64,000 bases of DNA from NCBI RefSeq assembly GCF_000760035.1, contig NZ_JNAO01000013.1, forward strand, positions 248,001-312,000. Direction: 5' to 3'. The number at the start of each line of letters is the position of its first letter. The first letter of the stretch is position 1. Of the stretch, positions 1 through 64,000 are shown in pieces. A model generated the notes under the pieces. That model had not been told where the DNA came from. It worked only from the letters and a program-made list of their open reading frames with translations, and did not search any database. The stretch is from Prochlorococcus marinus str. MIT 9314. Lineage in GTDB: Bacteria; Cyanobacteriota; Cyanobacteriia; PCC-6307; Cyanobiaceae. The position numbers and the translations under genes are program-made.

Positions 1-1067
1 GATATGCCTCCCATAGAGTAATGAGCAGTTGGAGCAACTTCCATCGGGGTTTTAGAAATATCAATATTTTGAAATTCTAAAAATTGTTTATAAGTAGATG
101 GAATTCTTGAAATAATAGTATCTTTTTTGATATGGCTTATATCTAAAAGTACTCCGCCCCTTACAGTCCCTCTTCCCTCTTGAATCTCCGTATAGTTAGC
201 CTTGGCAACTAAATCTCTGGTTGAAAGCTCCAATCTCTCAATATCATAATTTTTCATAAACCTTTCACCCATGGCATTAAAAAGTCTTCCACCCTCACCT
301 CTTACGGCCTCAGTTACAAGAGTCCCTTCAATATCTTCAGGAAATAACATTCCAGTGGGATGAAATTGAACCATTTCCATATCAATTAATTCACATCCTG
401 ATTTAAGTCCTAAAAAAAGTCCATCACCAGTGTTTTCCATTTTTCTCGATGAACTTTTTTTCCATATTCTTGTATGCCCTCCTGTACAAAGGATCACTGC
501 ATTAGCCAAATGTATTGTCCTCTCACCAGAAAAAATGTCAAAAGACATTGCTCCGAAGCACTTGTTCTCACTGATCAATAAATCAGTAACATATTCTGAA
601 TCATGTATTTGTATGTCTAGTAAAGAAGCCTTTTGAAGTAGGGCATTTAGAATAGATTTTCCTGTGTAATCTCCGCTGAAACAAGTCCTTCTGAAAGTGT
701 GAGCACCGAAATATCTTTGATCGAATTTTCCGTTATACAATTTTTTAAAATTAGCTCCCCAAGAGTCAATCTCCTTTACGCTATCAGGAGCATTTCTGGC
801 CATTAATTCGATTGCTGCAGGATCACCAATTTCATATCCTTCAAGGTAAGTGTCTGCGAAATGTTGTTCCCAGGAATCTTCAAAGTCTAGATTTCCAAAT
901 GATGCATTAATCCCTCCTGCTGCAAGTACTGTATGACTATCATTTTTAGATCTTTTACCCAATACTTTAACAGTTAGATTATTTTGTTTGGCTTCAATTG
1001 CAGCTCTGAGACCAGAACCGCCACAGCCAATTACCAAAATATCGGTTGAATCTGTATTATTATCCAT
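1..1067 (-). CDS. sdhA: Succinate dehydrogenase/fumarate reductase flavoprotein subunit (3' end cut by window)
   Basis: FAD-containing catalytic subunit of the succinate dehydrogenase/fumarate reductase family, which interconverts succinate and fumarate. Translating the minus strand from ATG at 1067 gives about 355 residues before the window edge. The N-terminus has the dinucleotide-binding pattern DILVIGCGGSGLRAAIEA. Further on come the family motifs HPTG (substrate site), REGGRLFNAMGERF and the AHYSMGGI stretch with the active-site His/Met region, next to the window edge. The start is supported by the position of the FAD motif, about eight residues in. The downstream part, with the capping and C-terminal helical domains, lies outside the window. 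L-aspartate oxidase (NadB) is the main alternative within this flavoprotein superfamily, but the HPTG and EGGRLFNAMGERF patterns fit SdhA/FrdA better. It is an ordinary metabolic gene flanking the polysaccharide island. Confidence 0.85.
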   Translation of the reverse strand, partial: MDNNTDSTDILVIGCGGSGLRAAIEAKQNNLTVKVLGKRSKNDSHTVLAAGGINASFGNLDFEDSWEQHFADTYLEGYEIGDPAAIELMARNAPDSVKEIDSWGANFKKLYNGKFDQRYFGAHTFRRTCFSGDYTGKSILNALLQKASLLDIQIHDSEYVTDLLISENKCFGAMSFDIFSGERTIHLANAVILCTGGHTRIWKKSSSRKMENTGDGLFLGLKSGCELIDMEMVQFHPTGMLFPEDIEGTLVTEAVRGEGGRLFNAMGERFMKNYDIERLELSTRDLVAKANYTEIQEGRGTVRGGVLLDISHIKKDTIISRIPSTYKQFLEFQNIDISKTPMEVAPTAHYSMGGI

Positions 1068-1095
1068 TTAGGTAATGTGGTTGTTTTTAAAATGA

Positions 1096-1617
1096 TTAAT
1101 AGACTATTTGGGAATCTACAGGTAATTTAATTTTTTCTCTACCATTAAGAAATCCAAGTTCAACAATTGCACAAAGACCAGTCACAATTTTGTTTTCAGC
1201 TTTTAGTAATTCTGAAACGCAATGTACAGTACCGCCTGTAGCGAGTAAGTCGTCAATAATAGCAAATTTTTTATATCCTTTAAGAGCATCCTTTTGGATA
1301 GTTAGAGAATTTTTACCATACTCTAGATCATAAGAATTAGATATCAACTCTCCTGGTAATTTGCCAGGTTTTCTAGCTAATATTAATGGCTTTGAAATAT
1401 TCAAAGAAATTGCACTTCCAAGTAAAAAACCTCTTGCATCAATAGCAATTAATGCTTCTGCATTATTACAAATTTCTGAAGCAGACATATCTTTTATAAG
1501 AGATTTAAAAATAATTGGATCTCTAAAAATTGGTGTTATGTCTTTGAAGTTAATGCCCTTCTTTGGGAAATCTGGATAGTTTTCTATTAAATTTTCTAAA
1601 GAGGTAGCCATGTGCAT
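1096..1617 (-). CDS. apt: Adenine phosphoribosyltransferase
   Basis: Purine salvage enzyme that makes AMP from adenine and phosphoribosyl pyrophosphate (PRPP). The 173-residue length is normal for the family. The N-terminal half carries DFPKKGINFKDITPIF (about residues 16-31), characteristic of Apt, followed by IDARGFLLGSAI around 59-70. The PRPP-binding loop AIIDDLLATGGT lies at about 119-130. The start at 1617 gives MHMATSL; the ATG two codons later is equally possible. It lies 28 bases downstream of the flavoprotein start on the same strand and is the last ordinary metabolic gene before the glycan island. The 189-base gap to the next, divergent gene should hold promoters for both sides. 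Confidence 0.95.
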   Translation of the reverse strand: MHMATSLENLIENYPDFPKKGINFKDITPIFRDPIIFKSLIKDMSASEICNNAEALIAIDARGFLLGSAISLNISKPLILARKPGKLPGELISNSYDLEYGKNSLTIQKDALKGYKKFAIIDDLLATGGTVHCVSELLKAENKIVTGLCAIVELGFLNGREKIKLPVDSQIVY

Positions 1618-1806
1618 AATTTTATTTATTAAAAGAATATATTAAATAACAGTTTTATGTAAAAATTTTGTCTCGAAAAAACAAAATTAATGTTTTTCTA
1701 AAAGGCAAATTTGATTTTTTATTTCTTTAAAATTTCTCTATAAATATTGCAATGGTTAATGTAGTAAAGTTATTCAATATATATCTTTTGATTAATTGAT
1801 AAGGAC

Positions 1807-3306
1807 ATGAGCAAGTTAATAATTCTCGAAATGGCTAATAATCACTCAGGATTTGTCCAACATGGAAAGAATATTATTAAAACCTATTCAAGTTTGTGCT
1901 CTGATTATTTTGATAAATATGAATTTGTTTTTAAATTTCAATATAGAGATCTAGATTCCTTTATTAGGGATGATATGAAAGGTGACTTAAACATTCCTCT
2001 TATAAAGCGTTTCTCCGAGACGAAACTAGAAGATCATGAATTTTTAGAATTAATAAATCTCTGCCGAAAATGTAATTTTGGAACAATGGTAACTCCCTTT
2101 GATGAGATTTCCGTCGAAAAAGCCAATCAACATAATGTTGACTACTTAAAAATTGCTAGCTGTTCATTTGGAGATTGGCCTTTAATGGAAAAAATAAGCG
2201 AGTTTGGTAAAAAGGTTGTTGCCTCTTGCGCTGGGGCAGACCTAGAAAAAGTTGATAACGTTATATCTTTCTTTCTCAATAGAGGTATCTCATTCAGATT
2301 ACAACATTGTGTAGGTGAGTATCCAACTGCTAATAAAGATCTCAATGTAAATCAAGTTTTATTTTTGAAAAAAAAATATCCTGATTTAGAAATTGGATTT
2401 TCTTCGCATGAGAACCCTGATATGACAGTTATTGCTCCTTTAGCGTTAGCTTTAGGAGCAACTTCTTTTGAGAAACATGTTGCTTTAGAAACAGATGAAA
2501 TTAAAAAGAATGCCTATTCGACATCTCCTCATCAATTCTCTAAATGGTTAAAAAGTCTTGATGAAGCAATGGAGATCCTAGGCGATTCTAATCATAGATA
2601 TATTCCCTCAAACAAGGAAAGTAAATCTCTTAGGAATTTGCAAAGGGGAGTTTTTGCTAAAAAAAATTTAAAAAAGAGCCATCTATTATCTAGAGAAGAT
2701 ATTTATTTTGCATTCCCTCCTTCAGAGAATCAATTGACAGCAAATGATTTTTCGAAATACTCAAAGTTTTCTCTAAAATTTAATGTTGAAAAAGGCGAAC
2801 CTATCTTAATTAAAAAAGTAACCGAAGAAAACCTTAGAAATGAAATTAAACAAATAGTTGAAAATGTTTGCAAATTAATAAACTTATCAAATTTAACTAT
2901 TCCTTCAAATGTTGATTTGGAAATTTCACATCATTATGGCATTAAACTTTTTACAAAATTTGGGTTAACGATGATTACAGTTATAAATAGAAGTTATTGC
3001 AAAAAAATATTAATACTTTTGCCTGGGCAAGCTCATCCTGAACAATATCATAAAGTAAAAGAAGAGACTTTTCATGTACTTTGGGGAGAGGGAGTTTTAA
3101 AGATAGATGGCAAAGAAAATAATTTATTTAAAGGTGAAATGCATACTATCCTTCCAGAACAAAGACATTATTTTGAGAGTAAAAATGGATTAATTATTGA
3201 GGAAATATCATCAACACATGATAAGGATGATTCTTTTTACACAGATAAAAAAATTATGGAAAATAAAGATAGAAAGACTGTTCTCTCTCATTGGAGAATT
3301 TCTTAA
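1807..3306 (+). CDS. NeuB-type nonulosonate synthase with SAF and C-terminal cupin domains
   Basis: Probable condensing enzyme of the N-acetylneuraminate synthase family, joining phosphoenolpyruvate to a sugar to make a 2-keto-3-deoxy sugar acid. At 499 residues it is much longer than a plain NeuB of about 340-350. Residues 1 to about 270 form the TIM barrel, with EMANNHSG at 8-15 and the metal/substrate-region motif FEKHVAL. A SAF (antifreeze-like) segment follows around 275-345. The last 150 residues form a cupin, visible as the HPEQYHKVKEETFHVLWGEG stretch and the later LPEQRHYFES histidines. ATG 1807 is preceded by AAGGA at 1801-1805. It opens a nine-gene + strand block and is followed at once by a ThDP enzyme. 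The sugar substrate cannot be told from sequence. A cupin of this type could isomerise or epimerise the precursor, but that is inference. Confidence 0.85.
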   Translation: MSKLIILEMANNHSGFVQHGKNIIKTYSSLCSDYFDKYEFVFKFQYRDLDSFIRDDMKGDLNIPLIKRFSETKLEDHEFLELINLCRKCNFGTMVTPFDEISVEKANQHNVDYLKIASCSFGDWPLMEKISEFGKKVVASCAGADLEKVDNVISFFLNRGISFRLQHCVGEYPTANKDLNVNQVLFLKKKYPDLEIGFSSHENPDMTVIAPLALALGATSFEKHVALETDEIKKNAYSTSPHQFSKWLKSLDEAMEILGDSNHRYIPSNKESKSLRNLQRGVFAKKNLKKSHLLSREDIYFAFPPSENQLTANDFSKYSKFSLKFNVEKGEPILIKKVTEENLRNEIKQIVENVCKLINLSNLTIPSNVDLEISHHYGIKLFTKFGLTMITVINRSYCKKILILLPGQAHPEQYHKVKEETFHVLWGEGVLKIDGKENNLFKGEMHTILPEQRHYFESKNGLIIEEISSTHDKDDSFYTDKKIMENKDRKTVLSHWRIS

Positions 3307-3317
3307 ATAAAAAAAGA

Positions 3318-5138
3318 ATGCCTAGATTAGCTGACGCGGTTTTTGAGTTTATTGAAAATCAAAATATAGACAGAGTATTTTTGTTGCCAGGAGGTGGAGC
3401 AATGCATCTTGTTGATGCAGTTTCAAAAAGACCAAAGATAGATTTTGTCGCTGTACATCATGAACAGGCAGCCGGTATAGCAGCGGAATATTATGCAAGA
3501 ATTAAATCAAAAGTTGGAGTTGCACTTGTTACAACTGGTCCTGGAGCAACTAATGCAATAACCCCTTTTGTAGGGGCTTGGATTGAGTCAATTCCAATAT
3601 TAGTTATTTCAGGTCAAGTTAAACGATCTGATTTAATGAAAAAAGAGGATAATATCAGACAATCTGGTGTTCAAGAGGTAGATATTGTGCCAATGATTGA
3701 AAGATCCTCAAAATTTGCAATAACTTTAAAAGACCCTTTAAAAATTAGATTTGTTTTAGAAAAAGCTTTTTATCTTATGAATCAGGGTAGAAAAGGTCCC
3801 GCCTGGATTGATATTCCATTAGATGTTCAAGGCTGTAATATTCCTGATTGGGAAAATTTGGAATCTTTTAAACACCCACTCAAAATTACTTCTAATAAAA
3901 CTAAAGTGCTTGATGCTTTATATAAAAGTATTTCTTCTTCGCCGAGACCTTTGTTGCTAGTAGGTCATGGCGTAAGGCTCTCTGGATCTGAAATTGAATT
4001 AAAGAAATTTATAGAAAAAATGAAAATCCCTACTGTTTTTACTTGGAATGCATGCGATATGTTGGAATTTAATAATAAGTTTTATATTGGTAAACCAGGC
4101 AATGTTGCAACAAGGGCGGCAAATTTTGCAATTCAAACATGTTCTAACTTTATTTCAATTGGCGCAAGATTAGATAATATTACTACTGCTTATAATATTA
4201 AATTTTTTGCTCGTAATGCTTCTGAAAAATGGGTCTTAGATGTAGATGAAAACCAGTTAAAAATATGTGATTTAAAGGATGCTAAAAAAGTACAAATTGA
4301 CCTTAAATATGCTTTAAATTATTTGCAAAATAAAAATGATTTAGTAGAGAAATCATTATGGATTGGTCATTGTAATTGGTTAAAAGAAAAATATCCAACT
4401 TGTGATGGGGAAATACCTAAAGATAAATATAAATTCACTCATTTTGAAGCTGCAAAAATGTTGTCTGATGCACTACCTGAAAAAAGTACTATCATCACTG
4501 GGAGTTCAGGTCTTGCGATAGAGGCATTTTATGTCGCTTATGAACCAAAAAAATTTCAAAGAATTCTTTTAACCTCTGGACTAGGAGCAATGGGATATGG
4601 ATTACCTGCCTTTGTAGGGGCTTTGGAGGCATTGGACGAAGATAATAAAAAATTTTTAATTGAAAGTGACGGAAGTTTGATGCTTAATCTTCAAGAATTG
4701 CAAACACTGAAGACTAGGAATAGAAAGAATCTAAAATTAATCATCTTAAATAATCAGGGTTATTGTTCAATTAGAGCTACTCAGAAAAATTATTTTAAAG
4801 GAAATTTTGTTGCCTCCAATAAAAAAAGCGGTTTAGAAATTCCAAGTTTAAGGGATATAAGCAATTCTTTTGGTTTAAAGTATTATCCTTTTGAAAAATC
4901 AGATAAAAATAATTTTAATGAAATAATGCAGAAAGAAGAGAATGCCCTGATTGATATTAAAATTGTTGAAGAAGAAGCTTTATGGCCAAAAGTATCAGTT
5001 TTATCAAAGGAAGATGGTTCTCTCGTTTCTCTTCCACTTGAGGACATGAGTCCTCTTCTTTCAGAAAAAGAATTAAGAGAGGCTTTAGGTTTTAATAATA
5101 TCCCTTTAGAAGAATCCTTGATTATTAGAAACGAATAG
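3318..5138 (+). CDS. Thiamine diphosphate-dependent enzyme, acetolactate synthase-like
   Basis: ThDP-dependent carboligase or decarboxylase of the acetolactate synthase large-subunit (IlvB) superfamily. The three expected domains are visible: an N-terminal pyrimidine-binding domain with the cofactor-activating Glu in VHHEQAAGIAAEYYAR, a middle Rossmann domain, and a C-terminal pyrophosphate domain with ESDGSLMLNLQEL leading to LNNQGY, which matches the GDG...NN cofactor motif with Ser for the first Gly. I take ATG 3318 (MPRLADAVFEF) as the start because the homologous region begins there. An in-frame TTG at 3291 would overlap the previous gene by 16 bases. In this setting it is unlikely to be the housekeeping acetolactate synthase. 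Sugar-modifying relatives such as YerE attach a two-carbon unit to a keto sugar. The exact substrate is unknown. Confidence 0.82.
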   Translation: MPRLADAVFEFIENQNIDRVFLLPGGGAMHLVDAVSKRPKIDFVAVHHEQAAGIAAEYYARIKSKVGVALVTTGPGATNAITPFVGAWIESIPILVISGQVKRSDLMKKEDNIRQSGVQEVDIVPMIERSSKFAITLKDPLKIRFVLEKAFYLMNQGRKGPAWIDIPLDVQGCNIPDWENLESFKHPLKITSNKTKVLDALYKSISSSPRPLLLVGHGVRLSGSEIELKKFIEKMKIPTVFTWNACDMLEFNNKFYIGKPGNVATRAANFAIQTCSNFISIGARLDNITTAYNIKFFARNASEKWVLDVDENQLKICDLKDAKKVQIDLKYALNYLQNKNDLVEKSLWIGHCNWLKEKYPTCDGEIPKDKYKFTHFEAAKMLSDALPEKSTIITGSSGLAIEAFYVAYEPKKFQRILLTSGLGAMGYGLPAFVGALEALDEDNKKFLIESDGSLMLNLQELQTLKTRNRKNLKLIILNNQGYCSIRATQKNYFKGNFVASNKKSGLEIPSLRDISNSFGLKYYPFEKSDKNNFNEIMQKEENALIDIKIVEEEALWPKVSVLSKEDGSLVSLPLEDMSPLLSEKELREALGFNNIPLEESLIIRNE

Positions 5139-5276
5139 AAAATTAATCTTTATATTTTAATTTTGATAAATGAAAAAAAATTTCTTCATATAAATTGTTT
5201 GATGATGTTCGTATTAAGAAATCCCTAAAAATTTTTAAAAAATAATGTAATATGAATATAGTTTTAAGCAAAATAA

Positions 5277-6431
5277 ATGGAAGCATCTGTTAAGGTTTTG
5301 TCCAAAGAAGATTCTCATAAGATTCTTTCTAAAGACGCATCATTAACAAATGAGGAAGATAGGAAGAGAAAAGATCAAAGCCAAAAAAGACCAAGAGTGC
5401 ATCAAAAAATTCAAAATTACTTTGAAAATATGATTGATGGAGCGATATCTCCAATCCTAAGATTAAAAATCAATAGATCAGCATGCAATATGAAGTGTGA
5501 GCATTGTTGCGAAGAGCCCTACATGACAAGGGATTTAATTAAAAAAACAGGTAAAAAAGACCCTAGAAGGCAAATGGATTTAGAAGACTACAGAAAATTA
5601 TCTGAAGAAGCTGATGAGTTAGGTCTTTTTAGATTTGTAATAACTGGCGGCGAAGCCCTCTTAGATAGGAATTTGGAAGATCTTATAAAAGTTCTTGATC
5701 CTTATAAACATTTAATAATTCTTGATACCAATGGATTTTATTTTAATGAAGAAAAAGCAAAATGGTTTGCAGGATTAGGTGGTTACAAGGTTCAAATTTC
5801 GTTGGATAGCTGGTACGCAGAAGAACATGATGCTTTTAGAAATACTAAAGGTGCGCATGAAAGAGCTTTAAATGCTTTTAAAGTTGCAAAAGAAGCTGGT
5901 TCTGAGGTCCTATTATCAACTTGCTTAGTCAGAGACAGGGTTTTTACAAAGGAATTTCAATTATTATGTGATTTTTGTGAAACAGAAGCAATACCTTTGT
6001 ATGTGACCTTAGCAAAACCAGTAGGAAGTGCTAGAGGGCATGAAGAGTGGGTATGCACAAAAGAAGACGTTGACCAACTTAAATTCTTGGAAGATAAAAA
6101 GAATATTTTTACTCATATGACACCAAACTATGGGCAGCCTGGAAAATGTATAACCGTCAAAGGTATTAATACAGTAAATCATGATGGAGAAATAGTACCT
6201 TGCCCATATATGGATTTATCAATAGGCAATGTTACTAAAGAACCTCTAAAAGATATCCTCGATAGAGGAATGAGAAATAAATGGTTAGGGCCTTATAGAG
6301 ATGAGTGTATTATTGGAGAAAATTTTGATTTTATAAAGTTCCATAATGAGACTGTTGAAAAGCATTTAAAAGAAACTCCTTATTTACCTGTTCCATATGA
6401 AAAAGGATTTGCTTTGAATGGTTCGGTATAA
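5277..6431 (+). CDS. Radical SAM protein with SPASM-like C-terminus
   Basis: Radical S-adenosylmethionine enzyme of unknown substrate. The [4Fe-4S] cluster motif CNMKCEHC is at residues 70-77, preceded by a charged, Lys-rich N-terminal extension of about 55 residues. The SAM-binding GGE motif (ITGGEALL) follows at about 122-129. The C-terminal part has spaced cysteines (GKCITV, VPCPYMDLSIGNV, RDECIIGEN), which resemble the SPASM/twitch region that binds extra Fe-S clusters. The ATG start is clear, and the preceding 138-base gap probably holds a promoter. It is followed after six bases by an unknown protein, so the two are probably translated together. Radical SAM enzymes in glycan clusters carry out dehydration, epimerisation or methylation of sugars. 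Which of these applies here cannot be read from the sequence. Confidence 0.8.
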   Translation: MEASVKVLSKEDSHKILSKDASLTNEEDRKRKDQSQKRPRVHQKIQNYFENMIDGAISPILRLKINRSACNMKCEHCCEEPYMTRDLIKKTGKKDPRRQMDLEDYRKLSEEADELGLFRFVITGGEALLDRNLEDLIKVLDPYKHLIILDTNGFYFNEEKAKWFAGLGGYKVQISLDSWYAEEHDAFRNTKGAHERALNAFKVAKEAGSEVLLSTCLVRDRVFTKEFQLLCDFCETEAIPLYVTLAKPVGSARGHEEWVCTKEDVDQLKFLEDKKNIFTHMTPNYGQPGKCITVKGINTVNHDGEIVPCPYMDLSIGNVTKEPLKDILDRGMRNKWLGPYRDECIIGENFDFIKFHNETVEKHLKETPYLPVPYEKGFALNGSV

Positions 6432-6437
6432 CTATTG

Positions 6438-7253
6438 ATGGATAATTTAGTTGAAAAATCTCAAATTTTCGATAATAACGGCTGGCGTTTACCAAATGGA
6501 ATTTATGAAACATTCAGCGACCAACCGAAATGGTTTTTTAAGTTAGGGGAAGATTTACCAGAGGATAAACTTGCAATAGATCGAATTGATAAATATAAGA
6601 ATATAAATAGAAAAAATGACGCTTTAGAAGGTCTTTCGAGATTAAATAATAAAATTAACAATAATATTTTCATTAAAAATATCAATAATGGTATTAAAGT
6701 TCCTTTTGTAATTAAAAAGATAGATGTGGATGATATTGGAAAGTTTTTGGAAGAAATCTTACTAGAAAAAGTTTCAAAATCATTTACTGATTTTTTCCCA
6801 GAAAGTCATTTTAAAGCTGTAATTCAAGATAAAACAGATCTTATAAATAAGTTATCCCCATCAGTAAATAGTGGATACAAAGAGTTCTTAAATAAATTGT
6901 CTAAATCAGATATTTGTGGTTATTATTTCCCTCAGGTTCTTCAAGAATATTCAGTTGATTCTCAGATTCTCCAAATGAAGGAAATAAATAAAGTTCCTAA
7001 TCTTTGCTTATCCGGCCCATTAGAAGTTGCAACATCATTAATTGGTACACCAAATCTGCTTATCAGTAAAACGCATTACTCTCCAGTTTTATGTTTAAGT
7101 GGCGTTACACACATAGATGAAAGATTAATTTGTTGTTTTAAATCATATGGAAGACATTTGGAATTTTGGTGTTTAAGTCAAATGCTTTCTAAAAATAAAA
7201 AACAAGTTTCTGAACAATGGTCTGGAGGCTTATCTGTTTTTACAGAATATTAA
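6438..7253 (+). CDS. Hypothetical protein between radical SAM and aldo/keto reductase genes
   Basis: I do not recognise this 271-residue protein. It has no signal peptide, no long hydrophobic segment and no nucleotide-binding motif I can see. The N-terminus (about 5-40) is rich in Trp/Phe and acidic residues (NNGWRLPNGIYETF, WFFKLGEDLPEDKL). A charged Asn/Lys-rich stretch follows, and the C-terminal third (about 185-270) is better ordered, with SGPLEVATSLIG, LICCFKSYGRHLEFW and a final EQWSGGLSVFTEY. I use ATG 6438; a TTG directly before it is less likely. It lies six bases after the radical SAM gene and 18 bases before the aldo/keto reductase, so it is almost certainly co-transcribed with them and may act on the same intermediate. 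Its function is unknown. Confidence 0.7.
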   Translation: MDNLVEKSQIFDNNGWRLPNGIYETFSDQPKWFFKLGEDLPEDKLAIDRIDKYKNINRKNDALEGLSRLNNKINNNIFIKNINNGIKVPFVIKKIDVDDIGKFLEEILLEKVSKSFTDFFPESHFKAVIQDKTDLINKLSPSVNSGYKEFLNKLSKSDICGYYFPQVLQEYSVDSQILQMKEINKVPNLCLSGPLEVATSLIGTPNLLISKTHYSPVLCLSGVTHIDERLICCFKSYGRHLEFWCLSQMLSKNKKQVSEQWSGGLSVFTEY

Positions 7254-7271
7254 TTCATTTTTTGGGGATAA

Positions 7272-8291
7272 ATGCGCATAAGTTTAGGTACCATGCAAAT
7301 GGGCGGAGAATTATCTAAGGAAAAAAGTTTTGAATTACTTAATTACTATTATTTAAGTGGTTATTATAAATTTGATACTGCACAAATGTACCCTGTACCT
7401 AGTTCTCAAGAGAGTTTTAACCGAACTGAAAATATTATTGGGGAATGGGTTAACACGCTTAGTAGAGTAGATAAAGACAAAATTCAGATTTCAACTAAAT
7501 TTCCTAATTTTTCAAAGAAATTAAATTATCTTAGGAAGAACAATAATCCATTTATCTCTTATGAGGAATTAAAAGAATCACTAATTTGTTCCTTGAGAAG
7601 ATTGAATATAGATTGTGTAGAAACTTTTTTTATTCATTGGCCCAGCAGAGAAATAAATAATTTTGGTAAATCTTTTTATCAATCAAAATATAATGAAAAT
7701 GAAATATGTTCATCTTTAGAAGAAACTTATTCAAATCTTTTGGAATTAGCTAAAGAGGGATTATGTAAAAGTGTTGGAATATCTAATGAAACCTCAATAG
7801 GATTGTATTGTTTGAAAAAGATATCAGAAAATTTCAAACAAATTTCCTTATATATCCAGAATTCTTATAATCTTTTAAATCCTACTGTTGATATAAATAT
7901 TTCCGAATTTTGTTTGGCGACAAATATAAATATGCAGGCTCACTCTCCATTAGCCTTTGGAGTTTTAACTGGAAAATATAGGAATAATTTATTACCCAAA
8001 GATTCTCGGAGATTTATATATCCAAATTATTTTGACAGATACCATAATGAAAGAACTTCTGCTTTAATAGAATGTTTATTAAAAATTTGTGATTCTTTTG
8101 AATTAAATCTTACAGAGTTATCTTATAGATATTTACTAAATAATGCATCTGTTTCAGAGATTATTATTGGAGGAAAAAATATTTTACAGATTAAGGAAGC
8201 TATATCATTCTTATCAAAAGGAGAATTGCCAAGAGAGATTTATAAAGAAGTTTTCGATCTTATTACAAATTATTCAATAACGGCTTGGTAA
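7272..8291 (+). CDS. Aldo/keto reductase
   Basis: NAD(P)H-dependent oxidoreductase of the aldo/keto reductase superfamily, 339 residues, close to the family's usual 310-350. The catalytic tetrad is visible: Asp and Tyr in KFDTAQMYP (about 35-43), Lys in QISTKFPNFSKK (about 77) and His in FFIHWPSRE. The C-terminal cofactor-binding part contains SEIIIGGKN, the usual NADPH-site signature. ATG 7272 is preceded by GGGG about six bases upstream, a convincing ribosome site. The stop overlaps the next gene's ATG by one base (TAATG). In deoxysugar clusters such enzymes reduce 3- or 4-keto sugars. That role is plausible here because the next gene resembles a sugar C-methyltransferase, but it is inference. 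Confidence 0.88.
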   Translation: MRISLGTMQMGGELSKEKSFELLNYYYLSGYYKFDTAQMYPVPSSQESFNRTENIIGEWVNTLSRVDKDKIQISTKFPNFSKKLNYLRKNNNPFISYEELKESLICSLRRLNIDCVETFFIHWPSREINNFGKSFYQSKYNENEICSSLEETYSNLLELAKEGLCKSVGISNETSIGLYCLKKISENFKQISLYIQNSYNLLNPTVDINISEFCLATNINMQAHSPLAFGVLTGKYRNNLLPKDSRRFIYPNYFDRYHNERTSALIECLLKICDSFELNLTELSYRYLLNNASVSEIIIGGKNILQIKEAISFLSKGELPREIYKEVFDLITNYSITAW

Positions 8292-9448
8292 TGAAAAAGA
8301 TTTTAAAGTGTTCATTATGCGGAGAACCTTTAAAAGATTCTCAAATGGTTTTGCTAAAAAATATTCCTGAGTCAGCACAAGGCTTTTTAAAAGAACAAGA
8401 TAAGATTTCAAAAAACTATTCCTCATACCTTGTTCAATGTAATTATTGCAAACATGTGCAATTGAATAGCAAGCCAGTTGAGTATTATAAAAAGGTTATC
8501 AGATCTGTTGGGGTTTCAGCAGAAATGGTAAATTATAGAAAAAAGCAATTTGAAGATATTCGTAAAAAATATTTTGGCAACTCCAAAAAAATTAAGGTTT
8601 TGGAAGTTGGATCTGCAACTGGCGAATATTCGGAAATTTTATTAAATACTTTTGATCAAGTTGTAGCTACTGAAAAGGGAGCACAGAATATTAAATCTAA
8701 TCTTGAAAAAGGAATTGATTGTATCAATACTCATCCTGACGACTTTGATTTTATAGAAAAATTAAATAAATTAGGAAAATTTGATTTAATTTGTTGTTTT
8801 AGTTATCTAGAACATTTGCCAAATCCAAAGAATACTTTAAATTTGCTTAATAATCTTTTAAATAATAACGGTTTTTATTTAATTGAATTGCCAAATAGTG
8901 AAATGATTTTTAGAAGAGGTTTATTAAATGAAATCATTCCTGATCATTTATCTTACTTTACTGTAAATACGGCTACATCATTAATGATGAATTCAGGTAT
9001 AGAAGTTATTAATGCTTCTTGTAATTGGGATAATTATATAATTTCATTAATTTGTAGAAAAACTATTGAAAATCCAATTCAAAAAATTAATCATGATTAT
9101 CAATTGTTCAAAAAGAGATTAGATCTTTTATTTAATAAAGAAATTTATTTGCATCAAAATATTGTTATTTGGGGAGCTGGTCATCAATCTCTTTTTACAA
9201 TCTCCACCACTATTTTTGGTAAAATCGCATCTTATATCGTTGATAGTTCCACTACAAAACAAGGTTTATATGCTCCTGGATCAGGATTAAAAATATATAG
9301 TCCAGATAGACTAAAGACTCACACGCCTGATGTTTTGATAATCGCATGTGCAGGCTATAATAAAGAGGTTCTTAATACAGTAAAAAATATGAAACTTACT
9401 ATTAATTGTATTTATCTTCTTGATGGAATTGATTTAATAAAAGTTTGA
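8291..9448 (+). CDS. SAM-dependent sugar C-methyltransferase-like protein
   Basis: This 385-residue protein has the three-part layout of NDP-hexose C-methyltransferases of the TylCIII/NovU kind. An N-terminal zinc-finger-like section has paired cysteines (CSLCGEPL at about 7-14, CNYCKHVQ at about 50-57). The central methyltransferase domain has the SAM motif VLEVGSATGEYSE around residue 105 and FDLICCFSYLEHL further on. The C-terminal Rossmann-like domain contains VIWGAGHQSLF and a VDSS stretch. The start is ATG 8291, overlapping the previous stop by one base; the TTG two codons earlier is not needed. Such enzymes add a methyl branch at C3 of a 4-keto-6-deoxysugar, or in related branches act at C5 or C2. 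The position and substrate here are unknown. Confidence 0.83.
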   Translation: MKKILKCSLCGEPLKDSQMVLLKNIPESAQGFLKEQDKISKNYSSYLVQCNYCKHVQLNSKPVEYYKKVIRSVGVSAEMVNYRKKQFEDIRKKYFGNSKKIKVLEVGSATGEYSEILLNTFDQVVATEKGAQNIKSNLEKGIDCINTHPDDFDFIEKLNKLGKFDLICCFSYLEHLPNPKNTLNLLNNLLNNNGFYLIELPNSEMIFRRGLLNEIIPDHLSYFTVNTATSLMMNSGIEVINASCNWDNYIISLICRKTIENPIQKINHDYQLFKKRLDLLFNKEIYLHQNIVIWGAGHQSLFTISTTIFGKIASYIVDSSTTKQGLYAPGSGLKIYSPDRLKTHTPDVLIIACAGYNKEVLNTVKNMKLTINCIYLLDGIDLIKV

Positions 9449-9449
9449 T

Positions 9450-9983
9450 ATGAAAAAAGCACAAGATGGATTGCCCTCTCATCTTTTTGAATACGTTAGT
9501 AGTATTACTCCTATAATTAATGTTGATTTACTCGTTCATAATCCAAGTAAAGGTATTATTTTGTCTTGGAGATCTGATAAGTTTTATGGGCCTGGATGGC
9601 ATGTGCCAGGGGGGATAATAAGATTTAAAGAAAATTTCTTAGATAGATTGAGGTACGTTGCAAGAAATGAAATTAATTCAAGTGAGGATTTGAAATTCAA
9701 TTTTATCTCAATTAATCAAATAATGAATCCTAACAGAGATATTAGAGGGCATTTTATTTCTTTATTATTTTCTGCAGAAACATATCAAAGTAGTATTGAA
9801 AATAAACTTGCAAAAGAAGGAGATAATGGTTTTCTCAAATGGCACAAATATTCACCCAAAAATTTAATAAAGCAGCATAAAAGATATGAAAGCCATATGA
9901 AACAAATATTTAGCAATACTTGCAATAAGAAAATAGATATTGGAAACATTATGGATTGTTATTCTCCTGCTTATGAAAAGTAA
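9450..9983 (+). CDS. Nudix hydrolase, GDP-mannose mannosyl hydrolase-like
   Basis: Small Nudix-fold protein of 177 residues. The Nudix region is at about 52-76: GPGWHVPGGIIRFKEN followed by FLDRLRYVARNEI. It lacks the canonical REUXEE of most Nudix boxes. That deviation and the W(S)WRSDKFYGPGW-type approach resemble GDP-mannose mannosyl hydrolase (Gmm/NudD), which cleaves GDP-sugars to free sugar and GDP. The ATG starts one base after the previous stop, and its end overlaps the next gene by 11 bases. In GDP-sugar clusters such enzymes are thought to adjust GDP-mannose or GDP-fucose pools. The substrate here is inferred only. Confidence 0.78.
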   Translation: MKKAQDGLPSHLFEYVSSITPIINVDLLVHNPSKGIILSWRSDKFYGPGWHVPGGIIRFKENFLDRLRYVARNEINSSEDLKFNFISINQIMNPNRDIRGHFISLLFSAETYQSSIENKLAKEGDNGFLKWHKYSPKNLIKQHKRYESHMKQIFSNTCNKKIDIGNIMDCYSPAYEK

Positions 9984-10989
9984 TATAGATGAACTTGCAG
10001 ATAATATAAACAATAGCTCTCTCCTGATTCTTGGAGGAACTGGCCTCTTCGCTAAAGAGTTGTTGCCTAGACTAATAAATCGTATCGAAAGAAAGAATAT
10101 CAAAACAGTTATTTATATTACAACTAGAAGTAAAACAAAAGCAATTTCGTTTATACCTGAAATTAAAAAATCCTATATAAGATTTATAACTGTTGACTTT
10201 TTGAAAAATAATGAGATTGGTATAGACATAAATCCTAAATATATTATTCATATGGCTACCACTTCTGCATATGAAACATTTAATAAGATATCCCAATTAT
10301 CTAAATTCTTGGTTCTAAAAAATTCATCTGAAGCAGTTTCAAAATTGATAGAGAAAAATGATGTCAAGAGATTACTTTTTGTGAGTTCAGGAGTCGCTTA
10401 TGGAGATGTTGAAATCTATGATGAAAATACTAAAGCATGTTTAGACTATCTTGATTCTAAAAACTCCTTAGCTGTAGGAAAATTATATTCTGAGTTTTTA
10501 CTTAACTCAGTATGTGAAGCTAATAATACTGAATTTAAGATTGCAAGATGTTTTTCTTTTATAAGTAAATATTTACCTTATGACATTCATTATGCAGTTG
10601 GTAATTTTGTTAGGGATGCAGTTAATGAAAAAGATATTGTAATTAAAAGTGATGGTAAAGATATTAGATCCTATCAAGATATATCAGATGCTGTTGAATG
10701 GTTATCCTTTTTATTAAATAAAGACTTTCCTTATAAAGTAATAAATATTGGTTCTGACATAGGAATAACAATTTATGATTTAGCGAAAAAAGTTAAGCAC
10801 CTACTTAATACAAATTCAAAAATAATTGTAAAAAACAACAATATAATTGATGATAATAACAAGAGGGTTAATTATGTTCCCTCTTTAAAATTAGCCTATA
10901 AAATTGGTTTAAAACAAAGGGTAAAATTAGAAGATAGTATTATTAAACTTGCAGAACATATTAAAAAAGAAAATTTAAATAATGTTTAA
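9973..10989 (+). CDS. NAD-dependent epimerase/dehydratase family protein (SDR) without the usual catalytic Tyr
   Basis: Extended short-chain dehydrogenase, 338 residues from ATG 9973; a TTG at 9940 would overlap the Nudix gene by 44 bases and is less likely. The NAD-binding motif LLILGGTGLFAKEL is near residue 20, and the middle strand VKRLLFVSSGVAYGD fits sugar-nucleotide epimerases. At the place where YxxxK is expected, the sequence is SLAVGKLYSE: the Lys is present but Leu replaces the Tyr. CFSFISKYLP and YQDISDAVEWL further on are typical of the substrate half. Loss of the Tyr suggests an altered mechanism or a different residue acting as base. It shares overlaps with both neighbours, so it is part of the same operon. 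Confidence 0.8.
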   Translation: MKSNIDELADNINNSSLLILGGTGLFAKELLPRLINRIERKNIKTVIYITTRSKTKAISFIPEIKKSYIRFITVDFLKNNEIGIDINPKYIIHMATTSAYETFNKISQLSKFLVLKNSSEAVSKLIEKNDVKRLLFVSSGVAYGDVEIYDENTKACLDYLDSKNSLAVGKLYSEFLLNSVCEANNTEFKIARCFSFISKYLPYDIHYAVGNFVRDAVNEKDIVIKSDGKDIRSYQDISDAVEWLSFLLNKDFPYKVINIGSDIGITIYDLAKKVKHLLNTNSKIIVKNNNIIDDNNKRVNYVPSLKLAYKIGLKQRVKLEDSIIKLAEHIKKENLNNV

Positions 10990-11638
10990 ATACTTAATTT
11001 TTGACTTAGATGGAACTTTAATTAATTCTGAAGAAGGAATTAAAGAATCTTTAATAAATAGTTTCAAAAAGGCAAAGATTGAGATTTTGATACCTTATCA
11101 GAATATTGAAATAGGCCCACCTTTGGATGAAACAATATTATTATGCAATAGTGGTTTAAATTATGAGCAATTAGAAAAAATAAAGACTTTTTTTAGGGAG
11201 CAATATGATTTTCTTTATTACAAGAAATTAGAGGTCTTTAATAATGTAACTCTGATTTTAGATAAATTTAAAAGAAGTAAAATTGAAATGTTTATAGCGA
11301 CTAATAAAAGATATGAACCAACTCTAAAAATAGTGAATTATTTGAATTGGAATAAATATTTTAAAAATATTTATTCAATAGATAGGTATTATTTAGAAAC
11401 TATGAGTAAAACTAATATGTTAAAAATATTATTAGAAAAGGAAAAAATTCTTGCTAGAGAATCACTTTATATTGGAGATAAATATTCTGACTTTATTGCT
11501 TCTTCATTAAACCAAATATCATTTATTGGAGCTAACTGGGGAGGCAGCGACTTTTATAAAAAAGTTCATGATTTTAAAATAATAGATAAAATAAACGAGG
11601 AATCTGTTAATTCCTTAAGTTCCCTATTTATAAAGTGA
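10982..11638 (+). CDS. HAD-superfamily hydrolase, phosphoglycolate-phosphatase-like
   Basis: Haloacid dehalogenase-type phosphatase of 218 residues. Motif I is FDLDGTLINSEEG (about 7-19), with both catalytic Asp residues. Motif II is IEMFIATNKR (about 97-106), with Thr. The Lys of motif III lies in the following helices, and motif IV is LYIGDKYSDF (about 161-170). The cap domain sits between motifs I and II, as in phosphoglycolate phosphatase and GmhB-unlike HADs. It overlaps the previous SDR by eight bases and closes the nine-gene block. It probably removes a phosphate from a sugar intermediate, for example the 9-phosphate product of a NeuB-type reaction, but this is inference. Confidence 0.84.
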   Translation: MFKYLIFDLDGTLINSEEGIKESLINSFKKAKIEILIPYQNIEIGPPLDETILLCNSGLNYEQLEKIKTFFREQYDFLYYKKLEVFNNVTLILDKFKRSKIEMFIATNKRYEPTLKIVNYLNWNKYFKNIYSIDRYYLETMSKTNMLKILLEKEKILARESLYIGDKYSDFIASSLNQISFIGANWGGSDFYKKVHDFKIIDKINEESVNSLSSLFIK

Positions 11639-11748
11639 TTATTGATTGTTAAGTCTACAAATTAATCGAGATTTTCATTAAAAATATATGTATAAATTTG
11701 TCTAAATTTTTTTTTATTAATTAAATAGTGTTTATAACTTTAATAAAG

Positions 11749-11754
11749 TATAAC
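11749..11754 (+). promoter_or_regulatory. Candidate -10 element before the RfbH-like gene
   Basis: TATAAC lies 32 bases before ATG 11786 in the 147-base gap that separates two + strand blocks. No clear -35 hexamer is present, as is common in AT-rich picocyanobacteria. The surroundings are so AT-rich that chance matches are likely. Confidence 0.25.
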
Positions 11755-11785
11755 TACGTTTTAAAGTCACTTTTATCTAAGTTAA

Positions 11786-12991
11786 ATGCAGAATTTTGAA
11801 CAAATTTCATATGCAAAAACTGTTTATGGACAGGAAGAAGTTGATGCTGTAGTCAAATGCCTGAACGAATCTACTCAAATGGGTAAATGTTCTAGGGAGT
11901 TTGAAAGTAAAATCGCTAAACTTTTTGAGAAAAAACATGCTCTTTATGTAAATTCAGGATCATCAGCTTTGTTTATTGGCATAGAAGCATGCAATTTCCC
12001 AAAAGGCTCTGAAGTTATTACTCCCGCATTAACATTTTCTACAACAATTGGTTCTTTACTTAAAAATGAATTAATACCTGTTTTTACAGATGTAAAACCA
12101 TTAACTTACTGTATAAATGTTAATCAAGTAGAAGAATTAATTTCGAATAAAACCAAAGCAATCTTAGCTCCTAATTTAATGGGGAATATATGCGAATGGA
12201 AAAAACTTAGAGAAATCGCTGATAAATATGACCTTTTATTAATTGAAGATTCTGCGGATACATTAGGTGCGACCTTCGATGATGGCAGATCTACAGGATC
12301 GTTTACAGATATATCAATAACGAGTTTTTATGGATCGCATATTATTAATTGCGCAGGGAATGGGGGTGCATTGGCAATAAATGATAATCAAATTCTGAAA
12401 TCTGCAAAACTTTTAAGATCTTGGGGTAGGAGTTCATCTCTTTTTGATGAGAAAAGTGAGGCAATAGAAAATAGATTCAATATTGATTTAGATGGAATTG
12501 ATTATGATGCCAAGTTCGTTTTCGAAACTGTTGGATATAATGTGGAAGGGAACGAGGTAGGAGCTGCTTTTGGTCTGGAGCAACTAAAAAAATTAAAAAA
12601 GAATATTACAACAAGGCAGTTAAACTTCAAAAAACAAACTCAGTTTTTTAATAAACATAGCAAATTCTTTTTAAATCCTATAGAAACAGAAGGAGCAAAT
12701 ACCTCTTGGTTGGCTTTCCCAATCTTAATAACGCAAGATGCGCCTTTTAAAAGAAAAGATTTTCAAATTTACTTAGAAAAAAGAAATATACAAACTAGGG
12801 TTGTATTTACAGGAAATATTTTAAGGCAGCCAATGTGTGAAGGGATTGAAAAAAGAGTGACTGCTTCAGGATTGCATCATGCTGACGAAGTTATGAAGAG
12901 AGGAGTTTTATTACCTGTTCACCATGGTATGACTGATGAAATGTTTAATCGTCTTCATGAAACAATAGAAGAATTTATTAACAAGTTTTAG
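11786..12991 (+). CDS. DegT/DnrJ/EryC1/StrS-family PLP enzyme, RfbH/ColD-like (His replaces the PLP lysine)
   Basis: PLP-fold enzyme of the sugar aminotransferase family, 401 residues. The opening FEQISYAKTVYGQEEV and the pocket motif YVNSGSSALFIGIEA (about 52-66) are as in RfbH. Where aminotransferases have SF..SFHaxK, this protein has TSFYGSHIINCAGNGG, with His185 at or next to the Schiff-base lysine position. This His is the hallmark of 3-dehydratases such as RfbH (E1) and ColD, which remove the C3 hydroxyl of a 4-keto-6-deoxysugar. The Fe-S cysteines of RfbH are not seen in the segment after SWGR. Its neighbours are an E1-like ThDP pair, and rfbF/rfbG lie 7-10 kb away, so a CDP-4-keto-6-deoxyglucose substrate is a reasonable guess. 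A conventional aminotransferase role is unlikely without the Lys. Confidence 0.82.
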   Translation: MQNFEQISYAKTVYGQEEVDAVVKCLNESTQMGKCSREFESKIAKLFEKKHALYVNSGSSALFIGIEACNFPKGSEVITPALTFSTTIGSLLKNELIPVFTDVKPLTYCINVNQVEELISNKTKAILAPNLMGNICEWKKLREIADKYDLLLIEDSADTLGATFDDGRSTGSFTDISITSFYGSHIINCAGNGGALAINDNQILKSAKLLRSWGRSSSLFDEKSEAIENRFNIDLDGIDYDAKFVFETVGYNVEGNEVGAAFGLEQLKKLKKNITTRQLNFKKQTQFFNKHSKFFLNPIETEGANTSWLAFPILITQDAPFKRKDFQIYLEKRNIQTRVVFTGNILRQPMCEGIEKRVTASGLHHADEVMKRGVLLPVHHGMTDEMFNRLHETIEEFINKF

Positions 12992-13002
12992 ACTTATTAA
13001 AG

Positions 13003-13539
13003 CTATTTTTCGTTATAGAAATCTGCGAATTCAACAATTAAAAATGCCTTCTTTTTTTTGTATTCATAAGCATATTTATAGGCTGGAATAATATCCTCTG
13101 TTTCTTTAAGTTCAATTATTTCGACATTTGTAAGAATTTTCTTGAATCCATCACTCATATTTCCAATATGTTGATGGCCAGGGAATAATGGTTTTTGGGA
13201 GCCCACTGCAGTTCTTATGATTGGGTTCGGACAAAATTTATTTTCACTCATGATTGGATATTTGTCGAGATGATTAACTAATTGATTGGTTGCACATAAA
13301 AGAAAGTTCCATCTTGGGAATATACTTATTGGCCTGAAATTTGTTAAACATAAACCTGAACTTATTCCAAGCTGAGTTTCTTCAAATACTGGAAGTTCAA
13401 TTCTTTTTTCTTCTGGAACTTTCTTTAAGGTGTTAAATAATGCAGTGCCTGGGCAATTTACAGCTTGACCTATAAAAATGGTGTCATTCTTTTCTCCAAG
13501 CCATTTCATAGATTCAGAAAGTGCGTCAAAATATTTCAT
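13003..13539 (-). CDS. ThDP-dependent transketolase/E1 beta-like subunit
   Basis: Pyrimidine-binding half of a split ThDP enzyme, 178 residues, shorter than the roughly 325-residue E1 beta of 2-oxoacid dehydrogenases because the C-terminal domain is missing. The cofactor-activating Glu is expected in LPVFEETQLGISSG (about 49-62), followed by FPRWNFLLCATNQLVNHL, typical of the family. The ATG at 13539 starts three bases after the stop of the alpha-like gene, so the two are translated as a pair. It converges with the RfbH-like gene with an 11-base gap. Split ThDP enzymes in sugar clusters are thought to transfer a two-carbon unit onto a keto sugar. This role is inference. Confidence 0.8.
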   Translation of the reverse strand: MKYFDALSESMKWLGEKNDTIFIGQAVNCPGTALFNTLKKVPEEKRIELPVFEETQLGISSGLCLTNFRPISIFPRWNFLLCATNQLVNHLDKYPIMSENKFCPNPIIRTAVGSQKPLFPGHQHIGNMSDGFKKILTNVEIIELKETEDIIPAYKYAYEYKKKKAFLIVEFADFYNEK

Positions 13540-13542
13540 AAT

Positions 13543-14148
13543 CTAAAATTGAACTCTTTTACCTGCCCCGGCATGTGGCCAAGGTAGATCATATTCATAA
13601 AATCTTACTTTTGGTGACCCTTTAAGTGAATAGTCATTTAGTCCCCAAGTAGGTAATGTATCGGTACAAACTGATTTATGATTAATTTCTATTATGAACT
13701 CTATAGGTAAATCATGACCAATAGCATATTTAACTGCTTCATTTGCAAATCCAGTTTCAGAGGTCATTCCGCCCATAAATAAATATACAATAGAGTCTTT
13801 AATTTTCCTTTTTTTCAAACCTAAAGCAGTTCCTAAAGCAATAGGAATTATACCTCCAACAATAGCACTTGTATAAACTTTATATTCTGGATAAATAAGG
13901 GTTATACTTTTACCATTTTTGATGTCATTAAATAACTTATCTTCTGGAACACCCTTTAGAAGGCAATGATAGTGAGACCTCCATGAACTGAATACCCAGT
14001 CTTGATGATTTATGTCTTTAAAAATGTTTATAAGTTGTGTTTCATTATTCCCGTGAAGATGGATTGGTGCTTTTATCTTTGCATCATTGAAAGTATCAGC
14101 AACCTTTCTTTCGAAATCTATTAAGGATTTTTTATCTAATAAATTCAT
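13543..14148 (-). CDS. ThDP-dependent transketolase/E1 alpha-like subunit with altered GDG motif
   Basis: Pyrophosphate-binding half of the split ThDP enzyme, 201 residues, compared with about 330 for pyruvate dehydrogenase E1 alpha. Landmarks are SSWRSHYHCLLKGVP (about 75-89), corresponding to the cofactor loop, and AIVGGIIPIALGTALGLK (about 115-132). The metal/cofactor motif GDG...NN appears as FMGGMTSETGFANEA followed by FIIEINHKSV: the Asp is replaced by Gly and only the second Asn is kept. The ATG at 14148 is clear, and the gene is transcribed away from the GT10 gene at 14238 with an 89-base shared upstream region. Whether the altered motif still binds magnesium and ThDP is open. Confidence 0.8.
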   Translation of the reverse strand: MNLLDKKSLIDFERKVADTFNDAKIKAPIHLHGNNETQLINIFKDINHQDWVFSSWRSHYHCLLKGVPEDKLFNDIKNGKSITLIYPEYKVYTSAIVGGIIPIALGTALGLKKRKIKDSIVYLFMGGMTSETGFANEAVKYAIGHDLPIEFIIEINHKSVCTDTLPTWGLNDYSLKGSPKVRFYEYDLPWPHAGAGKRVQF

Positions 14149-14237
14149 AATTTAAATCTTATCTTATAAAATTTATTTAGTTTATGATAACGACTGTTGA
14201 AAACTGAAGTTGTGATAAAATTTTACTTTGTTTAGGA

Positions 14238-15323
14238 ATGATGTTAATTGGGATTAGTTCTTATTATGGGGAGGCGAATTTTAAAGATATGGAAAAGCAA
14301 TCAGAAGATTATAGAGTTTTTAATGATGGTTTAAGAATAACAGAAGTAAGTAGGAGAGGGCTTGAGTTTTTTAAAGAATGTAAGAAGTCTGCTATATATT
14401 TAGAAAATTATAATAAAGAAAATCATTCTAGATATGATCTGATAATTTTTTGGGACATCCCAAATTTGATAAATCTATTCAAAATAAAATTTAGGAATAT
14501 CATTTTTAAAACTAGAACTATTTTGATTATAGAGGATACTCCTGTAGCCAGAAGTAGAAATCTATTAATGATCCCATTTTTATTTCAAAAAATCATTCTT
14601 AATACAATTGATTCAAATTATAAATTTAGAAACTATAAAACCTCTACTTTTACTTTACCTACTCTTCCAAGTGTAAAGGAGATAAAAGATATGAAATCTT
14701 TTATAAATAATTCAAAAAGGAAGAAAAAAATTAATTTTATTGCTAGTAATAAAAATGCATTAAACAAAAATTCTTCTTTTTTATTTCGAGAAAAAATTGT
14801 AAAAGATTTAAATTTATATGAAGGTAAAATATTTGATTTATATGGTAAAGGTTGGGAAAGAAGGCAAATTCCGATGGATATGCCTTTGATTTTTATAATC
14901 TTAAGGAACAAATATATTAAAAAATTAGTATTGAAATTTATAAATATTTTTGGATATTCTACAAAATCTAATGGAACAGTTAAATTGAAATCTGAAACTT
15001 TAAATCAGTACGATTTCTCATTAGCAATTGAACCTTTTTTGGGAAGACCTAAAATTATTTTAGAAAAATTATTTGATCCTATGCTAGCCGGCTCAATACC
15101 TATATATTATGGTCCTGAAATTAATTCTATTCCTAAAGATTGTTACTTAAGAATTAATAAACGTGGGGCTTTAAAGAAAATTTCTAATTATGTAAATAAA
15201 ATGTCTGAAGAAAAAAAAGAAATTTATAGAAGAAATATATATGAGTTTTTAATATCTAAAGCTGCAGATAAATATAGATATAAAACTTACGCGAAATTTT
15301 TACTTAATGAGATCATTTCTTGA
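14238..15323 (+). CDS. Glycosyltransferase family 10 (alpha-1,3-fucosyltransferase-like)
   Basis: Probable fucosyl- or related glycosyltransferase, 361 residues. The diagnostic part is near the C-terminus: a FDPMLAGSIPIYYGPEIN stretch (about 278-295), which matches the conserved GT10 donor-site pattern ending in pVYyG. The N-terminal half is poorly conserved, with hydrophobic strands but no transmembrane helix. ATG 14238 follows AGGA at 14234-14237, and a second ATG is adjacent. It stands alone on the + strand between two minus-strand genes. GDP-fucose enzymes (gmd, fcl) elsewhere in the window make a GDP-fucose donor plausible. The acceptor cannot be predicted. Confidence 0.72.
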   Translation: MMLIGISSYYGEANFKDMEKQSEDYRVFNDGLRITEVSRRGLEFFKECKKSAIYLENYNKENHSRYDLIIFWDIPNLINLFKIKFRNIIFKTRTILIIEDTPVARSRNLLMIPFLFQKIILNTIDSNYKFRNYKTSTFTLPTLPSVKEIKDMKSFINNSKRKKKINFIASNKNALNKNSSFLFREKIVKDLNLYEGKIFDLYGKGWERRQIPMDMPLIFIILRNKYIKKLVLKFINIFGYSTKSNGTVKLKSETLNQYDFSLAIEPFLGRPKIILEKLFDPMLAGSIPIYYGPEINSIPKDCYLRINKRGALKKISNYVNKMSEEKKEIYRRNIYEFLISKAADKYRYKTYAKFLLNEIIS

Positions 15324-15347
15324 AGATTTCGGTAGAATTTTTTATAG

Positions 15348-16472
15348 TTATAAGAATTTGCTAAAAAATTTATTAAATATTTTATAAAAGTAAAATCCAG
15401 AAAATATTATTGAGAAAGAGAATTTTTTTCTAAGTATGCTGTAGTCATATGAAGCCTTACAGATTAATTCATAAAATATAGAAATTTCTTGATTTTTAGA
15501 GGTGTGCAACATCGAACTTTCTGAAAATAAATTAAATTTTTTCTTTAAACTATTTATCGAACAATATTTTTTAATTAAATTAAAATTTTCCTCCCTCATT
15601 TTATTTATTATTGATTCATCATTTTCAAGTAAACTTTCCAAATTTTTCTCTGAGAAATCACTTAATCTAAAATAATTTACGCCCTCTTTCATTTCAAATG
15701 CATAGGAATTTGGAGCATGATCAAGAACTGGGATACAACCCGCAACCATATATTCCCAAATTTTTCCTTTGAACTGATGCTGATAAGTAATTTTTCTTTT
15801 AGATAATGGATTCGATGATGGAGCTGAGGCGTTAACTATACCAAATTTACATTTTCTGAAATTTCCATGTAATTCTCTCATCTTTAAAAACTTACAATTT
15901 TTAGAAGGTCCAATAAATAAAAATTTAATTTTAGAATTTTTTAGATTATTATAAATTTCGTTTCTTCCTCTTCTTTCATTATCAATTCTTCCACAGTGAA
16001 CAAAGTCAAAAATTCTTTTACATGATTCATCCAGTTTTGAAGGCTTCTCGAATATATTTTTAGTCTTAATAATGAATAAAGGATGATGAAAAGATGCAAT
16101 TCCGTAAAATGATTCATACATAAAAGATTCACCAAGTTCTCCAGTAAAACAGAAATCTAAGAATTTTGCATAATAAGAAAATATTTCACTTAAATATTGT
16201 TGACTATCAGCAAGATTCATTCCTAGATAAGAATATTTATCATTTATATATTTTTTTAGCTTTTTTAGCTCATCAAGTTTTGGATAGAAGCAGAGTAGAC
16301 AAAAATCTCCATTTTTAAAATTGTAACTTTGAATTTTTTTGATATTAATGATATGACAAAAGTTTTTACCAAAAGCTAAATCATATATGGCTTTAAATTT
16401 TTTAGAAAAATAATATTTAAACTCATCATTAAGATCCTCTTCCCCTTCATTAATTAGTAATATTAAAGACAT
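15348..16472 (-). CDS. Glycosyltransferase-like protein (GT10/exostosin-like C-terminal region)
   Basis: A 374-residue protein probably acting as a glycosyltransferase. The informative part is the region KGKIWEYMVAGCIPVLDHAPNS (about 242-263), in which a conserved aromatic/Gly segment and the Pro-Val-Leu strand resemble the donor site of GT10 and exostosin-type enzymes. The N-terminus starts LILLINEGEEDLNDEF, without a signal peptide. The C-terminal 30 residues are hydrophobic and Phe/Lys-rich (FSIIFSGFYFYKIF) and may touch the membrane. It converges with the GT10 gene at 15323 with a 24-base gap. Family assignment is uncertain. Confidence 0.6.
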   Translation of the reverse strand: MSLILLINEGEEDLNDEFKYYFSKKFKAIYDLAFGKNFCHIINIKKIQSYNFKNGDFCLLCFYPKLDELKKLKKYINDKYSYLGMNLADSQQYLSEIFSYYAKFLDFCFTGELGESFMYESFYGIASFHHPLFIIKTKNIFEKPSKLDESCKRIFDFVHCGRIDNERRGRNEIYNNLKNSKIKFLFIGPSKNCKFLKMRELHGNFRKCKFGIVNASAPSSNPLSKRKITYQHQFKGKIWEYMVAGCIPVLDHAPNSYAFEMKEGVNYFRLSDFSEKNLESLLENDESIINKMREENFNLIKKYCSINSLKKKFNLFSESSMLHTSKNQEISIFYELICKASYDYSILRKKFSFSIIFSGFYFYKIFNKFFSKFL

Positions 16473-16510
16473 AAAGATTTATTTACCAATTAAATTATAG
16501 TTTTATTTCC

Positions 16511-16735
16511 TTAAAAGATTTTTTTAAATTGAATAAAATTTATAATTTTTTTGTCTCCACAATTTTTACGCTTCAACTTGTGACTTAACATCTCTCCAAA
16601 ATTTAATCTTTGTTGTAATCCGAATTTTGTTTCCTCTTTCTTCAGGAAAGCATGATTACTTAAATAAGTTTCTCAAAAATAATCTCTAACTTGAATCACC
16701 TCTCTGGGAATTTTGTTCACAAACGAAATATAGAG
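16511..16735 (-). pseudogene. Decayed coding sequence with one in-frame stop (function unknown)
   Basis: Within the only long gene-free stretch, the minus strand carries a protein-like frame running from 16735 to a stop at 16511-16513. It is broken by one TGA at 16673-16675. The upstream part reads NKIPREVIQVRDYF just before the stop. The 53 codons after it include NHAFLKKEETKFGLQQ, then LNFGEMLSHKLKRK and CGDKKIINFI. The composition is unlike random AT-rich sequence (few Asn/Ile/Phe runs, many charged residues), which suggests a real gene that has decayed. In a neighbouring frame, higher coordinates (about 16700-16830) also read protein-like (CEENLLNEKCVKRVKELN), hinting at a frameshift. I see no credible start codon and I do not recognise the family. 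Confidence 0.45.
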
Positions 16736-17045
16736 TTACTCTTAGGTTCAGTTCTTTTACTCTTTTAACACATTTCTCATTCAAGAGATTTTCTTCACAA
16801 AAATCTAGTATTTTTACTTAATAAACTTTTATTAGCAATAACCTTTTATCAGCACTATAAGCTAGTAAGAAAAATATTTAGGAAGCTAAATTCTAGAAAA
16901 TTTATTACTAAAAGTTTTGATAAGCTCTCTTGGCTGAGTTAGAGTGAACAAGTAAACAATCAATACATTCAAATAGTAAATGCTAATCTTAAAGTCAACA
17001 ATTTAAGGATTTTTATAACTAAATTTTAGAAAAATATTAATTATT
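16736..17045. other. Remainder of the 573-base gene-free stretch
   Basis: This part of the gap lies between the decayed frame and the ABC transporter start. It is AT-rich and contains possible remnants of coding sequence in a second minus-strand frame near 16700-16830. The last 100 bases before 17046 presumably hold the transporter's promoter, but I see no convincing -35/-10 pair and no stable hairpin. Confidence 0.4.
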
Positions 17046-18737
17046 ATGTATCATGCTTACAAAATTTTAAAAGATATTCTTCAGAATGTAAATACAAAAT
17101 CACAATACCTAATTTCTCAGCATTTAATTTTTTCTCTTTTAGTTACTTTATTAGATTTAGTATTATATTTTCTCATCGCAGCAGATTATAAAGATAATTT
17201 TATTTTTTATAGTTGGGAATTATCACCACCTATTTTAATAATTTTAACAATTATTTTTATTTCTTTTTCAAGATTATTATTGCTTTATTCGACTGTAATT
17301 ACCACAGCATGTGTTGGTACGAGTCTTCATACAAATCTTGTCTATTCTTATTTACAACTCCCATACATAACATTTAAAAGAAATGAAAAGGGATTTTATA
17401 TAAATAAGCTTTCAAAACATGTTGAGCTTGCTATACATTCCTTATTTTCCTGCTTTCAACTAATTATTTGCGCTTTAACTCTATTAATATCTGCTATTTA
17501 TGTCTTATTTAATTCAGATACTAATACTATTTTATTAATCTCTTTTACTGGGTTATTGTTTTTGGGGATTTCTGTATTTGCAAAGAAAAAATTAACAAAA
17601 ATTTCAGCATATCATCAGGATAACCTTAATCAATTGATGCTAGGCAATGTAAGGTTAATTTCCTCTTTTAGAGAGATTTTCTTTGCTCAAACATTACATC
17701 AAGAAATATTCAATGAAGAAAGGTTGATACAAAAAACTTGGATGAATGGAAGTTTTATAGCTTTTTATTCCAATTTTTCTAGGTATATTTTAGAACCTAT
17801 CATATTAATATCCGCTGTAATTTTTTTACTAAGGGATAATAGTTTTGGAGAAATTTTTCGTAATCCAGCAATTTTATTTTCTCTTTTAAGAGCAATTAGC
17901 GTAATTCAAACTTTATTTTCTAGTTGGGCCAATGTAATGGCATATAAAGGTTTTGCATTCTCAGTATGTCAAGATATAAAGTTCTTATTTAATAAAAATA
18001 AACTGAACAATTTAGATCATCAAAAAGTTATATTGAGTCATAATGAATCTAACGTAATTGAATTCAGGAATATAACTTTTAAGTACAATAAGAATCAAGT
18101 GATATTAAAAAGATTAAGTTTTTGTTTTAAATCAGGAGTAAATGTTTTGATGGGAAATAATGGAACTGGTAAATCAACTCTTCTTGATATTATTTGTGGT
18201 CTTGTACCTCCAGATTCTGGAGAAGTTTATATTCAAGGAATTCCTATTTGGAGTAATTCAATTCTTAATGATAAGGAATTAATAAAAAAGAAAAAAATAT
18301 TGAGTTCAATAGCTTACTTATCTCAAAATCAATTTATTCCTAATGATACTATTTTGAGAAATATCACTAACCAAAATTTACTTGAGAATTGTGATATAAA
18401 ACTTCTAGAGGAAGTAATTGAAATAATAGGAATGAGGGAGATTATTGGAAAAGATTTCAGATTTGCAAATAAAATGTGTGGGGAAAATGGGGAGCTCTTA
18501 TCTGGTGGACAAAAACAAAAACTATCCTTGGCAAGAGCTCTATACCAAAAACCTAGTTATTTATTTTTAGATGAATCTTTATCAGCAATTGATGAGAAAT
18601 CTAGAATAAGAATTTTGAAAAATTTAGGTAATCTGAAATTTATCAGATGCACAATTCTTATATCCCATAATTATGTTGAGAATAATGAAAATATAAATAA
18701 ATATTTATTATCCCCCAATGGGATAAATTCTATATAA
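17046..18737 (+). CDS. ABC transporter, fused permease and ATPase
   Basis: Half-size exporter with permease and ATPase in one 563-residue chain, probably a homodimer in the cytoplasmic membrane. The first 310 residues contain about six hydrophobic segments (for example FSLLVTLLDLVLYFLI near 28-43 and LLISFTGLLFLGISVF). The ATPase domain has Walker A GNNGTGKST at 370-378, the signature LSGGQKQKLSLARAL starting at 485, Walker B YLFLDE at 505-510 and a switch His in ILISHN. The layout matches PglK-, MsbA- or HlyB-type lipid/oligosaccharide exporters. Its place in a glycan cluster suggests flipping a lipid-linked glycan or exporting a related product; this is inference. A Wzx-type flippase is also encoded in the window, so two export routes may exist. 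Confidence 0.88.
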   Translation: MYHAYKILKDILQNVNTKSQYLISQHLIFSLLVTLLDLVLYFLIAADYKDNFIFYSWELSPPILIILTIIFISFSRLLLLYSTVITTACVGTSLHTNLVYSYLQLPYITFKRNEKGFYINKLSKHVELAIHSLFSCFQLIICALTLLISAIYVLFNSDTNTILLISFTGLLFLGISVFAKKKLTKISAYHQDNLNQLMLGNVRLISSFREIFFAQTLHQEIFNEERLIQKTWMNGSFIAFYSNFSRYILEPIILISAVIFLLRDNSFGEIFRNPAILFSLLRAISVIQTLFSSWANVMAYKGFAFSVCQDIKFLFNKNKLNNLDHQKVILSHNESNVIEFRNITFKYNKNQVILKRLSFCFKSGVNVLMGNNGTGKSTLLDIICGLVPPDSGEVYIQGIPIWSNSILNDKELIKKKKILSSIAYLSQNQFIPNDTILRNITNQNLLENCDIKLLEEVIEIIGMREIIGKDFRFANKMCGENGELLSGGQKQKLSLARALYQKPSYLFLDESLSAIDEKSRIRILKNLGNLKFIRCTILISHNYVENNENINKYLLSPNGINSI

Positions 18738-18770
18738 TATTTTTTTTAATAAATTTTGTAAAAAATTAAA

Positions 18771-19721
18771 TTAAGATTTACTTTGGATAGTAATAAAGTC
18801 TTTATTTTTTTTGAACCATAAACATGTTTCTTTTATTCCATCTTCAAGGGGTGTAAATTTAAAACCAGATTCTTTTATAAATTTAGAATTATCCATTGGT
18901 CTTCTGAATATCCCTTTTGGTTTGTTAGTAAGATAGTTTATTTTGCTATGATCAATTTTAAAATACTTACAAATTAGCTTTGCAATATGATCAATTGAAA
19001 GTTCTTCAGAGGTGCCCACGTTAAGAATTTCTGGAAGATTAAAATTATTTATGCACCATTTATAAATATGAACATAATCATCTACAAATGTATATTGCCT
19101 TAATGGGGTACCATCTCCCCATACCTCTAAATTTTCATTATTTAATTTTGCTAAATAAGCCTTTCTGATTAGTGAAGGTAACATCGCTGAATGTTCAGGA
19201 TCAAAGTTATCTTCAGGTCCATATATCCCATTTGGTACTAGGCCAATGAAATTAACTTTGTATTGAGCTGAATAAGTTTTAATTAAAGGTTCTAATATAG
19301 CTTTCGCATATGCATAGCCAGTTCCAGATGAATGAGGACTGCCTGTTAAGTTAGACTTTTCTTTAATTGGCAGTACTGCATTTTCAGGATACATTCCAAC
19401 GGATAAAGTGAAAATACATTTGTTTACTTTATTTCTTACACAATTATCGGCAATATTAATTGCCATCAATAAATTATCTCGAAATAATGTAGCCTGATAT
19501 TCATTGCTTAAACCTATCCCACCACTTTTCGCAGCTAAATGGAATACAAAAGTGGGTTCTATCTTTTCAAAAAGTTTATTACATTCTTGTGGGCTTGTTA
19601 GATCACAATCTCTACCAGTTGTATAAACAATCTCATAATCATTAAAAAGTTTTTTATTTCTCCTGAAAGCATTTCCCAATACGCCATTTGAACCAGTTAT
19701 TAGTATTTTAGATTTAACCAT
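18771..19721 (-). CDS. NAD-dependent epimerase/reductase, GDP-L-fucose synthase-like
   Basis: Extended SDR of 316 residues close to GDP-fucose synthase (WcaG/Fcl). The NAD motif ILITGSNGVLGNAF is at 5-18. The fucose-synthase-type HLAAKSGGIGLSN segment is near 60-72, the serine region near LSVGMYPENAV, and the catalytic Tyr/Lys in GTGYAYAKAILEP. VPNGIYGPEDNFDP follows, as in Fcl. It lies 63 bases downstream of rfbG on the same strand, so its substrate is more likely the 4-keto sugar from the CDP-glucose route than GDP-fucose. A second, more standard fcl copy sits at 36704-37723 near gmd. I would expect it to reduce or epimerise a CDP-4-keto-6-deoxysugar. Confidence 0.82.
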   Translation of the reverse strand: MVKSKILITGSNGVLGNAFRRNKKLFNDYEIVYTTGRDCDLTSPQECNKLFEKIEPTFVFHLAAKSGGIGLSNEYQATLFRDNLLMAINIADNCVRNKVNKCIFTLSVGMYPENAVLPIKEKSNLTGSPHSSGTGYAYAKAILEPLIKTYSAQYKVNFIGLVPNGIYGPEDNFDPEHSAMLPSLIRKAYLAKLNNENLEVWGDGTPLRQYTFVDDYVHIYKWCINNFNLPEILNVGTSEELSIDHIAKLICKYFKIDHSKINYLTNKPKGIFRRPMDNSKFIKESGFKFTPLEDGIKETCLWFKKNKDFITIQSKS

Positions 19722-19784
19722 AATCTATATATTACATTAACTAAAATAACATAAATTTTTTGCTGTTATTTTATCCTCTAGGAG

Positions 19785-20861
19785 CTATAAATTTAAATAT
19801 TTATTGACGTCCTTAAGGCAAATACCCATTGCATGCTTTGAGTTTAAATAAAAATCTTTATACCAATTTGTTGTCATTTCTACAGATAAATCAAAATTTA
19901 ATTTAGGACTCCAATTTAGTAATTTTTGAGATTTATTAATACAAAGATTTAAGTTTTCTGATTCATGATGATAAATCGTGTTTTTATCGAAATGATATTT
20001 TCCTGGCCAAATAGAATATATTTTTTCTATTAGTTCTAATACCGATTTATTGTAAGTTGTGTTAGGACCAAAGTTAAATGCATGCGAAGATATTTTATTT
20101 TCATGATTAATATTATTCTCTTCAAGGTATTCAATTAGTTTTAAATATCCATTTAAGGGGTCTAAAACATGTTGCCAAGGTCTCGTTGAATATGGATTTC
20201 TTATCTTAAGAGAATCTTTTTTTAGAATTGATTTAATGGCATCAGGAATTATTCTGTTTTTTGCCCAATCTCCACCACCAATTACATTTCCAGCTCTTGC
20301 CGTGGCTAATTTTATAGATTTATTATTCAAAAAAGATAAACGCCAACTCGCCACAGCAATCTCTGTAGCTGCTTTAGAAGCACTATAAGGGTCATATCCT
20401 CCAAGAAAATCCTCTTCAGAAAATTCTTGATTTAAATTATCATTCCAATAAACCTTATCAGTTGTAATTATTAAAGAAGTGCCTGAGAAATTTGTATGAG
20501 TTATTGCTTCTAATAAATTTAAAGTGCCCATCAAATTAGTATCCCAAGTTTGGAGTGGATTTTTATAGCTCTCTATTACTAATGGTTGTGCAGCTAAATG
20601 AATAATTATTTCTGGTCTAAAATTAGATATTTCTTTTTTAAGAAGATCATAATTCCTTATATCGCCAATCACATTTTCTATTTGATTTTTTAATTCTTTA
20701 GATACTTTTTTAAATAATGATTCTTTTTCTACACATAAAGAATATCCTTTTATTTTTGCACCTAATTCTAATAATAAAATTGTTAACCAAGTACCTTTAA
20801 AACCAGTATTTCCAGTAATAAATACTTTTTTGTTTTCCCAAAATGTACTTCTGAGTGTCAT
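19785..20861 (-). CDS. rfbG: CDP-glucose 4,6-dehydratase
   Basis: Converts CDP-D-glucose to CDP-4-keto-6-deoxy-D-glucose, the branch point for 3,6-dideoxyhexoses and branched CDP-sugars. At 358 residues the length is typical. The NAD motif VFITGNTGFKGTWL (13-26) is characteristic of RfbG. HLAAQPLVIESYKNP is near 87-101, TTDKVYWN replaces the usual TDEVYG and is standard for this enzyme, and YSASKAATEIAV gives the catalytic Tyr and Lys. RPWQHVLDPLNGYL is another family signature. The ATG is immediately adjacent to the stop of rfbF, so the pair is co-translated. Confidence 0.95.
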   Translation of the reverse strand: MTLRSTFWENKKVFITGNTGFKGTWLTILLLELGAKIKGYSLCVEKESLFKKVSKELKNQIENVIGDIRNYDLLKKEISNFRPEIIIHLAAQPLVIESYKNPLQTWDTNLMGTLNLLEAITHTNFSGTSLIITTDKVYWNDNLNQEFSEEDFLGGYDPYSASKAATEIAVASWRLSFLNNKSIKLATARAGNVIGGGDWAKNRIIPDAIKSILKKDSLKIRNPYSTRPWQHVLDPLNGYLKLIEYLEENNINHENKISSHAFNFGPNTTYNKSVLELIEKIYSIWPGKYHFDKNTIYHHESENLNLCINKSQKLLNWSPKLNFDLSVEMTTNWYKDFYLNSKHAMGICLKDVNKYLNL

Positions 20862-21632
20862 TTACCAAATCTTCCAGGGAGCTGAATTTGAGCTCCACAA
20901 TTCATTTAAATAAATGAGATCTCTTAATGTATCCATTGGTTGCCAGAATCCATCATGTTTATAAGCACTAATTTGTAAACTTTTAGCTAATTTTTCTAAT
21001 GGTTCTCTTTCCCATACTGAGTCTTCACCAGATATATCATTTAAGGCTTGAGGTTCTAAAACAAAAAATCCACCATTAATCCATGCTTTTTCACCTATTG
21101 GCTTTTCTTTAAATTGGGCAACAAGATTATCTTCATTAATTTCAAGAGCTCCAAATCTTGAAGGAGGTTTAACCGCAGTAAGAGTAGCTTTCTTTTTATT
21201 TATTTTATGAAATTTTAAAAGTTCATTAATATTTATATTCGCTACGCCATCGCCATATGTCATGAAAAATGTTTCGTTGTTCAAAAAATCCTTAATTTTT
21301 TTTAATCTGCCCCCAGTCATTGTAAGTTTTCCTGTATCGACAAGAGTTATTTTCCATGGCTCAACATTCTTTTTGTGCACTTTTATAGTATTTGATGACA
21401 TGTCAAATGTTATGTCACTTGAATGCAAAGAATAGTTAGCAAAATATTCTTTAATAACATAGCCTTTGTATCCACAGCATATGATAAATTCATTAACATC
21501 ATATGCACTAAAGATTTTCATTATATGCCAAAGAATTGGCCTATCTCCAATTTCTACCATTGGCTTTGGTTTTAATTGAGTCTCTTCACTCAGCCTTGTC
21601 CCTAATCCTCCTGCTAAAATTACTGCCTTCAT
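20862..21632 (-). CDS. rfbF: Glucose-1-phosphate cytidylyltransferase
   Basis: Makes CDP-glucose from CTP and glucose 1-phosphate, the first step of the CDP-deoxysugar route. At 256 residues it has the standard RfbF length. The nucleotide-binding signature VILAGGLGTRLSEET is at 4-18, followed by KPKPMVEIGDRPILWHIM (22-39) with the catalytic Lys, and FMTYGDGVANIN with the metal-binding Asp near 128. The end has DGFWQPMDTLRDLIYLN, a typical RfbF C-terminus. The 192-base gap to the divergent gene at 21825 should hold promoters for both directions. Confidence 0.96.
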   Translation of the reverse strand: MKAVILAGGLGTRLSEETQLKPKPMVEIGDRPILWHIMKIFSAYDVNEFIICCGYKGYVIKEYFANYSLHSSDITFDMSSNTIKVHKKNVEPWKITLVDTGKLTMTGGRLKKIKDFLNNETFFMTYGDGVANININELLKFHKINKKKATLTAVKPPSRFGALEINEDNLVAQFKEKPIGEKAWINGGFFVLEPQALNDISGEDSVWEREPLEKLAKSLQISAYKHDGFWQPMDTLRDLIYLNELWSSNSAPWKIW

Positions 21633-21824
21633 TTAAATTATTATTTCTTCTTTTTTATAATTTTGACCTTTAAAGTTAAAAATTACAAGTACTCTTTATT
21701 TTAAAAATTGAATTTTAATAATTATTCAAATTTTTAATTAAAACAAAATACTCAAAATTTGTTATTAATTTACGATTGAGTTAAAATTACTTAAAGAAAT
21801 TTATCTAATTTTTTAAATTTAGAT

Positions 21825-23234
21825 ATGAAAAATGAAAATAATAAAAGTTTAATAATCTATGAATTAAATGAAATACCCAAAAAAGTTCTAGAAAATTTCA
21901 TATATAAATATCCTGAAAGCAACTTAGCAAAACTTTGTATTAAGGATGGATATTCAGAAACCTTCACAAGTGATTCGGGTGAACTCCATCCTTGGAGTTC
22001 TTGGCCTACTTTTCATAGAGGGGTTAATTCTCAAAAACATAAAATAAAATTTCTAAACCAAGATATTTCAGCAGCAAATAAATTTCCACCGATATGGCAA
22101 AAGCTCAGAGAAGAGGGATTTTCAATAGGCATTTTCGGATCTCTTCAATCTTTCCCTCCTCTCGAGGGGGAAAATGTAAAGTTCTTTTTGCCAGATACCT
22201 TTGCGCCTTATCCAAATGCATATCCAAAATATTTAGAGGATTTTCAAGATTTTAATCTTGCTCTTACAATGAGGAACAAAGCCCACACAAGAGATATTGA
22301 ATATAGGGATATAAGAAAATTTTTAAAGCTCATTTTAAGTGGAATGTTTTCAATTAAAACTTTATACAAAATTTTTAGTCATGTTTTTCTGGAAATATTA
22401 AACAAAAAATATAAAAATAGAAGATCTTTAATTCAGCCTATTCTTGGATTTGATATATATTTTAAACTTTTAAAAAAGCATAAGCCTCAATTTTCTACTT
22501 TTTTTACGAATCATGTTGCCGGAATAATGCATAGATATTGGAAAGATTCTTTCCCAGAGGATTTCAAAGAAAATAAGAATAATAATATAAGAGATTCTTT
22601 TAATGCAGCATCGCTTGATATTGCACTCCAAATAAGTGATTATCAAATAGGTTTACTATTAGATTTCCAAAAGAATAGAGGAGGCAAGATTTGGGTAGTC
22701 TCTGCATTAGGGCAAGAAGCAATTAATTGGGGCGAGTATATCCCCCAAATTACTTTAGATTCAGAGAATGATTTGCTTAATTTGATTGGTCTAGAAAAAT
22801 CAAATTATAAATTTGTTCCTTCGATGCATCCTGATATAAATGTTGAATGTAAAGATAAATTAGCCTTGCAAAATCTCAGAGATTCTTTAGCTTCGCTTAG
22901 AGACATGAAAAATAGTAAATTATTTATTGAAAGATATGAACCAGTAAACAATACAATCAACTTCGCTTTAAACTCTTCTAAAGTTTTAAGTAAAACAAAT
23001 AAATTTAAATATAATAATTCAACTTATGATCTCAGTAATTTTGGATTTTGTTATGTTGAAAGAGATCTTGGTACTGGGTATCATTTCCCAAAAGGTATAT
23101 TTATATCTAGTGATCCCTCAGACATAAAAATATATACGGAAAACTGTCACGAATGCATAGATACAACTTGTTTTTATAGTCATATTTTGAATTATTTTAA
23201 GGGTAAAAATTTGTCAAAAATAAATAATAAATAA
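21825..23234 (+). CDS. Alkaline-phosphatase-superfamily protein (phosphodiesterase/pyrophosphatase-like)
   Basis: A 469-residue protein of the alkaline phosphatase/nucleotide pyrophosphatase superfamily, of unknown substrate. The start IIYELNEIPKKVLENF and the pattern ELHPWSSWPTFHRGVNSQKH (about 52-71) resemble the Ser/Thr nucleophile region of such enzymes. The fold seems complete: a second metal-site-like stretch FFTNHVAGIMHRYWKD is near 226-241, WVVSALGQEA near 285-295 and RDLGTGYHFPKGIFI near 415-430. There is no signal peptide, so a cytoplasmic role is likely. Related proteins occur in glycan loci, where they may transfer or remove phosphate-linked groups. I cannot specify the reaction. 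Confidence 0.62.
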   Translation: MKNENNKSLIIYELNEIPKKVLENFIYKYPESNLAKLCIKDGYSETFTSDSGELHPWSSWPTFHRGVNSQKHKIKFLNQDISAANKFPPIWQKLREEGFSIGIFGSLQSFPPLEGENVKFFLPDTFAPYPNAYPKYLEDFQDFNLALTMRNKAHTRDIEYRDIRKFLKLILSGMFSIKTLYKIFSHVFLEILNKKYKNRRSLIQPILGFDIYFKLLKKHKPQFSTFFTNHVAGIMHRYWKDSFPEDFKENKNNNIRDSFNAASLDIALQISDYQIGLLLDFQKNRGGKIWVVSALGQEAINWGEYIPQITLDSENDLLNLIGLEKSNYKFVPSMHPDINVECKDKLALQNLRDSLASLRDMKNSKLFIERYEPVNNTINFALNSSKVLSKTNKFKYNNSTYDLSNFGFCYVERDLGTGYHFPKGIFISSDPSDIKIYTENCHECIDTTCFYSHILNYFKGKNLSKINNK

Positions 23235-23270
23235 TTTATATTATGCTAATTAATATTTCTTGAGTTTTTT

Positions 23271-24317
23271 TTGAAAAATAAACTTATTCGTTTTATTCAT
23301 CTTTTACCCTTGGATTGTACGGGAGGAGTTGAATGTGCAGCGAAAACTGCAAAAAATATTTCAAAAGGAAATATTTTCTTTTCCTTATTTTATATTTCAC
23401 AAAAATCAAGAAATTATAAATCTAAAATTTTGGATTTTCTAGATTATCTCCGAGATTCTTTTTTATCAGTATTCAAAATATTAAAATACTCTCCTGATGT
23501 ATTAATAATTTCATTATGGAAGAGCTGTATTGTTGGCATTTTTATTAAAATTTTAAAGCCAAAAGTTAAAATAATATTATTTCTCCATAGTTCAAATCTA
23601 AACTTTGTAGATTATTTTTTTAATAACTTAATAGGAATTATATCATTTGAAATTTGGGCTGATTCTGAAATTACTCTTACAAATAGATTGAATTCTTTTA
23701 TTTTTATAAATAAGAAAAAAACTAATAAGGTAATTAGTTTTATTTTGAATAAGGAGAAACCATTACCATTTAATTCAGTTGAAACAAATTTTATATTTTG
23801 GGGCAGATTACATAGAATAAAAAATATAAGAAAGTCAATAGATATTTTCTATTCAATATATAAAAAGATAAAGAAAAGTAAATTTATAATAATTGGTCCA
23901 GATGATGGAGATTATTTAAATTTAAGGAAATATATAATTGAATTAGATCTAGAAAAAAATGTAAAAATATATAAAGAAATGAGTTTTGATAAAATAAAAA
24001 ACTTTGCAAAAGAATCTTCATTTTTCATTCAAAGTAGTTTATCTGAGGGCATGGGCATTTCAGTTTTAGAGTCTATGCAACTTGGGATAGTTCCAATAGT
24101 TACAAATGTAGGCAATATAAAGAATTATTGTAGAGATAATTTTAATTCTATAATTATTGATGAATCATCAACAAAAAAAATTCTAGAAATCTCAAAAAAT
24201 CATGATAAGTATCTTTATCTAAGAAAAAATGCGATTGAAACTTGGAGGTTTAAGACTATATATAAAAAAGATATTTATGAAAATTGTTTAAGATTATCTT
24301 ATAAATTAAATAATTGA
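23271..24317 (+). CDS. Glycosyltransferase family 4-like
   Basis: Probable retaining GT-B glycosyltransferase, 348 residues. The N-terminal domain starts with IRFIHLLPLDCTGGVECAAKT (5-25), the usual acceptor-side glycine loop of GT4. The C-terminal domain shows FWGRLHRIKNIRKSI near 180 and the donor-site motif SSLSEGMGISVLESMQLGIVP, with the E-x7-E pair that binds the nucleotide-sugar. The start is TTG 23271; there is no nearby in-frame ATG, so a rare start codon is most likely. It follows the phosphatase-superfamily gene after 36 bases. Confidence 0.8.
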   Translation: MKNKLIRFIHLLPLDCTGGVECAAKTAKNISKGNIFFSLFYISQKSRNYKSKILDFLDYLRDSFLSVFKILKYSPDVLIISLWKSCIVGIFIKILKPKVKIILFLHSSNLNFVDYFFNNLIGIISFEIWADSEITLTNRLNSFIFINKKKTNKVISFILNKEKPLPFNSVETNFIFWGRLHRIKNIRKSIDIFYSIYKKIKKSKFIIIGPDDGDYLNLRKYIIELDLEKNVKIYKEMSFDKIKNFAKESSFFIQSSLSEGMGISVLESMQLGIVPIVTNVGNIKNYCRDNFNSIIIDESSTKKILEISKNHDKYLYLRKNAIETWRFKTIYKKDIYENCLRLSYKLNN

Positions 24318-24369
24318 AATTTTTGTTTAAGTGTAGTTTATTCTTAATATAAATATTAAATCACAATTT

Positions 24370-25302
24370 ATGGCAAAAATATTAATAACAGGCGCTGCAG
24401 GTTATATAGGATCTAAGCTAATTCCTAAACTTTTGGAAAATGGTCATGAAGTAACTTGTGTTGATAATTTAATGTATGAAAGGACAAGCCTCATAATTCC
24501 TTCAATACATCCAAAATGTAAAATAATTATTGGAGATGCAAGAGATGAAGCTTTAATGGCTCCCTTAATAAAAGAATCTGATGTAATTATTCCATTGGCT
24601 TGTATGACTGGAGCTCCACTTTGTGATAAAGATAAAGTTGCTGCAAAAACTGTCAATTTTGATTCTGTAGTTCTATGTTCTAAATTATCTTCCCCCAATC
24701 AATTAATAATATATCCGTGCACAAATAGTGGTTATGGTATTGGGCAAGATGGTATTTTTTGTAATGAGGAATCTGAATTAAATCCTATTTCTCTTTATGG
24801 GAAAATGAAGGTTCAAGCTGAAAAAGTACTTTTAGATAAAGGTAATGCAATAACCTTTAGATTGGCTACAGTTTTTGGAGTCAGTCCTCGACCAAGATTA
24901 GATCTATTAGTAAATGACTTTACTTATAGAGCATTTTTTGATAAAGCGGTCGTTTTATTTGAGGCAGATTTTAAGAGAAACTATTTACATATTGATGACG
25001 CAGTTGATGGGTTCATCTTTGCTATTAATAATCCAAACATAAAAGGGCAAACCTTTAATTTAGGGTATAGTAATGCAAATCTATCCAAGAGAGAATTATG
25101 TCAACTAATACAGAAACAATTACCAAAATTTGTTTATCTTATTTCTGAAATAGGAGAGGATGTTGATAAAAGAAACTATATTGTAAGTAATGAAAAAATA
25201 GAAAATGCTGGTTTCAAAGCTAGTAGATCAGTTGAACAAGGAGTAAGTGAATTAATAAAAGCTATGCCGCTACTAAAGAAGAATCAATTTTCAAATGTAT
25301 AA
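24370..25302 (+). CDS. NAD-dependent epimerase/dehydratase family protein
   Basis: Extended SDR of 310 residues. The NAD motif ILITGAAGYIGSKLIPKL is at 4-21, followed by the acidic tip VDNLMYE. The catalytic region reads YPCTNSGYGIGQD (Thr/Ser) and then SLYGKMKVQAEKV with the YxxxK pair. The substrate half has FRLATVFGVSPRPR and RNYLHIDDAVDGFIFA. The layout fits a sugar-nucleotide 4-epimerase or 4,6-dehydratase-like enzyme acting before the heptose genes that follow. The exact reaction is unknown. Candidates are a GDP-heptose-modifying epimerase or a UDP-glucose 4-epimerase paralogue. Confidence 0.82.
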   Translation: MAKILITGAAGYIGSKLIPKLLENGHEVTCVDNLMYERTSLIIPSIHPKCKIIIGDARDEALMAPLIKESDVIIPLACMTGAPLCDKDKVAAKTVNFDSVVLCSKLSSPNQLIIYPCTNSGYGIGQDGIFCNEESELNPISLYGKMKVQAEKVLLDKGNAITFRLATVFGVSPRPRLDLLVNDFTYRAFFDKAVVLFEADFKRNYLHIDDAVDGFIFAINNPNIKGQTFNLGYSNANLSKRELCQLIQKQLPKFVYLISEIGEDVDKRNYIVSNEKIENAGFKASRSVEQGVSELIKAMPLLKKNQFSNV

Positions 25303-25327
25303 TCAAAAAAACTTCACATATTAGAAC

Positions 25328-26455
25328 TTGGTTAATATTAATAAAAAAAAGAAGATAATATTTTTCGCTAATACTTTATGGTTTTTATGGAATTTCAAAT
25401 ATGAATTAGCAAAACAATTCGTAAAAAATGGATATATTGTTGAATTCGTTTACTTAAATGAGACATATTTATCAGATTGTGAAAAAGAAGAAGTTGTGGA
25501 AAACCTTTACTTATCTAAAGTTAATGTTTTCAATATAAAAAAACATAAATTAAATACTAATTTCATCAACATTTTACTCTCTTACACTATTAAGTGTATT
25601 TTGTATTCTCCATTATTTTTTTATAGATGTAATATAAAAATTGCAAATTATGATGGACTTGGAAGAATTTTTTCATCAAGATCAATCTGCGAGAGAATAG
25701 CTAGAAGATTATTTGAAAAATTATATTTTATTTTACATAATTTCTTTTTTGATCATACTGTTGTTCTAAATAGTTCTGATTTTATATATTTTTTAAATAG
25801 AGGAATTAACATACCGTCAAATATATCAATACTTCCGGGTACTGGGATAAATAAAGACTTTTTTAAATTTAATCCAAAGTATGAAATTGATCTCAATAAG
25901 CAATATATAACAATGATAAGTAGATTAAATAATCTAAAGGGAATTAATGATTTCCTAGCTTTGGTTTATATTTATAATTTTATTTTCAAAAATATTATCC
26001 CTGATCAATCACTAAAATTTAGGATAGTAGTGCCTCACAAAGATATTCCAAAAATTAATCGACTTATTCAAAAAAATGAAATTATTAGGAAATGCCTTTT
26101 AATAGTGCCTTATTCATTGGATGTTAGAACTATATATGATTCTTCTTTATGTATTGTTCATCCAACAATTTATGGGGAAGGTTTACCAAGAATTTATTTG
26201 GAAGCTGCAGCCTGTGGAGTTCCTGTTATTACAACAAGAAATCCTGGTTATGTAGATTTTTATGAAAATTATAAAACCGCATTAATTGTTGAGAAGAATA
26301 ATCCCAAACAAATTCTGAACAAAATAAAAGATATAGTACTCGATTCTTCCTTGAGAAGATCATTAATTGATAATTCAAAAGTAAACCTTGATAGGTATTT
26401 TTCAAATACTAACGAACAATATTTTAAGATAATAAATAAATTATTTGATATATAA
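25328..26455 (+). CDS. Glycosyltransferase family 4-like
   Basis: GT-B glycosyltransferase of 375 residues. The N-terminus KIIFFANTLWFLWNFKYELAK (9-29) resembles WbpX/PglA-type GT4 enzymes. The donor domain contains MISRLNNLKGINDFL near 197 and HPTIYGEGLPRIYLEAAACGVP near 278, with the E-x7-E motif in GEGLPRIYLE. The start is TTG 25328, because an in-frame stop lies six bases upstream and no ATG is close. It follows the SDR after 25 bases and precedes the heptose kinase, so it may transfer the heptose or its derivative. Confidence 0.82.
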   Translation: MVNINKKKKIIFFANTLWFLWNFKYELAKQFVKNGYIVEFVYLNETYLSDCEKEEVVENLYLSKVNVFNIKKHKLNTNFINILLSYTIKCILYSPLFFYRCNIKIANYDGLGRIFSSRSICERIARRLFEKLYFILHNFFFDHTVVLNSSDFIYFLNRGINIPSNISILPGTGINKDFFKFNPKYEIDLNKQYITMISRLNNLKGINDFLALVYIYNFIFKNIIPDQSLKFRIVVPHKDIPKINRLIQKNEIIRKCLLIVPYSLDVRTIYDSSLCIVHPTIYGEGLPRIYLEAAACGVPVITTRNPGYVDFYENYKTALIVEKNNPKQILNKIKDIVLDSSLRRSLIDNSKVNLDRYFSNTNEQYFKIINKLFDI

Positions 26456-26476
26456 TAAAAAAAGACATTTTTTTTG

Positions 26477-27463
26477 ATGTTTATATCCAGAACACCATAT
26501 AGATTATCTTTTTATGGAGGATCCTTAGATTACAAAGGTTGGTATCAAAAAAATTCTATCAAAGTTATATGTGCAGGACTAGATTATTATTGTTATCAGT
26601 CAGTAAGAAGAATTCCCAAGTTTTTTGATCATAAATATAGGATTTGTTATTCAAAAATTGAAAGTGCTAGTTGTGTAGACGATATTAAGCATCCTTCCGC
26701 TAGAGAAATTATAAGAAAATACTCAAACAACTCACCTCTAGAAATATCATATACAGGTGATTTGCCAGCACGCAGTGGTATAGGTAGTTCCTCTGCTTTT
26801 ACTGTAGGCTTAATTAACTCAATGAGAGCTATTAATAATAAATATATTGGCAGAACAGAGTTAGCTCTTGAAGCTATTGACTTTGAACAAAATGTATTAA
26901 AAGAGGTTGTAGGTATCCAGGATCAGTGTGCTTCAGCTTTTGGAGGTTTAATTCTAATAGAGGCTGATAAACAAAGTATTAGACCTAGAAGATTTATCAT
27001 TAATCCTGATTACCTGAACTACCTTCAAGATAATTTATTAATGGGATTTGATGGAATATCAAGGAACTCGCAAGTCGCAGCAAAAAATGTAATAGCATCT
27101 ATTTCAAAAGAAGAGAAAAATGATATGTTTTTAGAATTAGCTGATTTGAATTCTCAGGGAGTTGAATTCTTCTCAGAACAAGAAAGTATTGATAAACATG
27201 CCTTAATAACAAAAAAAATAAGAGATATTAAATTACAATTGAATGGAGATAGGAATATTGAAAAAATTAATCAAATAATTTTTGATACCGAATCTTCTGG
27301 CTCATTATGTACAAGATTTATGGGTGCAGGTGGTGGTGGATTTTTTATTTGCTGGGCTCCAAAATCTAGCCATGAAGCGATAAAAAATTCTGTAAAAATC
27401 AAAACTTGGGTAGATGTAAAATTTTGCTCCTCAGGAAGCCAAATAATCTTTTGTGATCAATGA
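26477..27463 (+). CDS. hddA: D-glycero-alpha-D-manno-heptose 7-phosphate kinase
   Basis: GHMP-family kinase of 328 residues that makes D-glycero-alpha-D-manno-heptose 1,7-bisphosphate from the 7-phosphate and ATP. The N-terminus FISRTPYRLSFYGGSLDY is the HddA version of GHMP motif 1. Motif 2 GDLPARSGIGSSSAFTVG (about 95-112) is the ATP-binding loop, and MGAGGGGFFICWAP near the C-terminus is motif 3. The start is ATG 26477, the second codon of a TTG-ATG pair. The stop overlaps the next ATG (ATGA). Together with gmhA, hddC and gmhB nearby, it completes the GDP-heptose route. Confidence 0.9.
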   Translation: MFISRTPYRLSFYGGSLDYKGWYQKNSIKVICAGLDYYCYQSVRRIPKFFDHKYRICYSKIESASCVDDIKHPSAREIIRKYSNNSPLEISYTGDLPARSGIGSSSAFTVGLINSMRAINNKYIGRTELALEAIDFEQNVLKEVVGIQDQCASAFGGLILIEADKQSIRPRRFIINPDYLNYLQDNLLMGFDGISRNSQVAAKNVIASISKEEKNDMFLELADLNSQGVEFFSEQESIDKHALITKKIRDIKLQLNGDRNIEKINQIIFDTESSGSLCTRFMGAGGGGFFICWAPKSSHEAIKNSVKIKTWVDVKFCSSGSQIIFCDQ

Positions 27464-28029
27464 AAAAATCAGAAAATCTTAATTATTTAGAGAGATTAAA
27501 AAAAATTATTAAAATAATTTCGAATTCAAATGAATTCCATCAGACAATTTCTGAATTATCTGAAAGTATTATTGCATCCAATTCTGCAAACAAAATTGTT
27601 GCAATATACGGTAATGGAGGATCTGCCGCAGATGCTCAACATTTTTCGGCTGAGCTTATGGGCACATATCTTAGAAAAGATAGAAAATCCTATAGAAGTA
27701 TTGCACTTACTGCTGATACTTCTTTTATGACTGCCTGGTCTAATGATTTTGCATTTAGCTCTGTTTTTAGTCGTCAAATTGAAGCACTGTCTTCAAATAT
27801 TGGCTTATCAATTGGTTTGAGTACCTCAGGTAAAAGTGAAAATGTTCTAAATGCCTTAAAACTTTCAAATAGTTTAGATATTAAAACGGTATTAATTTCT
27901 GGTGAAAATTGTCCTGAGCATGATTTTGTTAAGAAAATTTTTAGAGTCCCATCAGATGAGACTTCAATAATTCAGACCGTAACCCAGATAATGTATCATT
28001 CTATTTGTAATGAATTAGAAAAAGTATGA
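27460..28029 (+). CDS. gmhA: Sedoheptulose-7-phosphate isomerase
   Basis: First enzyme of heptose synthesis, converting sedoheptulose 7-phosphate to D-glycero-D-manno-heptose 7-phosphate. At 189 residues it has the usual SIS-domain length. The phosphosugar site shows YGNGGSAADAQHFSAELMG (about 49-67), typical of GmhA, and a second Ser-rich loop SIGLSTSGKSENVLNAL near 112-128 that binds the phosphate. The catalytic Glu and His expected for the family lie in AELMG and VTQIMYHSI. The gene overlaps hddA by four bases and the next gene by four bases, a clear coupled operon. Confidence 0.94.
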   Translation: MKKSENLNYLERLKKIIKIISNSNEFHQTISELSESIIASNSANKIVAIYGNGGSAADAQHFSAELMGTYLRKDRKSYRSIALTADTSFMTAWSNDFAFSSVFSRQIEALSSNIGLSIGLSTSGKSENVLNALKLSNSLDIKTVLISGENCPEHDFVKKIFRVPSDETSIIQTVTQIMYHSICNELEKV

Positions 28030-29210
28030 ATTATCCATTGATGAGAAATAATATTCTGAAAGAAGACTTAATTCCAGTTATAGATCTTTTAAGTAAGGAT
28101 GAACCAAAGTTAACTTCTGGTCCTGAAGTACTTACATTTGAGAAGGAGTGGAGCAAATGGCTTGGATGTGAATATAGTGTATTTGTAAATAGTGGCTCTT
28201 CAGCAAATCTTCTTTGTTTAGCATTATTAAAAGAACTTTTCCCAAATGGTGGGAAAGTTATTGTACCCCCTTTCACATGGAGTTCAGATATATCTTCATT
28301 AATTTGGATGGGTTTTGAACCTCTTTTTCTGGATATAAAATTAGAAACTCTTGGATTAGATTCAAGAAAGGTTATTGATCAGCTTAAAAAAGATAAAACA
28401 ATTGTTGCTATTTTTTTAACACATGCCCAAGGTTTAAATGCTCTAGATCAAGATCTCATCAAATATATCAAAGAAAATAATATTTTTTTAATAGAAGACG
28501 TTTGTGAATCTCATGGTGTACGTTTGCCAAATGGTCAAAAAGCAGGAGCTTTAGGTGACCTTTCTTGCTTCTCTTTTTACTATGCCCACCATATGAGCAC
28601 TATTGAGGGTGGAATGATTTGCACAAATAATGAATCTTTTTATCAGACGCTAAGAATGCTAAGAAGCCACGGTATGTTAAGAGAGTCTACTAATGAGGTT
28701 TTAAGAAATGAATTTGTTTTAAAACATAGTGATTTAAATCCAAAATTTATATTTACACGTCCAGCATTCAATGTAAGAAATAATGAGATTGGAGCGATTA
28801 TAGGTAGAAGTCAACTTAAACGCTTGGATCAAATAATTATAAAAAGAGCTGAAAATTTCGAGAAGTTTTTAGAACTTATGCCAAATTGGGTTTTTAAAGA
28901 TTTTAATTTAGAGGGACAAAGTAATTATGCTTTTAATCTTATACTTAAAGATCCTGATAATGAGCTTTTCAATAAACTTTGCAAAAAATTTGATGAAAAA
29001 TTGATTGAGTATAGGATTGGTAGTGCTGGAGGTGGAAATCAAATTAGACAACCTTATGTAAAAGCTTTTAAAAATATTTCAGAAGATCAAATAAAGAATC
29101 TTTTCCCAATTACTGATCATGTACATTTTTTCGGAATGTATATAGGTAATTTTCCAGATTTAGATAATAACGAAATAAATTGGTTGGCAGATATTATCAA
29201 TAATGTCTAA
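28026..29210 (+). CDS. DegT/DnrJ/EryC1/StrS-family PLP enzyme, ColD/RfbH-like (His188 in place of Lys)
   Basis: PLP-fold sugar enzyme of 394 residues, closest to the 3-dehydratase branch of the family. FVNSGSSANLLCLALLKEL near 56-74 is the PLP phosphate pocket, and EDVCESHGVRLPNG near 158-171 holds the Asp that pairs with the cofactor nitrogen. At the Schiff-base position it reads FYYAHHMSTIEGGMI, with His188 where aminotransferases have Lys; ColD also uses His at this place. No Fe-S cysteine cluster is visible in the SHGMLRESTNEV segment. It is translationally coupled to gmhA and overlaps hddC by eight bases. The context suggests 3-deoxygenation of a GDP-linked 4-keto heptose or hexose. That substrate is inference. 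Confidence 0.8.
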   Translation: MNYPLMRNNILKEDLIPVIDLLSKDEPKLTSGPEVLTFEKEWSKWLGCEYSVFVNSGSSANLLCLALLKELFPNGGKVIVPPFTWSSDISSLIWMGFEPLFLDIKLETLGLDSRKVIDQLKKDKTIVAIFLTHAQGLNALDQDLIKYIKENNIFLIEDVCESHGVRLPNGQKAGALGDLSCFSFYYAHHMSTIEGGMICTNNESFYQTLRMLRSHGMLRESTNEVLRNEFVLKHSDLNPKFIFTRPAFNVRNNEIGAIIGRSQLKRLDQIIIKRAENFEKFLELMPNWVFKDFNLEGQSNYAFNLILKDPDNELFNKLCKKFDEKLIEYRIGSAGGGNQIRQPYVKAFKNISEDQIKNLFPITDHVHFFGMYIGNFPDLDNNEINWLADIINNV

Positions 29211-29952
29211 AAAATTAAATGTAATTATTTTATGTGGGGGCTTTGGGACAAGAATTAAATCTAGTATTGGAAATATACCAAAGATTCTTGCTCCAATAAA
29301 TCAGATTCCTTTCATAGATTATTTTTTAAAATGGATAGATCCAGTACTTAATATTAATAATGCTCAGCTTATCTTTTCAATTTATTATAACTACTCAAAA
29401 ATATTAAATTATATTGAAACTCATCGAATTAATTGTAAATTTACAATAGATCCTCAAGCTTATGGTACTTTTGGTGCTGTTTGCAATGCAGCGCTTGATC
29501 ATCCAGCTGACAATTATTTGATTTTAAATGGAGATACAATTTTTCATGCTGATTTAAGATCAATTTATAAAGTTTTTTTAGAACAAACTGAGGACCCTTT
29601 GTTGATATTAAAAAAAACAGACCAAAATGATAGATATGGAGGATATCAACTTGAAAATGGAAAATTTATTTTTTCAAATTACTTTGCTGAAAATATATCA
29701 TTAGGGGCCTTCTTTATCTCTAATTCTGAATTGATTAATAGGTGGAAATTATCTACTAAATCTGAATTTAATTTAAAATCTTTTAGTGAATTTGATAAAT
29801 TTCCGCTTATGAATGATAATGATTGTCTTGGTTTAGAACCTATTAATGGGTATTGTTTAGATGAAAATACACCTTTTATAGATATAGGTATAAAGGAATC
29901 ATTTATAAGAGCACAAAAAGAAATACCTTTTATTGTTGGAGGCTATAATTAA
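29203..29952 (+). CDS. hddC: D-glycero-D-manno-heptose 1-phosphate guanylyltransferase-like nucleotidyltransferase
   Basis: Sugar-1-phosphate nucleotidyltransferase of 249 residues, likely forming GDP-D-glycero-alpha-D-manno-heptose. The signature VIILCGGFGTRIKSSIGNIPK (6-26) has Lys26 for phosphate activation, followed by LAPINQIPFIDYFL. LILNGDTIFHAD near 106-117 carries the metal-binding Asp. The C-terminus has FIDIGIKESFIRAQKE, as in HddC. The gene overlaps the PLP-enzyme gene by eight bases. Nucleotide specificity (GDP rather than ADP) is inferred from the accompanying hddA-type kinase. Confidence 0.84.
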   Translation: MSKKLNVIILCGGFGTRIKSSIGNIPKILAPINQIPFIDYFLKWIDPVLNINNAQLIFSIYYNYSKILNYIETHRINCKFTIDPQAYGTFGAVCNAALDHPADNYLILNGDTIFHADLRSIYKVFLEQTEDPLLILKKTDQNDRYGGYQLENGKFIFSNYFAENISLGAFFISNSELINRWKLSTKSEFNLKSFSEFDKFPLMNDNDCLGLEPINGYCLDENTPFIDIGIKESFIRAQKEIPFIVGGYN

Positions 29953-29979
29953 TTTGTAATTTCTCGAAAATGAACTGAG

Positions 29980-31173
29980 ATGAAAGTAATAATAGGAGCT
30001 GGGTGTGTCGGGTTAAGTATTGCTTATAAACTTCTAGAGACATATAAGACAGCAAAAGACATTGTCATAATTGATAAATTTAATGTCCCATCAAAAGGTA
30101 CTTCTTTAAGGAATAGTGGGGTACTTCATGCAGGACTTTATTATCCAAAAGGTTCAGATAAATCTAAATTATGTATTCATGGAGGTGAGAGTTTATTTAG
30201 ATTATGCAAAGACAATAATTTGCCAATCCTAAATTGTGGCAAGTTAATATTACCTTTTAATAAAAGAGATGAAGATAACCTAGATAATTTATATTTAAAT
30301 GCTAAAAGCTGTGGGAGAACTGTAAAAGTAATAGATTATAAAGAGGCTTTAAAAATTCAACCTTATATAAGAAAGGTTAATAAATATCTTTGGTCACCAA
30401 AGACAAGTGTTTTCGATCCTGAAAAAGTATTAAATTTTTTTTATAAAAAGTTACTTGATGGAGGAGCAAAGTTTTTGTTGGATAGTGTAGATGAAATAGA
30501 TTTTGAGAGTTCATCTATTAAAACAAAGAAGAATTCCCATTTAAAGTATAGTTATGTGTTTAATTGTGCAGGACCAGGTGCTCTTAAACTAGCTGAAAAT
30601 AAAAATAATTTATATAGAGATCTCACTGTTTTGCCCATACTGGGGCAGTATGGCATTATACCGATTAAAAATTACTTAAAAACTAATATTTATCCCGTAC
30701 CTGATCCTAATCTTCCTTTTCTGGGGATTCACGTTACCCCTCTTAATGATGGTAATATACTCATTGGACCAAATGCGATTCCCGTTTTTAATAAGGATGT
30801 TCAAGGGAAAGAATTAAGTGACTTGATTTCATTATTTCCAAATCTTTTTTATCATTCAAAATTATTTCTATCTAATTCACAAAATTATAGAAAGCATGCT
30901 TTAAATGAATTAAGTTTTTATGTCTTAGATAAATTTAAAAAAGAAACTTCCAAATTTTTAAAATTTACTGATAATAGTATAAGTAATATGTTCATGTCTA
31001 AAACTAATTATGGGATAAGACCACAACTCTATGATAAAAAGCGAAATAGATTAGTCGATGATTTTATGTATGATGTTGATGAATCATCAATAAATATTGT
31101 AAATGCTGTAAGTCCTGCCTTTACCTCATGTTTAGCGTTGGCAGAAAAAATAATTAAAACAATATCTAATTAG
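29980..31173 (+). CDS. FAD-dependent oxidoreductase, L-2-hydroxyglutarate oxidase-like
   Basis: A 397-residue flavoprotein of the DAO family, most similar in pattern to L-2-hydroxyglutarate oxidase (LhgO/YgaF). FAD binding is shown by MKVIIGAGCVGLSIAYKLL (1-19). TSLRNSGVLHAGLYYPKGS (about 41-59) is the LhgO/FAD-loop signature. VFDPEKVLNFFYKKL and YVFNCAGPGALKLA follow in the expected order, and the C-terminus has NYGIRPQLYDK with a final FTSCLALAEKI. It sits between hddC and gmhB, 27 bases after one and eight bases before the other. That placement suggests a sugar-related role, such as oxidising a hydroxy group of a heptose derivative, rather than 2-hydroxyglutarate repair. This is inference. 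Confidence 0.8.
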   Translation: MKVIIGAGCVGLSIAYKLLETYKTAKDIVIIDKFNVPSKGTSLRNSGVLHAGLYYPKGSDKSKLCIHGGESLFRLCKDNNLPILNCGKLILPFNKRDEDNLDNLYLNAKSCGRTVKVIDYKEALKIQPYIRKVNKYLWSPKTSVFDPEKVLNFFYKKLLDGGAKFLLDSVDEIDFESSSIKTKKNSHLKYSYVFNCAGPGALKLAENKNNLYRDLTVLPILGQYGIIPIKNYLKTNIYPVPDPNLPFLGIHVTPLNDGNILIGPNAIPVFNKDVQGKELSDLISLFPNLFYHSKLFLSNSQNYRKHALNELSFYVLDKFKKETSKFLKFTDNSISNMFMSKTNYGIRPQLYDKKRNRLVDDFMYDVDESSINIVNAVSPAFTSCLALAEKIIKTISN

Positions 31174-31181
31174 TTCAAAGT

Positions 31182-31700
31182 ATGCCTACTTGTTATTTAG
31201 ATAGGGATGGAGTTATAAATCATAACTTGCCATATGTAGGAACTTTAGATAGGTTTTTCTGGCATTCGGAAATAATAGAAATTTTGAAATTTTTAAAAAG
31301 ATTCGATTATAGGTTTATCTTGGTAACAAATCAATCTGGGATAGGCAGGGGATATTACTCATTAGAGCAATTTTATCAAATTAATAATGTTATTAAAGAA
31401 AGATTTAGATTGAATGATTTATCAATTGAAATAAGATTTTGCCCTCATACGCCTAGCTGCAACTGTAGTTGCAGAAAACCCAAGACTGGGATGATAGATA
31501 ATGATCTAAGAACAAAAGAAGATATTTTTATTGGCGATCAACCCAAAGATATGATTTGCGCATTTTCAGAAGATGTCATGCATCGGTGGCTTATTAATGA
31601 AGAAAATTACAAACTTTCAACACGATGGGCAAAAAACCATAGAGAACTTCTTTTAGAAATAAAAAATTGGTATCAAAATGATATTAAAAAAACAAAATAA
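31182..31700 (+). CDS. gmhB: D-glycero-D-manno-heptose 1,7-bisphosphate phosphatase
   Basis: HAD-type phosphatase of 172 residues that removes the 7-phosphate of heptose 1,7-bisphosphate. Motif I is CYLDRDGVINHNLPYVG (4-20), with the catalytic Asp pair and the GmhB-specific N(L/Y)PYVG ending. VTNQSGIGRGYYS near 58-70 is motif II. The zinc-binding loop CPHTPSCNCSCRKP is near 91-104, and motif IV IFIGDQPKDM near 119-128. The length and zinc loop distinguish it from histidinol phosphatase. It is the last gene of the + strand heptose operon and converges with a membrane-protein gene seven bases away. Confidence 0.93.
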   Translation: MPTCYLDRDGVINHNLPYVGTLDRFFWHSEIIEILKFLKRFDYRFILVTNQSGIGRGYYSLEQFYQINNVIKERFRLNDLSIEIRFCPHTPSCNCSCRKPKTGMIDNDLRTKEDIFIGDQPKDMICAFSEDVMHRWLINEENYKLSTRWAKNHRELLLEIKNWYQNDIKKTK

Positions 31701-31707
31701 TTTGATT

Positions 31708-32739
31708 TTATTCAGGTAATACTGTAAAAATAAATGTTGTGTATATTGGGACAACTGATGACATAAATCTTATCGCACCTCCTGGATTATTTTGAGAAAA
31801 GAAACCATTTATGATAAAAAATGATATTAGGAAAAATGCTTTAAAAAAAAATAGATTTCTAATTTTTAAATTTTTAATAAAGTAAATAATACCTAATATA
31901 AGAGTAAATATGTGTGTTAAAAAATTATTGAATAGAAGTAAAAAAGCTTTATTGAAAGATTCACTAAAATGAATTGGTGCTACACCTGTGATCATTTGAT
32001 AAGAATTTTGTAAAAAGTTATCAAATTCAAAATTCGGGTTTGTTTTACTAAAAGTTGCATTTTCAGAGAAAGATGCTAAATATTGATAATAAAACTCTTC
32101 ATAAAGTATTCCGTATAGTTGATCCCAAAATAAAAAAATAGAAATTATTAAAATTGGAAATAATATAAATGGTAAATTTTTAAATTGATTTCTATTAAAT
32201 AAAATAAAAAAGTTAAGTAATAAAATTAACAAGAAAAATGCACTTAATTTTCTTAGATAAACTAATAAAATCGAGAAAATCAAGATTTTAATTATTTTAA
32301 AAAATTTAAATTTATATGCTTTTTTTTTATAATAATAACTTGATATTTCAACACATAATTCGGATGCTAAAAAAATAGCTGTTATGTCCTTACCAGCAAA
32401 ACTTGTAAAAATTAGAGTAACTGGAGCAAAAAGAGCAAGTAAGATTGAAAAATATACTATTCTTTTGTTAAGGTAATCTTTAAATTTTGTAGATAAGAAT
32501 AATAAGGTGGATAACTTAAAAACATTTCTATAGTAAAGTAAGCAAAATAATATTTCCCCGAAAAATTTTAAATTTGTAAATATAAAGTTAGTAAGTCTAT
32601 CTCTTATGCTGGACCCAGCCAGCCATTCCCCATATAGATACGCTTCTCTATCACCTGTAGTAAAATCAAAATTTTCTCTTACTAAAATAATAGACGCAAG
32701 TACAAAAAAAATATAGATATAACTAGACTTAAAACTCAT
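31708..32739 (-). CDS. Multi-pass membrane protein, candidate O-antigen polymerase (Wzy)
   Basis: Integral membrane protein of 343 residues with about eight to ten hydrophobic segments (for example YIYIFFVLASIILV at 7-20, YFSILLALFAPVTLIF near 95-110, IFTLILGIIYFI and FFLISFFIINGFF near the end). Between early segments lies a charged loop with TGDREAYLYGEWLAG, similar to the first loop of several EpsG/Wzy-type polymerases. GAIRFMSSVVPIY near the C-terminus is also reminiscent of the EpsG family. Such proteins are poorly conserved, so the assignment rests on topology and context. It converges with gmhB and diverges from the initiating-transferase gene. Confidence 0.55.
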   Translation of the reverse strand: MSFKSSYIYIFFVLASIILVRENFDFTTGDREAYLYGEWLAGSSIRDRLTNFIFTNLKFFGEILFCLLYYRNVFKLSTLLFLSTKFKDYLNKRIVYFSILLALFAPVTLIFTSFAGKDITAIFLASELCVEISSYYYKKKAYKFKFFKIIKILIFSILLVYLRKLSAFFLLILLLNFFILFNRNQFKNLPFILFPILIISIFLFWDQLYGILYEEFYYQYLASFSENATFSKTNPNFEFDNFLQNSYQMITGVAPIHFSESFNKAFLLLFNNFLTHIFTLILGIIYFIKNLKIRNLFFFKAFFLISFFIINGFFSQNNPGGAIRFMSSVVPIYTTFIFTVLPE

Positions 32740-32851
32740 ATTAATTATTTTTATAAATATTATTATCGCATAATTTATATTTAAATTTTAATAATATTTA
32801 ATTTAAACAAATCAGAAATGTTAAATTAATAACTAATGTAAAAATTTTTAG

Positions 32852-33841
32852 ATGCATTTTATATTTATATTAGGTTTAATTTTTTCTTTTATAATTACTT
32901 ACATTACAACTCCATTTGTAAGGAATTTATCTTTAAAAAAGGGATTGTTAGATATGCCTAATGATAGGAAAGATCATAAAATTCCGATAGTTAGATTAGG
33001 AGGGATATCAATTTTCTCTGGATTTATAATTTCAAATTCAGCTTTCTTTACAATTTCGGCATTGGCTGGCGATTATATTTTTGTAAATAAGCAATTTTTA
33101 ATTCTATTGTTGGGAGTAATAATTTTTTTCTTGATTGGTTTAACAGAGGATTTATTTGAAAATATTGACCCAATTTTAAGATTATTTATACAATTTGCCT
33201 CTTCATCTTTAATTTGGAGTCAGGGTTTAAGAATAAATGGAATTTCATTAAATATATTTGGCAATAGTGATAATAATCTAATATTTTCTGATTTTATAAG
33301 TCTTATTTTTACGTCTATCTTTATTGTGGGAATCGTAAATGCTATTAATTGGATTGATGGACTAGATGGCTTGGCTGGCGGTATTTCTTTGATCAGTTTA
33401 ACAACTATGGCATTTATGATAACACCCTCATATATATTTGTTTCTTTTTGTTTGATAGGATCATGCGTTGCATTTCTGAGATTTAACTATCATCCCGCCT
33501 CCATAATTATGGGTGATGGTGGTTCTTATTTATTAGGCTTTTCTTTAGCCTCGCTCTCAATAATATATTCATCTGCCTCAAACTCTCAGAATTTAGAAGG
33601 TATAATTAATTTGCCTGCTATTGTTTTTTTATTATTTGTTCCCCTTGTAGATATGGTAAGAGTTATTTTTACAAGAATTTTTAACGGGTATTCACCATTT
33701 TATCCTGACAAAATTCATTTTCATCATGTTTTAAGAGATAAAGGATTTAACTATAAAATGATAATATTTATTTTTTATTTTTTCTCAATTATTTCATGTG
33801 TCATATCCTCCTTTATTATTAAACAAAATTTAAATACTTAA
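32852..33841 (+). CDS. Glycosyltransferase family 4 membrane protein, undecaprenyl-phosphate sugar-1-phosphate transferase (WecA/MraY-like)
   Basis: Starts glycan synthesis by transferring a sugar 1-phosphate, often GlcNAc or a related sugar, onto undecaprenyl phosphate. This is a 329-residue polytopic protein with around ten hydrophobic segments. The family landmarks are in order: the DMPNDRKDHKIPIVRLGG loop (28-45), the Asp-rich motif NAINWIDGLDGLAGG near 162-176, GDGGSYLLGFSLA near 217-229 and the histidine motif DKIHFHHVLRDKG near 289-301. It overlaps the wza-like gene's stop by four bases from the opposite direction. A second initiating enzyme of a different family is encoded at 53526-54896. 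Confidence 0.9.
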   Translation: MHFIFILGLIFSFIITYITTPFVRNLSLKKGLLDMPNDRKDHKIPIVRLGGISIFSGFIISNSAFFTISALAGDYIFVNKQFLILLLGVIIFFLIGLTEDLFENIDPILRLFIQFASSSLIWSQGLRINGISLNIFGNSDNNLIFSDFISLIFTSIFIVGIVNAINWIDGLDGLAGGISLISLTTMAFMITPSYIFVSFCLIGSCVAFLRFNYHPASIIMGDGGSYLLGFSLASLSIIYSSASNSQNLEGIINLPAIVFLLFVPLVDMVRVIFTRIFNGYSPFYPDKIHFHHVLRDKGFNYKMIIFIFYFFSIISCVISSFIIKQNLNT

Positions 33842-34938
33842 TCAAATATCTTATAAGTTGAATAAATCCCCACAAATGGTCTAGTTAAATCGTTTACTAT
33901 TTCATTAACTACTTTAAGAGAATGCTTCCCAACATATATAATGTCTCCCTCTTTGAGATAAGGATTCTTTTTTGATCCTCTTTTATTGTTTCTATTGAAT
34001 CTGAATTTTTTATTTGAATAGCCTCCATCACTTGTAAACCTACTTAGTGTTACGTTCCCTTTGAAGAAACTTTGTCCACCTGAAATTAATATTGCTGTGT
34101 TTAAATCAGTATCTCTTTTTAAATTAAGTGGTCCAGGACTTCTTATATCGCCAGATATATAAACATTTATAAATGGCGAATTAATATTACTTTTTAGAGC
34201 CTCTTTTATTTTAAAGGTTATTTTTTCATTACCTTTAGCGACATAAATATTATCATTATTATTTAATTTAATATTTTGAGATTTATCTCCTGTTGTGAGA
34301 ACTTCAAGAAGATTTAAATTAGTTTTTATTTGGCCACCACCATTTGATAATGAATTTTGTCTAATAACTTCTATATTTGTTAAATCCGAGTATGGAGAAA
34401 TTCCCCCTGCTTTTTGTATTGCATTAAATACTGTTGGTGTAAATCCTAAAGTGCCAAAAGAAGTTTCTTCATTATTAGGTAATGGATCACCATAGAAAAA
34501 AGTATACATACCAGGATTTTTTACTTCACCACTAACAGTTACTTTTATAGGTTTTGGAGTAATTATACTAATTTTTATGTCAGGCTCTATTATTATTTTT
34601 TGGAATTTTTTATTTAATAAATTTTCTAATTCATTTATAGTAAGACCCGAGACGTAAACTCTACCTATTTCAGGAAGAACGATATTACCTTGCATATCAA
34701 TAAGAACTTGAATTTTTGAGAGATTATCTATAAATTCCAAAACTTTTATTGATAAAAAATCACCTTCACCCAAAATATAGAAATTGTCATTTGTATTTTC
34801 TAAATATTCAATATCAATAGTATTTTGAATATTTTTTATCTCTGAATATACTTTGTTGATTTTTGATTGGGAAAATAAAAGAATTGCTATGAAAAAAAAT
34901 AAAAAGTTTCTTTTCTTTAGATTAAATATTTTTAGCAT
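33838..34938 (-). CDS. Polysaccharide export protein (Wza-like)
   Basis: Outer-membrane or periplasmic export component of capsule/O-antigen systems, 366 residues. The N-terminus has a Lys-rich start and a hydrophobic stretch FLFFFIAILLFSQS (about 12-25) that looks like a signal peptide, but there is no lipobox cysteine, unlike E. coli Wza. A poly-export domain follows (YILGEGDFLSIKVLEF, then MQGNIVLPEIGRVYVSGLT). Two SLBB repeats come next, with KVTVSGEVKNPGMYTF and NVYISGDIRSPGPLNL as their opening strands, ending in LKEGDIIYVGKHS. It lies four bases downstream of the wzz/wzc-like gene, so the two form an export pair. Confidence 0.88.
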   Translation of the reverse strand: MLKIFNLKKRNFLFFFIAILLFSQSKINKVYSEIKNIQNTIDIEYLENTNDNFYILGEGDFLSIKVLEFIDNLSKIQVLIDMQGNIVLPEIGRVYVSGLTINELENLLNKKFQKIIIEPDIKISIITPKPIKVTVSGEVKNPGMYTFFYGDPLPNNEETSFGTLGFTPTVFNAIQKAGGISPYSDLTNIEVIRQNSLSNGGGQIKTNLNLLEVLTTGDKSQNIKLNNNDNIYVAKGNEKITFKIKEALKSNINSPFINVYISGDIRSPGPLNLKRDTDLNTAILISGGQSFFKGNVTLSRFTSDGGYSNKKFRFNRNNKRGSKKNPYLKEGDIIYVGKHSLKVVNEIVNDLTRPFVGIYSTYKIFD

Positions 34939-34942
34939 AATT

Positions 34943-36667
34943 CTAATTCTTTAAATTAATTTGATCATAAGAAATCGTTTCTTCAAATAATATCCAACCT
35001 ACAATACTAAATCCACCATAATTTATTCTTCTTTTAAAGTTTTCAATATCTTCTCTTGTTGTTTTTCCAGATTGTATTAAAAGTAATTGATCATTTTTGT
35101 TATTAATTTTAGAAATATTATTTAGAATTTTAATTTCTTTATCAGGATTAATTTTTTTGAGTCTTGATAAAAAGAAATCTAATAATTGATTATCTATATC
35201 TCCTAATTGTATTATCTCTGTTTTTAAATTATCTTTAAAATATAATCTAGAAATTGGCTCTAAATAATCGTTCCAATTATCCGCAATATTAGTAGGAATT
35301 TTTTCTATTAAATTATACGGGATTAAATTTTCTAATTCTTTTGAAGAATAAACATAATTTTTAATCCTCTCTTCAATATATATATACATACTTGCGAAGA
35401 ATAACAAAAATAAACTATGTATTATTAATATCCTTGACCTTACAGGTGCAATCTTTTGATCAAGAAGTGTAGGAACGGTTATTAATTTATATGGCTCTTT
35501 TTTCTTTGCTTTTTCAAGATTAAGTAACCCTAATTGAGATTCTAAATCGATTAAAGTGTAACTATCTCTTAAATATTCATTGTTTAATCTATTAAATTTT
35601 ACATAAACGCCATCTGCCCTTTTGTTTGATTTAATTAATATATCTGCCGCGTCGATCTTGGCTGTTATCAACTTTAAGGCAGATTCTCTTATTCTGTTTA
35701 ACAATTGTTCCCGCTGCCTCTCTAATTTTCTAGTTTTAGAATAATTATTTGTAAATATTGCTTTTGCTTGATTAATTTCGTTTTCCAACTCTTCCAAATT
35801 CTTAAGAATTGATTCTTCAACTAATTGATTACTAGCAGCAAGGTATGAAATTTTTTCATTGTCAATATCTTCTCTTTGAAAATACTCCTTTAACTGGTAA
35901 AATAACCTTTTTTGAATGGCTGCTTCAGTAGTTTGATCTTGAATATTTGAACTATTACTTATTATGGGTCTACTTAGCTCGGTTCCAAATTCTAATGGTG
36001 GAGCATTTACAACTTTTAAATCATTTTCTAACGCAAACTTCTGAGATCTCTCATAAGAAATATTACTTTTTTCTCTATATAGTTCAATTTGATTAGTTAA
36101 ATAATCAATTCCCGTCGAAAGGGTTTTGTCCATATTAACTGTTGAATAATCTTGGTAAACTTCTGAAATGTCATTCAAAATAGGTATTATTGATTCTTTA
36201 TTTTTATTTTTATATTTTATTTTCAGTACACTTGTGCCTTTCTCAAGGTCAACTAGTAAGTTTCCTTTCCATTTCCTAAATGATATTGGTTTGTTGTTAT
36301 TCGGATGACTTTTATCTCTAAGGATTGATTTTTTATATATGGGCATCAGTATTGAAGGACTTTTAAGAATCTCAACTTCAGTATCAAGTTTGGAGGATTG
36401 ATCTTTATTCAATATGAAATCAAAAGTATTACTAGCGGATTGAAAAGCATTATTTATTGGGTTTGATTCACTTTCAAGAACTATCTGAAATTCCCCTTGC
36501 CATACATTTTTCAGCCTAAGGGCATAAATTAAACTTATACTTAATCCTATACTTAAGATATAAATAAACTTTTTTGAATTTCGTATCAAAAAAAGAACTA
36601 AATCTTTGTAGAAAATATCATTATTACCTATTAATATTTCCTCTTCTTTGCTTAAATTATATGTCAT
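34943..36667 (-). CDS. Polysaccharide co-polymerase, Wzc/Wzz-like, without a usable kinase P-loop
   Basis: Inner-membrane chain-length regulator of 574 residues. One transmembrane segment is at about 34-50 (FIYILSIGLSISLIYAL) and a second near 415-430 (IHSLFLLFFASMYIYIE). Between them lies a periplasmic domain with long coiled-coil-like helices (ENLEELENEINQAKAIF, RKLERQREQLLNRI). The cytoplasmic tail of about 140 residues resembles a tyrosine-kinase fold by its ending: LLLIQSGKTTREDIENF and FSIVGWILF match the last strands of BY-kinase domains. I see no Walker A GxxGxGKT, no Walker B and no Tyr cluster, so autophosphorylation is unlikely. It works with the Wza-like protein four bases downstream. 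Confidence 0.82.
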   Translation of the reverse strand: MTYNLSKEEEILIGNNDIFYKDLVLFLIRNSKKFIYILSIGLSISLIYALRLKNVWQGEFQIVLESESNPINNAFQSASNTFDFILNKDQSSKLDTEVEILKSPSILMPIYKKSILRDKSHPNNNKPISFRKWKGNLLVDLEKGTSVLKIKYKNKNKESIIPILNDISEVYQDYSTVNMDKTLSTGIDYLTNQIELYREKSNISYERSQKFALENDLKVVNAPPLEFGTELSRPIISNSSNIQDQTTEAAIQKRLFYQLKEYFQREDIDNEKISYLAASNQLVEESILKNLEELENEINQAKAIFTNNYSKTRKLERQREQLLNRIRESALKLITAKIDAADILIKSNKRADGVYVKFNRLNNEYLRDSYTLIDLESQLGLLNLEKAKKKEPYKLITVPTLLDQKIAPVRSRILIIHSLFLLFFASMYIYIEERIKNYVYSSKELENLIPYNLIEKIPTNIADNWNDYLEPISRLYFKDNLKTEIIQLGDIDNQLLDFFLSRLKKINPDKEIKILNNISKINNKNDQLLLIQSGKTTREDIENFKRRINYGGFSIVGWILFEETISYDQINLKN

Positions 36668-36703
36668 TTAGTCTTTATGCTTAACGTTTGCTTAATAAAT
36701 CAA

Positions 36704-37723
36704 TTAGAGTCTTAAAAATTTACCTTCTTCTATTGAAGTTTTAAAATACTCAATAGTAGACATAATACCATCTTCTAGAGTGATTGTCGGAGACCAACCT
36801 AGACTTGAAATTTTTTCAATATCAACTCTTTTAATAGGATGCCCATCAGGTTTTGATTTGTCCCATATTATCTTACCTTTATAACCGGTTTTATTAGCAA
36901 TTAAAATGGCTAATTCTTTAATAGATATATCATCCCCTGATCCAACGTTGAGATATGTAATTATTTCTCCATTCAAACTTTTTGGAGCATTCTCTGCAAA
37001 AGTCGACCAATTCTCAAGAAGGAAAACAGAAGCATCTCCTAGATCATCAACATGTAAAAAATCTCTTCTAGGAGATCCACTGCCCCAGCATATGACTTCT
37101 TCAACAGAATTTTTTTTTGCTTCATAAAAACGTCTTATTAATGCTGGTAAAACGTGGCTGTTGGTTTGATGGAAATTATCCATTGGACCGTATAGATTCG
37201 CTGGCATTATACTTATCGCATTAAAACCATGTTGTTTTCTTAAAGATTCACATAATTTAATTCCAGCAATTTTTGCAATTGCATACCATTGGTTTGTTCT
37301 TTCTAGTTCACCTGTTAATAAAGATTCCTCTTTCATAGGTTGATGAGAAAACTTTGGATAGATGCAATTACTCCCTAAGAATAGTAATTTTTTGACTTTT
37401 CTTTCCCATGAGATCTCTATTAAGTTAGTTTGAATTTTCAAATTTTCTAATAAAAAGTCAGCAGGGAATGTATCATTTGCGAAAATTCCTCCAACTTTTG
37501 CTGCAGCAATAATCACAACATTTGGTTGGTTTTTCTTAAACCAATCATTTACTTCCTCTCTATAAAGGTAATTTAGTTCACTTCTACTTGGATAAAATAA
37601 TTTACCACCAATTTCTTCTCTCCCATATCCAGATTTTTGTAACGCTCTCAAGATGGCACTACCAGCTAATCCTGAAGCTCCTGCAATTAGTATTTTATCA
37701 TCATAAGAAATATCTTTATTCAT
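36704..37723 (-). CDS. fcl: GDP-L-fucose synthase
   Basis: Epimerises and reduces GDP-4-keto-6-deoxymannose to GDP-L-fucose; 339 residues. The NAD motif ILIAGASGLAGSAIL (about 11-25) is the Fcl form. AAAKVGGIFANDTFPADF near 73-90 and LGSNCIYPKFSHQPMKEESLL near 111-131 are diagnostic, as are WYAIAKIAGIKLCESL (catalytic Tyr/Lys) and MPANLYGPMDNFHQTNSHV. RRDFLHVDDLGDA follows in the substrate half. It lies about 1.3 kb from gmd, with galE between them on the opposite strand. It probably works with that gene to supply GDP-fucose to the GT10 and GT11 enzymes in the window. Confidence 0.93.
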   Translation of the reverse strand: MNKDISYDDKILIAGASGLAGSAILRALQKSGYGREEIGGKLFYPSRSELNYLYREEVNDWFKKNQPNVVIIAAAKVGGIFANDTFPADFLLENLKIQTNLIEISWERKVKKLLFLGSNCIYPKFSHQPMKEESLLTGELERTNQWYAIAKIAGIKLCESLRKQHGFNAISIMPANLYGPMDNFHQTNSHVLPALIRRFYEAKKNSVEEVICWGSGSPRRDFLHVDDLGDASVFLLENWSTFAENAPKSLNGEIITYLNVGSGDDISIKELAILIANKTGYKGKIIWDKSKPDGHPIKRVDIEKISSLGWSPTITLEDGIMSTIEYFKTSIEEGKFLRL

Positions 37724-37930
37724 GAAATTATCAAACTAAATTATTTTCAAAATTCTAAGATTACTAAATAAAATATATTATTTAAAAGAAATATAAATTT
37801 ATAATTCTCAACTTAAAAAAAATAATTAAAATTTCTAATTAAAAATTAAATATAATTTTAAAAATAAAAAAATTTTTTAATAATTTAATAGTGAATTTGA
37901 ATTTGATTATTATTATGTATTTTAAGAATA

Positions 37931-37970
37931 ATTTTATGAAAAGAATTTTAATTTTATGAAAAGAATTTTA
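37931..37970 (+). repeat. Perfect 20-base tandem duplication over the galE start codon
   Basis: The unit ATTTTATGAAAAGAATTTTA occurs twice, at 37931-37950 and 37951-37970, without a mismatch. Each copy contains an ATG. The first (37936) opens a seven-codon reading frame, MKRILIL, whose TGA at 37957-37959 overlaps the ATG of galE at 37956 (ATGA). The second copy supplies the real start. It is a recent-looking duplication that creates a leader peptide repeating the galE N-terminus. Confidence 0.9.
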
Positions 37971-39008
37971 ATAACTGGAGGAGCGGGTTTTATTGGTAGT
38001 CATACTTGCATAAAACTATTAAAAAATAATTATGAGGTTTATTTGGTAGATTCATTTATCAATAGTTCTCCAAAAGTTATTAATAGAATTTCTTCAATTT
38101 GCAATTTATATAATTCAAACTTGGTAAAAAATTTAAAAGTATTCAAAGGCGATATTAAAGATAAGGGATTTATCGAGAATATTTTTTCTAATGCAAAGAA
38201 GATTGGCAAGCCCATTGAAGGTGTAATACATTTTGCTGGATTAAAAGCGGTAAATGAATCAGTTATGAACCCTCTCCTTTATTGGCATGAAAATGTTTTT
38301 TCATCAATTACACTTTTAAGAGTAATGAAAAAATATAAATGTAATCTACTTGTTTTTAGCAGTAGTGCGACTGTTTATGGAAAAGAATCAATATCACCAA
38401 TAAAAGAAAATTCTTATCTCAATCCCTCAAATCCTTATGGTAATACAAAGCTATCCATTGAGAAATTATTAAGCGATATATATAATGAAAATAGAAATCT
38501 TTGGAAAATTGCTTGTTTAAGATATTTTAATCCTATTGGAGCACACCCCTCTTCTTTGATAGGTGAAAACCCTCTTGGAACTCCTAATAACTTATTCCCA
38601 CTAATTTGTAATGCAGCTTTAGACCCTAATCAGAAACTAAAAATTTTTGGTTCTGATTGGAATACTATTGATGGCACATGTATTAGAGACTTTGTACATG
38701 TTTCTGACGTTGCAGAAGGTCATCTGAGAACATTAGAGTATTTAATCAACAATAATTCAAATATTCTTAAGATGAATATAGGTACTGGTTTAGGAACAAG
38801 CGTTCTTCAATTAATTCAGACTTTCTCAAGAATCAATAAAGTTAAGATTAATTATAAATTTAGCTCTCGAAGAGATGGAGATGTAGAAGAAATAGTGGCC
38901 GATAATTTATTGTCAAAATCTTTATTAGACTGGAAACCTAAAAGATCCATAGAAGAAATGTGTGTTGATGGATGGAACTGGAAAAAAAATAATATTAATG
39001 GTTATTAA
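37956..39008 (+). CDS. galE: UDP-glucose 4-epimerase
   Basis: Interconverts UDP-glucose and UDP-galactose; 350 residues. The NAD motif ILITGGAGFIGSHTCIKLL (4-22) and the tip YLVDSFINSSP are standard GalE. HFAGLKAVNESVMNPLLYW near 92-110 is a GalE signature. The Ser region is VFSSSATVYG, and SNPYGNTKLSIEKLL gives the catalytic Tyr/Lys. RYFNPIGAHPSSLIGENP and GTCIRDFVHVSDVAEGHL complete the family pattern. The start at 37956 gives the expected MKRILITGG. It is preceded by a duplicated copy of the start region and a tiny overlapping reading frame. Confidence 0.95.
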   Translation: MKRILITGGAGFIGSHTCIKLLKNNYEVYLVDSFINSSPKVINRISSICNLYNSNLVKNLKVFKGDIKDKGFIENIFSNAKKIGKPIEGVIHFAGLKAVNESVMNPLLYWHENVFSSITLLRVMKKYKCNLLVFSSSATVYGKESISPIKENSYLNPSNPYGNTKLSIEKLLSDIYNENRNLWKIACLRYFNPIGAHPSSLIGENPLGTPNNLFPLICNAALDPNQKLKIFGSDWNTIDGTCIRDFVHVSDVAEGHLRTLEYLINNNSNILKMNIGTGLGTSVLQLIQTFSRINKVKINYKFSSRRDGDVEEIVADNLLSKSLLDWKPKRSIEEMCVDGWNWKKNNINGY

Positions 39009-39055
39009 ACTTTAGGTAAAAATAATTTAAAAATTATTTAATCTAATAAATTTTC

Positions 39056-40132
39056 TTATAAATCTTTTTGAACTTCTTTTTTATCCTCTTCTACCATTTC
39101 TTTTATCATTTGCTCCAAAGTAGTTTTTGGTTCCCATCCCATATCTTTGTAAGCTTTTGATGAGTCTCCTCTTAATTCTTCAACTTCAGTGGGTCTAAAA
39201 TATTTCGGGTCAACTCTTATTATGATTTTATTATTATCTGCTCTTCTACCTATTTCATTTATTCCCTCTCCTTCCCAAATAATGGCAGGTTGACTTTTAT
39301 TTTTATTCCAACCTATTTGTTTTGCAGTTAATTCAATGAACGTTCTTATTGTTTCCATTCTTCCTGTTGAAATTACATAATCTTTGGCTTCTTTTTGTTG
39401 AAGCATTAACCATTGCATAGCCACATAATCTTTTGCATGCCCCCAATCTCTTTTAGCATTTAAATTTCCCATATGTAAGCATTCATCTAATCCAGCTTCT
39501 ATTCTTGAGAGCCCTCTTGTTATCTTTCTAGTTGCGAAAGTTTCTCCTCTTCTAGGACTTTCATGATTAAACAAAATACCATTACAAGCAAATATACCAT
39601 AAGCCTCTCTGTAGTTTACTACTATCCAATATGCATACAGTTTGGCGACACCATAGGGACTTCTTGGATAAAAAGGAGTATTCTCATTTTGGGGACTAAT
39701 TTGAACTTTTCCATATAATTCACTAGTGCTTGCTTGATAAAGTTTAGTTTTCTTTGATAATCCCAAGATTCTTATTGCTTCAAGAATTCTGAGAGTTCCT
39801 AATGCATCGCTATTTGCAGTGTATTCAGGGGTTTCAAAACTTACAGCTACATGACTTTGTGCACCTAAATTATATATTTCGTCTGGCTCGATTTCTTTTA
39901 TAATTCTTATTAAATTTGTGCTATCTGTAAGGTCGCCATAGTGCAAAATGAAATTTAAATTATTTTCGTGTGGATCTTGATAAAGATGATCTATCCTTCC
40001 TGTATTAAAACTACTTGATCTTCTTTTTATGCCATGAACTTCATAACCTTTTTCTAATAAAAACTCGCTTAAATAACTCCCATCTTGACCTGTTACGCCC
40101 GTTATTAGTGCTTTTTTGTTTTTATTTTTCAT
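39056..40132 (-). CDS. gmd: GDP-mannose 4,6-dehydratase
   Basis: Converts GDP-mannose to GDP-4-keto-6-deoxymannose, the precursor of GDP-fucose and GDP-perosamine-type sugars. The protein has 358 residues. The NADP motif [19 protein letters not shown] (8-26) is the Gmd form. [20 protein letters not shown] near 32-51 is diagnostic. [11 protein letters not shown] and the catalytic [16 protein letters not shown] follow, then [18 protein letters not shown] and [13 protein letters not shown]. The gene is transcribed away from the next + strand SDR with a 200-base gap. Its product serves fcl at 36704-37723 and perhaps the PLP enzyme at 28026. Confidence 0.97.
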
Positions 40133-40263
40133 AAATTATTTAGAAAATTAACTTTTATAGAAATCAAATGGATTAATTTTTATTTTTTAATTAAAAATTA
40201 GTTTCTTTGTAATTTACACAAAATAAATCAATTTCACATTGTCTTTTAAGCCGTTTTTACAAT

Positions 40264-40291
40264 TTGGTAAAAAAATATAGATTGATATTAT
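40264..40291 (+). promoter_or_regulatory. Candidate sigma70-type promoter
   Basis: TTGGTA at 40264-40269 and TATTAT at 40286-40291 are separated by 16 bases and lie about 42 bases before ATG 40333. This is the best -35/-10 pair I see in the 200-base gap. The high AT content makes chance matches possible. Confidence 0.35.
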
Positions 40292-40332
40292 AGTATTTTG
40301 TAGGGATTAAAATTTAAATTAATAAATATAAA

Positions 40333-41352
40333 ATGTTTAATGATAAATTATCTTTTTTAGTAACTGGTGTTGCTGGTTTTATAGGTTCAGCATTAGTAAA
40401 AAGACTGCTTGAAAATGGCAATAAGATTGTTGGCATAGATAATATGAATGATTACTATGATAAATCTTTAAAAGAATCTAGACTAAAAAGTATAAAAAAA
40501 ATTTCATCTAAATCTCAGGGTCAATTCACTTTCTATAAATGTTCACTTGAAGATAAATTATTTCTTGAAAGTATATTCCTTAAAGAAAACCCTGATATAG
40601 TTGTGCACTTAGCTGCTCAGGCTGGAGTTAGATATTCGATTGAAAATCCTAATGCATATTTTCAAAGCAATTTAATAGGATTTGGAAATATAATTGAATC
40701 AATAAGAAAGATTAGTATCCAAAACTTTATCTTTGCATCAAGTAGTTCAGTTTATGGCGGAAGCAGTAATTTACCATTTAAAGAAGATCAATTGGTAGAT
40801 AAGCCTATTAGCCTATATGCGGCTACAAAAAAATCAAATGAGTTACTTGCTTATTCATATAGTCATCTCTATAAGATTCCCACAATAGGTTTGAGATTTT
40901 TTACTGTTTATGGTCCATGGGGTAGACCAGATATGGCTCCATATATATTTCTTGAATCTATGCTTTCAAATAAAACTATAAAAATATATAATTACGGAAA
41001 AATGAGAAGAGATTTTACATATATTGATGATGTAATAGAGGGGCTATTTAGATGTTGTTTTAAGCCAGTATTAAATAATAAATCTTCCTTTTATTTAGAA
41101 CAAACAGCTCCTTTTAAAATTTTCAATATAGGAAATGGTAATCCAATTCAATTAATGGATTTTATTGAGAAATTAGAGATTAAATTAGGTTTTGAGGCTA
41201 TCAAAGAATTTTTGCCTATTCAAAAAGGAGATGTAATAGAAACTTTTGCTGACACCTCAGAATTGCAAAAATGGATTGGTTTTTCTCCTGAAACACCCTT
41301 AGAAATAGGATTAGATGAATTTATAAAATGGTATAAGAGCTATCATTCCTAG
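40333..41352 (+). CDS. NAD-dependent epimerase, UDP-glucuronate 4-epimerase-like
   Basis: Extended SDR of 339 residues, close in pattern to UDP-glucuronate 4-epimerase (CapI/LspL). The NAD motif FLVTGVAGFIGSALVKRLL (8-26) and the tip GIDNMNDYYDKSLKESRL are characteristic of that enzyme. HLAAQAGVRYSIENPNAYF near 93-111, FASSSSVYGGSSNLPF and SLYAATKKSNELLAYSYSHLY (catalytic Tyr/Lys) also fit. FFTVYGPWGRPDMAPYIF is the usual next signature. UDP-glucuronate can come from the UDP-glucose dehydrogenase at 47261-48694, so UDP-galacturonate is the likely product. It is followed by a 182-base gap. Confidence 0.86.
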   Translation: MFNDKLSFLVTGVAGFIGSALVKRLLENGNKIVGIDNMNDYYDKSLKESRLKSIKKISSKSQGQFTFYKCSLEDKLFLESIFLKENPDIVVHLAAQAGVRYSIENPNAYFQSNLIGFGNIIESIRKISIQNFIFASSSSVYGGSSNLPFKEDQLVDKPISLYAATKKSNELLAYSYSHLYKIPTIGLRFFTVYGPWGRPDMAPYIFLESMLSNKTIKIYNYGKMRRDFTYIDDVIEGLFRCCFKPVLNNKSSFYLEQTAPFKIFNIGNGNPIQLMDFIEKLEIKLGFEAIKEFLPIQKGDVIETFADTSELQKWIGFSPETPLEIGLDEFIKWYKSYHS

Positions 41353-41534
41353 AAGTACTCAAACTATATTCTTATCGATCAAATCTTAATAATTTTAGAT
41401 AATATCAGTAAAAATTTTAGGAGTAGAAATTTATTAACTTAATTATTAGATGTTTAAAAATATTCTTATCAAGTTACTATTTGTATAAAATGTCTAAGGA
41501 AACCTTATAGTAAATCTGTAATATTTAGAAAATT

Positions 41535-42593
41535 TTGAAACAAGAAACAATCTTAGTTACTGGTTCTTCAGGATTGATTGGAGGCGAGGTAGTTAATTTC
41601 TTTTGTGAAAAAGGATTTAAAGTTTTAGGTGTAGATAACAATATGAGAGAAGTCTTTTTTGGTAGACAAGGGAGTACAAAAAGTAATTTAAAAAGATTGG
41701 AAAACAAATTTAGTTCTTTTAAGAGCCATAATATAGACATAAGAAACAGAAAATTAATTGATGAACTAGTTAAAGAAAAGAAACCAAACATAATTGTACA
41801 TACAGCTGCACAACCTTCTCATGATAAGGCTGCTGAGATTCCATTCTTAGATTTTGAGGTAAATGCATTTGGAACTCTTAATTTATTAGAATCTACTAGA
41901 AAATATTGTTCGAACTCTCCATTTATACATCTTTCAACGAACAAAGTTTATGGTGATACTCCAAATAAAATTCAAATAAAGGAACTCGAAACACGTTGGG
42001 AATATAAAAATAATTTCTTTAAAAAAGGTATAAATGAAAATTTAACTATTGATCAATCTACTCATTCTTTATTTGGAGTTTCGAAATTATCTTCAGATTT
42101 ATTAGTTCAGGAATACGGTAGATACTTTAATATACCTACCTGTTGTCTTAGGGGAGGTTGCTTAACCGGGCCATCTCATTCGGGAGTAAAATTACACGGT
42201 TTTTTAAATTACTTAATAAGGTGTAATTTATTGAAAAAGAAGTATACAATTTTTGGTTATAAAGGCAAACAAGTAAGGGATAATATTCATTCTTTTGATG
42301 TGGCAAACTTTATTTATTTATTTTCTAGAAATCCTAAGTTGGCGGCTGTTTATAATATTGGAGGAGGTTATGCAAATAGTATTTCTATTCTTGAAGCATT
42401 TAATCTTATTGAATCTTTGACAGGAAACAAAATGGTTTATGACTATGATCCTAAAGAAAGAATAGGAGATCATATTTGTTACTACAGCGATCTTACAAAG
42501 ATTAGAGGCGACTATCCAAGTTGGGAAATAACAAAATCATTAACTAATATTTTTGAAGATATTCATGATGGACTTAAAGATATTGTTACATGA
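41535..42593 (+). CDS. NAD-dependent epimerase, CDP-paratose 2-epimerase-like
   Basis: Extended SDR of 352 residues with the pattern of CDP-paratose (tyvelose) 2-epimerase RfbE relatives. Signs are ILVTGSSGLIGGEVVNFF (6-23), the tip VDNNMREVFFGRQGST (about 36-51), HTAAQPSHDKAAEIPF near 91-106, and HLSTNKVYGDTPN. At the catalytic site it reads HSLFGVSKLSSDLL, with Phe instead of Tyr in the YxxxK pattern. CLRGGCLTGPSHSGVKLHG and VRDNIHSFDVANFI follow. The start is TTG 41535, with no in-frame ATG nearby. The next gene overlaps by four bases. A CDP-sugar substrate would fit the rfbF/rfbG route; this is inference. Confidence 0.82.
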   Translation: MKQETILVTGSSGLIGGEVVNFFCEKGFKVLGVDNNMREVFFGRQGSTKSNLKRLENKFSSFKSHNIDIRNRKLIDELVKEKKPNIIVHTAAQPSHDKAAEIPFLDFEVNAFGTLNLLESTRKYCSNSPFIHLSTNKVYGDTPNKIQIKELETRWEYKNNFFKKGINENLTIDQSTHSLFGVSKLSSDLLVQEYGRYFNIPTCCLRGGCLTGPSHSGVKLHGFLNYLIRCNLLKKKYTIFGYKGKQVRDNIHSFDVANFIYLFSRNPKLAAVYNIGGGYANSISILEAFNLIESLTGNKMVYDYDPKERIGDHICYYSDLTKIRGDYPSWEITKSLTNIFEDIHDGLKDIVT

Positions 42594-43465
42594 AGACTAT
42601 TATCTTAAAAGGAGGCCTGGGTAATCAACTTTTTCAACTTGCTAAGTATTTTGATCTTTATGCTAATTTTAGTGACCTCAAAATAGATATAAAGACAGGT
42701 TTTTTACTTGACTTCAAATATAAAAGAAAATTAGAGATAAAAGAATTAAAAAAGAGTAAATTTAGAAATCCAAATTATTTTTGTTTTTTTAATGCACTTT
42801 TTCTAATTTTAGAAAAAGTTTTTCCCTATTTAAATTATTTATTCAACATTAATGTTATCGATGATAATAAAGAAAGATATAAAAATACCGGTAGTAGATT
42901 AGTTATTTTTAATGGTTATTTTCAAGACTATAAATTAGTAAATTCCAACTTAAGTAATATTTATAATCTCGTTAAATCAAATTTTCTCGTAAACAAAGAA
43001 AGTAAATTTAAGGAACTTATAGAGTGTATCGATTCATGTACAAATTCTGTTGCTTTATGTATAAGATTTTATGAAGAGTCAAAAGATCCAAATATTCACG
43101 CTTCTAAAAATTCAAATCTTAAAAGTCCTGAAAACTTTAATAAAGTTATAAGAAATTTTGAAAAAAAAGTTGAAAATCCTACATTTTTTGTTTTTGTGCA
43201 GGAAGAAAATCAATTTACGGATAAATTACAATTTAATTGTCCTTTTCATATCATTTCGCACGATAGAGGATTCAGGGGCTCTTGGGAAAGACTTACATCT
43301 CAAGCGCATTGCAAACATCATATCTTTAACAACAGTACTTTTTATTATTGGGGAGCAATTTTTTCTCAATTTTTAAACAAAAGATTGGACATTGAGGCTC
43401 AGGTTTTTGTTACAGATAACTTTATTTATAAAGATATATACTGTCCTGAATGGAAAAGATTTTAA
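42590..43465 (+). CDS. Glycosyltransferase family 11 (alpha-1,2-fucosyltransferase-like)
   Basis: Probable alpha-1,2-fucosyltransferase of 291 residues. The N-terminus IILKGGLGNQLFQLAKYFDLY (4-24) is the GT11 signature GGLGNQLFQ. VALCIRFYEESKDPNIH near 154-170 replaces the usual HxRRGDY donor motif, keeping the Arg. The later FVFVQEENQF and HCKHHIFNNSTFYYWGAIF stretches match GT11 motifs III and IV. The ATG overlaps the previous stop (ATGA). GDP-fucose from gmd/fcl is the expected donor. Confidence 0.86.
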   Translation: MKTIILKGGLGNQLFQLAKYFDLYANFSDLKIDIKTGFLLDFKYKRKLEIKELKKSKFRNPNYFCFFNALFLILEKVFPYLNYLFNINVIDDNKERYKNTGSRLVIFNGYFQDYKLVNSNLSNIYNLVKSNFLVNKESKFKELIECIDSCTNSVALCIRFYEESKDPNIHASKNSNLKSPENFNKVIRNFEKKVENPTFFVFVQEENQFTDKLQFNCPFHIISHDRGFRGSWERLTSQAHCKHHIFNNSTFYYWGAIFSQFLNKRLDIEAQVFVTDNFIYKDIYCPEWKRF

Positions 43466-43508
43466 GTTAATGATTCTTTTGAATTTTATATTTTATTTGG
43501 CGCTTGTT

Positions 43509-43514
43509 TATAAT
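43509..43514 (+). promoter_or_regulatory. Perfect TATAAT -10 element before an SDR gene
   Basis: TATAAT at 43509-43514 lies 23 bases before ATG 43538, in the 72-base gap after the fucosyltransferase gene. No good -35 hexamer is at 16-18 bases. It could start a new transcript for the following SDR and the glycosyltransferase coupled to it. Confidence 0.4.
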
Positions 43515-43537
43515 ATGGAAAATAAAAGATTTAATTA

Positions 43538-44554
43538 ATGAAGAAAGTATTCATAACAGGCATAGCAGGATTTTTAGGTTCTCACGTAGCAGATGAATTC
43601 CTTTATCAGGGTTATGAAGTGGCAGGAAATGATAATTTAATTGGAGGGTATGAGGATAATGTTCCAAAAGAAGCTATTTTCTACCCTTTTGATTGTAGAA
43701 GTGAGCAAATAAAAACTATATTTAATGATTTCAAACCTGACATACTCGTGCACACTGCTGCTACGGCCTATGAGGGATTAAGTGTTTTTTCGCCAAGTTT
43801 TGTTACTTCAAATATTTATGAAGCTTCTGTCTCAGTATTTAGCGCTGCAATATCAAGTGGAGTTAAAAGAATAGTTAATTGTTCATCAATGGCAAGATAT
43901 GGCGAAATTCAAATTCCATTTACTGAAGATATGACTCCTAAACCTCAAGATCCTTATGGTATTGCCAAGTATGCTGCTGAACAAACATTAGAATGTCTTG
44001 CTAAAGTTCATTCCATCGAATATGTAACTTTAGTTCCACATAATATTATTGGCCCTAGGCAAAAGTATGATGATCCATACAGAAATGTAGCCTCAATAAT
44101 GATAAATAGATGTTTGCAAGGATTGCCTCCAATTATTTATGGAGATGGAATGCAGACAAGGTGCTTCTCTTTCATACAAGATGTACTTAGTTGTTTAATG
44201 ACAGCGTGCTTAGATGACGGACCTCTTGGAAATGTTATCAATGTAGGCCCAGATGAAGAAGTTATAACAATAAATAAACTTGCAGAAAAAATTTGTAAAT
44301 TGACTAATTTTAATGGTGCCCCAGAATTTTTACCTGCCAGACCTCAAGAAGTAAAACATGCTGTTTGCTCATCCAATAAAGCAAGAAAAATTCTTGATTA
44401 TGGGACTAAAGTCAATCTAGAGGATGGATTGAAATCAATGGTAAAATATATTGAAAAAAGAGGAGTATCCAAATTTAATAGACATATACCTGTAGAGATA
44501 ATTTCAGATTTAACTCCAAAAACATGGATATCTGATCGTATGAACCAAAAGTGA
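43538..44554 (+). CDS. NAD-dependent epimerase/dehydratase, UDP-glucose 4-epimerase-like
   Basis: Extended SDR of 338 residues. The NAD motif VFITGIAGFLGSHVADEFL (4-22) is followed by the tip AGNDNLIGGYEDNVP. HTAATAYEGLSVFSPSF near 72-88, NCSSMARYGEIQIPF near 115-129 and DPYGIAKYAAEQTLECL (catalytic Tyr/Lys) come next, then PHNIIGPRQKYDDPYRNVAS. The C-terminus HIPVEIISDLTPKTW is an extra tail of about 25 residues seen in some surface-polysaccharide epimerases. It resembles UDP-glucose or UDP-GlcNAc 4-epimerases, but the substrate cannot be fixed. A GT2 gene starts within its stop codon (GTGA). Confidence 0.84.
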   Translation: MKKVFITGIAGFLGSHVADEFLYQGYEVAGNDNLIGGYEDNVPKEAIFYPFDCRSEQIKTIFNDFKPDILVHTAATAYEGLSVFSPSFVTSNIYEASVSVFSAAISSGVKRIVNCSSMARYGEIQIPFTEDMTPKPQDPYGIAKYAAEQTLECLAKVHSIEYVTLVPHNIIGPRQKYDDPYRNVASIMINRCLQGLPPIIYGDGMQTRCFSFIQDVLSCLMTACLDDGPLGNVINVGPDEEVITINKLAEKICKLTNFNGAPEFLPARPQEVKHAVCSSNKARKILDYGTKVNLEDGLKSMVKYIEKRGVSKFNRHIPVEIISDLTPKTWISDRMNQK

Positions 44555-45414
44555 TTTCAAAGCCATTTTTTTCAATCGCAATTCCTTTTTATTACCGAGA
44601 TGAAAATTCTTTAAATCAGCTATATAGATGTGTAAATTCTATTAAAAATCAACTTTTTAAAAGTTATGAGGTCATAATCAGTACTCAAAATATTTTTGAG
44701 CGATTAAAAGAAGATCCTTTTTTTAATACCGAAATGATTAATCTTTATAATGCAGAAAATATTGGAGGATTTATTCAAGGAAATATTAATAATGCTATAC
44801 AAAATTGTTCTGGTAAATGGATAAAGATCCTTTTTTCAGATGATTTTTTCTTTGATCAATATTCTCTAACCAATTTAAATTTGCAATTAAATTCAAATGA
44901 TAAAATGTGGGCAGTAATGAATTCTTTACACTTTAACCACGATTCAAAAAAAATTTATAAACCATTAATACCTTATTTTCAAAAAAATATTTTGGAAGTT
45001 AATACTATTGGCTCGCCAAGTGCAATAGTTCTTAGAAATTCAAAAAAAATATTATTCGATAAAAAATCTTGGATGAGATTAGATGTTGATTATTATTTAT
45101 CTCTTTTTAAAAAATTGGGTAAACCACTCTATATTAATGATGTTTTTATTGTTAATGAAATTCATAAAAATCAATTCAGTGCATTACTCTTAAATAAAGA
45201 TAAATATATAAAAAATAAACTTAAGAATGAATTTGAATATTTATTTAATAAACATAAATATAAGAAAAAAAATGTGATGAGTTTGTTTTTCCTGCGTGTT
45301 TTTATTAAATTGGATAGATTATTATTATCATTATTGTATAAAATTTTATATAAAAATTTTAATAAAATAATTAAGATAATTTTTAAATTTAAATATCAAA
45401 AATACTTTAAATAA
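44551..45414 (+). CDS. Glycosyltransferase family 2
   Basis: GT-A-fold transferase of 287 residues. FSIAIPFYYRDENSLNQLYR (about 7-26) is the GT2 first strand. YEVIISTQN follows, then NIGGFIQGNINNAIQNCSGKWIKILFSDDFFF, whose SDD is the metal-binding DxD equivalent (about 91). The C-terminal 50 residues are Lys-rich with hydrophobic patches and may bind the membrane. The start is GTG 44551, overlapping the previous stop by four bases, and no ATG is available. Donor and acceptor are unknown. Confidence 0.82.
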   Translation: MISKPFFSIAIPFYYRDENSLNQLYRCVNSIKNQLFKSYEVIISTQNIFERLKEDPFFNTEMINLYNAENIGGFIQGNINNAIQNCSGKWIKILFSDDFFFDQYSLTNLNLQLNSNDKMWAVMNSLHFNHDSKKIYKPLIPYFQKNILEVNTIGSPSAIVLRNSKKILFDKKSWMRLDVDYYLSLFKKLGKPLYINDVFIVNEIHKNQFSALLLNKDKYIKNKLKNEFEYLFNKHKYKKKNVMSLFFLRVFIKLDRLLLSLLYKILYKNFNKIIKIIFKFKYQKYFK

Positions 45415-45494
45415 AAAATTAATTTATTTTTAATTAAAAAATATAAGATAATAATAAAGCATAAAATTTTAAAATTATTTTTTTGCATGGTGAA

Positions 45495-46301
45495 ATGACT
45501 TATGATTTTTTGGGTTCTGCATACTTGAAAACTTCTTCGGAAGAATTAAATTATGCTTTATTTTCAATTCAAAAACAAACTTTAGAACCAAATAAAGTTG
45601 TTTTAGTTTTCGATGGACCTGTTAATGAAAGTTTGTTTGAAATAGTTGATAAATATAGAATTTATTTAAAAATTGATCTTTTAAAGCTTGATAATAATTT
45701 TGGACTCGGTATAGCTCTTAGGGAAGGACTAAAATTATGCGAGTCAAAATATGTTCTTCGATTTGATACTGATGATTATAATTTGCCATTACGAGCAGAA
45801 AAACAAATTTCTTTTATGAATAAGGGAGATTATGACATTTCAGGCTCTTATGTTATTGAATTCTTTGATACTTTAGATAATGTTATTTCCACAAAGAAGG
45901 TACCAACAAGTCAAAGAAAAATAAAAAATATGCTCCCTTTTAGGAATCCTTTTAATCACCCATCAATTTGTTTTAAACTTGAATCAATTCTTAAATTAGA
46001 TTGCGGTTACAGACATTTCCCCTTTTATGAAGATTATGATTTATGGATTAGAGCCATGCATAGTGGATTAAAATGTTCTAATTTAAATGAAAATTTAGTG
46101 GCTATGAAATCAAACCAAATAATTTGTAGAAGAAGTGGATTAAATATGGTTTTTAATGAAACAAGACTATTTAAAACTTTTTGGAAATATTCTTTTAAAG
46201 ATTTTATTTTATTTTTTCCTTCTTTCTTTTTAAGGACATTAATACGACTTTTACCAACTAGATTTTTGGTAGCTTTTTATAAACAATTTCTTAGATCGTA
46301 A
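45495..46301 (+). CDS. Glycosyltransferase family 2
   Basis: GT2 transferase of 268 residues. The N-terminal strand reads YDFLGSAYLKTSSEELNYAL, then SIQKQTLEPNKVVLVFDGPVN (donor pocket Asp) and FGLGIALREGLKLC. The DxD motif is in YVLRFDTDDYNLP (about 87-99). NPFNHPSICFKL and PFYEDYDLWIRAM are the later GT2 motifs with the catalytic Glu-Asp. The C-terminus is hydrophobic. I use ATG 45495, with GGTG two bases before it; TTG 45483 would add four residues. It converges with the UDP-xylose synthase gene, whose stop is eight bases away. A weak AT-rich inverted repeat (AAAAGTT/AACTTTT, near 46300-46325) lies between them. Confidence 0.82.
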   Translation: MTYDFLGSAYLKTSSEELNYALFSIQKQTLEPNKVVLVFDGPVNESLFEIVDKYRIYLKIDLLKLDNNFGLGIALREGLKLCESKYVLRFDTDDYNLPLRAEKQISFMNKGDYDISGSYVIEFFDTLDNVISTKKVPTSQRKIKNMLPFRNPFNHPSICFKLESILKLDCGYRHFPFYEDYDLWIRAMHSGLKCSNLNENLVAMKSNQIICRRSGLNMVFNETRLFKTFWKYSFKDFILFFPSFFLRTLIRLLPTRFLVAFYKQFLRS

Positions 46302-46309
46302 AAGTTCTA

Positions 46310-47248
46310 TTAGTAAAAACTTTTAAAGTACTCGATTGTTTTATCTAATCCTTCGGAGAGATTTATTTTAGGCTCCCAATTAATTATTTCTTTCGCAAGT
46401 TTTATGTCGGGTCTGCGTCTTTTAGGGTCATCTTCCGGGAGCTCTTTGAATTCTATCTCTAATGAAGGATTTGTTTTTTCTATAACTTTTTTCGCGAGAT
46501 CAATAATTGTAAATTCATCTGGATTACCCAAGTTTATAGGACCTGAAAATTCACTATTCATAAATTCGTAAATGCCCTCAATTAAATCTGAGACATAACA
46601 AAAGCTTCTTGTTTGATTCCCGTCACCATAAATTGTTAGAGGATTACCTTCTAATGCTTGTACTATAAAATTACTTATAACTCTTCCATCGTCTCTTAAC
46701 ATTCTGGGGCCGAAAGTATTAAATATCCTTCCAACTCGTATCTCAGTCGAATGCATTCTTTGATAATCAAAGCATAATGTTTCTGCAATTCTTTTTCCTT
46801 CGTCATAACAACTTCTTGTCCCTGTTGTATTTACGTTGCCCCGATAGCTTTCGGGTTGTGGATGCACTTTAGGGTCGCCATAGATTTCACTCGTAGAAGC
46901 TAAAAAAATTCTTGCTCTTGTCCTTCTTGCTAAACCAAGCATATTATATGTTCCTAAAAAACTAGTTTTTGCTGTTTTTATTGGATTAGATTGGTATTGA
47001 ATTGGAGAAGCTGGACATGCCAAGTGCCATATCCTATCAACTTCTACAAGTATAGGTTCTGTGATATCGTGTCTAATTACTTCGAATTTAGGATTGCCTA
47101 CCCATTGATTAAGATTACTTTTACGCCCAGTGTAAAAATTATCAATGCAAACAACTTCTTCACCAGATTCCATTAATTTATCAATAAGATGGGATCCAAG
47201 GAAACCAGCTCCACCAGTAACAAGATTGCGAGTATGATTTTGTGACAT
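46310..47248 (-). CDS. UDP-glucuronate decarboxylase (UDP-xylose synthase)
   Basis: Oxidises and decarboxylates UDP-glucuronate to UDP-xylose. It has 312 residues. The NAD motif [19 protein letters not shown] (8-26) and the tip [15 protein letters not shown] are the UXS signature. [20 protein letters not shown] (about 74-93), [30 protein letters not shown] (catalytic Tyr/Lys) and [13 protein letters not shown] follow in the expected order. It lies 12 bases after UDP-glucose dehydrogenase on the same strand, so the two form a route from UDP-glucose to UDP-xylose. Confidence 0.96.
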
Positions 47249-47260
47249 TTTGAAGTTTGA

Positions 47261-48694
47261 TTAATTTATCGCTGAAGAATTTAAATTGATAGATCTACTC
47301 CCAAGTCTCCAGAGTTTAATTTTTGTCTTTTTGATTTCTTCAATATCTATTATTGACCTGGTATCAAATATCCATACATTCTTTTTAAGTGAATCTTCTT
47401 TATCCAACCATTTTATTTTTGAATACTCTTCCCATTCAGTCAGAATAATAATTGCATGAGCATCATTAATTGCATTATCTATGCTTAGCGCATATTCCCA
47501 TGTACCTTCCACTCTAGTAGCACAATTCATAATTGATTCGTTAAGTATAAAATTTATCTGATCAGATTTTACTTTTGGATCATGAATAAATAGGTTGGCC
47601 CCTTCTTCTAATAAATCATGACAAATTGATATAGAAGGTGATTCTCTAGTATCATTAGTGTTCGCTTTGAAAGCAAAACCTAGAATTGCAATTTTTTTAT
47701 CACTCACAGTTCCAAAAAGTTTTTCAACTATAGTTTTTGTGATTCGTCTTTGCTGCCAATCATTTATTGTAAGTACACTTTCCCAATAATTAGAAATATC
47801 AGGTAAGTTATAGAAATCACAAAGATAAATTAAATTTAAAATATCTTTTTTGAAACAACTTCCGCCAAATCCAGGACCTGATTTTAGGAATTTAGAACCA
47901 ATGCGAGTGTCTGAGCCTATTGATTTTGAAACTTCGTTGACATCTGCACCTGTTTGTTCGCATATGGCAGAAATTGAATTTATTGAGCTAATTCTTTGAG
48001 CAAGAAAGGCGTTTGCAGATAGTTTGGATAATTCACTACTCCAAATATTTGTTGTTATTATTTTTTCAGGGCTTATCCAATTCATATAAATTTTAGAGAG
48101 AATTTCAACAGAATTTTTGTCTTTACCACCAATTAATACTCTATCTGGATTAAGCAAATCATTAATTGCTGTCCCCTCTGCTAAAAACTCTGGATTTGAT
48201 AAAACAGAAAAATTATTTCCAGAATTACTTTTACTTAAAATTTCTTCTAAAATTCCGGCTGTTTTTACTGGAACGGTACTTTTTTCTACAATTATAGTAT
48301 TGTTTTTAGCGTAAGTCGAAATTTCGTTAGCACATATTTCTAACCACTTTAAATCGCTAGCTTTCCCAGAACCAATTCCTCGTTTTTTTGTAGGCGTATT
48401 AACACATAAAAAAATCATATTTGATGATTCAATTTCTTTTTGAACATCATTTGAGAAGAAAAGATTTTTACCTCTATTTTTCTTTATGATTTCTTTTAGT
48501 CCTGGTTCGAATACTGGCAAGTCTTCATAATTCTCACTATTCCAAGATTCGATTCTTTCTCTATTTACATCAACAACAGTAATTGTGATGTTAGGACACT
48601 TTTCTGCAATAACAGCCATTGATGGTCCTCCAACATAACCTGCTCCAATACAACATATTTTTTTTATATCTTTTGGCGGTATAAACTTGCCCAT
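47261..48694 (-). CDS. ugd: UDP-glucose 6-dehydrogenase
   Basis: Oxidises UDP-glucose to UDP-glucuronate with two NAD. At 477 residues it is of the longer, eukaryote-like Ugd type. The NAD motif KICCIGAGYVGGPSMAVIA (about 11-29) is diagnostic of that type. NTPTKKRGIGSGKASDLKW (about 98-116) is also specific. NPEFLAEGTAINDLLNPDRVLIG (167-189) and the catalytic Cys in GPGFGGSCFKKDILNL (about 269-284) follow. The C-terminal NAD/UDP domain has FAFKANTNDTRESPSI. It feeds UDP-xylose synthase and probably the epimerase at 40333. The stop is 12 bases before the next gene. Confidence 0.96.
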   Translation of the reverse strand: MGKFIPPKDIKKICCIGAGYVGGPSMAVIAEKCPNITITVVDVNRERIESWNSENYEDLPVFEPGLKEIIKKNRGKNLFFSNDVQKEIESSNMIFLCVNTPTKKRGIGSGKASDLKWLEICANEISTYAKNNTIIVEKSTVPVKTAGILEEILSKSNSGNNFSVLSNPEFLAEGTAINDLLNPDRVLIGGKDKNSVEILSKIYMNWISPEKIITTNIWSSELSKLSANAFLAQRISSINSISAICEQTGADVNEVSKSIGSDTRIGSKFLKSGPGFGGSCFKKDILNLIYLCDFYNLPDISNYWESVLTINDWQQRRITKTIVEKLFGTVSDKKIAILGFAFKANTNDTRESPSISICHDLLEEGANLFIHDPKVKSDQINFILNESIMNCATRVEGTWEYALSIDNAINDAHAIIILTEWEEYSKIKWLDKEDSLKKNVWIFDTRSIIDIEEIKKTKIKLWRLGSRSINLNSSAIN

Positions 48695-48800
48695 TAGATT
48701 ATTTTTTCAAAACTTAAGTTGTTATTATAATACGATTAAAAGGTTTCATTAAAAAACAATTGATTTTTTTATTTAGTATTAATAGATAATATATTTATTT

Positions 48801-49499
48801 TCAATAAAAAAAAATACTAAAAACTCTTGTAAATAAAATTTTTGGGTGTATTTTTAATAATTTTTTTCCATGAAAACCAAAGGGTAAATTAAAAAAATCT
48901 CTTAAAGTTAAAGGACTCTCAATCGAAAACTTTTTTGCAATTGAAAATGGCGCCCACTTAAATCCTTTTGATTCTAAAAATTTTCTATGATAAACGGAAA
49001 AAAAACCATCTTCATGATTATTAGTTTGAGATTTTTCATCCATGAGTTTATATTTAGAAGCCGCTTTTAAAATATTTAAACTTCTAAGAGAAAATCCTCC
49101 ATTACCAATACAATAAAATTCTCCAAATTTATCTCTTGAATAATTAAAATCTTTAGCTCTTGGTACAAAAGGAGCTCCAATATAGTCATAATCAAGGAAT
49201 TTATCTTCCCATTTATTTCCATTAATTATAAAACCGTCCCATTGGACAAGCAGTATATGAGAAGTTGAAATGTAATTATGAAGTTTATAAACTATAAAAT
49301 GGTTGTAGTCTTTTAAAGATTTTAATGGCTCTATTTTTATTACTTTTAGTCCCTTAAAAAAATATGAGTTTTTTATATTTTTTGAACTTAAAAGAACTAC
49401 TTGACTATACTTAATTTTTTTTGATGATATTTTAAGGGAATTAATAGTCTGAATTATTTTAGTATCAGCAACTGCTACTATCGTTAAACTTTTTTGCAA
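48801..49499 (-). CDS. DUF5672-type glycosyltransferase-like protein
   Basis: A 232-residue protein with the DUF5672 pattern, a family found in glycan clusters and thought to be a glycosyltransferase, though without a proven activity. SHILLVQWDGFIINGNKW (about 96-113) includes a possible WDG donor-site triad, followed by YDYIGAPFVPR, FYCIGNGGFSLRS (about 147-159) and NHEDGFFSVYHR with an acidic pair. The start is TTG 49499; an ATG just upstream is out of frame. It is the last gene of the long minus-strand block and lies 50 bases from the preceding gene. Confidence 0.7.
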   Translation of the reverse strand: MQKSLTIVAVADTKIIQTINSLKISSKKIKYSQVVLLSSKNIKNSYFFKGLKVIKIEPLKSLKDYNHFIVYKLHNYISTSHILLVQWDGFIINGNKWEDKFLDYDYIGAPFVPRAKDFNYSRDKFGEFYCIGNGGFSLRSLNILKAASKYKLMDEKSQTNNHEDGFFSVYHRKFLESKGFKWAPFSIAKKFSIESPLTLRDFFNLPFGFHGKKLLKIHPKILFTRVFSIFFY

Positions 49500-49549
49500 A
49501 ACATTAAGTTTTAATTTGATTAATTATAGATGATTTTCTTTTATTATTT

Positions 49550-50197
49550 TTAATTGGTAAGTTGTTTCAAAATATAAAAATAATTATAAGTAAGTTCCAC
49601 TAGTAAATGAAAAATATATCGGGGCAAAAATTTTATTATTAATATCCTCTTTTTTTTGTGAGAATATCTTTTTATTTCAATAATACAATTATCAATCAGA
49701 AATCTGTTAAATCTAAAGTCAAAAATTTTACAAGAATGTTCAAAAAATATATTGGTTACAGACTTAATATCAGAACTTATATTTTCAACAATTATTACTC
49801 CATTTTTTTTTAATTTAGATTTGAGAAAATTAATAACATAATTGATATCTTCAATATTCTTATATTTTTTTATAATTACAATGTCAAATAAAAAGTCTTT
49901 ATATGATTCCATAAATATATCAAAGCTTTTAGCAGTACTTAGAATTTCATTTTTTATTACTGGGCTTTTAAAAAAACTATTCCATAAATTATTTATTATT
50001 TTATTAGATTCGTTTATTTGAATAATAACTGGAGATTTATTTTGATTATAAATTTTGCAAAATGAATCCATGTAATATAAGTCTGAGTATGATTTCGGCC
50101 AAACAATATCAGTCCCTTTAGGATTTTTTGAAATACATATTTTATTTTTTTCGATTTCTCGTGAAAATCTTTTTTTTATTTCCTTAAATTTTTCCAT
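49550..50197 (-). CDS. Methyltransferase-like protein, SAM motif degenerate
   Basis: A 215-residue protein whose strand order suggests a class I methyltransferase fold. The clearest part is FDIVIIKKYKNIEDINYVINFLKSKL followed by NGVIIVENI (about 104-142), matching the late strands of such folds. The SAM-binding glycine loop expected near residues 55-65 is absent; PVIIQINESNKIINNLW stands there instead. It may be a degenerate relative that no longer methylates, or another Rossmann-like protein. ATG 50197 is clear. It lies between the DUF5672 gene and a GT11-like gene. Confidence 0.45.
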   Translation of the reverse strand: MEKFKEIKKRFSREIEKNKICISKNPKGTDIVWPKSYSDLYYMDSFCKIYNQNKSPVIIQINESNKIINNLWNSFFKSPVIKNEILSTAKSFDIFMESYKDFLFDIVIIKKYKNIEDINYVINFLKSKLKKNGVIIVENISSDIKSVTNIFFEHSCKIFDFRFNRFLIDNCIIEIKRYSHKKKRILIIKFLPRYIFHLLVELTYNYFYILKQLTN

Positions 50198-50212
50198 AAA
50201 TTATTTTACTAA

Positions 50213-51184
50213 TCACCCAATAAAAAGTGGAAATATCTTTGCAAGAAATTTTTTTATAGGAATTTTAAGTTTTCTTGGAATTAAATCTTTGAAATTAAAT
50301 CTTTTAAGAGCTTTAATATTTGTTTTGATATTATAAGATTCATAAATAATTTGTGAATTAATTAAAGATTTTATTATTTCACTCTCGGGTACTAAATTAC
50401 CATCTATATTTTGCCATAACCAGTTCTTATAATAGTTACATGGAGAGGCCCATCTATTATATGTATTCCCAAATCTTGACCATTGATAAGGAGCTATGAC
50501 AATTTCAGGTTTTATACCTAATTTTACTGGGAAATATCCAAAAGATGAGTTTGATAATATCACATAATTACAAGAATAAAGATTCATAAAATCTTCTTTA
50601 ATGCCTCCCTCTAATATCTCATAATTTGGCAAAAGTTTGGAAGCGTATAAATTATCATCTGTAATTATTTTAAATTCAATATCTTTATTTATTTTTGATA
50701 TATTTTTTATTCCATTTAACCAATAACTTTTTGGAAGTATTAGATTCTTATGTAGTTTGTACTCTCCTCCTCTGATATTAAGGATACAAGTATTTTTTTT
50801 GATTTTTTTATTTTTAGTTACACTCTTTAGTTCAATATATTTATTTAATATTTCTATGTTTGGTCTTAGATAATTTTCTGATTGTAAATTACCTTCTATT
50901 ATTGTATTGTCGGATATATTTAAAATATTTTTATCAAAAAGATATATTAAACATTTTAAATCACTATCAAATATTGCACTCTCCTTATAATGTTTATAAT
51001 CTTTAGTTTCATGTTCTTCTTCGCTATTTGTTAATTCAATATTTAAAAAATCTTTTGCTTTGAAATTTTCATAGTCAATAATTTTGAATTTTAAATTATT
51101 AAAATCAGCTGCTGATCTTAAGACTACATAATTCCACAATTGGTTCCCAAGCCCTTGATCTTTTTTAAATTTTAATACAAGCAT
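50213..51184 (-). CDS. Glycosyltransferase family 11-like protein
   Basis: Probable glycosyltransferase of 323 residues related to the GT11 fucosyltransferases. The N-terminus FKKDQGLGNQLWNYVVLRS (6-24) is a GLGNQ signature. CILNIRGGEYKLHKN (about 143-157) corresponds to the HxRRGDY donor motif. FKIITDD and NYVILSNSSFGYFPVKLG (about 220-237) match motifs III and IV. The segment APYQWSRFGNTYNRW is an added feature. It begins two bases before the stop of the flippase gene, so it is translated with it. Fucose is the expected sugar, but L-galactose-like sugars cannot be excluded. Confidence 0.75.
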   Translation of the reverse strand: MLVLKFKKDQGLGNQLWNYVVLRSAADFNNLKFKIIDYENFKAKDFLNIELTNSEEEHETKDYKHYKESAIFDSDLKCLIYLFDKNILNISDNTIIEGNLQSENYLRPNIEILNKYIELKSVTKNKKIKKNTCILNIRGGEYKLHKNLILPKSYWLNGIKNISKINKDIEFKIITDDNLYASKLLPNYEILEGGIKEDFMNLYSCNYVILSNSSFGYFPVKLGIKPEIVIAPYQWSRFGNTYNRWASPCNYYKNWLWQNIDGNLVPESEIIKSLINSQIIYESYNIKTNIKALKRFNFKDLIPRKLKIPIKKFLAKIFPLFIG

Positions 51185-51185
51185 T

Positions 51186-52484
51186 TTAAAAAATTTCTTT
51201 TTTGTAAGGTTGTTTTTTTGTCTTATTATATTTTGTTATGACATAGATTAATCCCACTGATTCTGCAATTAAATTTGAGTAAGCAGCGCCTAAAATTCCA
51301 AAATAGTAGATTGAGGGGAAGCCTGTTAAAATAATACTTGAAACAATTAATGTTCTTAGTTTATTTATTTCTTTATACATTCCATTTGGAATCATATATT
51401 GATTTACCATAATTTCTTCTATTACATTGATAACGAAAGAAAATAAAAGAATTCGTAATACACTAATTATTTTCAAAATATCTTCATTTGTGAAGTAAGA
51501 AACCACCTCTTTGATATATATATTCAAAAATAAAAAACTCACTATTGTTATTGAGAGAAAAAGGACTAAAAAATATTTAAGAAGTTTATTTCCCTTATTT
51601 TTATTTTGATGATATTCCTTTGTCATTCTTGGAAAAATTGAATGGCTTAAAGGATGTGATAATTGAACTGAAATCCCCTTAATTCTGTCGGCTATATTAT
51701 ACATGCCTAGATTTATAGGGCCAAGTAAACTTCCAATTAATAGAGGCAATGAAGAATTTATTAAAGAGCCTAAAATAGATGATAAAAATAATCCTGAACT
51801 CTTTTTTATAGTGCGAAAACCTTTTTTAAAGCTTATTAGCCCTATTAAATTTTTGTATTTATTTGAAAGCCTTAATTGATAAAAAATACCAGTTAAACAA
51901 AAACTAAGACCATAGAAAAGGAAATAAGTATTTATTTCAGAAAAATTATTTATAAAAGAAATTGTTAGTGAAGCGAAAAAAAATTTATGAAATAATTGTA
52001 GCAGTGCACTTTCATAGATTTTTTCTAAACCATTTATAAACCAATATGGTTGAAGGAAGTTTCCTATAAGAATTAAACAGAATGGCCAGAAAAGAGATTC
52101 TTTTCCCAAATAAAATAATAGAAAAAAACATATAGAAATACTTGAAATAGTAAGTATAAATTGAGCAGTCCAAGTCTCTCTAAAAATATTTTTTAGCTCT
52201 TTATAATTATTCGAATATATGGAAACAAATTTTGAGCTATATTGATGAAATGACCAATCAATTGTCCAAATTAAATAATTAAGAACTAATTGAAGAAAAA
52301 CAACTTCTCCCCATTTTGCAATGCCATAATTCTTTATTAGATGAGGAAGAACTAGTAGACTAATTAGGAAATTAAATCCATAAATTATAAATAGAGAAAT
52401 TGTATTTATAGTTATATTTTTATTAGAAGAAAGACTTTTAATGATTTCTCTATATTTCTTGAAATTAATTTTTAAATCGCTCAT
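51186..52484 (-). CDS. wzx: O-antigen flippase (Wzx), polysaccharide biosynthesis protein
   Basis: MATE/MVF-type membrane protein of 432 residues expected to flip lipid-linked repeat units across the cytoplasmic membrane. About twelve hydrophobic segments are visible, such as INTISLFIIYGFNFLISLLVLP (22-43) and FFLLFYLGKESLFWPFCLILIG. LGPINLGMYNIADRIKGISVQLSHPLSHSIFPRM is the family's central signature, with small residues in the transport helices. The C-terminus is Lys-rich. It lies between a GT17 gene and a GT11-like gene in the long minus-strand operon. The ABC exporter at 17046 offers a separate route. Confidence 0.85.
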   Translation of the reverse strand: MSDLKINFKKYREIIKSLSSNKNITINTISLFIIYGFNFLISLLVLPHLIKNYGIAKWGEVVFLQLVLNYLIWTIDWSFHQYSSKFVSIYSNNYKELKNIFRETWTAQFILTISSISICFFLLFYLGKESLFWPFCLILIGNFLQPYWFINGLEKIYESALLQLFHKFFFASLTISFINNFSEINTYFLFYGLSFCLTGIFYQLRLSNKYKNLIGLISFKKGFRTIKKSSGLFLSSILGSLINSSLPLLIGSLLGPINLGMYNIADRIKGISVQLSHPLSHSIFPRMTKEYHQNKNKGNKLLKYFLVLFLSITIVSFLFLNIYIKEVVSYFTNEDILKIISVLRILLFSFVINVIEEIMVNQYMIPNGMYKEINKLRTLIVSSIILTGFPSIYYFGILGAAYSNLIAESVGLIYVITKYNKTKKQPYKKEIF

Positions 52485-52499
52485 TTTTAAATAAATATC

Positions 52500-53519
52500 T
52501 TAGAAAAATTTCGAAAGGTTCTTACTAAAAATATTCTTTAATTTAAAAATTGCTCTTAAAGGGTTTTTCTTTACTAATGATATATATATTTTTAATTGAA
52601 TATATCTATAAAAAATCACATCAAATAGATTTTCCTTAATAGTTGTTTTGATTTGTAGTTGGTTATAATTCGAAAGTATTTTTTTAATTTTCATATCAAA
52701 GATCTTATCCTTTTCAATATCAATTATTTTATTTCTTGAAATTCCTAATCTATAAAAAACATCTCTTCCAGTTAATAAATTATGTTTAAGATTATTTTTT
52801 ATTTCATCAATATTAAATTCTTGATGCCCCCAACTTTCAATCTTGGATTTTAATAATTTTTCGCCACCTAATGAAGTAAAGTGGTAACCCGCATTTTTTA
52901 TTTTCTTAAATTTACTTGATTCTTTCCTCATAAGATTTAGTGATTTCTTTTCTAAAAATGAATAAGGAGAGATCATTGAACCTAACCACTTTAAATTATT
53001 AAGACTATTTAAATAATATTTAAATTCATATTGTTCACAAACAAGCGGAATTGATAACTTCTTATTTTTTTTAATAAAATCAAATACTTTTAATGAGGGA
53101 ATTTCATCTAGATCTGACAAAATAACTATATCATTAGAATGGCAAATCTTTTTTAATACTAAGTGTATACACTCTCTATGATATGACTCTAATACCCACC
53201 ATAAATGCTTTCTATCGTAGTGGTAATGACTTTCAATTAATTTAGAAATAAATCTTTTTTGGGAATATTTATGATTTGAGAGATATCTATATAGTTCTTC
53301 AAAGGTATGATGGAAATCATTGATTTTATAGTAAATAATTTTCTTAGAATATTTTTTAAATCTATTTTTGTGATTCTCGAAATTGAACTTCTTTCTTTTA
53401 CCCTTGAAAGTTTGACAAGCCTCAATAATTACAAATTTATCAACATATTCGTATAAATAATTTAATCTTATTTCTAGTAAATCTAATTCTTGAAAAAATA
53501 AAAAACTATCAATAATCAT
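52500..53519 (-). CDS. Glycosyltransferase family 17
   Basis: GT17-type transferase of 339 residues; the founding members add a bisecting GlcNAc in eukaryotes, and bacterial members occur in O-antigen loci. The start MIIDSFLFFQELDLLEIRLNYL is the family pattern. VDKFVIIEACQTFKGK (about 26-41) and KKIIYYKINDF follow. The acidic motif DIVILSDLDEIPS (about 126-138) is the metal site. WWVLESYHRECI is another conserved segment, and QYEFKYYLNSL comes near 163. The C-terminus is basic and hydrophobic. It lies between the WbaP-type gene (six bases) and wzx (15 bases). Confidence 0.86.
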   Translation of the reverse strand: MIIDSFLFFQELDLLEIRLNYLYEYVDKFVIIEACQTFKGKRKKFNFENHKNRFKKYSKKIIYYKINDFHHTFEELYRYLSNHKYSQKRFISKLIESHYHYDRKHLWWVLESYHRECIHLVLKKICHSNDIVILSDLDEIPSLKVFDFIKKNKKLSIPLVCEQYEFKYYLNSLNNLKWLGSMISPYSFLEKKSLNLMRKESSKFKKIKNAGYHFTSLGGEKLLKSKIESWGHQEFNIDEIKNNLKHNLLTGRDVFYRLGISRNKIIDIEKDKIFDMKIKKILSNYNQLQIKTTIKENLFDVIFYRYIQLKIYISLVKKNPLRAIFKLKNIFSKNLSKFF

Positions 53520-53525
53520 ATGAAA

Positions 53526-54896
53526 TTAGTAACCTTTCATTTTGAAAATTAATTTAATTGTTTGAATAAATATTAATAGATCTAACCAAATAGATTTGTT
53601 TTGTATGTAAAAGAGATCATAACTTAGTTTTTCTGAAGAATCAGATATTGAGGAACCATAAGGGAAATTTACTTGCGCCCATCCACTAAGACCAGGTTTA
53701 ATAATATGCCTTAATTTATAGTTAGGGATCTTTTCATTAAGCTCTTCCTCAAGTTGAGGTCTTTCTGGTCGTGGTCCAATTAAACTCATATCACCAATTA
53801 AAACATTTATTAATTGAGGAAGTTCATCAATTCTTGCTTTTCTTATCAATCTTCCTACTTTAGTAATTCTTTTATCATTTTTATTTGCCCAAACTGCACC
53901 ATTATTTTCAGAATCGATTTTCATTGACCTTAATTTCCTTATTATTATTGGCTGCTCAAATAGACCTGTCCTAACTTGATTATAAAATACAGGACCGTTA
54001 TCTTCTAATTTGATTAGAATTGCAACAATGAATATTATTGGGAAAGTTAAAAATAATAATATGAGACTAAGAAAAACATCAGCCATTCTTTTTATCCTTA
54101 TATGAATTTTATTACTGTTTAAATATTTATTACTGTAATTAATAAAATTCAATGTAATAAATTGTGATGGAATCTTATGGACATATTTCTCGAACCATTC
54201 AGATTTATTTAGTATTTCTACATTATTTTTAAAAGTCTCATTAATAAGAAATTCAGTATTATCAAATTTCATACCTTCTGTCGCAATAACCACAGTTTTA
54301 AAGTCTTTTTCTTTACTGGAAAAAAGATCATTAATGCAATTTAATTTTATAATTTTTGTATTTTTATTGGTTAAAAAATTTTTAGATTGTTTCTTAAATA
54401 TCCTAATATCGTCTTCTTTACCAATAATAAATATTGATTTGTTTTTTTTATTTAAAGAATTAATAATTATCAATCTTAATGATTGAATAATTGCACTAGA
54501 TAAGCCAATAAATAAAAATGAATTCCTGCCAATTGGGAATAAGTATGGTAAAAATATTAAAATAATTTTGTCAAAAATATATACTAAAATTAAAACAAAT
54601 ATTGTTTTTAGTAATAGGTAATAAATTTCAATAAAAGCATTAGGGTATTTACTCTCTTTACTATATCTACCAAAAATGTAACTAAGTAATCCCCATGATA
54701 ATGATAATGTAAATACCTTTAAATTATCTATTGAATTTATTTTTGTAGAATTACTTAAATAAAAAAATATAAATATTGCAAGGTCTAAGAAGTAAAAAAT
54801 TAATAAGCTTTTTCTGCTTTGTATCCAAATTGGTAAAGATAGGCCAAAATAATTAGCTATATTTTCTCTTAGAGTGTAGTTTATTTTTGATTTCAT
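53526..54896 (-). CDS. Polyprenyl-phosphate sugar-1-phosphate transferase (WbaP-like)
   Basis: Starts a repeat unit by adding a hexose 1-phosphate to undecaprenyl phosphate. The 456-residue protein has four hydrophobic segments in the first 150 residues, a CoA-binding-like middle domain, one more membrane segment (VFLSLILLFLTFPIIFIVAI, about 272-291) and the catalytic sugar transferase domain. GPVFYNQVRTGL and IIRKLRSMK (about 302-325) begin the catalytic part, then VGRLIRKARIDELPQLINVLIGD with the catalytic Asp-Glu pair, GPRPERPQLEEEL and the final KPGLSGWAQVN. The gene is adjacent to rmlB, two bases away. Galactose or glucose is typical for this family, but the sugar is not determined. Confidence 0.92.
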   Translation of the reverse strand: MKSKINYTLRENIANYFGLSLPIWIQSRKSLLIFYFLDLAIFIFFYLSNSTKINSIDNLKVFTLSLSWGLLSYIFGRYSKESKYPNAFIEIYYLLLKTIFVLILVYIFDKIILIFLPYLFPIGRNSFLFIGLSSAIIQSLRLIIINSLNKKNKSIFIIGKEDDIRIFKKQSKNFLTNKNTKIIKLNCINDLFSSKEKDFKTVVIATEGMKFDNTEFLINETFKNNVEILNKSEWFEKYVHKIPSQFITLNFINYSNKYLNSNKIHIRIKRMADVFLSLILLFLTFPIIFIVAILIKLEDNGPVFYNQVRTGLFEQPIIIRKLRSMKIDSENNGAVWANKNDKRITKVGRLIRKARIDELPQLINVLIGDMSLIGPRPERPQLEEELNEKIPNYKLRHIIKPGLSGWAQVNFPYGSSISDSSEKLSYDLFYIQNKSIWLDLLIFIQTIKLIFKMKGY

Positions 54897-54897
54897 T

Positions 54898-55914
54898 TTA
54901 TTTTAAGTATTCCCACCAAGTTCTATTATTTAAATACCAATGAATAGTTAGTTCAATACCCTTATCAAATGATATTTTGGGTTTCCAATTCAATTCTTTT
55001 GTTAACTTATTTGGATCTATTGCATAGCGCTTATCATGTCCTGCTCTATCCTTGACATTCTGAATTAATTTTATGTGTGGATATTCTTTAGGAAAAAAAG
55101 TATCAAGACTATTGCATATTTTTTCTAATACTTCTTTATTGGTTCTTTCTCCAAAACCACCAATACAATATTTTTCTCCAATCCTACCTTTTTTGAAAAT
55201 GAGAAGTAATGCATCTATGTGATCATCAACAAATAACCAGTCTCTAATATTTAAACCATTACCATACAAAGGAATTGGTAAATTCTTAATCCCATTAGTT
55301 ATAGCTAGTGGAATAAGTTTGTCTATAAATTGAAAAGGTCCATAATTATTGCTGCAATTGGTAATAATTGTGGGTATGCAATAAGAGTGGAACCATGCGT
55401 TAACGAAATGATCACTAGCAGCTTTTGATGCAGAATATGGACTTCTTGGATCATAATTTGAATTCTCATTAAATTTACCAGTAGATCCAAGGCTCCCAAA
55501 GACCTCATCGGTACTTATATGCAGAAACTTAAAATTTTCTTTCTTTGAACCAGTAATTTTATTCCAATGAATCCTGGTCGCTTCAAGTAAATTGAATGTA
55601 CCAAAAACATTACTTTGTATAAATTGATCTGGATTACTTAGTGAGACATCTACATGACTCTCAGCAGCTAAGTGAAAAATTGCATCCGGATTAATTTGTT
55701 CAAATAAATTTATTAAAAGTTCTTTATTAGTTAAATTAACTAAATAGTGCTTATGTCTATGAGATGCATTAAATTCCTCAATTCTAGTTAATCCATTTTT
55801 ATAAGATAAAATATCGATATTGTAAATAATATTATTTTCCTCTTTAAGTAATCTTTTAATTAATGCGCCCCCTATAAAACCTGCACCTCCAGTTATTAAT
55901 ATTTTTTTAGTCAT
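54898..55914 (-). CDS. rfbB: dTDP-glucose 4,6-dehydratase
   Basis: Second step of dTDP-rhamnose synthesis: dTDP-glucose to dTDP-4-keto-6-deoxyglucose. It has 338 residues. ILITGGAGFIGGALIKRLL (5-23) is the NAD site. HLAAESHVDVSLSNPDQFI (about 80-98), HISTDEVFGSLGS with the Asp-Glu pair (about 131-143), DPRSPYSASKAASDH with catalytic Tyr/Lys and NNYGPFQFIDKLIPL complete the RmlB pattern. The gene is in a block with rmlA, rmlC and rmlD and directly precedes the WbaP-type gene. Confidence 0.97.
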   Translation of the reverse strand: MTKKILITGGAGFIGGALIKRLLKEENNIIYNIDILSYKNGLTRIEEFNASHRHKHYLVNLTNKELLINLFEQINPDAIFHLAAESHVDVSLSNPDQFIQSNVFGTFNLLEATRIHWNKITGSKKENFKFLHISTDEVFGSLGSTGKFNENSNYDPRSPYSASKAASDHFVNAWFHSYCIPTIITNCSNNYGPFQFIDKLIPLAITNGIKNLPIPLYGNGLNIRDWLFVDDHIDALLLIFKKGRIGEKYCIGGFGERTNKEVLEKICNSLDTFFPKEYPHIKLIQNVKDRAGHDKRYAIDPNKLTKELNWKPKISFDKGIELTIHWYLNNRTWWEYLK

Positions 55915-55950
55915 AGCAATAATTATAAAATAAACAAAAAATTAAAACTT

Positions 55951-56868
55951 TTAAATATTAAGGTTTTTTTCTTTTAATTGTTCTAATAGCATTTGGTAAA
56001 TTGATTTCTGCCAAGGTATTCTCTTTATATTTAATAATTTTTGGGTCGAATTGCAATCAAGAGCCGAAAAAAGGGGCCTTTGTGCATTTGTTTTATAATT
56101 TGAGCTCTTGGTGGGATTTATTATCTTATTTTTTTCTATCAATCCTAATTTTGAACCTATTGAGTATATTTCAAGAGCTAACTCATACCATGATGTAATA
56201 CCTTCATCAGTCCAATGATAAATAGGGTATTTATTAAAACTATATTGTTTGATAAGTTTATCTTTTGATATAAGCCCCCATATTACATTTGCTAGTGATT
56301 TTGTTGTGGTTGGTGAACCAAATTGATCTGAAATAACGTCAATTTGATCTCTTTTAGAGAGTAGCTCAATAATTTTTGAAGAAAAATTGCCCCCTTTTTC
56401 ACCCATTAGCCAGCTTGTTCTTAAGATGTAATAATTTTTTGATTTTGTCATTGCTTTTTGAATTTCATCCTCTCCTTCAGCTTTACTTTTACCATAAATA
56501 TTTATGGGATTTTTTATTTGATCAGTTTGATAGGGAAAATTCTGTGCTCCATTAAAAACGTAATCAGTACTTATGTGAATTAAATTACCCCCAACAAGAT
56601 TCAATGCTTTTGCAAAATATTTAGGAGCATCTCTATTGATCTTAAAACAAAGCTCATGATTTGATTCTGCTAAATCTACTGATGTATAGGCTGCACAATT
56701 TAAAATCCAATCTGGTTTTATATCTAAGGTTTTAATAAAACATTCTTGAGGATTGCTTAGGTCTAATTCTTTTCTATTAGGAGTTATTAAACATATATTT
56801 GCTGGCTTTGTTTTAATCAAGCTATAACCTAATTGACCTGATGATCCAGTAAGAAGAACTTTTATCAA
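55951..56868 (-). CDS. rfbD: dTDP-4-dehydrorhamnose reductase
   Basis: Last step of dTDP-L-rhamnose synthesis, an NADPH-dependent reduction. It has 305 residues. VLLTGSSGQLGYSLIKT (4-20) is the cofactor site. DWILNCAAYTSVDLAESNHELCF (from about 53) is the family pattern, followed by HISTDYVFNGAQNFPYQ (about 98-114) and the catalytic NIYGKSKAEGEDEI. RTSWLMGEKGGNF and VISDQFGSPTTTKSLA follow. The start is TTG 56868, overlapping the rmlC stop as TTGA, a four-base overlap. A 36-base gap separates it from rmlB. Confidence 0.96.
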   Translation of the reverse strand: MIKVLLTGSSGQLGYSLIKTKPANICLITPNRKELDLSNPQECFIKTLDIKPDWILNCAAYTSVDLAESNHELCFKINRDAPKYFAKALNLVGGNLIHISTDYVFNGAQNFPYQTDQIKNPINIYGKSKAEGEDEIQKAMTKSKNYYILRTSWLMGEKGGNFSSKIIELLSKRDQIDVISDQFGSPTTTKSLANVIWGLISKDKLIKQYSFNKYPIYHWTDEGITSWYELALEIYSIGSKLGLIEKNKIINPTKSSNYKTNAQRPLFSALDCNSTQKLLNIKRIPWQKSIYQMLLEQLKEKNLNI

Positions 56869-57452
56869 AAAAATTCTCCCTTTTCAATCAAATAATCAAT
56901 ACTTTTTGCATCGCTATCTTTCTTTGATAACTTAGGAAGCGTTTCATTTATTTTTTTTAATGGCCATTTTATTCCAACTTTATTTTCATTCCAAATCAAA
57001 GACCTCTCGTCCTTTCTAGACCAATAATTAGTTACCTTATAAGATACTCTTACCTTTTCACTCATAGTAAGGAAACCATGAGCGAATCCAGGAGGGATCC
57101 ATAATTGAAAATTATTTTCTTCATTTAGTTCTGTCCCAAACCAATCTAAAAAAGTACTGGAATTTTTTCTTAAATCCACAATAACATCGAATATTTCTCC
57201 ATTTGTAGCTCTTACTAATTTCCCTTGGGCAGCTGGGTTTAATTGAAAATGTAATCCACGCAAAATACCAAAAAAAGATAAGGATTCATTATCTTGTACA
57301 AAATTAATTCTCTCACCTATCACATCATCGAATAGTCTCCTATTCCAACTTTCAAAGAAAAACCCTCTTTCATCGATGATTAAATCTGGTTTGATTAATA
57401 AGGGGCCTGAAATTAAATTGCCTTTATTACTAATGATCTTATCAATTTTCAT
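56865..57452 (-). CDS. rfbC: dTDP-4-dehydrorhamnose 3,5-epimerase
   Basis: Third step of dTDP-rhamnose synthesis, a cofactor-free cupin epimerase. It has 195 residues. GPLLIKPDLIIDERGFFFESW (16-36) is the start of the cupin. FVQDNESLSFFGILRGLHFQLNP (about 51-73) carries the catalytic His, followed by AQGKLVRATNGEIFDVIVDLRK. The second His motif is replaced by the usual IPPGFAHGFLTMSE (about 118-131). TNYWSRKDERSLIWN follows in the C-terminal part. The stop overlaps the TTG start of rmlD. Confidence 0.97.
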   Translation of the reverse strand: MKIDKIISNKGNLISGPLLIKPDLIIDERGFFFESWNRRLFDDVIGERINFVQDNESLSFFGILRGLHFQLNPAAQGKLVRATNGEIFDVIVDLRKNSSTFLDWFGTELNEENNFQLWIPPGFAHGFLTMSEKVRVSYKVTNYWSRKDERSLIWNENKVGIKWPLKKINETLPKLSKKDSDAKSIDYLIEKGEFF

Positions 57453-57455
57453 TTA

Positions 57456-58343
57456 TTAATTTTCTAATAGATTATTTAAGTATTTTCCATATTCCTGATT
57501 CTTTTCTTTTTTGATAAGTTCTCTAAGTTCTATATCGTTTATTAAGCCAGTTCTCCAAGCAATTTCTTCTGGACATCCAACCTTTAAACCTTGCCTTTTT
57601 TCTATAGTTCTAATAAATGCCCCTGCCTCTTGTAGAGCATCAAATGTACCAGTATCAAGCCATGCCATACCTCTTCCAAGAATTTGAATATTTAATTTGT
57701 TTTCAACAAGATATCTTTGATTAATATCGCTAATTTCTAATTCTCCTCTTGAAGAGGGTTTTAATTCTCTTGCAAAATTAATTACTTTGTTATCAAAAAA
57801 ATAAATACCTGTGACAGCAAAATTACTAGATGGTTTTTTAGGCTTTTCTTCAATGCTTATAGCTTCGTTTTTTTTATTAAAATTTACTACGCCATATCTC
57901 CAGGGATCACTAACCGGATAAACAAATAGAGTAGCTCCTTGATCATTTTTATTCGCATTTTGAAGTTGAGAAATTAAATCATTCCCATAAAATAAATTAT
58001 CTCCAAGAATCAATACACAGGAGGAATTTCCAAGAAATTGCTCTGCGATCAAAAAGGCTTGTGCAATACCTTCTGGTTTCTCCTGACATGCGTATTCAAT
58101 TGATAAGCCCCAGCTATGCCCATTGCCAAGTAATTTTTTAAAAGAAGAAAGATGATCTTTACTGCATATAATTAATATTTCTTTTACCCCAGACATCATT
58201 AATGTTGTAAGAGGATAATAGATCATTGGTTTATCATAGATTGGTAGCAATTGTTTGCTGGTTGCTATTGTTAAGGGACTTAATCTTGAACCTATACCCC
58301 CTGCGAGTATTATTCCCTTTCTTCTTTTAATTGAATTATTCAT
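57456..58343 (-). CDS. rfbA: Glucose-1-phosphate thymidylyltransferase
   Basis: First step of dTDP-rhamnose synthesis: dTTP and glucose 1-phosphate to dTDP-glucose. It has 295 residues. GIILAGGIGSRLSPLTIATSKQLLP (about 10-34) is the nucleotide site with the phosphate-binding Arg and Lys. YDKPMIYYPLTTLMMSG follows. LILGDNLFYGNDL (about 110-122) holds the metal-binding Asp, and GRGMAWLDTGTFDALQEAG and CPEEIAWRTGLI are RmlA signatures. The stop lies three bases before rmlC. It opens the minus-strand rhamnose block after the polymerase/ligase gene, 41 bases away. Confidence 0.97.
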   Translation of the reverse strand: MNNSIKRRKGIILAGGIGSRLSPLTIATSKQLLPIYDKPMIYYPLTTLMMSGVKEILIICSKDHLSSFKKLLGNGHSWGLSIEYACQEKPEGIAQAFLIAEQFLGNSSCVLILGDNLFYGNDLISQLQNANKNDQGATLFVYPVSDPWRYGVVNFNKKNEAISIEEKPKKPSSNFAVTGIYFFDNKVINFARELKPSSRGELEISDINQRYLVENKLNIQILGRGMAWLDTGTFDALQEAGAFIRTIEKRQGLKVGCPEEIAWRTGLINDIELRELIKKEKNQEYGKYLNNLLEN

Positions 58344-58384
58344 ATATATACGTCTATAAAAAAATTATTCTTTTTAAAATGGAT

Positions 58385-59731
58385 TTATTCATTACTTTTA
58401 AAAAATCTATAAATTAAATCCTTTTTTAGATTTATAGGGCATTTATTTTCAATAATTATAGCCCTTAATCCTGCTATAAATATCCAGCTTGAAATGCTTA
58501 TTCTTAAGTCATAATAGAGAACATCATACAAATGAGACAAAATAAAAATCAAAGTAGCTGCCCACCATGACCTATCATTAATAATTTCTAAATTATTTTC
58601 GGTTTTAAAAATAAAAAAATAAGAATTAAATAGAATTGAAAAAATTGCAAGAAAAATTATCAGTGAAACAATAATTCCGTAATTAATGGATAATTCCAAA
58701 AATAGATTATGAGCATGATTGTTGAAAAGATTTGTTTTTTGAAAATATAATATTGAAAAAGTTGAAGCTCCCCATCCTAAAAATGGACGATTACTTATAA
58801 ATAATAATGATTTTTTCCAGATATCTAACCTTGGAAAAGCTTGAAGATTTAAGAAAATTTCACTGAATTTAGAAAATACTTTTTCAGGAATAAAGTTCAT
58901 CATTACTTCCTTATATTGGAGTGGCATATTTGGTATAAAAGTAACTAGAATTGTCATCAATAAAATTAGTATTAATGGCATTAACCAAAACAAAGTAATT
59001 CTTCCTAGTACTATAGGAATAGAGACAATAAGACCAATCCAGGCACCTCTGGAGTTAGTTAGAACTATACTTGTTGTGAATGTTATACAAATAACTAAAG
59101 CTATTATGGACTTAATTTTGAATCTTTTCTTTCTATTTATGAAAAGCACAGATAAGCATAATGGAAAAAGCAAAGTAAGCCATCCGCCAGCATAATTTGG
59201 ATTATTAAATAAACTTGTTAATCCTCCTCCATCTATAGGTCTTTGATACCAAACAACGAGACCGTTCATTAATTGAAATGGACCATTTATTTTAAAGAAA
59301 AATTGAGCAATTCCACTTATTAATATTGGGATTGAACTTGCAATAAATACTTTTGATAAGATAAGTCTTTTTTGTACTGAATCTAGATATGGTTGAAAAC
59401 CAATAAAGCAAAGGAAAAGTGGAATCCAATTTAATAAGCCAATCCAATTAAGAATAGGGTCCCAAGAATCTAAAAAACTTATTTGATTAAAGTGACCATT
59501 TATACACTTAAAAACCATAATAAAGGAAACAACAATTAAGGCGATATTGTATTTATCTCTAAGGATTTCAGACCTTTTTTTTATGATTCCTTTTGCTAAT
59601 GGATACAAAAGAACAATAGTTCCTACAAAAGGTGCTGAGGCGAGAAAGAAGACTCCCAGCAAAAATAATTTATTATCAATATCCTTTTTAATATTTCTAA
59701 ATAAAAAATTATTTGAATTTATTAATTTCAT
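58385..59731 (-). CDS. O-antigen ligase/polymerase family membrane protein (WaaL/Wzy)
   Basis: Multi-pass membrane protein of 448 residues with about ten to twelve hydrophobic segments. The diagnostic part is the large periplasmic loop and its end: ILTNSRGAWIGLIVSIPIVLG near 222-242, then FPRLDIWKKSLLFISNRPFLGWGASTFSI (from about 297) and NNHAHNLFLELSINYGI with the conserved His. This is the Wzy_C/O-antigen ligase pattern (NSRG...P..GwG...HNxxL). It could ligate finished chains to lipid A core, polymerise repeat units, or be an IctB-like relative. With a second polymerase candidate at 31708, the two roles cannot be told apart by sequence. It is the first gene of the minus-strand block and is close to the tRNA-Arg. 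Confidence 0.82.
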   Translation of the reverse strand: MKLINSNNFLFRNIKKDIDNKLFLLGVFFLASAPFVGTIVLLYPLAKGIIKKRSEILRDKYNIALIVVSFIMVFKCINGHFNQISFLDSWDPILNWIGLLNWIPLFLCFIGFQPYLDSVQKRLILSKVFIASSIPILISGIAQFFFKINGPFQLMNGLVVWYQRPIDGGGLTSLFNNPNYAGGWLTLLFPLCLSVLFINRKKRFKIKSIIALVICITFTTSIVLTNSRGAWIGLIVSIPIVLGRITLFWLMPLILILLMTILVTFIPNMPLQYKEVMMNFIPEKVFSKFSEIFLNLQAFPRLDIWKKSLLFISNRPFLGWGASTFSILYFQKTNLFNNHAHNLFLELSINYGIIVSLIIFLAIFSILFNSYFFIFKTENNLEIINDRSWWAATLIFILSHLYDVLYYDLRISISSWIFIAGLRAIIIENKCPINLKKDLIYRFFKSNE

Positions 59732-59820
59732 GAAAATTTATTTTAGCTTTCAACACGATTTAGGTAATTAAATTTATAAATAATATTTATCATCTTCACC
59801 AACGCATTTTATGAGACTTA

Positions 59821-59894
<74 letters not shown>

Positions 59895-60028
59895 ACTTAA
59901 TTATTATATCTGACAGTTATTGGTCGAACAATAATCCTAATGCTTTTAAATATATTATTACTAAAAAATTTTTGATAAAATACACTTACTATTATTTTTA
60001 ATAGAATGAATAGAGTTGCGAACTGATA

Positions 60029-60712
60029 GTGGCGAAAAAGCTGTCTGAGAAACAAAAAGAAGAAATTGTTAATTTTTTTAAATCAGGAAAATCTATTGAT
60101 CAACTATCTAAAGAATTTAATTATACAAAATTAACTATAGTAAGAAATTTGAAGAAAAATCTTGGTGAAACAAGATATTTAGAGTTATTTAAAAAAAATA
60201 AATTGACAACTCACAGCTTTAAATCTAAAGAGAAAGAATCTAAATTTAATAATGAAGAAGATAATTCAAGTATAAAAAACAAGATTGAAAACAACTATGA
60301 TAAAGAATTACTTAATAAAAAATCTGAGGAATTATTGCTATTCCAAAATCCTTTTACTGAGATAGTACCTTTAGATTATGAGATTGAGAATTCGACGCAA
60401 AAAGATTTATCTTCAATTCCTATCTGCGAGGTTGTTTTCCCAAAAGTTGTATACATGATAGTGAATAATAAAATTGAATTGGAAACCAAATTCCTTAAAG
60501 ATTATCCAGATTGGCATTTTCTAGCTGAGGAAGAGTTAAATAGAAAAACAATTGAAATTTATAATGATATGAAAATCGCAAAAAGGTTTTGCAATAAAGA
60601 ACATAAGATAATTAAAGTCCCAAATACTGAAGTTTTTAAAATTGTTTCTCCTATACTAATTTCCAGAGGAATTACAAGAATAATCAATGAAGAAAAATTG
60701 ATAGCCTTATAG
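60029..60712 (+). CDS. Hypothetical protein with N-terminal helix-turn-helix
   Basis: A 227-residue protein starting with GTG 60029. The first 45 residues look like a helix-turn-helix: EKQKEEIVNFFKSGKSIDQL, then SKEFNYTKLTIVRNLKKNLG. A charged linker rich in Lys, Glu, Ser and Asn (about 60-105) follows. The C-terminal half is conserved-looking, with ENSTQKDLSSIPICEVVFPK, a DYPDWHFLAEEEL stretch and PILISRGITRIINEEKLIAL. I do not recognise the whole family. It may be a DNA-binding regulator or a protein with an unknown C-terminal domain. It sits between tRNA-Arg and a converging small membrane protein gene and is outside the glycan operons. Confidence 0.75.
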   Translation: MAKKLSEKQKEEIVNFFKSGKSIDQLSKEFNYTKLTIVRNLKKNLGETRYLELFKKNKLTTHSFKSKEKESKFNNEEDNSSIKNKIENNYDKELLNKKSEELLLFQNPFTEIVPLDYEIENSTQKDLSSIPICEVVFPKVVYMIVNNKIELETKFLKDYPDWHFLAEEELNRKTIEIYNDMKIAKRFCNKEHKIIKVPNTEVFKIVSPILISRGITRIINEEKLIAL

Positions 60713-60717
60713 AGGCT

Positions 60718-60942
60718 TTAATTAATTTCTTTATTTGGACTAAAAGATAGAAAACTACCCATTAAAGCTCCGCTTATAAAACTAACACCAACTATAAAAC
60801 TAACGGGTAATTTAACAGTTTCACTCATTATTAAATTGACTTTTCTTTTTTCTGAACTATTTTGAATTCCAACCATAAGTATTAAAAATAAACAAACATT
60901 AAAAGTAAAGTTCAGAAATATTTTTTTTGGCTGTAAAAACAT
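60718..60942 (-). CDS. Small membrane protein, LapA/DUF1049-like
   Basis: A 74-residue protein with two hydrophobic segments: FLNFTFNVCLFLILMVGIQNS (about 9-29) and LPVSFIVGVSFISGALMGSFLSF (about 45-67). The order, with a helix ending in a Gln-Asn pair, a short connector, then a second helix with GALMGS, matches LapA/DUF1049 small proteins linked to lipopolysaccharide assembly. The start at 60942 gives both helices; a shorter start inside would lose the first. The stop is six bases from the HTH gene's stop. Its function in cyanobacteria is not established. Confidence 0.7.
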   Translation of the reverse strand: MFLQPKKIFLNFTFNVCLFLILMVGIQNSSEKRKVNLIMSETVKLPVSFIVGVSFISGALMGSFLSFSPNKEIN

Positions 60943-60963
60943 GAAGAATTTGATTAAAAAGCT

Positions 60964-61830
60964 TTAGTACATATTGTAAATTATACTTTTAGAAAGGTTA
61001 TTTTTTTTTGCTAAATATTTAGAAGCTGCAGATAAGCTTAAACCTGCATTAATTAAATTATGTAATTCTTTCTTTAATTCAATATAATCAAATTCAGAAT
61101 TCTTAGATTTTTTATCAATACCTTTAATTACTACCGTAATCTCACCACGAACATCTTTTCTTTCAAAAAAAACTATGGCCTCATTGATGTTGTGTCCAAT
61201 ATGCTCTTCAAATTTTTTTGTTAATTCCCTTGATACTTGAATTTCTCTCTCCCCTCCACAATATTCTTTTAATTCACTCAATAAATTTTTAAGGCGATTA
61301 GGGGACTCAAATAAAATTGTTGTTTTTTCATTACTACTTATGTTGAGAAGAATTTTTTTTCTTTCGGAATTTTTTTTGGGTAAAAAACCTTCAAATATAA
61401 ATTTTGAAGATGGAAGACCACTTGACGCAAGAGCAGTTATTGCTGCACATGGACCAGGAATGCAAGTTATTTTTAAACCAACAGATTTTGCAGCTTTAAT
61501 AAGATTCTCGCCTGGATCACAAATACTAGGCATGCCTGCATCACTAACTAGGGCAATAGATTTGCCAGATTTTAAATCATCAATCAATTTTGGGATCTTT
61601 TTGAAAGAATTATGCTCATTGAAGCTTATTAGATTGTTATTAAAGTCATATCTTTGCATTATCTTTTTTGTTTGCCTAGTGTCTTCGCAGACAATTAAAG
61701 AGACATTTTCTAGAATTTTGAGAGCTCTTATTGAGATATCGTTCAAATTCCCAATGGGTGTGCCAACAATATATAAAAAACCACTTTCAGGTTCTTGTTT
61801 TTTATGCGAGGATGAATATTTAATATTCAT
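60964..61830 (-). CDS. rsmI: 16S rRNA (cytidine1402-2'-O)-methyltransferase
   Basis: Methylates the 2'-O of C1402 in 16S rRNA. It has 288 residues. The N-terminus GFLYIVGTPIGNLNDISIRAL (about 17-37) is the RsmI signature. CEDTRQTKKIMQRYDF (from about 49) holds the SAM site, followed by SFNEHNSF and ALVSDAGMPSICDPGENLIKA (about 93-113). PGPCAAITALASSGLPSSKFIFEGFLP completes the tetrapyrrole-methylase-like pattern. The ATG at 61830 is three bases from the start of the divergent cysQ, so each promoter must overlap the other's coding sequence. Confidence 0.95.
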   Translation of the reverse strand: MNIKYSSSHKKQEPESGFLYIVGTPIGNLNDISIRALKILENVSLIVCEDTRQTKKIMQRYDFNNNLISFNEHNSFKKIPKLIDDLKSGKSIALVSDAGMPSICDPGENLIKAAKSVGLKITCIPGPCAAITALASSGLPSSKFIFEGFLPKKNSERKKILLNISSNEKTTILFESPNRLKNLLSELKEYCGGEREIQVSRELTKKFEEHIGHNINEAIVFFERKDVRGEITVVIKGIDKKSKNSEFDYIELKKELHNLINAGLSLSAASKYLAKKNNLSKSIIYNMY

Positions 61831-61833
61831 TTT

Positions 61834-62736
61834 GTGATTAAATTACCATCCGGTTTAGAAATAAATAATCTTATAGATGATTTGAAAGTCTTTAGTTGGG
61901 AAGCTTCTGAAATCTTGCTTTATTATTCTCAAATATTAAAAGATTCATGCAATAATAGCAATATTATTAAAAATAATAATATTGAAGATCCAGTTACTCT
62001 GGCTGATCTGGAAGTTAATAAATTAATTATTCAAAGAATTAATGGAAAATATAAAGATATTGGTTGGGCAATTTTGAGTGAAGAAAACGTAAAAATAAAA
62101 CCTCACAGTTGTGATATAAATTCTGATTGGATTTGGGTTCTGGATCCTCTTGATGGTACAAAGGACTTTATACAGGGAACTAATAATTATGCTATGCATT
62201 TAGCTCTGAACTATAAACAAAGACCTTATTTGGGTGTCGTTCTAATCCCAGAAAAGGATGAGCTATGGATCTCTGATGGGGAAAAGACATGGTGTGAGAT
62301 GAAGAACAGTACGACAAGTGGAACTAATCTTTCTAGGAGTAAAAATCTTAAAGAAATGATTATTGTCACAAGTAAAAATCATGGCAATGCAAACCTCCAT
62401 AATCTAATAGAAAAAGTTGGCTTTAAGGATGTTAAGGTTATGGGAAGTATTGGTTGTAAAATCTCCTCAATTTTAAGAGGAGAAAGTGACATATACATCA
62501 GCTTAAGCTTACCAGGTAAAAGTTCCCCAAAAGATTGGGATTTTTCTGCCCCAGAAGCTGTTCTAAAAGCTGCTGGAGGGGCCATTACAAATTTAGAGAA
62601 TGAACCTTTATCTTATGGGGAAAAAGATTTTGAACAGAAGGGAATCATAATCGCATCTAACAATAAACTGACACATAAAAAGGTCTGTTTTGATATTAAA
62701 GAAATTATTAAGAAATATGATTTATATCCCTTGTAG
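61834..62736 (+). CDS. cysQ: 3'(2'),5'-bisphosphate nucleotidase, CysQ-like
   Basis: Inositol-monophosphatase-fold enzyme that removes the 3'-phosphate of PAP or PAPS. It has 300 residues. The metal-binding motifs are EDPVTLADLEVNKLI (about 50-64), the Glu in AILSEENVK (about 81-89), and WVLDPLDGTKDFIQGTNNYAMHL (about 105-127). The C-terminal LPGKSSPKDWDFSAPEAVLKAAGG (about 229-252) binds the substrate sugar-phosphate. The start is GTG 61834, because a stop lies upstream in frame. It faces away from rsmI with only three bases between their starts. It ends two bases from the pnp stop on the opposite strand. Confidence 0.92.
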   Translation: MIKLPSGLEINNLIDDLKVFSWEASEILLYYSQILKDSCNNSNIIKNNNIEDPVTLADLEVNKLIIQRINGKYKDIGWAILSEENVKIKPHSCDINSDWIWVLDPLDGTKDFIQGTNNYAMHLALNYKQRPYLGVVLIPEKDELWISDGEKTWCEMKNSTTSGTNLSRSKNLKEMIIVTSKNHGNANLHNLIEKVGFKDVKVMGSIGCKISSILRGESDIYISLSLPGKSSPKDWDFSAPEAVLKAAGGAITNLENEPLSYGEKDFEQKGIIIASNNKLTHKKVCFDIKEIIKKYDLYPL

Positions 62737-62738
62737 CT

Positions 62739-64000
62739 TTAATTAAGTGGGGCTACTGGTGTTGGAGTGGGTTCAGGATAAGACATCCCTCCATTTTGGG
62801 TAACTCCTCTTAAAGTTAAGTTTATTCGCCCTCTACTATCTATTTCCCTAACCCTTACAGTAACTTCATCTCCTTGTCTTACTACATCCTCAACTCTTTC
62901 TACTCTTGCTTCTGATAGTTGTGATATGTGCACCATTCCTTCTTTGCCAGGGAGGATTTCAACAAATGCTCCAATTGGAATAATTCGAGTTACTACTCCT
63001 GAGAAAATCTCACCTTCATGTACTTTGCGAGTTAGACCTTCAATAATTTTTTGAGCTTCTTCCGCGGCTGCTCCATCATGAGAAGCGATGGTCACAATGC
63101 CTCCGTCTTCAATATCAATTTTGGTATTAGTCCTCTCAGTAATACCCTTAATTGTTCTTCCTCCAGGGCCAATAACTGTTCCTATAAGTTCTGGATCAAT
63201 TCTGAAACTTAAAAGTCTTGGGGCATGAGGTGATAGTGATTCTTGAGGTTTATCTATAGCCTCTTGCATTTTTTCTAAGATATGTAATCTTGCGGGACGA
63301 GCCTTTTTTATGGCATCTGAAATAATTGATACCGATAGCCCTGTGATTTTCATATCCATCTGTAAAGCCGTTATACCTTTCTCGGTTCCTGCGACTTTAA
63401 AATCCATATCTCCAAGAAAATCCTCAATTCCTTGAATATCTGTAAGTATTCTGATTTCTTTATCCTCTTTTATTAAACCCATGGCAGTTCCACTTACAGG
63501 AGCCTTCAGAGGAACCCCAGCATCAAGTAAAGAAAGTGTACTACCACAAACAGATCCCATAGAAGTGGAACCATTAGAACTCAAGACCTCACTGACTACA
63601 CGAAGTACATATGGAAATGTCTCTTTACCAGGTAGTACGGGGATGATAGCCCTTTCTGCTAATGCACCATGACCAATTTCTCTTCTCCCTGGAGTTCTCA
63701 TTGGTCTAGTTTCTCCTACAGAATAAGGTGGAAAATTATAGTGATGCAAATAGGTCTTTTCAGTGCTTGGATTCAGATCATCCATTTCTTGAGCATCACT
63801 TGGTGTCCCAAGAGTAGCTGTCGATAAAACTTGGGTTAAGCCTCTTTGAAATAATGCTGAACCATGAACTCTCTTCGGAAGGATTCCTGCTTGAGCAGAT
63901 ATTTTTCTTACTTCATCAAGATCTCTTCCATCAACTCTTTTCCCATCATTAATGATTTGTGACCTCATTAATTTTTTGGTTAATTTTTTAAAATCGGAGT
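62739..64000 (-). CDS. pnp: Polynucleotide phosphorylase (5' part outside the window)
   Basis: 3'-5' exoribonuclease and polynucleotide polymerase of the RNA degradation machinery. The visible 420 or so residues cover the second RNase PH domain and the RNA-binding tail; the frame stays open to the window edge at 64000. [20 protein letters not shown] opens the second RNase PH domain, and [17 protein letters not shown] and [21 protein letters not shown] (phosphate/active site) follow. [23 protein letters not shown] supplies catalytic Asp residues. A KH domain has [15 protein letters not shown], and an S1 domain runs from [18 protein letters not shown] to INLTLRG. The short tail is Pro-rich ([13 protein letters not shown]). 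It is a housekeeping gene. Confidence 0.97.

Follow-up and report, generated by a model that had tools for sequence, protein, structure and literature searches.

The closest described systems to the gene block analyzed here are the biosynthetic pathways of yersiniose, erwiniose and caryophyllose. The yersiniose A pathway of Yersinia pseudotuberculosis involves DdhA-D, YerE and YerF and, as described, has no NeuB partner (PMC4509608). According to the accessible part of a review (PMC12247030), YerE moves two carbons from pyruvate and the preferred donors of ErwE, which functions in erwiniose formation, are 4-hydroxy-2-oxo acids, with CDP-4-keto-3,6-dideoxyglucose as the acceptor. ErwE and MMAR_2332 (caryophyllose) are treated there as YerE-like enzymes with longer hydroxylated alpha-keto acids as donors. 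The source of these donors is not stated in that part of the text and the word NeuB is absent from the review. The branch of caryophyllose is a 1,3,4,5-tetrahydroxyhexyl residue, the C2' of which is deoxy (accessible part of PMC5706390). Our searches of the open literature gave no named source of the donors for long-branched sugars, no paper joining NeuB with YerE-like enzymes and no report of a NeuB-cupin protein as maker of an acyl donor.

We analyzed a window of 64,000 nucleotides (the whole stretch of DNA under study) from Prochlorococcus marinus str. MIT 9314. Like the yersiniose A pathway, this window has genes for a CDP-3,6-dideoxy-4-ketohexose and for a ThDP enzyme of the YerE type, but it adds a NeuB-cupin fusion protein and a number of tailoring genes. 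From these sequences, we consider it fairly probable that the product of the block is a CDP-linked 3,6-dideoxyhexose that carries a long polyhydroxyalkyl chain as a branch at C4, for which the NeuB-cupin protein would supply the donor of the ThDP enzyme.

Organization of the gene block

The block involves nine open reading frames on the plus strand (1807-11638). Seven of its eight junctions overlap or are at most 30 bases wide, and the only larger gap (138 bases) separates the ThDP gene from the radical SAM gene. An RfbH-like gene on the same strand, 147 bases further downstream, extends this run. The original prediction of nine mostly overlapping or closely spaced plus-strand genes was thus confirmed by the coordinates, and the domain identities it had assigned agree with the Pfam and NCBIfam calls, with the Nudix domain scoring below the Pfam cut-off.

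The ThDP enzyme

The second gene of the block (3291-5138, plus strand) encodes a protein with three TPP_enzyme domains (N, M, C), the catalytic glutamate (HHEQ) and the xDG...N motif. Its top solved match was JanthE of Janthinobacterium (PDB 8rph, E 3e-95, 323 bits), whereas the best acetolactate synthase scored 200 bits. A housekeeping acetolactate synthase was ruled out as its identity; the genome carries a separate AHAS-like protein, which is only 32% identical. These data suggest a YerE/JanthE-like carboligase, for which carboligation to a ketone is predicted. Both enzymes have an unusual ThDP motif: the first glycine of GDG is replaced by serine in the window enzyme (ESDGS) and by cysteine in JanthE (CDG; accessible part of PMC12247030). 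The SDG variant is common to most NeuB-linked ThDP enzymes, whereas two relatives with the CDG motif (L187, L188) had no NeuB gene in the fetched stretch. On the other hand, one SDG-type enzyme (L174) also lacked a NeuB gene within the fetched stretch, which counts against a coupling of the two proteins.

Recurrence of the gene set in other genomes

A scan for relatives of the NeuB protein yielded 524 matches, and 80 loci, chosen solely by similarity to the NeuB-SAF-cupin protein, were examined. Here, we found a ThDP gene of the same type in 75 loci, in 69 of them at a distance of at most 1 kb. It was located downstream of the NeuB-cupin gene on the same strand in 72 loci (gap of at most 100 bases in 58 of these) and upstream in three. 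Among 20 hand-picked control loci with ordinary NeuB relatives, none carried such a ThDP gene. A ThDP gene accompanied by one or more of the genes rfbF, rfbG and rfbH was present in 57 of the 80 loci, and 42 had all three rfb genes; in the remaining 23, either the ThDP gene or every rfb gene was absent from the examined stretch. The ThDP gene was missing in five loci, one of which (L103) extended over 10 kb on both sides. In L032, which has no ThDP gene, the NeuB-cupin gene was paired with a cytidylyltransferase-like gene. When the ThDP enzyme was used as query in 398 genomes, 20 matches were obtained. Seven of the ten closest adjoined a NeuB-cupin gene and two more were cut by contig ends; among the ten weaker matches, a single one adjoined a NeuB-type gene, which lacked the cupin. 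For none of the NeuB-cupin loci did we find a reported activity or sugar structure.

These counts bear on the question of whether the two enzymes serve one product or two. The ThDP enzyme might form a short, pyruvate-derived branch of the yersiniose type, while the 2-keto-3-deoxy acid of the NeuB-cupin protein would be an undescribed compound with another place in the same glycan. The use of pyruvate by YerE (accessible part of PMC12247030) and the five loci without ThDP gene are consistent with such a division of labor. However, order and adjacency of the two genes are tight, the weaker ThDP relatives mostly occur without NeuB, and a CMP-sulosonate synthetase that could activate such an acid was not found in the genome (see below), so that we regard two separate products as rather unlikely.

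CDP-sugar genes and the RfbH-like protein

The genes for RfbF (glucose-1-phosphate cytidylyltransferase; 20862-21632, minus strand), RfbG (CDP-glucose 4,6-dehydratase; 19785-20861, minus strand) and the RfbH/DdhC-like 3-dehydrase (11786-12991, plus strand) are all located in the same island of the window as the block. RfbF (TIGR02623, 440 bits, cut-off 300) and RfbG (TIGR02622, 433 bits, cut-off 278) exceeded the equivalog cut-offs. In contrast, the RfbH-like protein reached 318 bits (NF011936), which is below the RfbH cut-off of 423, and lacks the [2Fe-2S] cysteines (CxC...C); both properties count against an RfbH role. These cysteines are present in 53 of 57 aligned rows and absent from the proteins of the window and of two other loci (L037, L031). 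The protein keeps a histidine in place of the PLP lysine (SFYGSH).

The missing cysteines and the retained histidine also resemble ColD, which likewise lacks the Fe-S cysteines. If the RfbH-like protein acted in a ColD-like manner on GDP-4-keto-6-deoxymannose, the acceptor would be GDP-linked and the rest of the pathway would remain as proposed; a gene at 39056-40132, read as Gmd, could supply this substrate. However, the RfbH-like protein matched E1 (3bcx) with 213 bits as compared with at most 145 bits for ColD-type chains, its relatives elsewhere often accompany rfbF and rfbG, and the scores of RfbF and RfbG also argue for a CDP-sugar. A GDP-linked acceptor is therefore unlikely.

The NeuB-SAF-cupin protein

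The first gene of the block (1807-3306, plus strand) encodes a fusion protein with NeuB (116 bits), Cupin_2 and Lyx_isomer matches in Pfam. Its closest solved relative was 3g8r (294 bits vs. at most 72 bits for other NeuB-type chains). Eleven positions of the NeuB domain, to which we assign PEP and metal roles, were kept in 79-81 of 81 aligned rows, and this conservation as well as the SAF-type tail is shared with the N-acetylneuraminate synthases NeuB/SiaC. However, the position of NeuB R314, presumably the N-acetyl recognition residue, is occupied by F (55 rows), I (25) or M (1) and by R in none of the 81 rows. At the position of N184, which we consider an active-site residue, all rows have G or A, and the fused cupin is a further difference. 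This cupin matched the D-lyxose ketol-isomerase 2y0o (E 6e-12) and 7nzo (E 3e-10), and shares three ligand positions (H, E, H) with these D-lyxose/D-mannose ketol-isomerases. Of the metal ligands H-x-H, E, H, the second H, the E and the last H were kept in 80 of 81 rows, but the first ligand is Q in 65 rows (H in 15, gap in 1), and the fusion to NeuB sets this domain apart. We propose that the protein combines a ketose/aldose isomerase domain with a PEP-aldol synthase domain, which together would give a 2-keto-3-deoxy acid.

The order of reactions is not readable from the order of genes, and NeuB might thus follow the ThDP step or be independent of it, with an aldehyde made by the ThDP or the radical SAM enzyme as its substrate. 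This appears quite improbable, since the ThDP enzyme is expected to yield a nucleotide sugar that has no free aldehyde and the isomerase-like cupin suggests a simple sugar as acceptor.

An ordinary nonulosonate pathway (sialic, legionaminic or pseudaminic acid-like) was rejected as hardly credible: the NeuB homology, the kept PEP/metal residues and the cytidylyltransferase-like neighbor in L032 point in its direction, but the protein stayed far below the curated NeuB/PseI equivalog cut-offs (TIGR03569, 118 bits, cut-off 400; TIGR03586, 110 bits, cut-off 340), lacks the R314 equivalent, and no NeuA partner was found in the genome. In the genome searched (16 contigs, 99.99% complete), we found no CMP-sulosonate synthetase or other NeuA/KdsB-type gene, and the two PF02348 matches were read from sequence as GlmU and IspD. 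Since the relatives are linked to ThDP genes, the island carries rfb genes and a CMP-sulosonate synthetase was not found, the block is of the yersiniose/erwiniose/caryophyllose kind rather than a nonulosonate cluster.

Proposed pathway

For the CDP-linked branched sugar, the following sequence of events may be envisaged. Homology suggests that glucose-1-phosphate is converted to CDP-4-keto-3,6-dideoxyglucose by RfbF, RfbG and the RfbH-like protein. The cupin domain may catalyze the interconversion of ketose and aldose, and condensation of this aldose and PEP by the NeuB domain may yield a 2-keto-3-deoxy acid, which would be a C8 compound if the aldose is a pentose and a C9 compound if it is a hexose. 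The ThDP enzyme would then decarboxylate this acid and transfer the resulting acyl anion to the ketone at C4 of the CDP-4-keto-3,6-dideoxyhexose, which should give a tertiary alcohol with a deoxy second carbon in the branch. The deoxy C2' of caryophyllose is as predicted by a 2-keto-3-deoxy acid donor. However, a search of 148 mycobacterial genomes (E 1e-40) found NeuB relatives of the window type in just five, and caryophyllose, which is made by M. marinum, may thus obtain its donor otherwise. The branch ketone could be reduced by the SDR and/or the aldo/keto reductase, and the HAD phosphatase might remove a phosphate before or after the isomerase/NeuB step. Finally, the methyltransferase, the Nudix protein and the radical SAM enzyme with its partner are candidates for tailoring the product for the surface glycan.

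With regard to the original prediction, the evidence supports a branched sugar, a YerE-type ThDP enzyme, a route other than that to nonulosonates and the co-occurrence of the gene set in other genomes, and the lack of NeuA-type partners noted for the block extends to the whole genome searched. A keto-sugar acid as final product found no support, and the NeuB acid is best read as an acyl donor that is consumed with loss of its carboxylate. Nor is a route wholly outside known clusters supported: the ThDP, RfbF, RfbG and RfbH-like genes assign it to the known branching of CDP-3,6-dideoxy-4-ketohexoses, whereas the putative role of NeuB-cupin as donor maker was met in no open paper.

A broader proposition, which we judge to be evenly balanced, is a widespread, unnamed route to long-branched "higher" sugars, in which 2-keto-3-deoxy acids formed by NeuB-isomerase proteins serve as acyl donors, not as sugars, mainly for a distinct clade of SDG-motif ThDP carboligases, and in which the radical SAM enzyme and a partner of possibly new fold tailor the product. 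If the NeuB-cupin protein is indeed the donor maker, the name of the NeuB relatives in the 80 loci, and perhaps of many among the 524 matches, points to the wrong pathway. Two enzymes could then serve to test the branch of such surface sugars, and new carboligases for the formation of tertiary alcohols would be available as a set.

Candidate tailoring genes

The SDR (Epimerase family; 9940-10989, plus strand) had relatives in 44 of the 80 loci and is a candidate for a YerF-like ketoreductase or epimerase. Translation of this gene probably begins further downstream than the TTG at 9940; an ATG follows 11 codons after it. The HAD phosphatase (HAD_2; 10982-11638, plus strand), with relatives in 25 loci, is a candidate for removing phosphate from the ketose precursor or from the acid that NeuB would form. 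Across the 80 loci, neither protein was associated with the radical SAM or the Nudix protein. The Tas-like aldo/keto reductase (Aldo_ket_red; 7272-8291, plus strand) is a candidate for the reduction of the new ketone, but a relative in a single locus (L037) does not support it as a core part of the set.

Relatives of the C-methyltransferase-like protein (8285-9448, plus strand) were present in 53 loci. It carries Methyltransf_23 and a C-terminal Methyltransf_14 domain (34.7 bits, cut-off 23.5), which is the TylCIII feature examined. The Nudix protein (9450-9983, plus strand; 19.5 bits, Pfam cut-off 21.1) weakly resembles GDP-mannose mannosyl hydrolase (25 bits, cut-off 146) and had relatives in 35 loci.

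The radical SAM/SPASM-type enzyme (5277-6431, plus strand), also with relatives in 35 loci, contains the CxxxCxxC motif and three more invariant cysteines (C291, C309, C344). It co-occurred with the Nudix protein in 28 of its 35 loci and with gene 4 (6435-7253, plus strand) in all 18 loci having this gene. In each of these 18, gene 4 directly follows the radical SAM gene, and in L056 and L062 the two are fused. The gene 4 protein had no match in Pfam or NCBIfam, and its AF2 model (pLDDT 90.6, pTM 0.91) gave no Foldseek match in the PDB at E 0.001 or better. With VIA-align, the best Z was 2.8 (82 aligned, rmsd 3.4), and the predicted fold is possibly new.

Nine-gene block and its genomic setting

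Gene calls and domain searches of the window bore out all nine genes of the original prediction, a row of plus strand genes (1807-11638) encoding a NeuB-SAF-cupin fusion, a ThDP enzyme, a radical SAM protein, a partner without family assignment, an aldo/keto reductase, a C-methyltransferase-like protein, a Nudix hydrolase, an SDR and a HAD phosphatase. The genome (window position G000:C13:248001-312000) measures 1.69 Mb and is 99.99% complete. An RfbH-like gene (11786-12991) extends the run, 147 bases downstream of the ninth gene, and RfbF and RfbG genes, both above their equivalog cut-offs, lie on the minus strand about 8 kb further on (19785-21632). Of the named relatives, L037 (record Prochlorococcus sp. 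AG-676-L21) comes closest to the whole block, with genes 1-10 at 78-99% identity. The block is uncommon within the genus, where its radical SAM protein was found in 2 of 121 genomes at E 1e-60, its own genome counted.

Conservation of the neighbourhood

The gene content, gene order, conservation and residues of the proposed route were established from the loci. A contig scan built on six aligned NeuB sequences returned at least 524 relatives, which may include cupin-less ones; the best 80 were kept and all of these were examined. A ThDP relative was present in 75 of the 80 loci, in 69 of them within 1 kb of the NeuB-cupin gene. It was located downstream on the same strand in 72 loci (58 with a gap of at most 100 bases) and upstream in three. 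Five loci lacked it (L057, L084, L094, L103, L104), of which only L103 spans 10 kb on both sides. Relatives of RfbH (56), RfbG (51), RfbF (46), the methyltransferase (53), SDR (44), radical SAM protein (35), Nudix hydrolase (35), HAD phosphatase (25), gene 4 (18) and the aldo/keto reductase (1) were also detected. When eight partners were counted (ThDP, radical SAM, gene 4, methyltransferase, Nudix, SDR, HAD, RfbH), 14 of the 80 loci carried seven or eight, including records titled Sulfurimicrobium, Beijerinckiaceae, SAR116 and Chromobacterium. Since many records are metagenome assemblies, single phylum labels are uncertain, archaeal ones most of all.

As controls, twenty loci of ordinary NeuB relatives were picked by hand, and none carried a block-type ThDP gene. 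An RfbH-like DegT protein was found in 11 and an RfbG-like SDR in 10 of them, mostly at 23-30% identity; control locus L118 stands out with RfbF and RfbG at 61 and 48%. In a reciprocal search of 398 genomes of another phylum with the window ThDP enzyme (E 1e-80), 20 genomes matched, one of which (G302, Pseudomonas capeferrum WCS358) was already among the loci. Seven of the ten best matches (517-571 bits) had a NeuB-cupin gene beside them; L172 and L175 are cut by contig ends, and no NeuB-cupin was present within the stretch fetched for L174. Among the ten weaker matches (279-363 bits), a NeuB-type gene, without cupin, occurred at one (L190).

Several other arrangements were observed. At L032:11291-13901 a NeuB-cupin gene (41%) adjoins a CTP_transf_3 gene (67 bits) and a ThDP gene is absent, which may point to a different fate of the same acid. 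At L099:11420-12013 and seven other loci, a protein of roughly 200 residues with no Pfam match is encoded between the NeuB-cupin and ThDP genes. B12-binding radical SAM proteins turn up repeatedly in these clusters (L042:15033-16730 and ten other loci), and none was seen among the window's block genes. At L033:6118-8591, as read from translations, 3-dehydroquinate-synthase-like and kinase-like genes lie between ThDP and NeuB.

Properties of the encoded proteins

The NeuB part is closest to 3g8r (record name probable spore coat protein E), at 294 bits versus at most 72 bits for every other NeuB-type chain. The cupin at the C-terminus is related in sequence to D-lyxose/D-mannose ketol-isomerases (2y0o, E 6e-12; 7nzo, E 3e-10). 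In an alignment of 81 rows (80 loci and the window), eleven positions matching NeuB active-site residues were conserved in 79-81 rows. Against this, the position of NeuB N184 was Gly or Ala in all 81 rows; that of R314 was Phe in 55, Ile in 25 and Met in one, with Arg seen there in 1xuu.

The best solved match of the window ThDP enzyme was 8rph (323 bits; best acetolactate synthase, 200 bits). PMC12188165 names this structure as JanthE and states that its physiological substrates are not yet identified. ESDGS was found in 52 of 76 aligned ThDP rows (75 loci and the window), two rows having no letters at that site. In a tree of 98 proteins, all 63 SDG proteins fell inside a single 68-leaf clade (support 0.875), the other five being four EGDG and one ETDG; the SDG motif marks this ThDP clade. 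GDG-type enzymes outside this clade are also present at NeuB-cupin loci, and the CDG-motif relatives L187 and L188 had no NeuB within the stretch fetched.

The radical SAM protein carries CxxxCxxC and three further invariant cysteines (21 rows aligned). Gene 4 directly follows its gene in all 18 loci having gene 4, and the two are fused in L056 and L062. The predicted model of the gene 4 protein was confident (pLDDT 90.6, pTM 0.91), with no clear match among PDB structures.

No protein of the genome matches RfbH better than the window RfbH-like protein, though it falls under the RfbH cut-off; it is nearer E1 (213 bits) than ColD-type chains (at most 145 bits). It keeps the E1-type His replacing the PLP lysine and lacks all three [2Fe-2S] cysteines, as do the proteins of L037 and L031 (L031:5682-6884). 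These cysteines are present in 53 of 57 aligned RfbH rows, the exceptions being the window, L037, L103 (lysine-type motif) and L057 (one cysteine missing). In these picocyanobacteria the RfbH-like protein has lost all of them.

Proposed reaction

We infer the donor, acceptor, reaction order and product: the NeuB-cupin protein would make a 2-keto-3-deoxy acid, which the ThDP enzyme would couple to CDP-4-keto-3,6-dideoxyhexose, giving a branched sugar. A pentose-derived donor fits the branch carried by the M. gastri sugar. YerE-like enzymes join alpha-keto acids to CDP-4-keto-3,6-dideoxyglucose, and ErwE does not accept pyruvate and favours 4-hydroxy-2-oxo acids (PMC12247030). A NeuB-type aldol condensation with PEP yields a 4-hydroxy-2-oxo acid, the donor type that ErwE prefers. 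Caryophyllose is given in PMC5706390 as 3,6-dideoxy-4-C-[D-altro-1,3,4,5-tetrahydroxyhexyl]-D-xylo-hexose; its deoxy C2' would be the carbon from PEP C3 in the proposed scheme. In the open literature searched, we found no paper joining NeuB with YerE-like enzymes.

Other genes of the island

We read the window as a surface-polysaccharide island. HddA-, GmhA-, HddC- and GmhB-like genes at 26474-31700, all under their cut-offs, suggest that this island also encodes a GDP-heptose route. On the minus strand at 13003-14148, two short neighbouring genes encode proteins of 201 and 178 residues. The former is E1_dh-like (35 bits) and the latter had no Pfam match; together they resemble a compact ThDP pair of the E1 alpha/beta type, and L037 holds a relative of the 178-residue protein.
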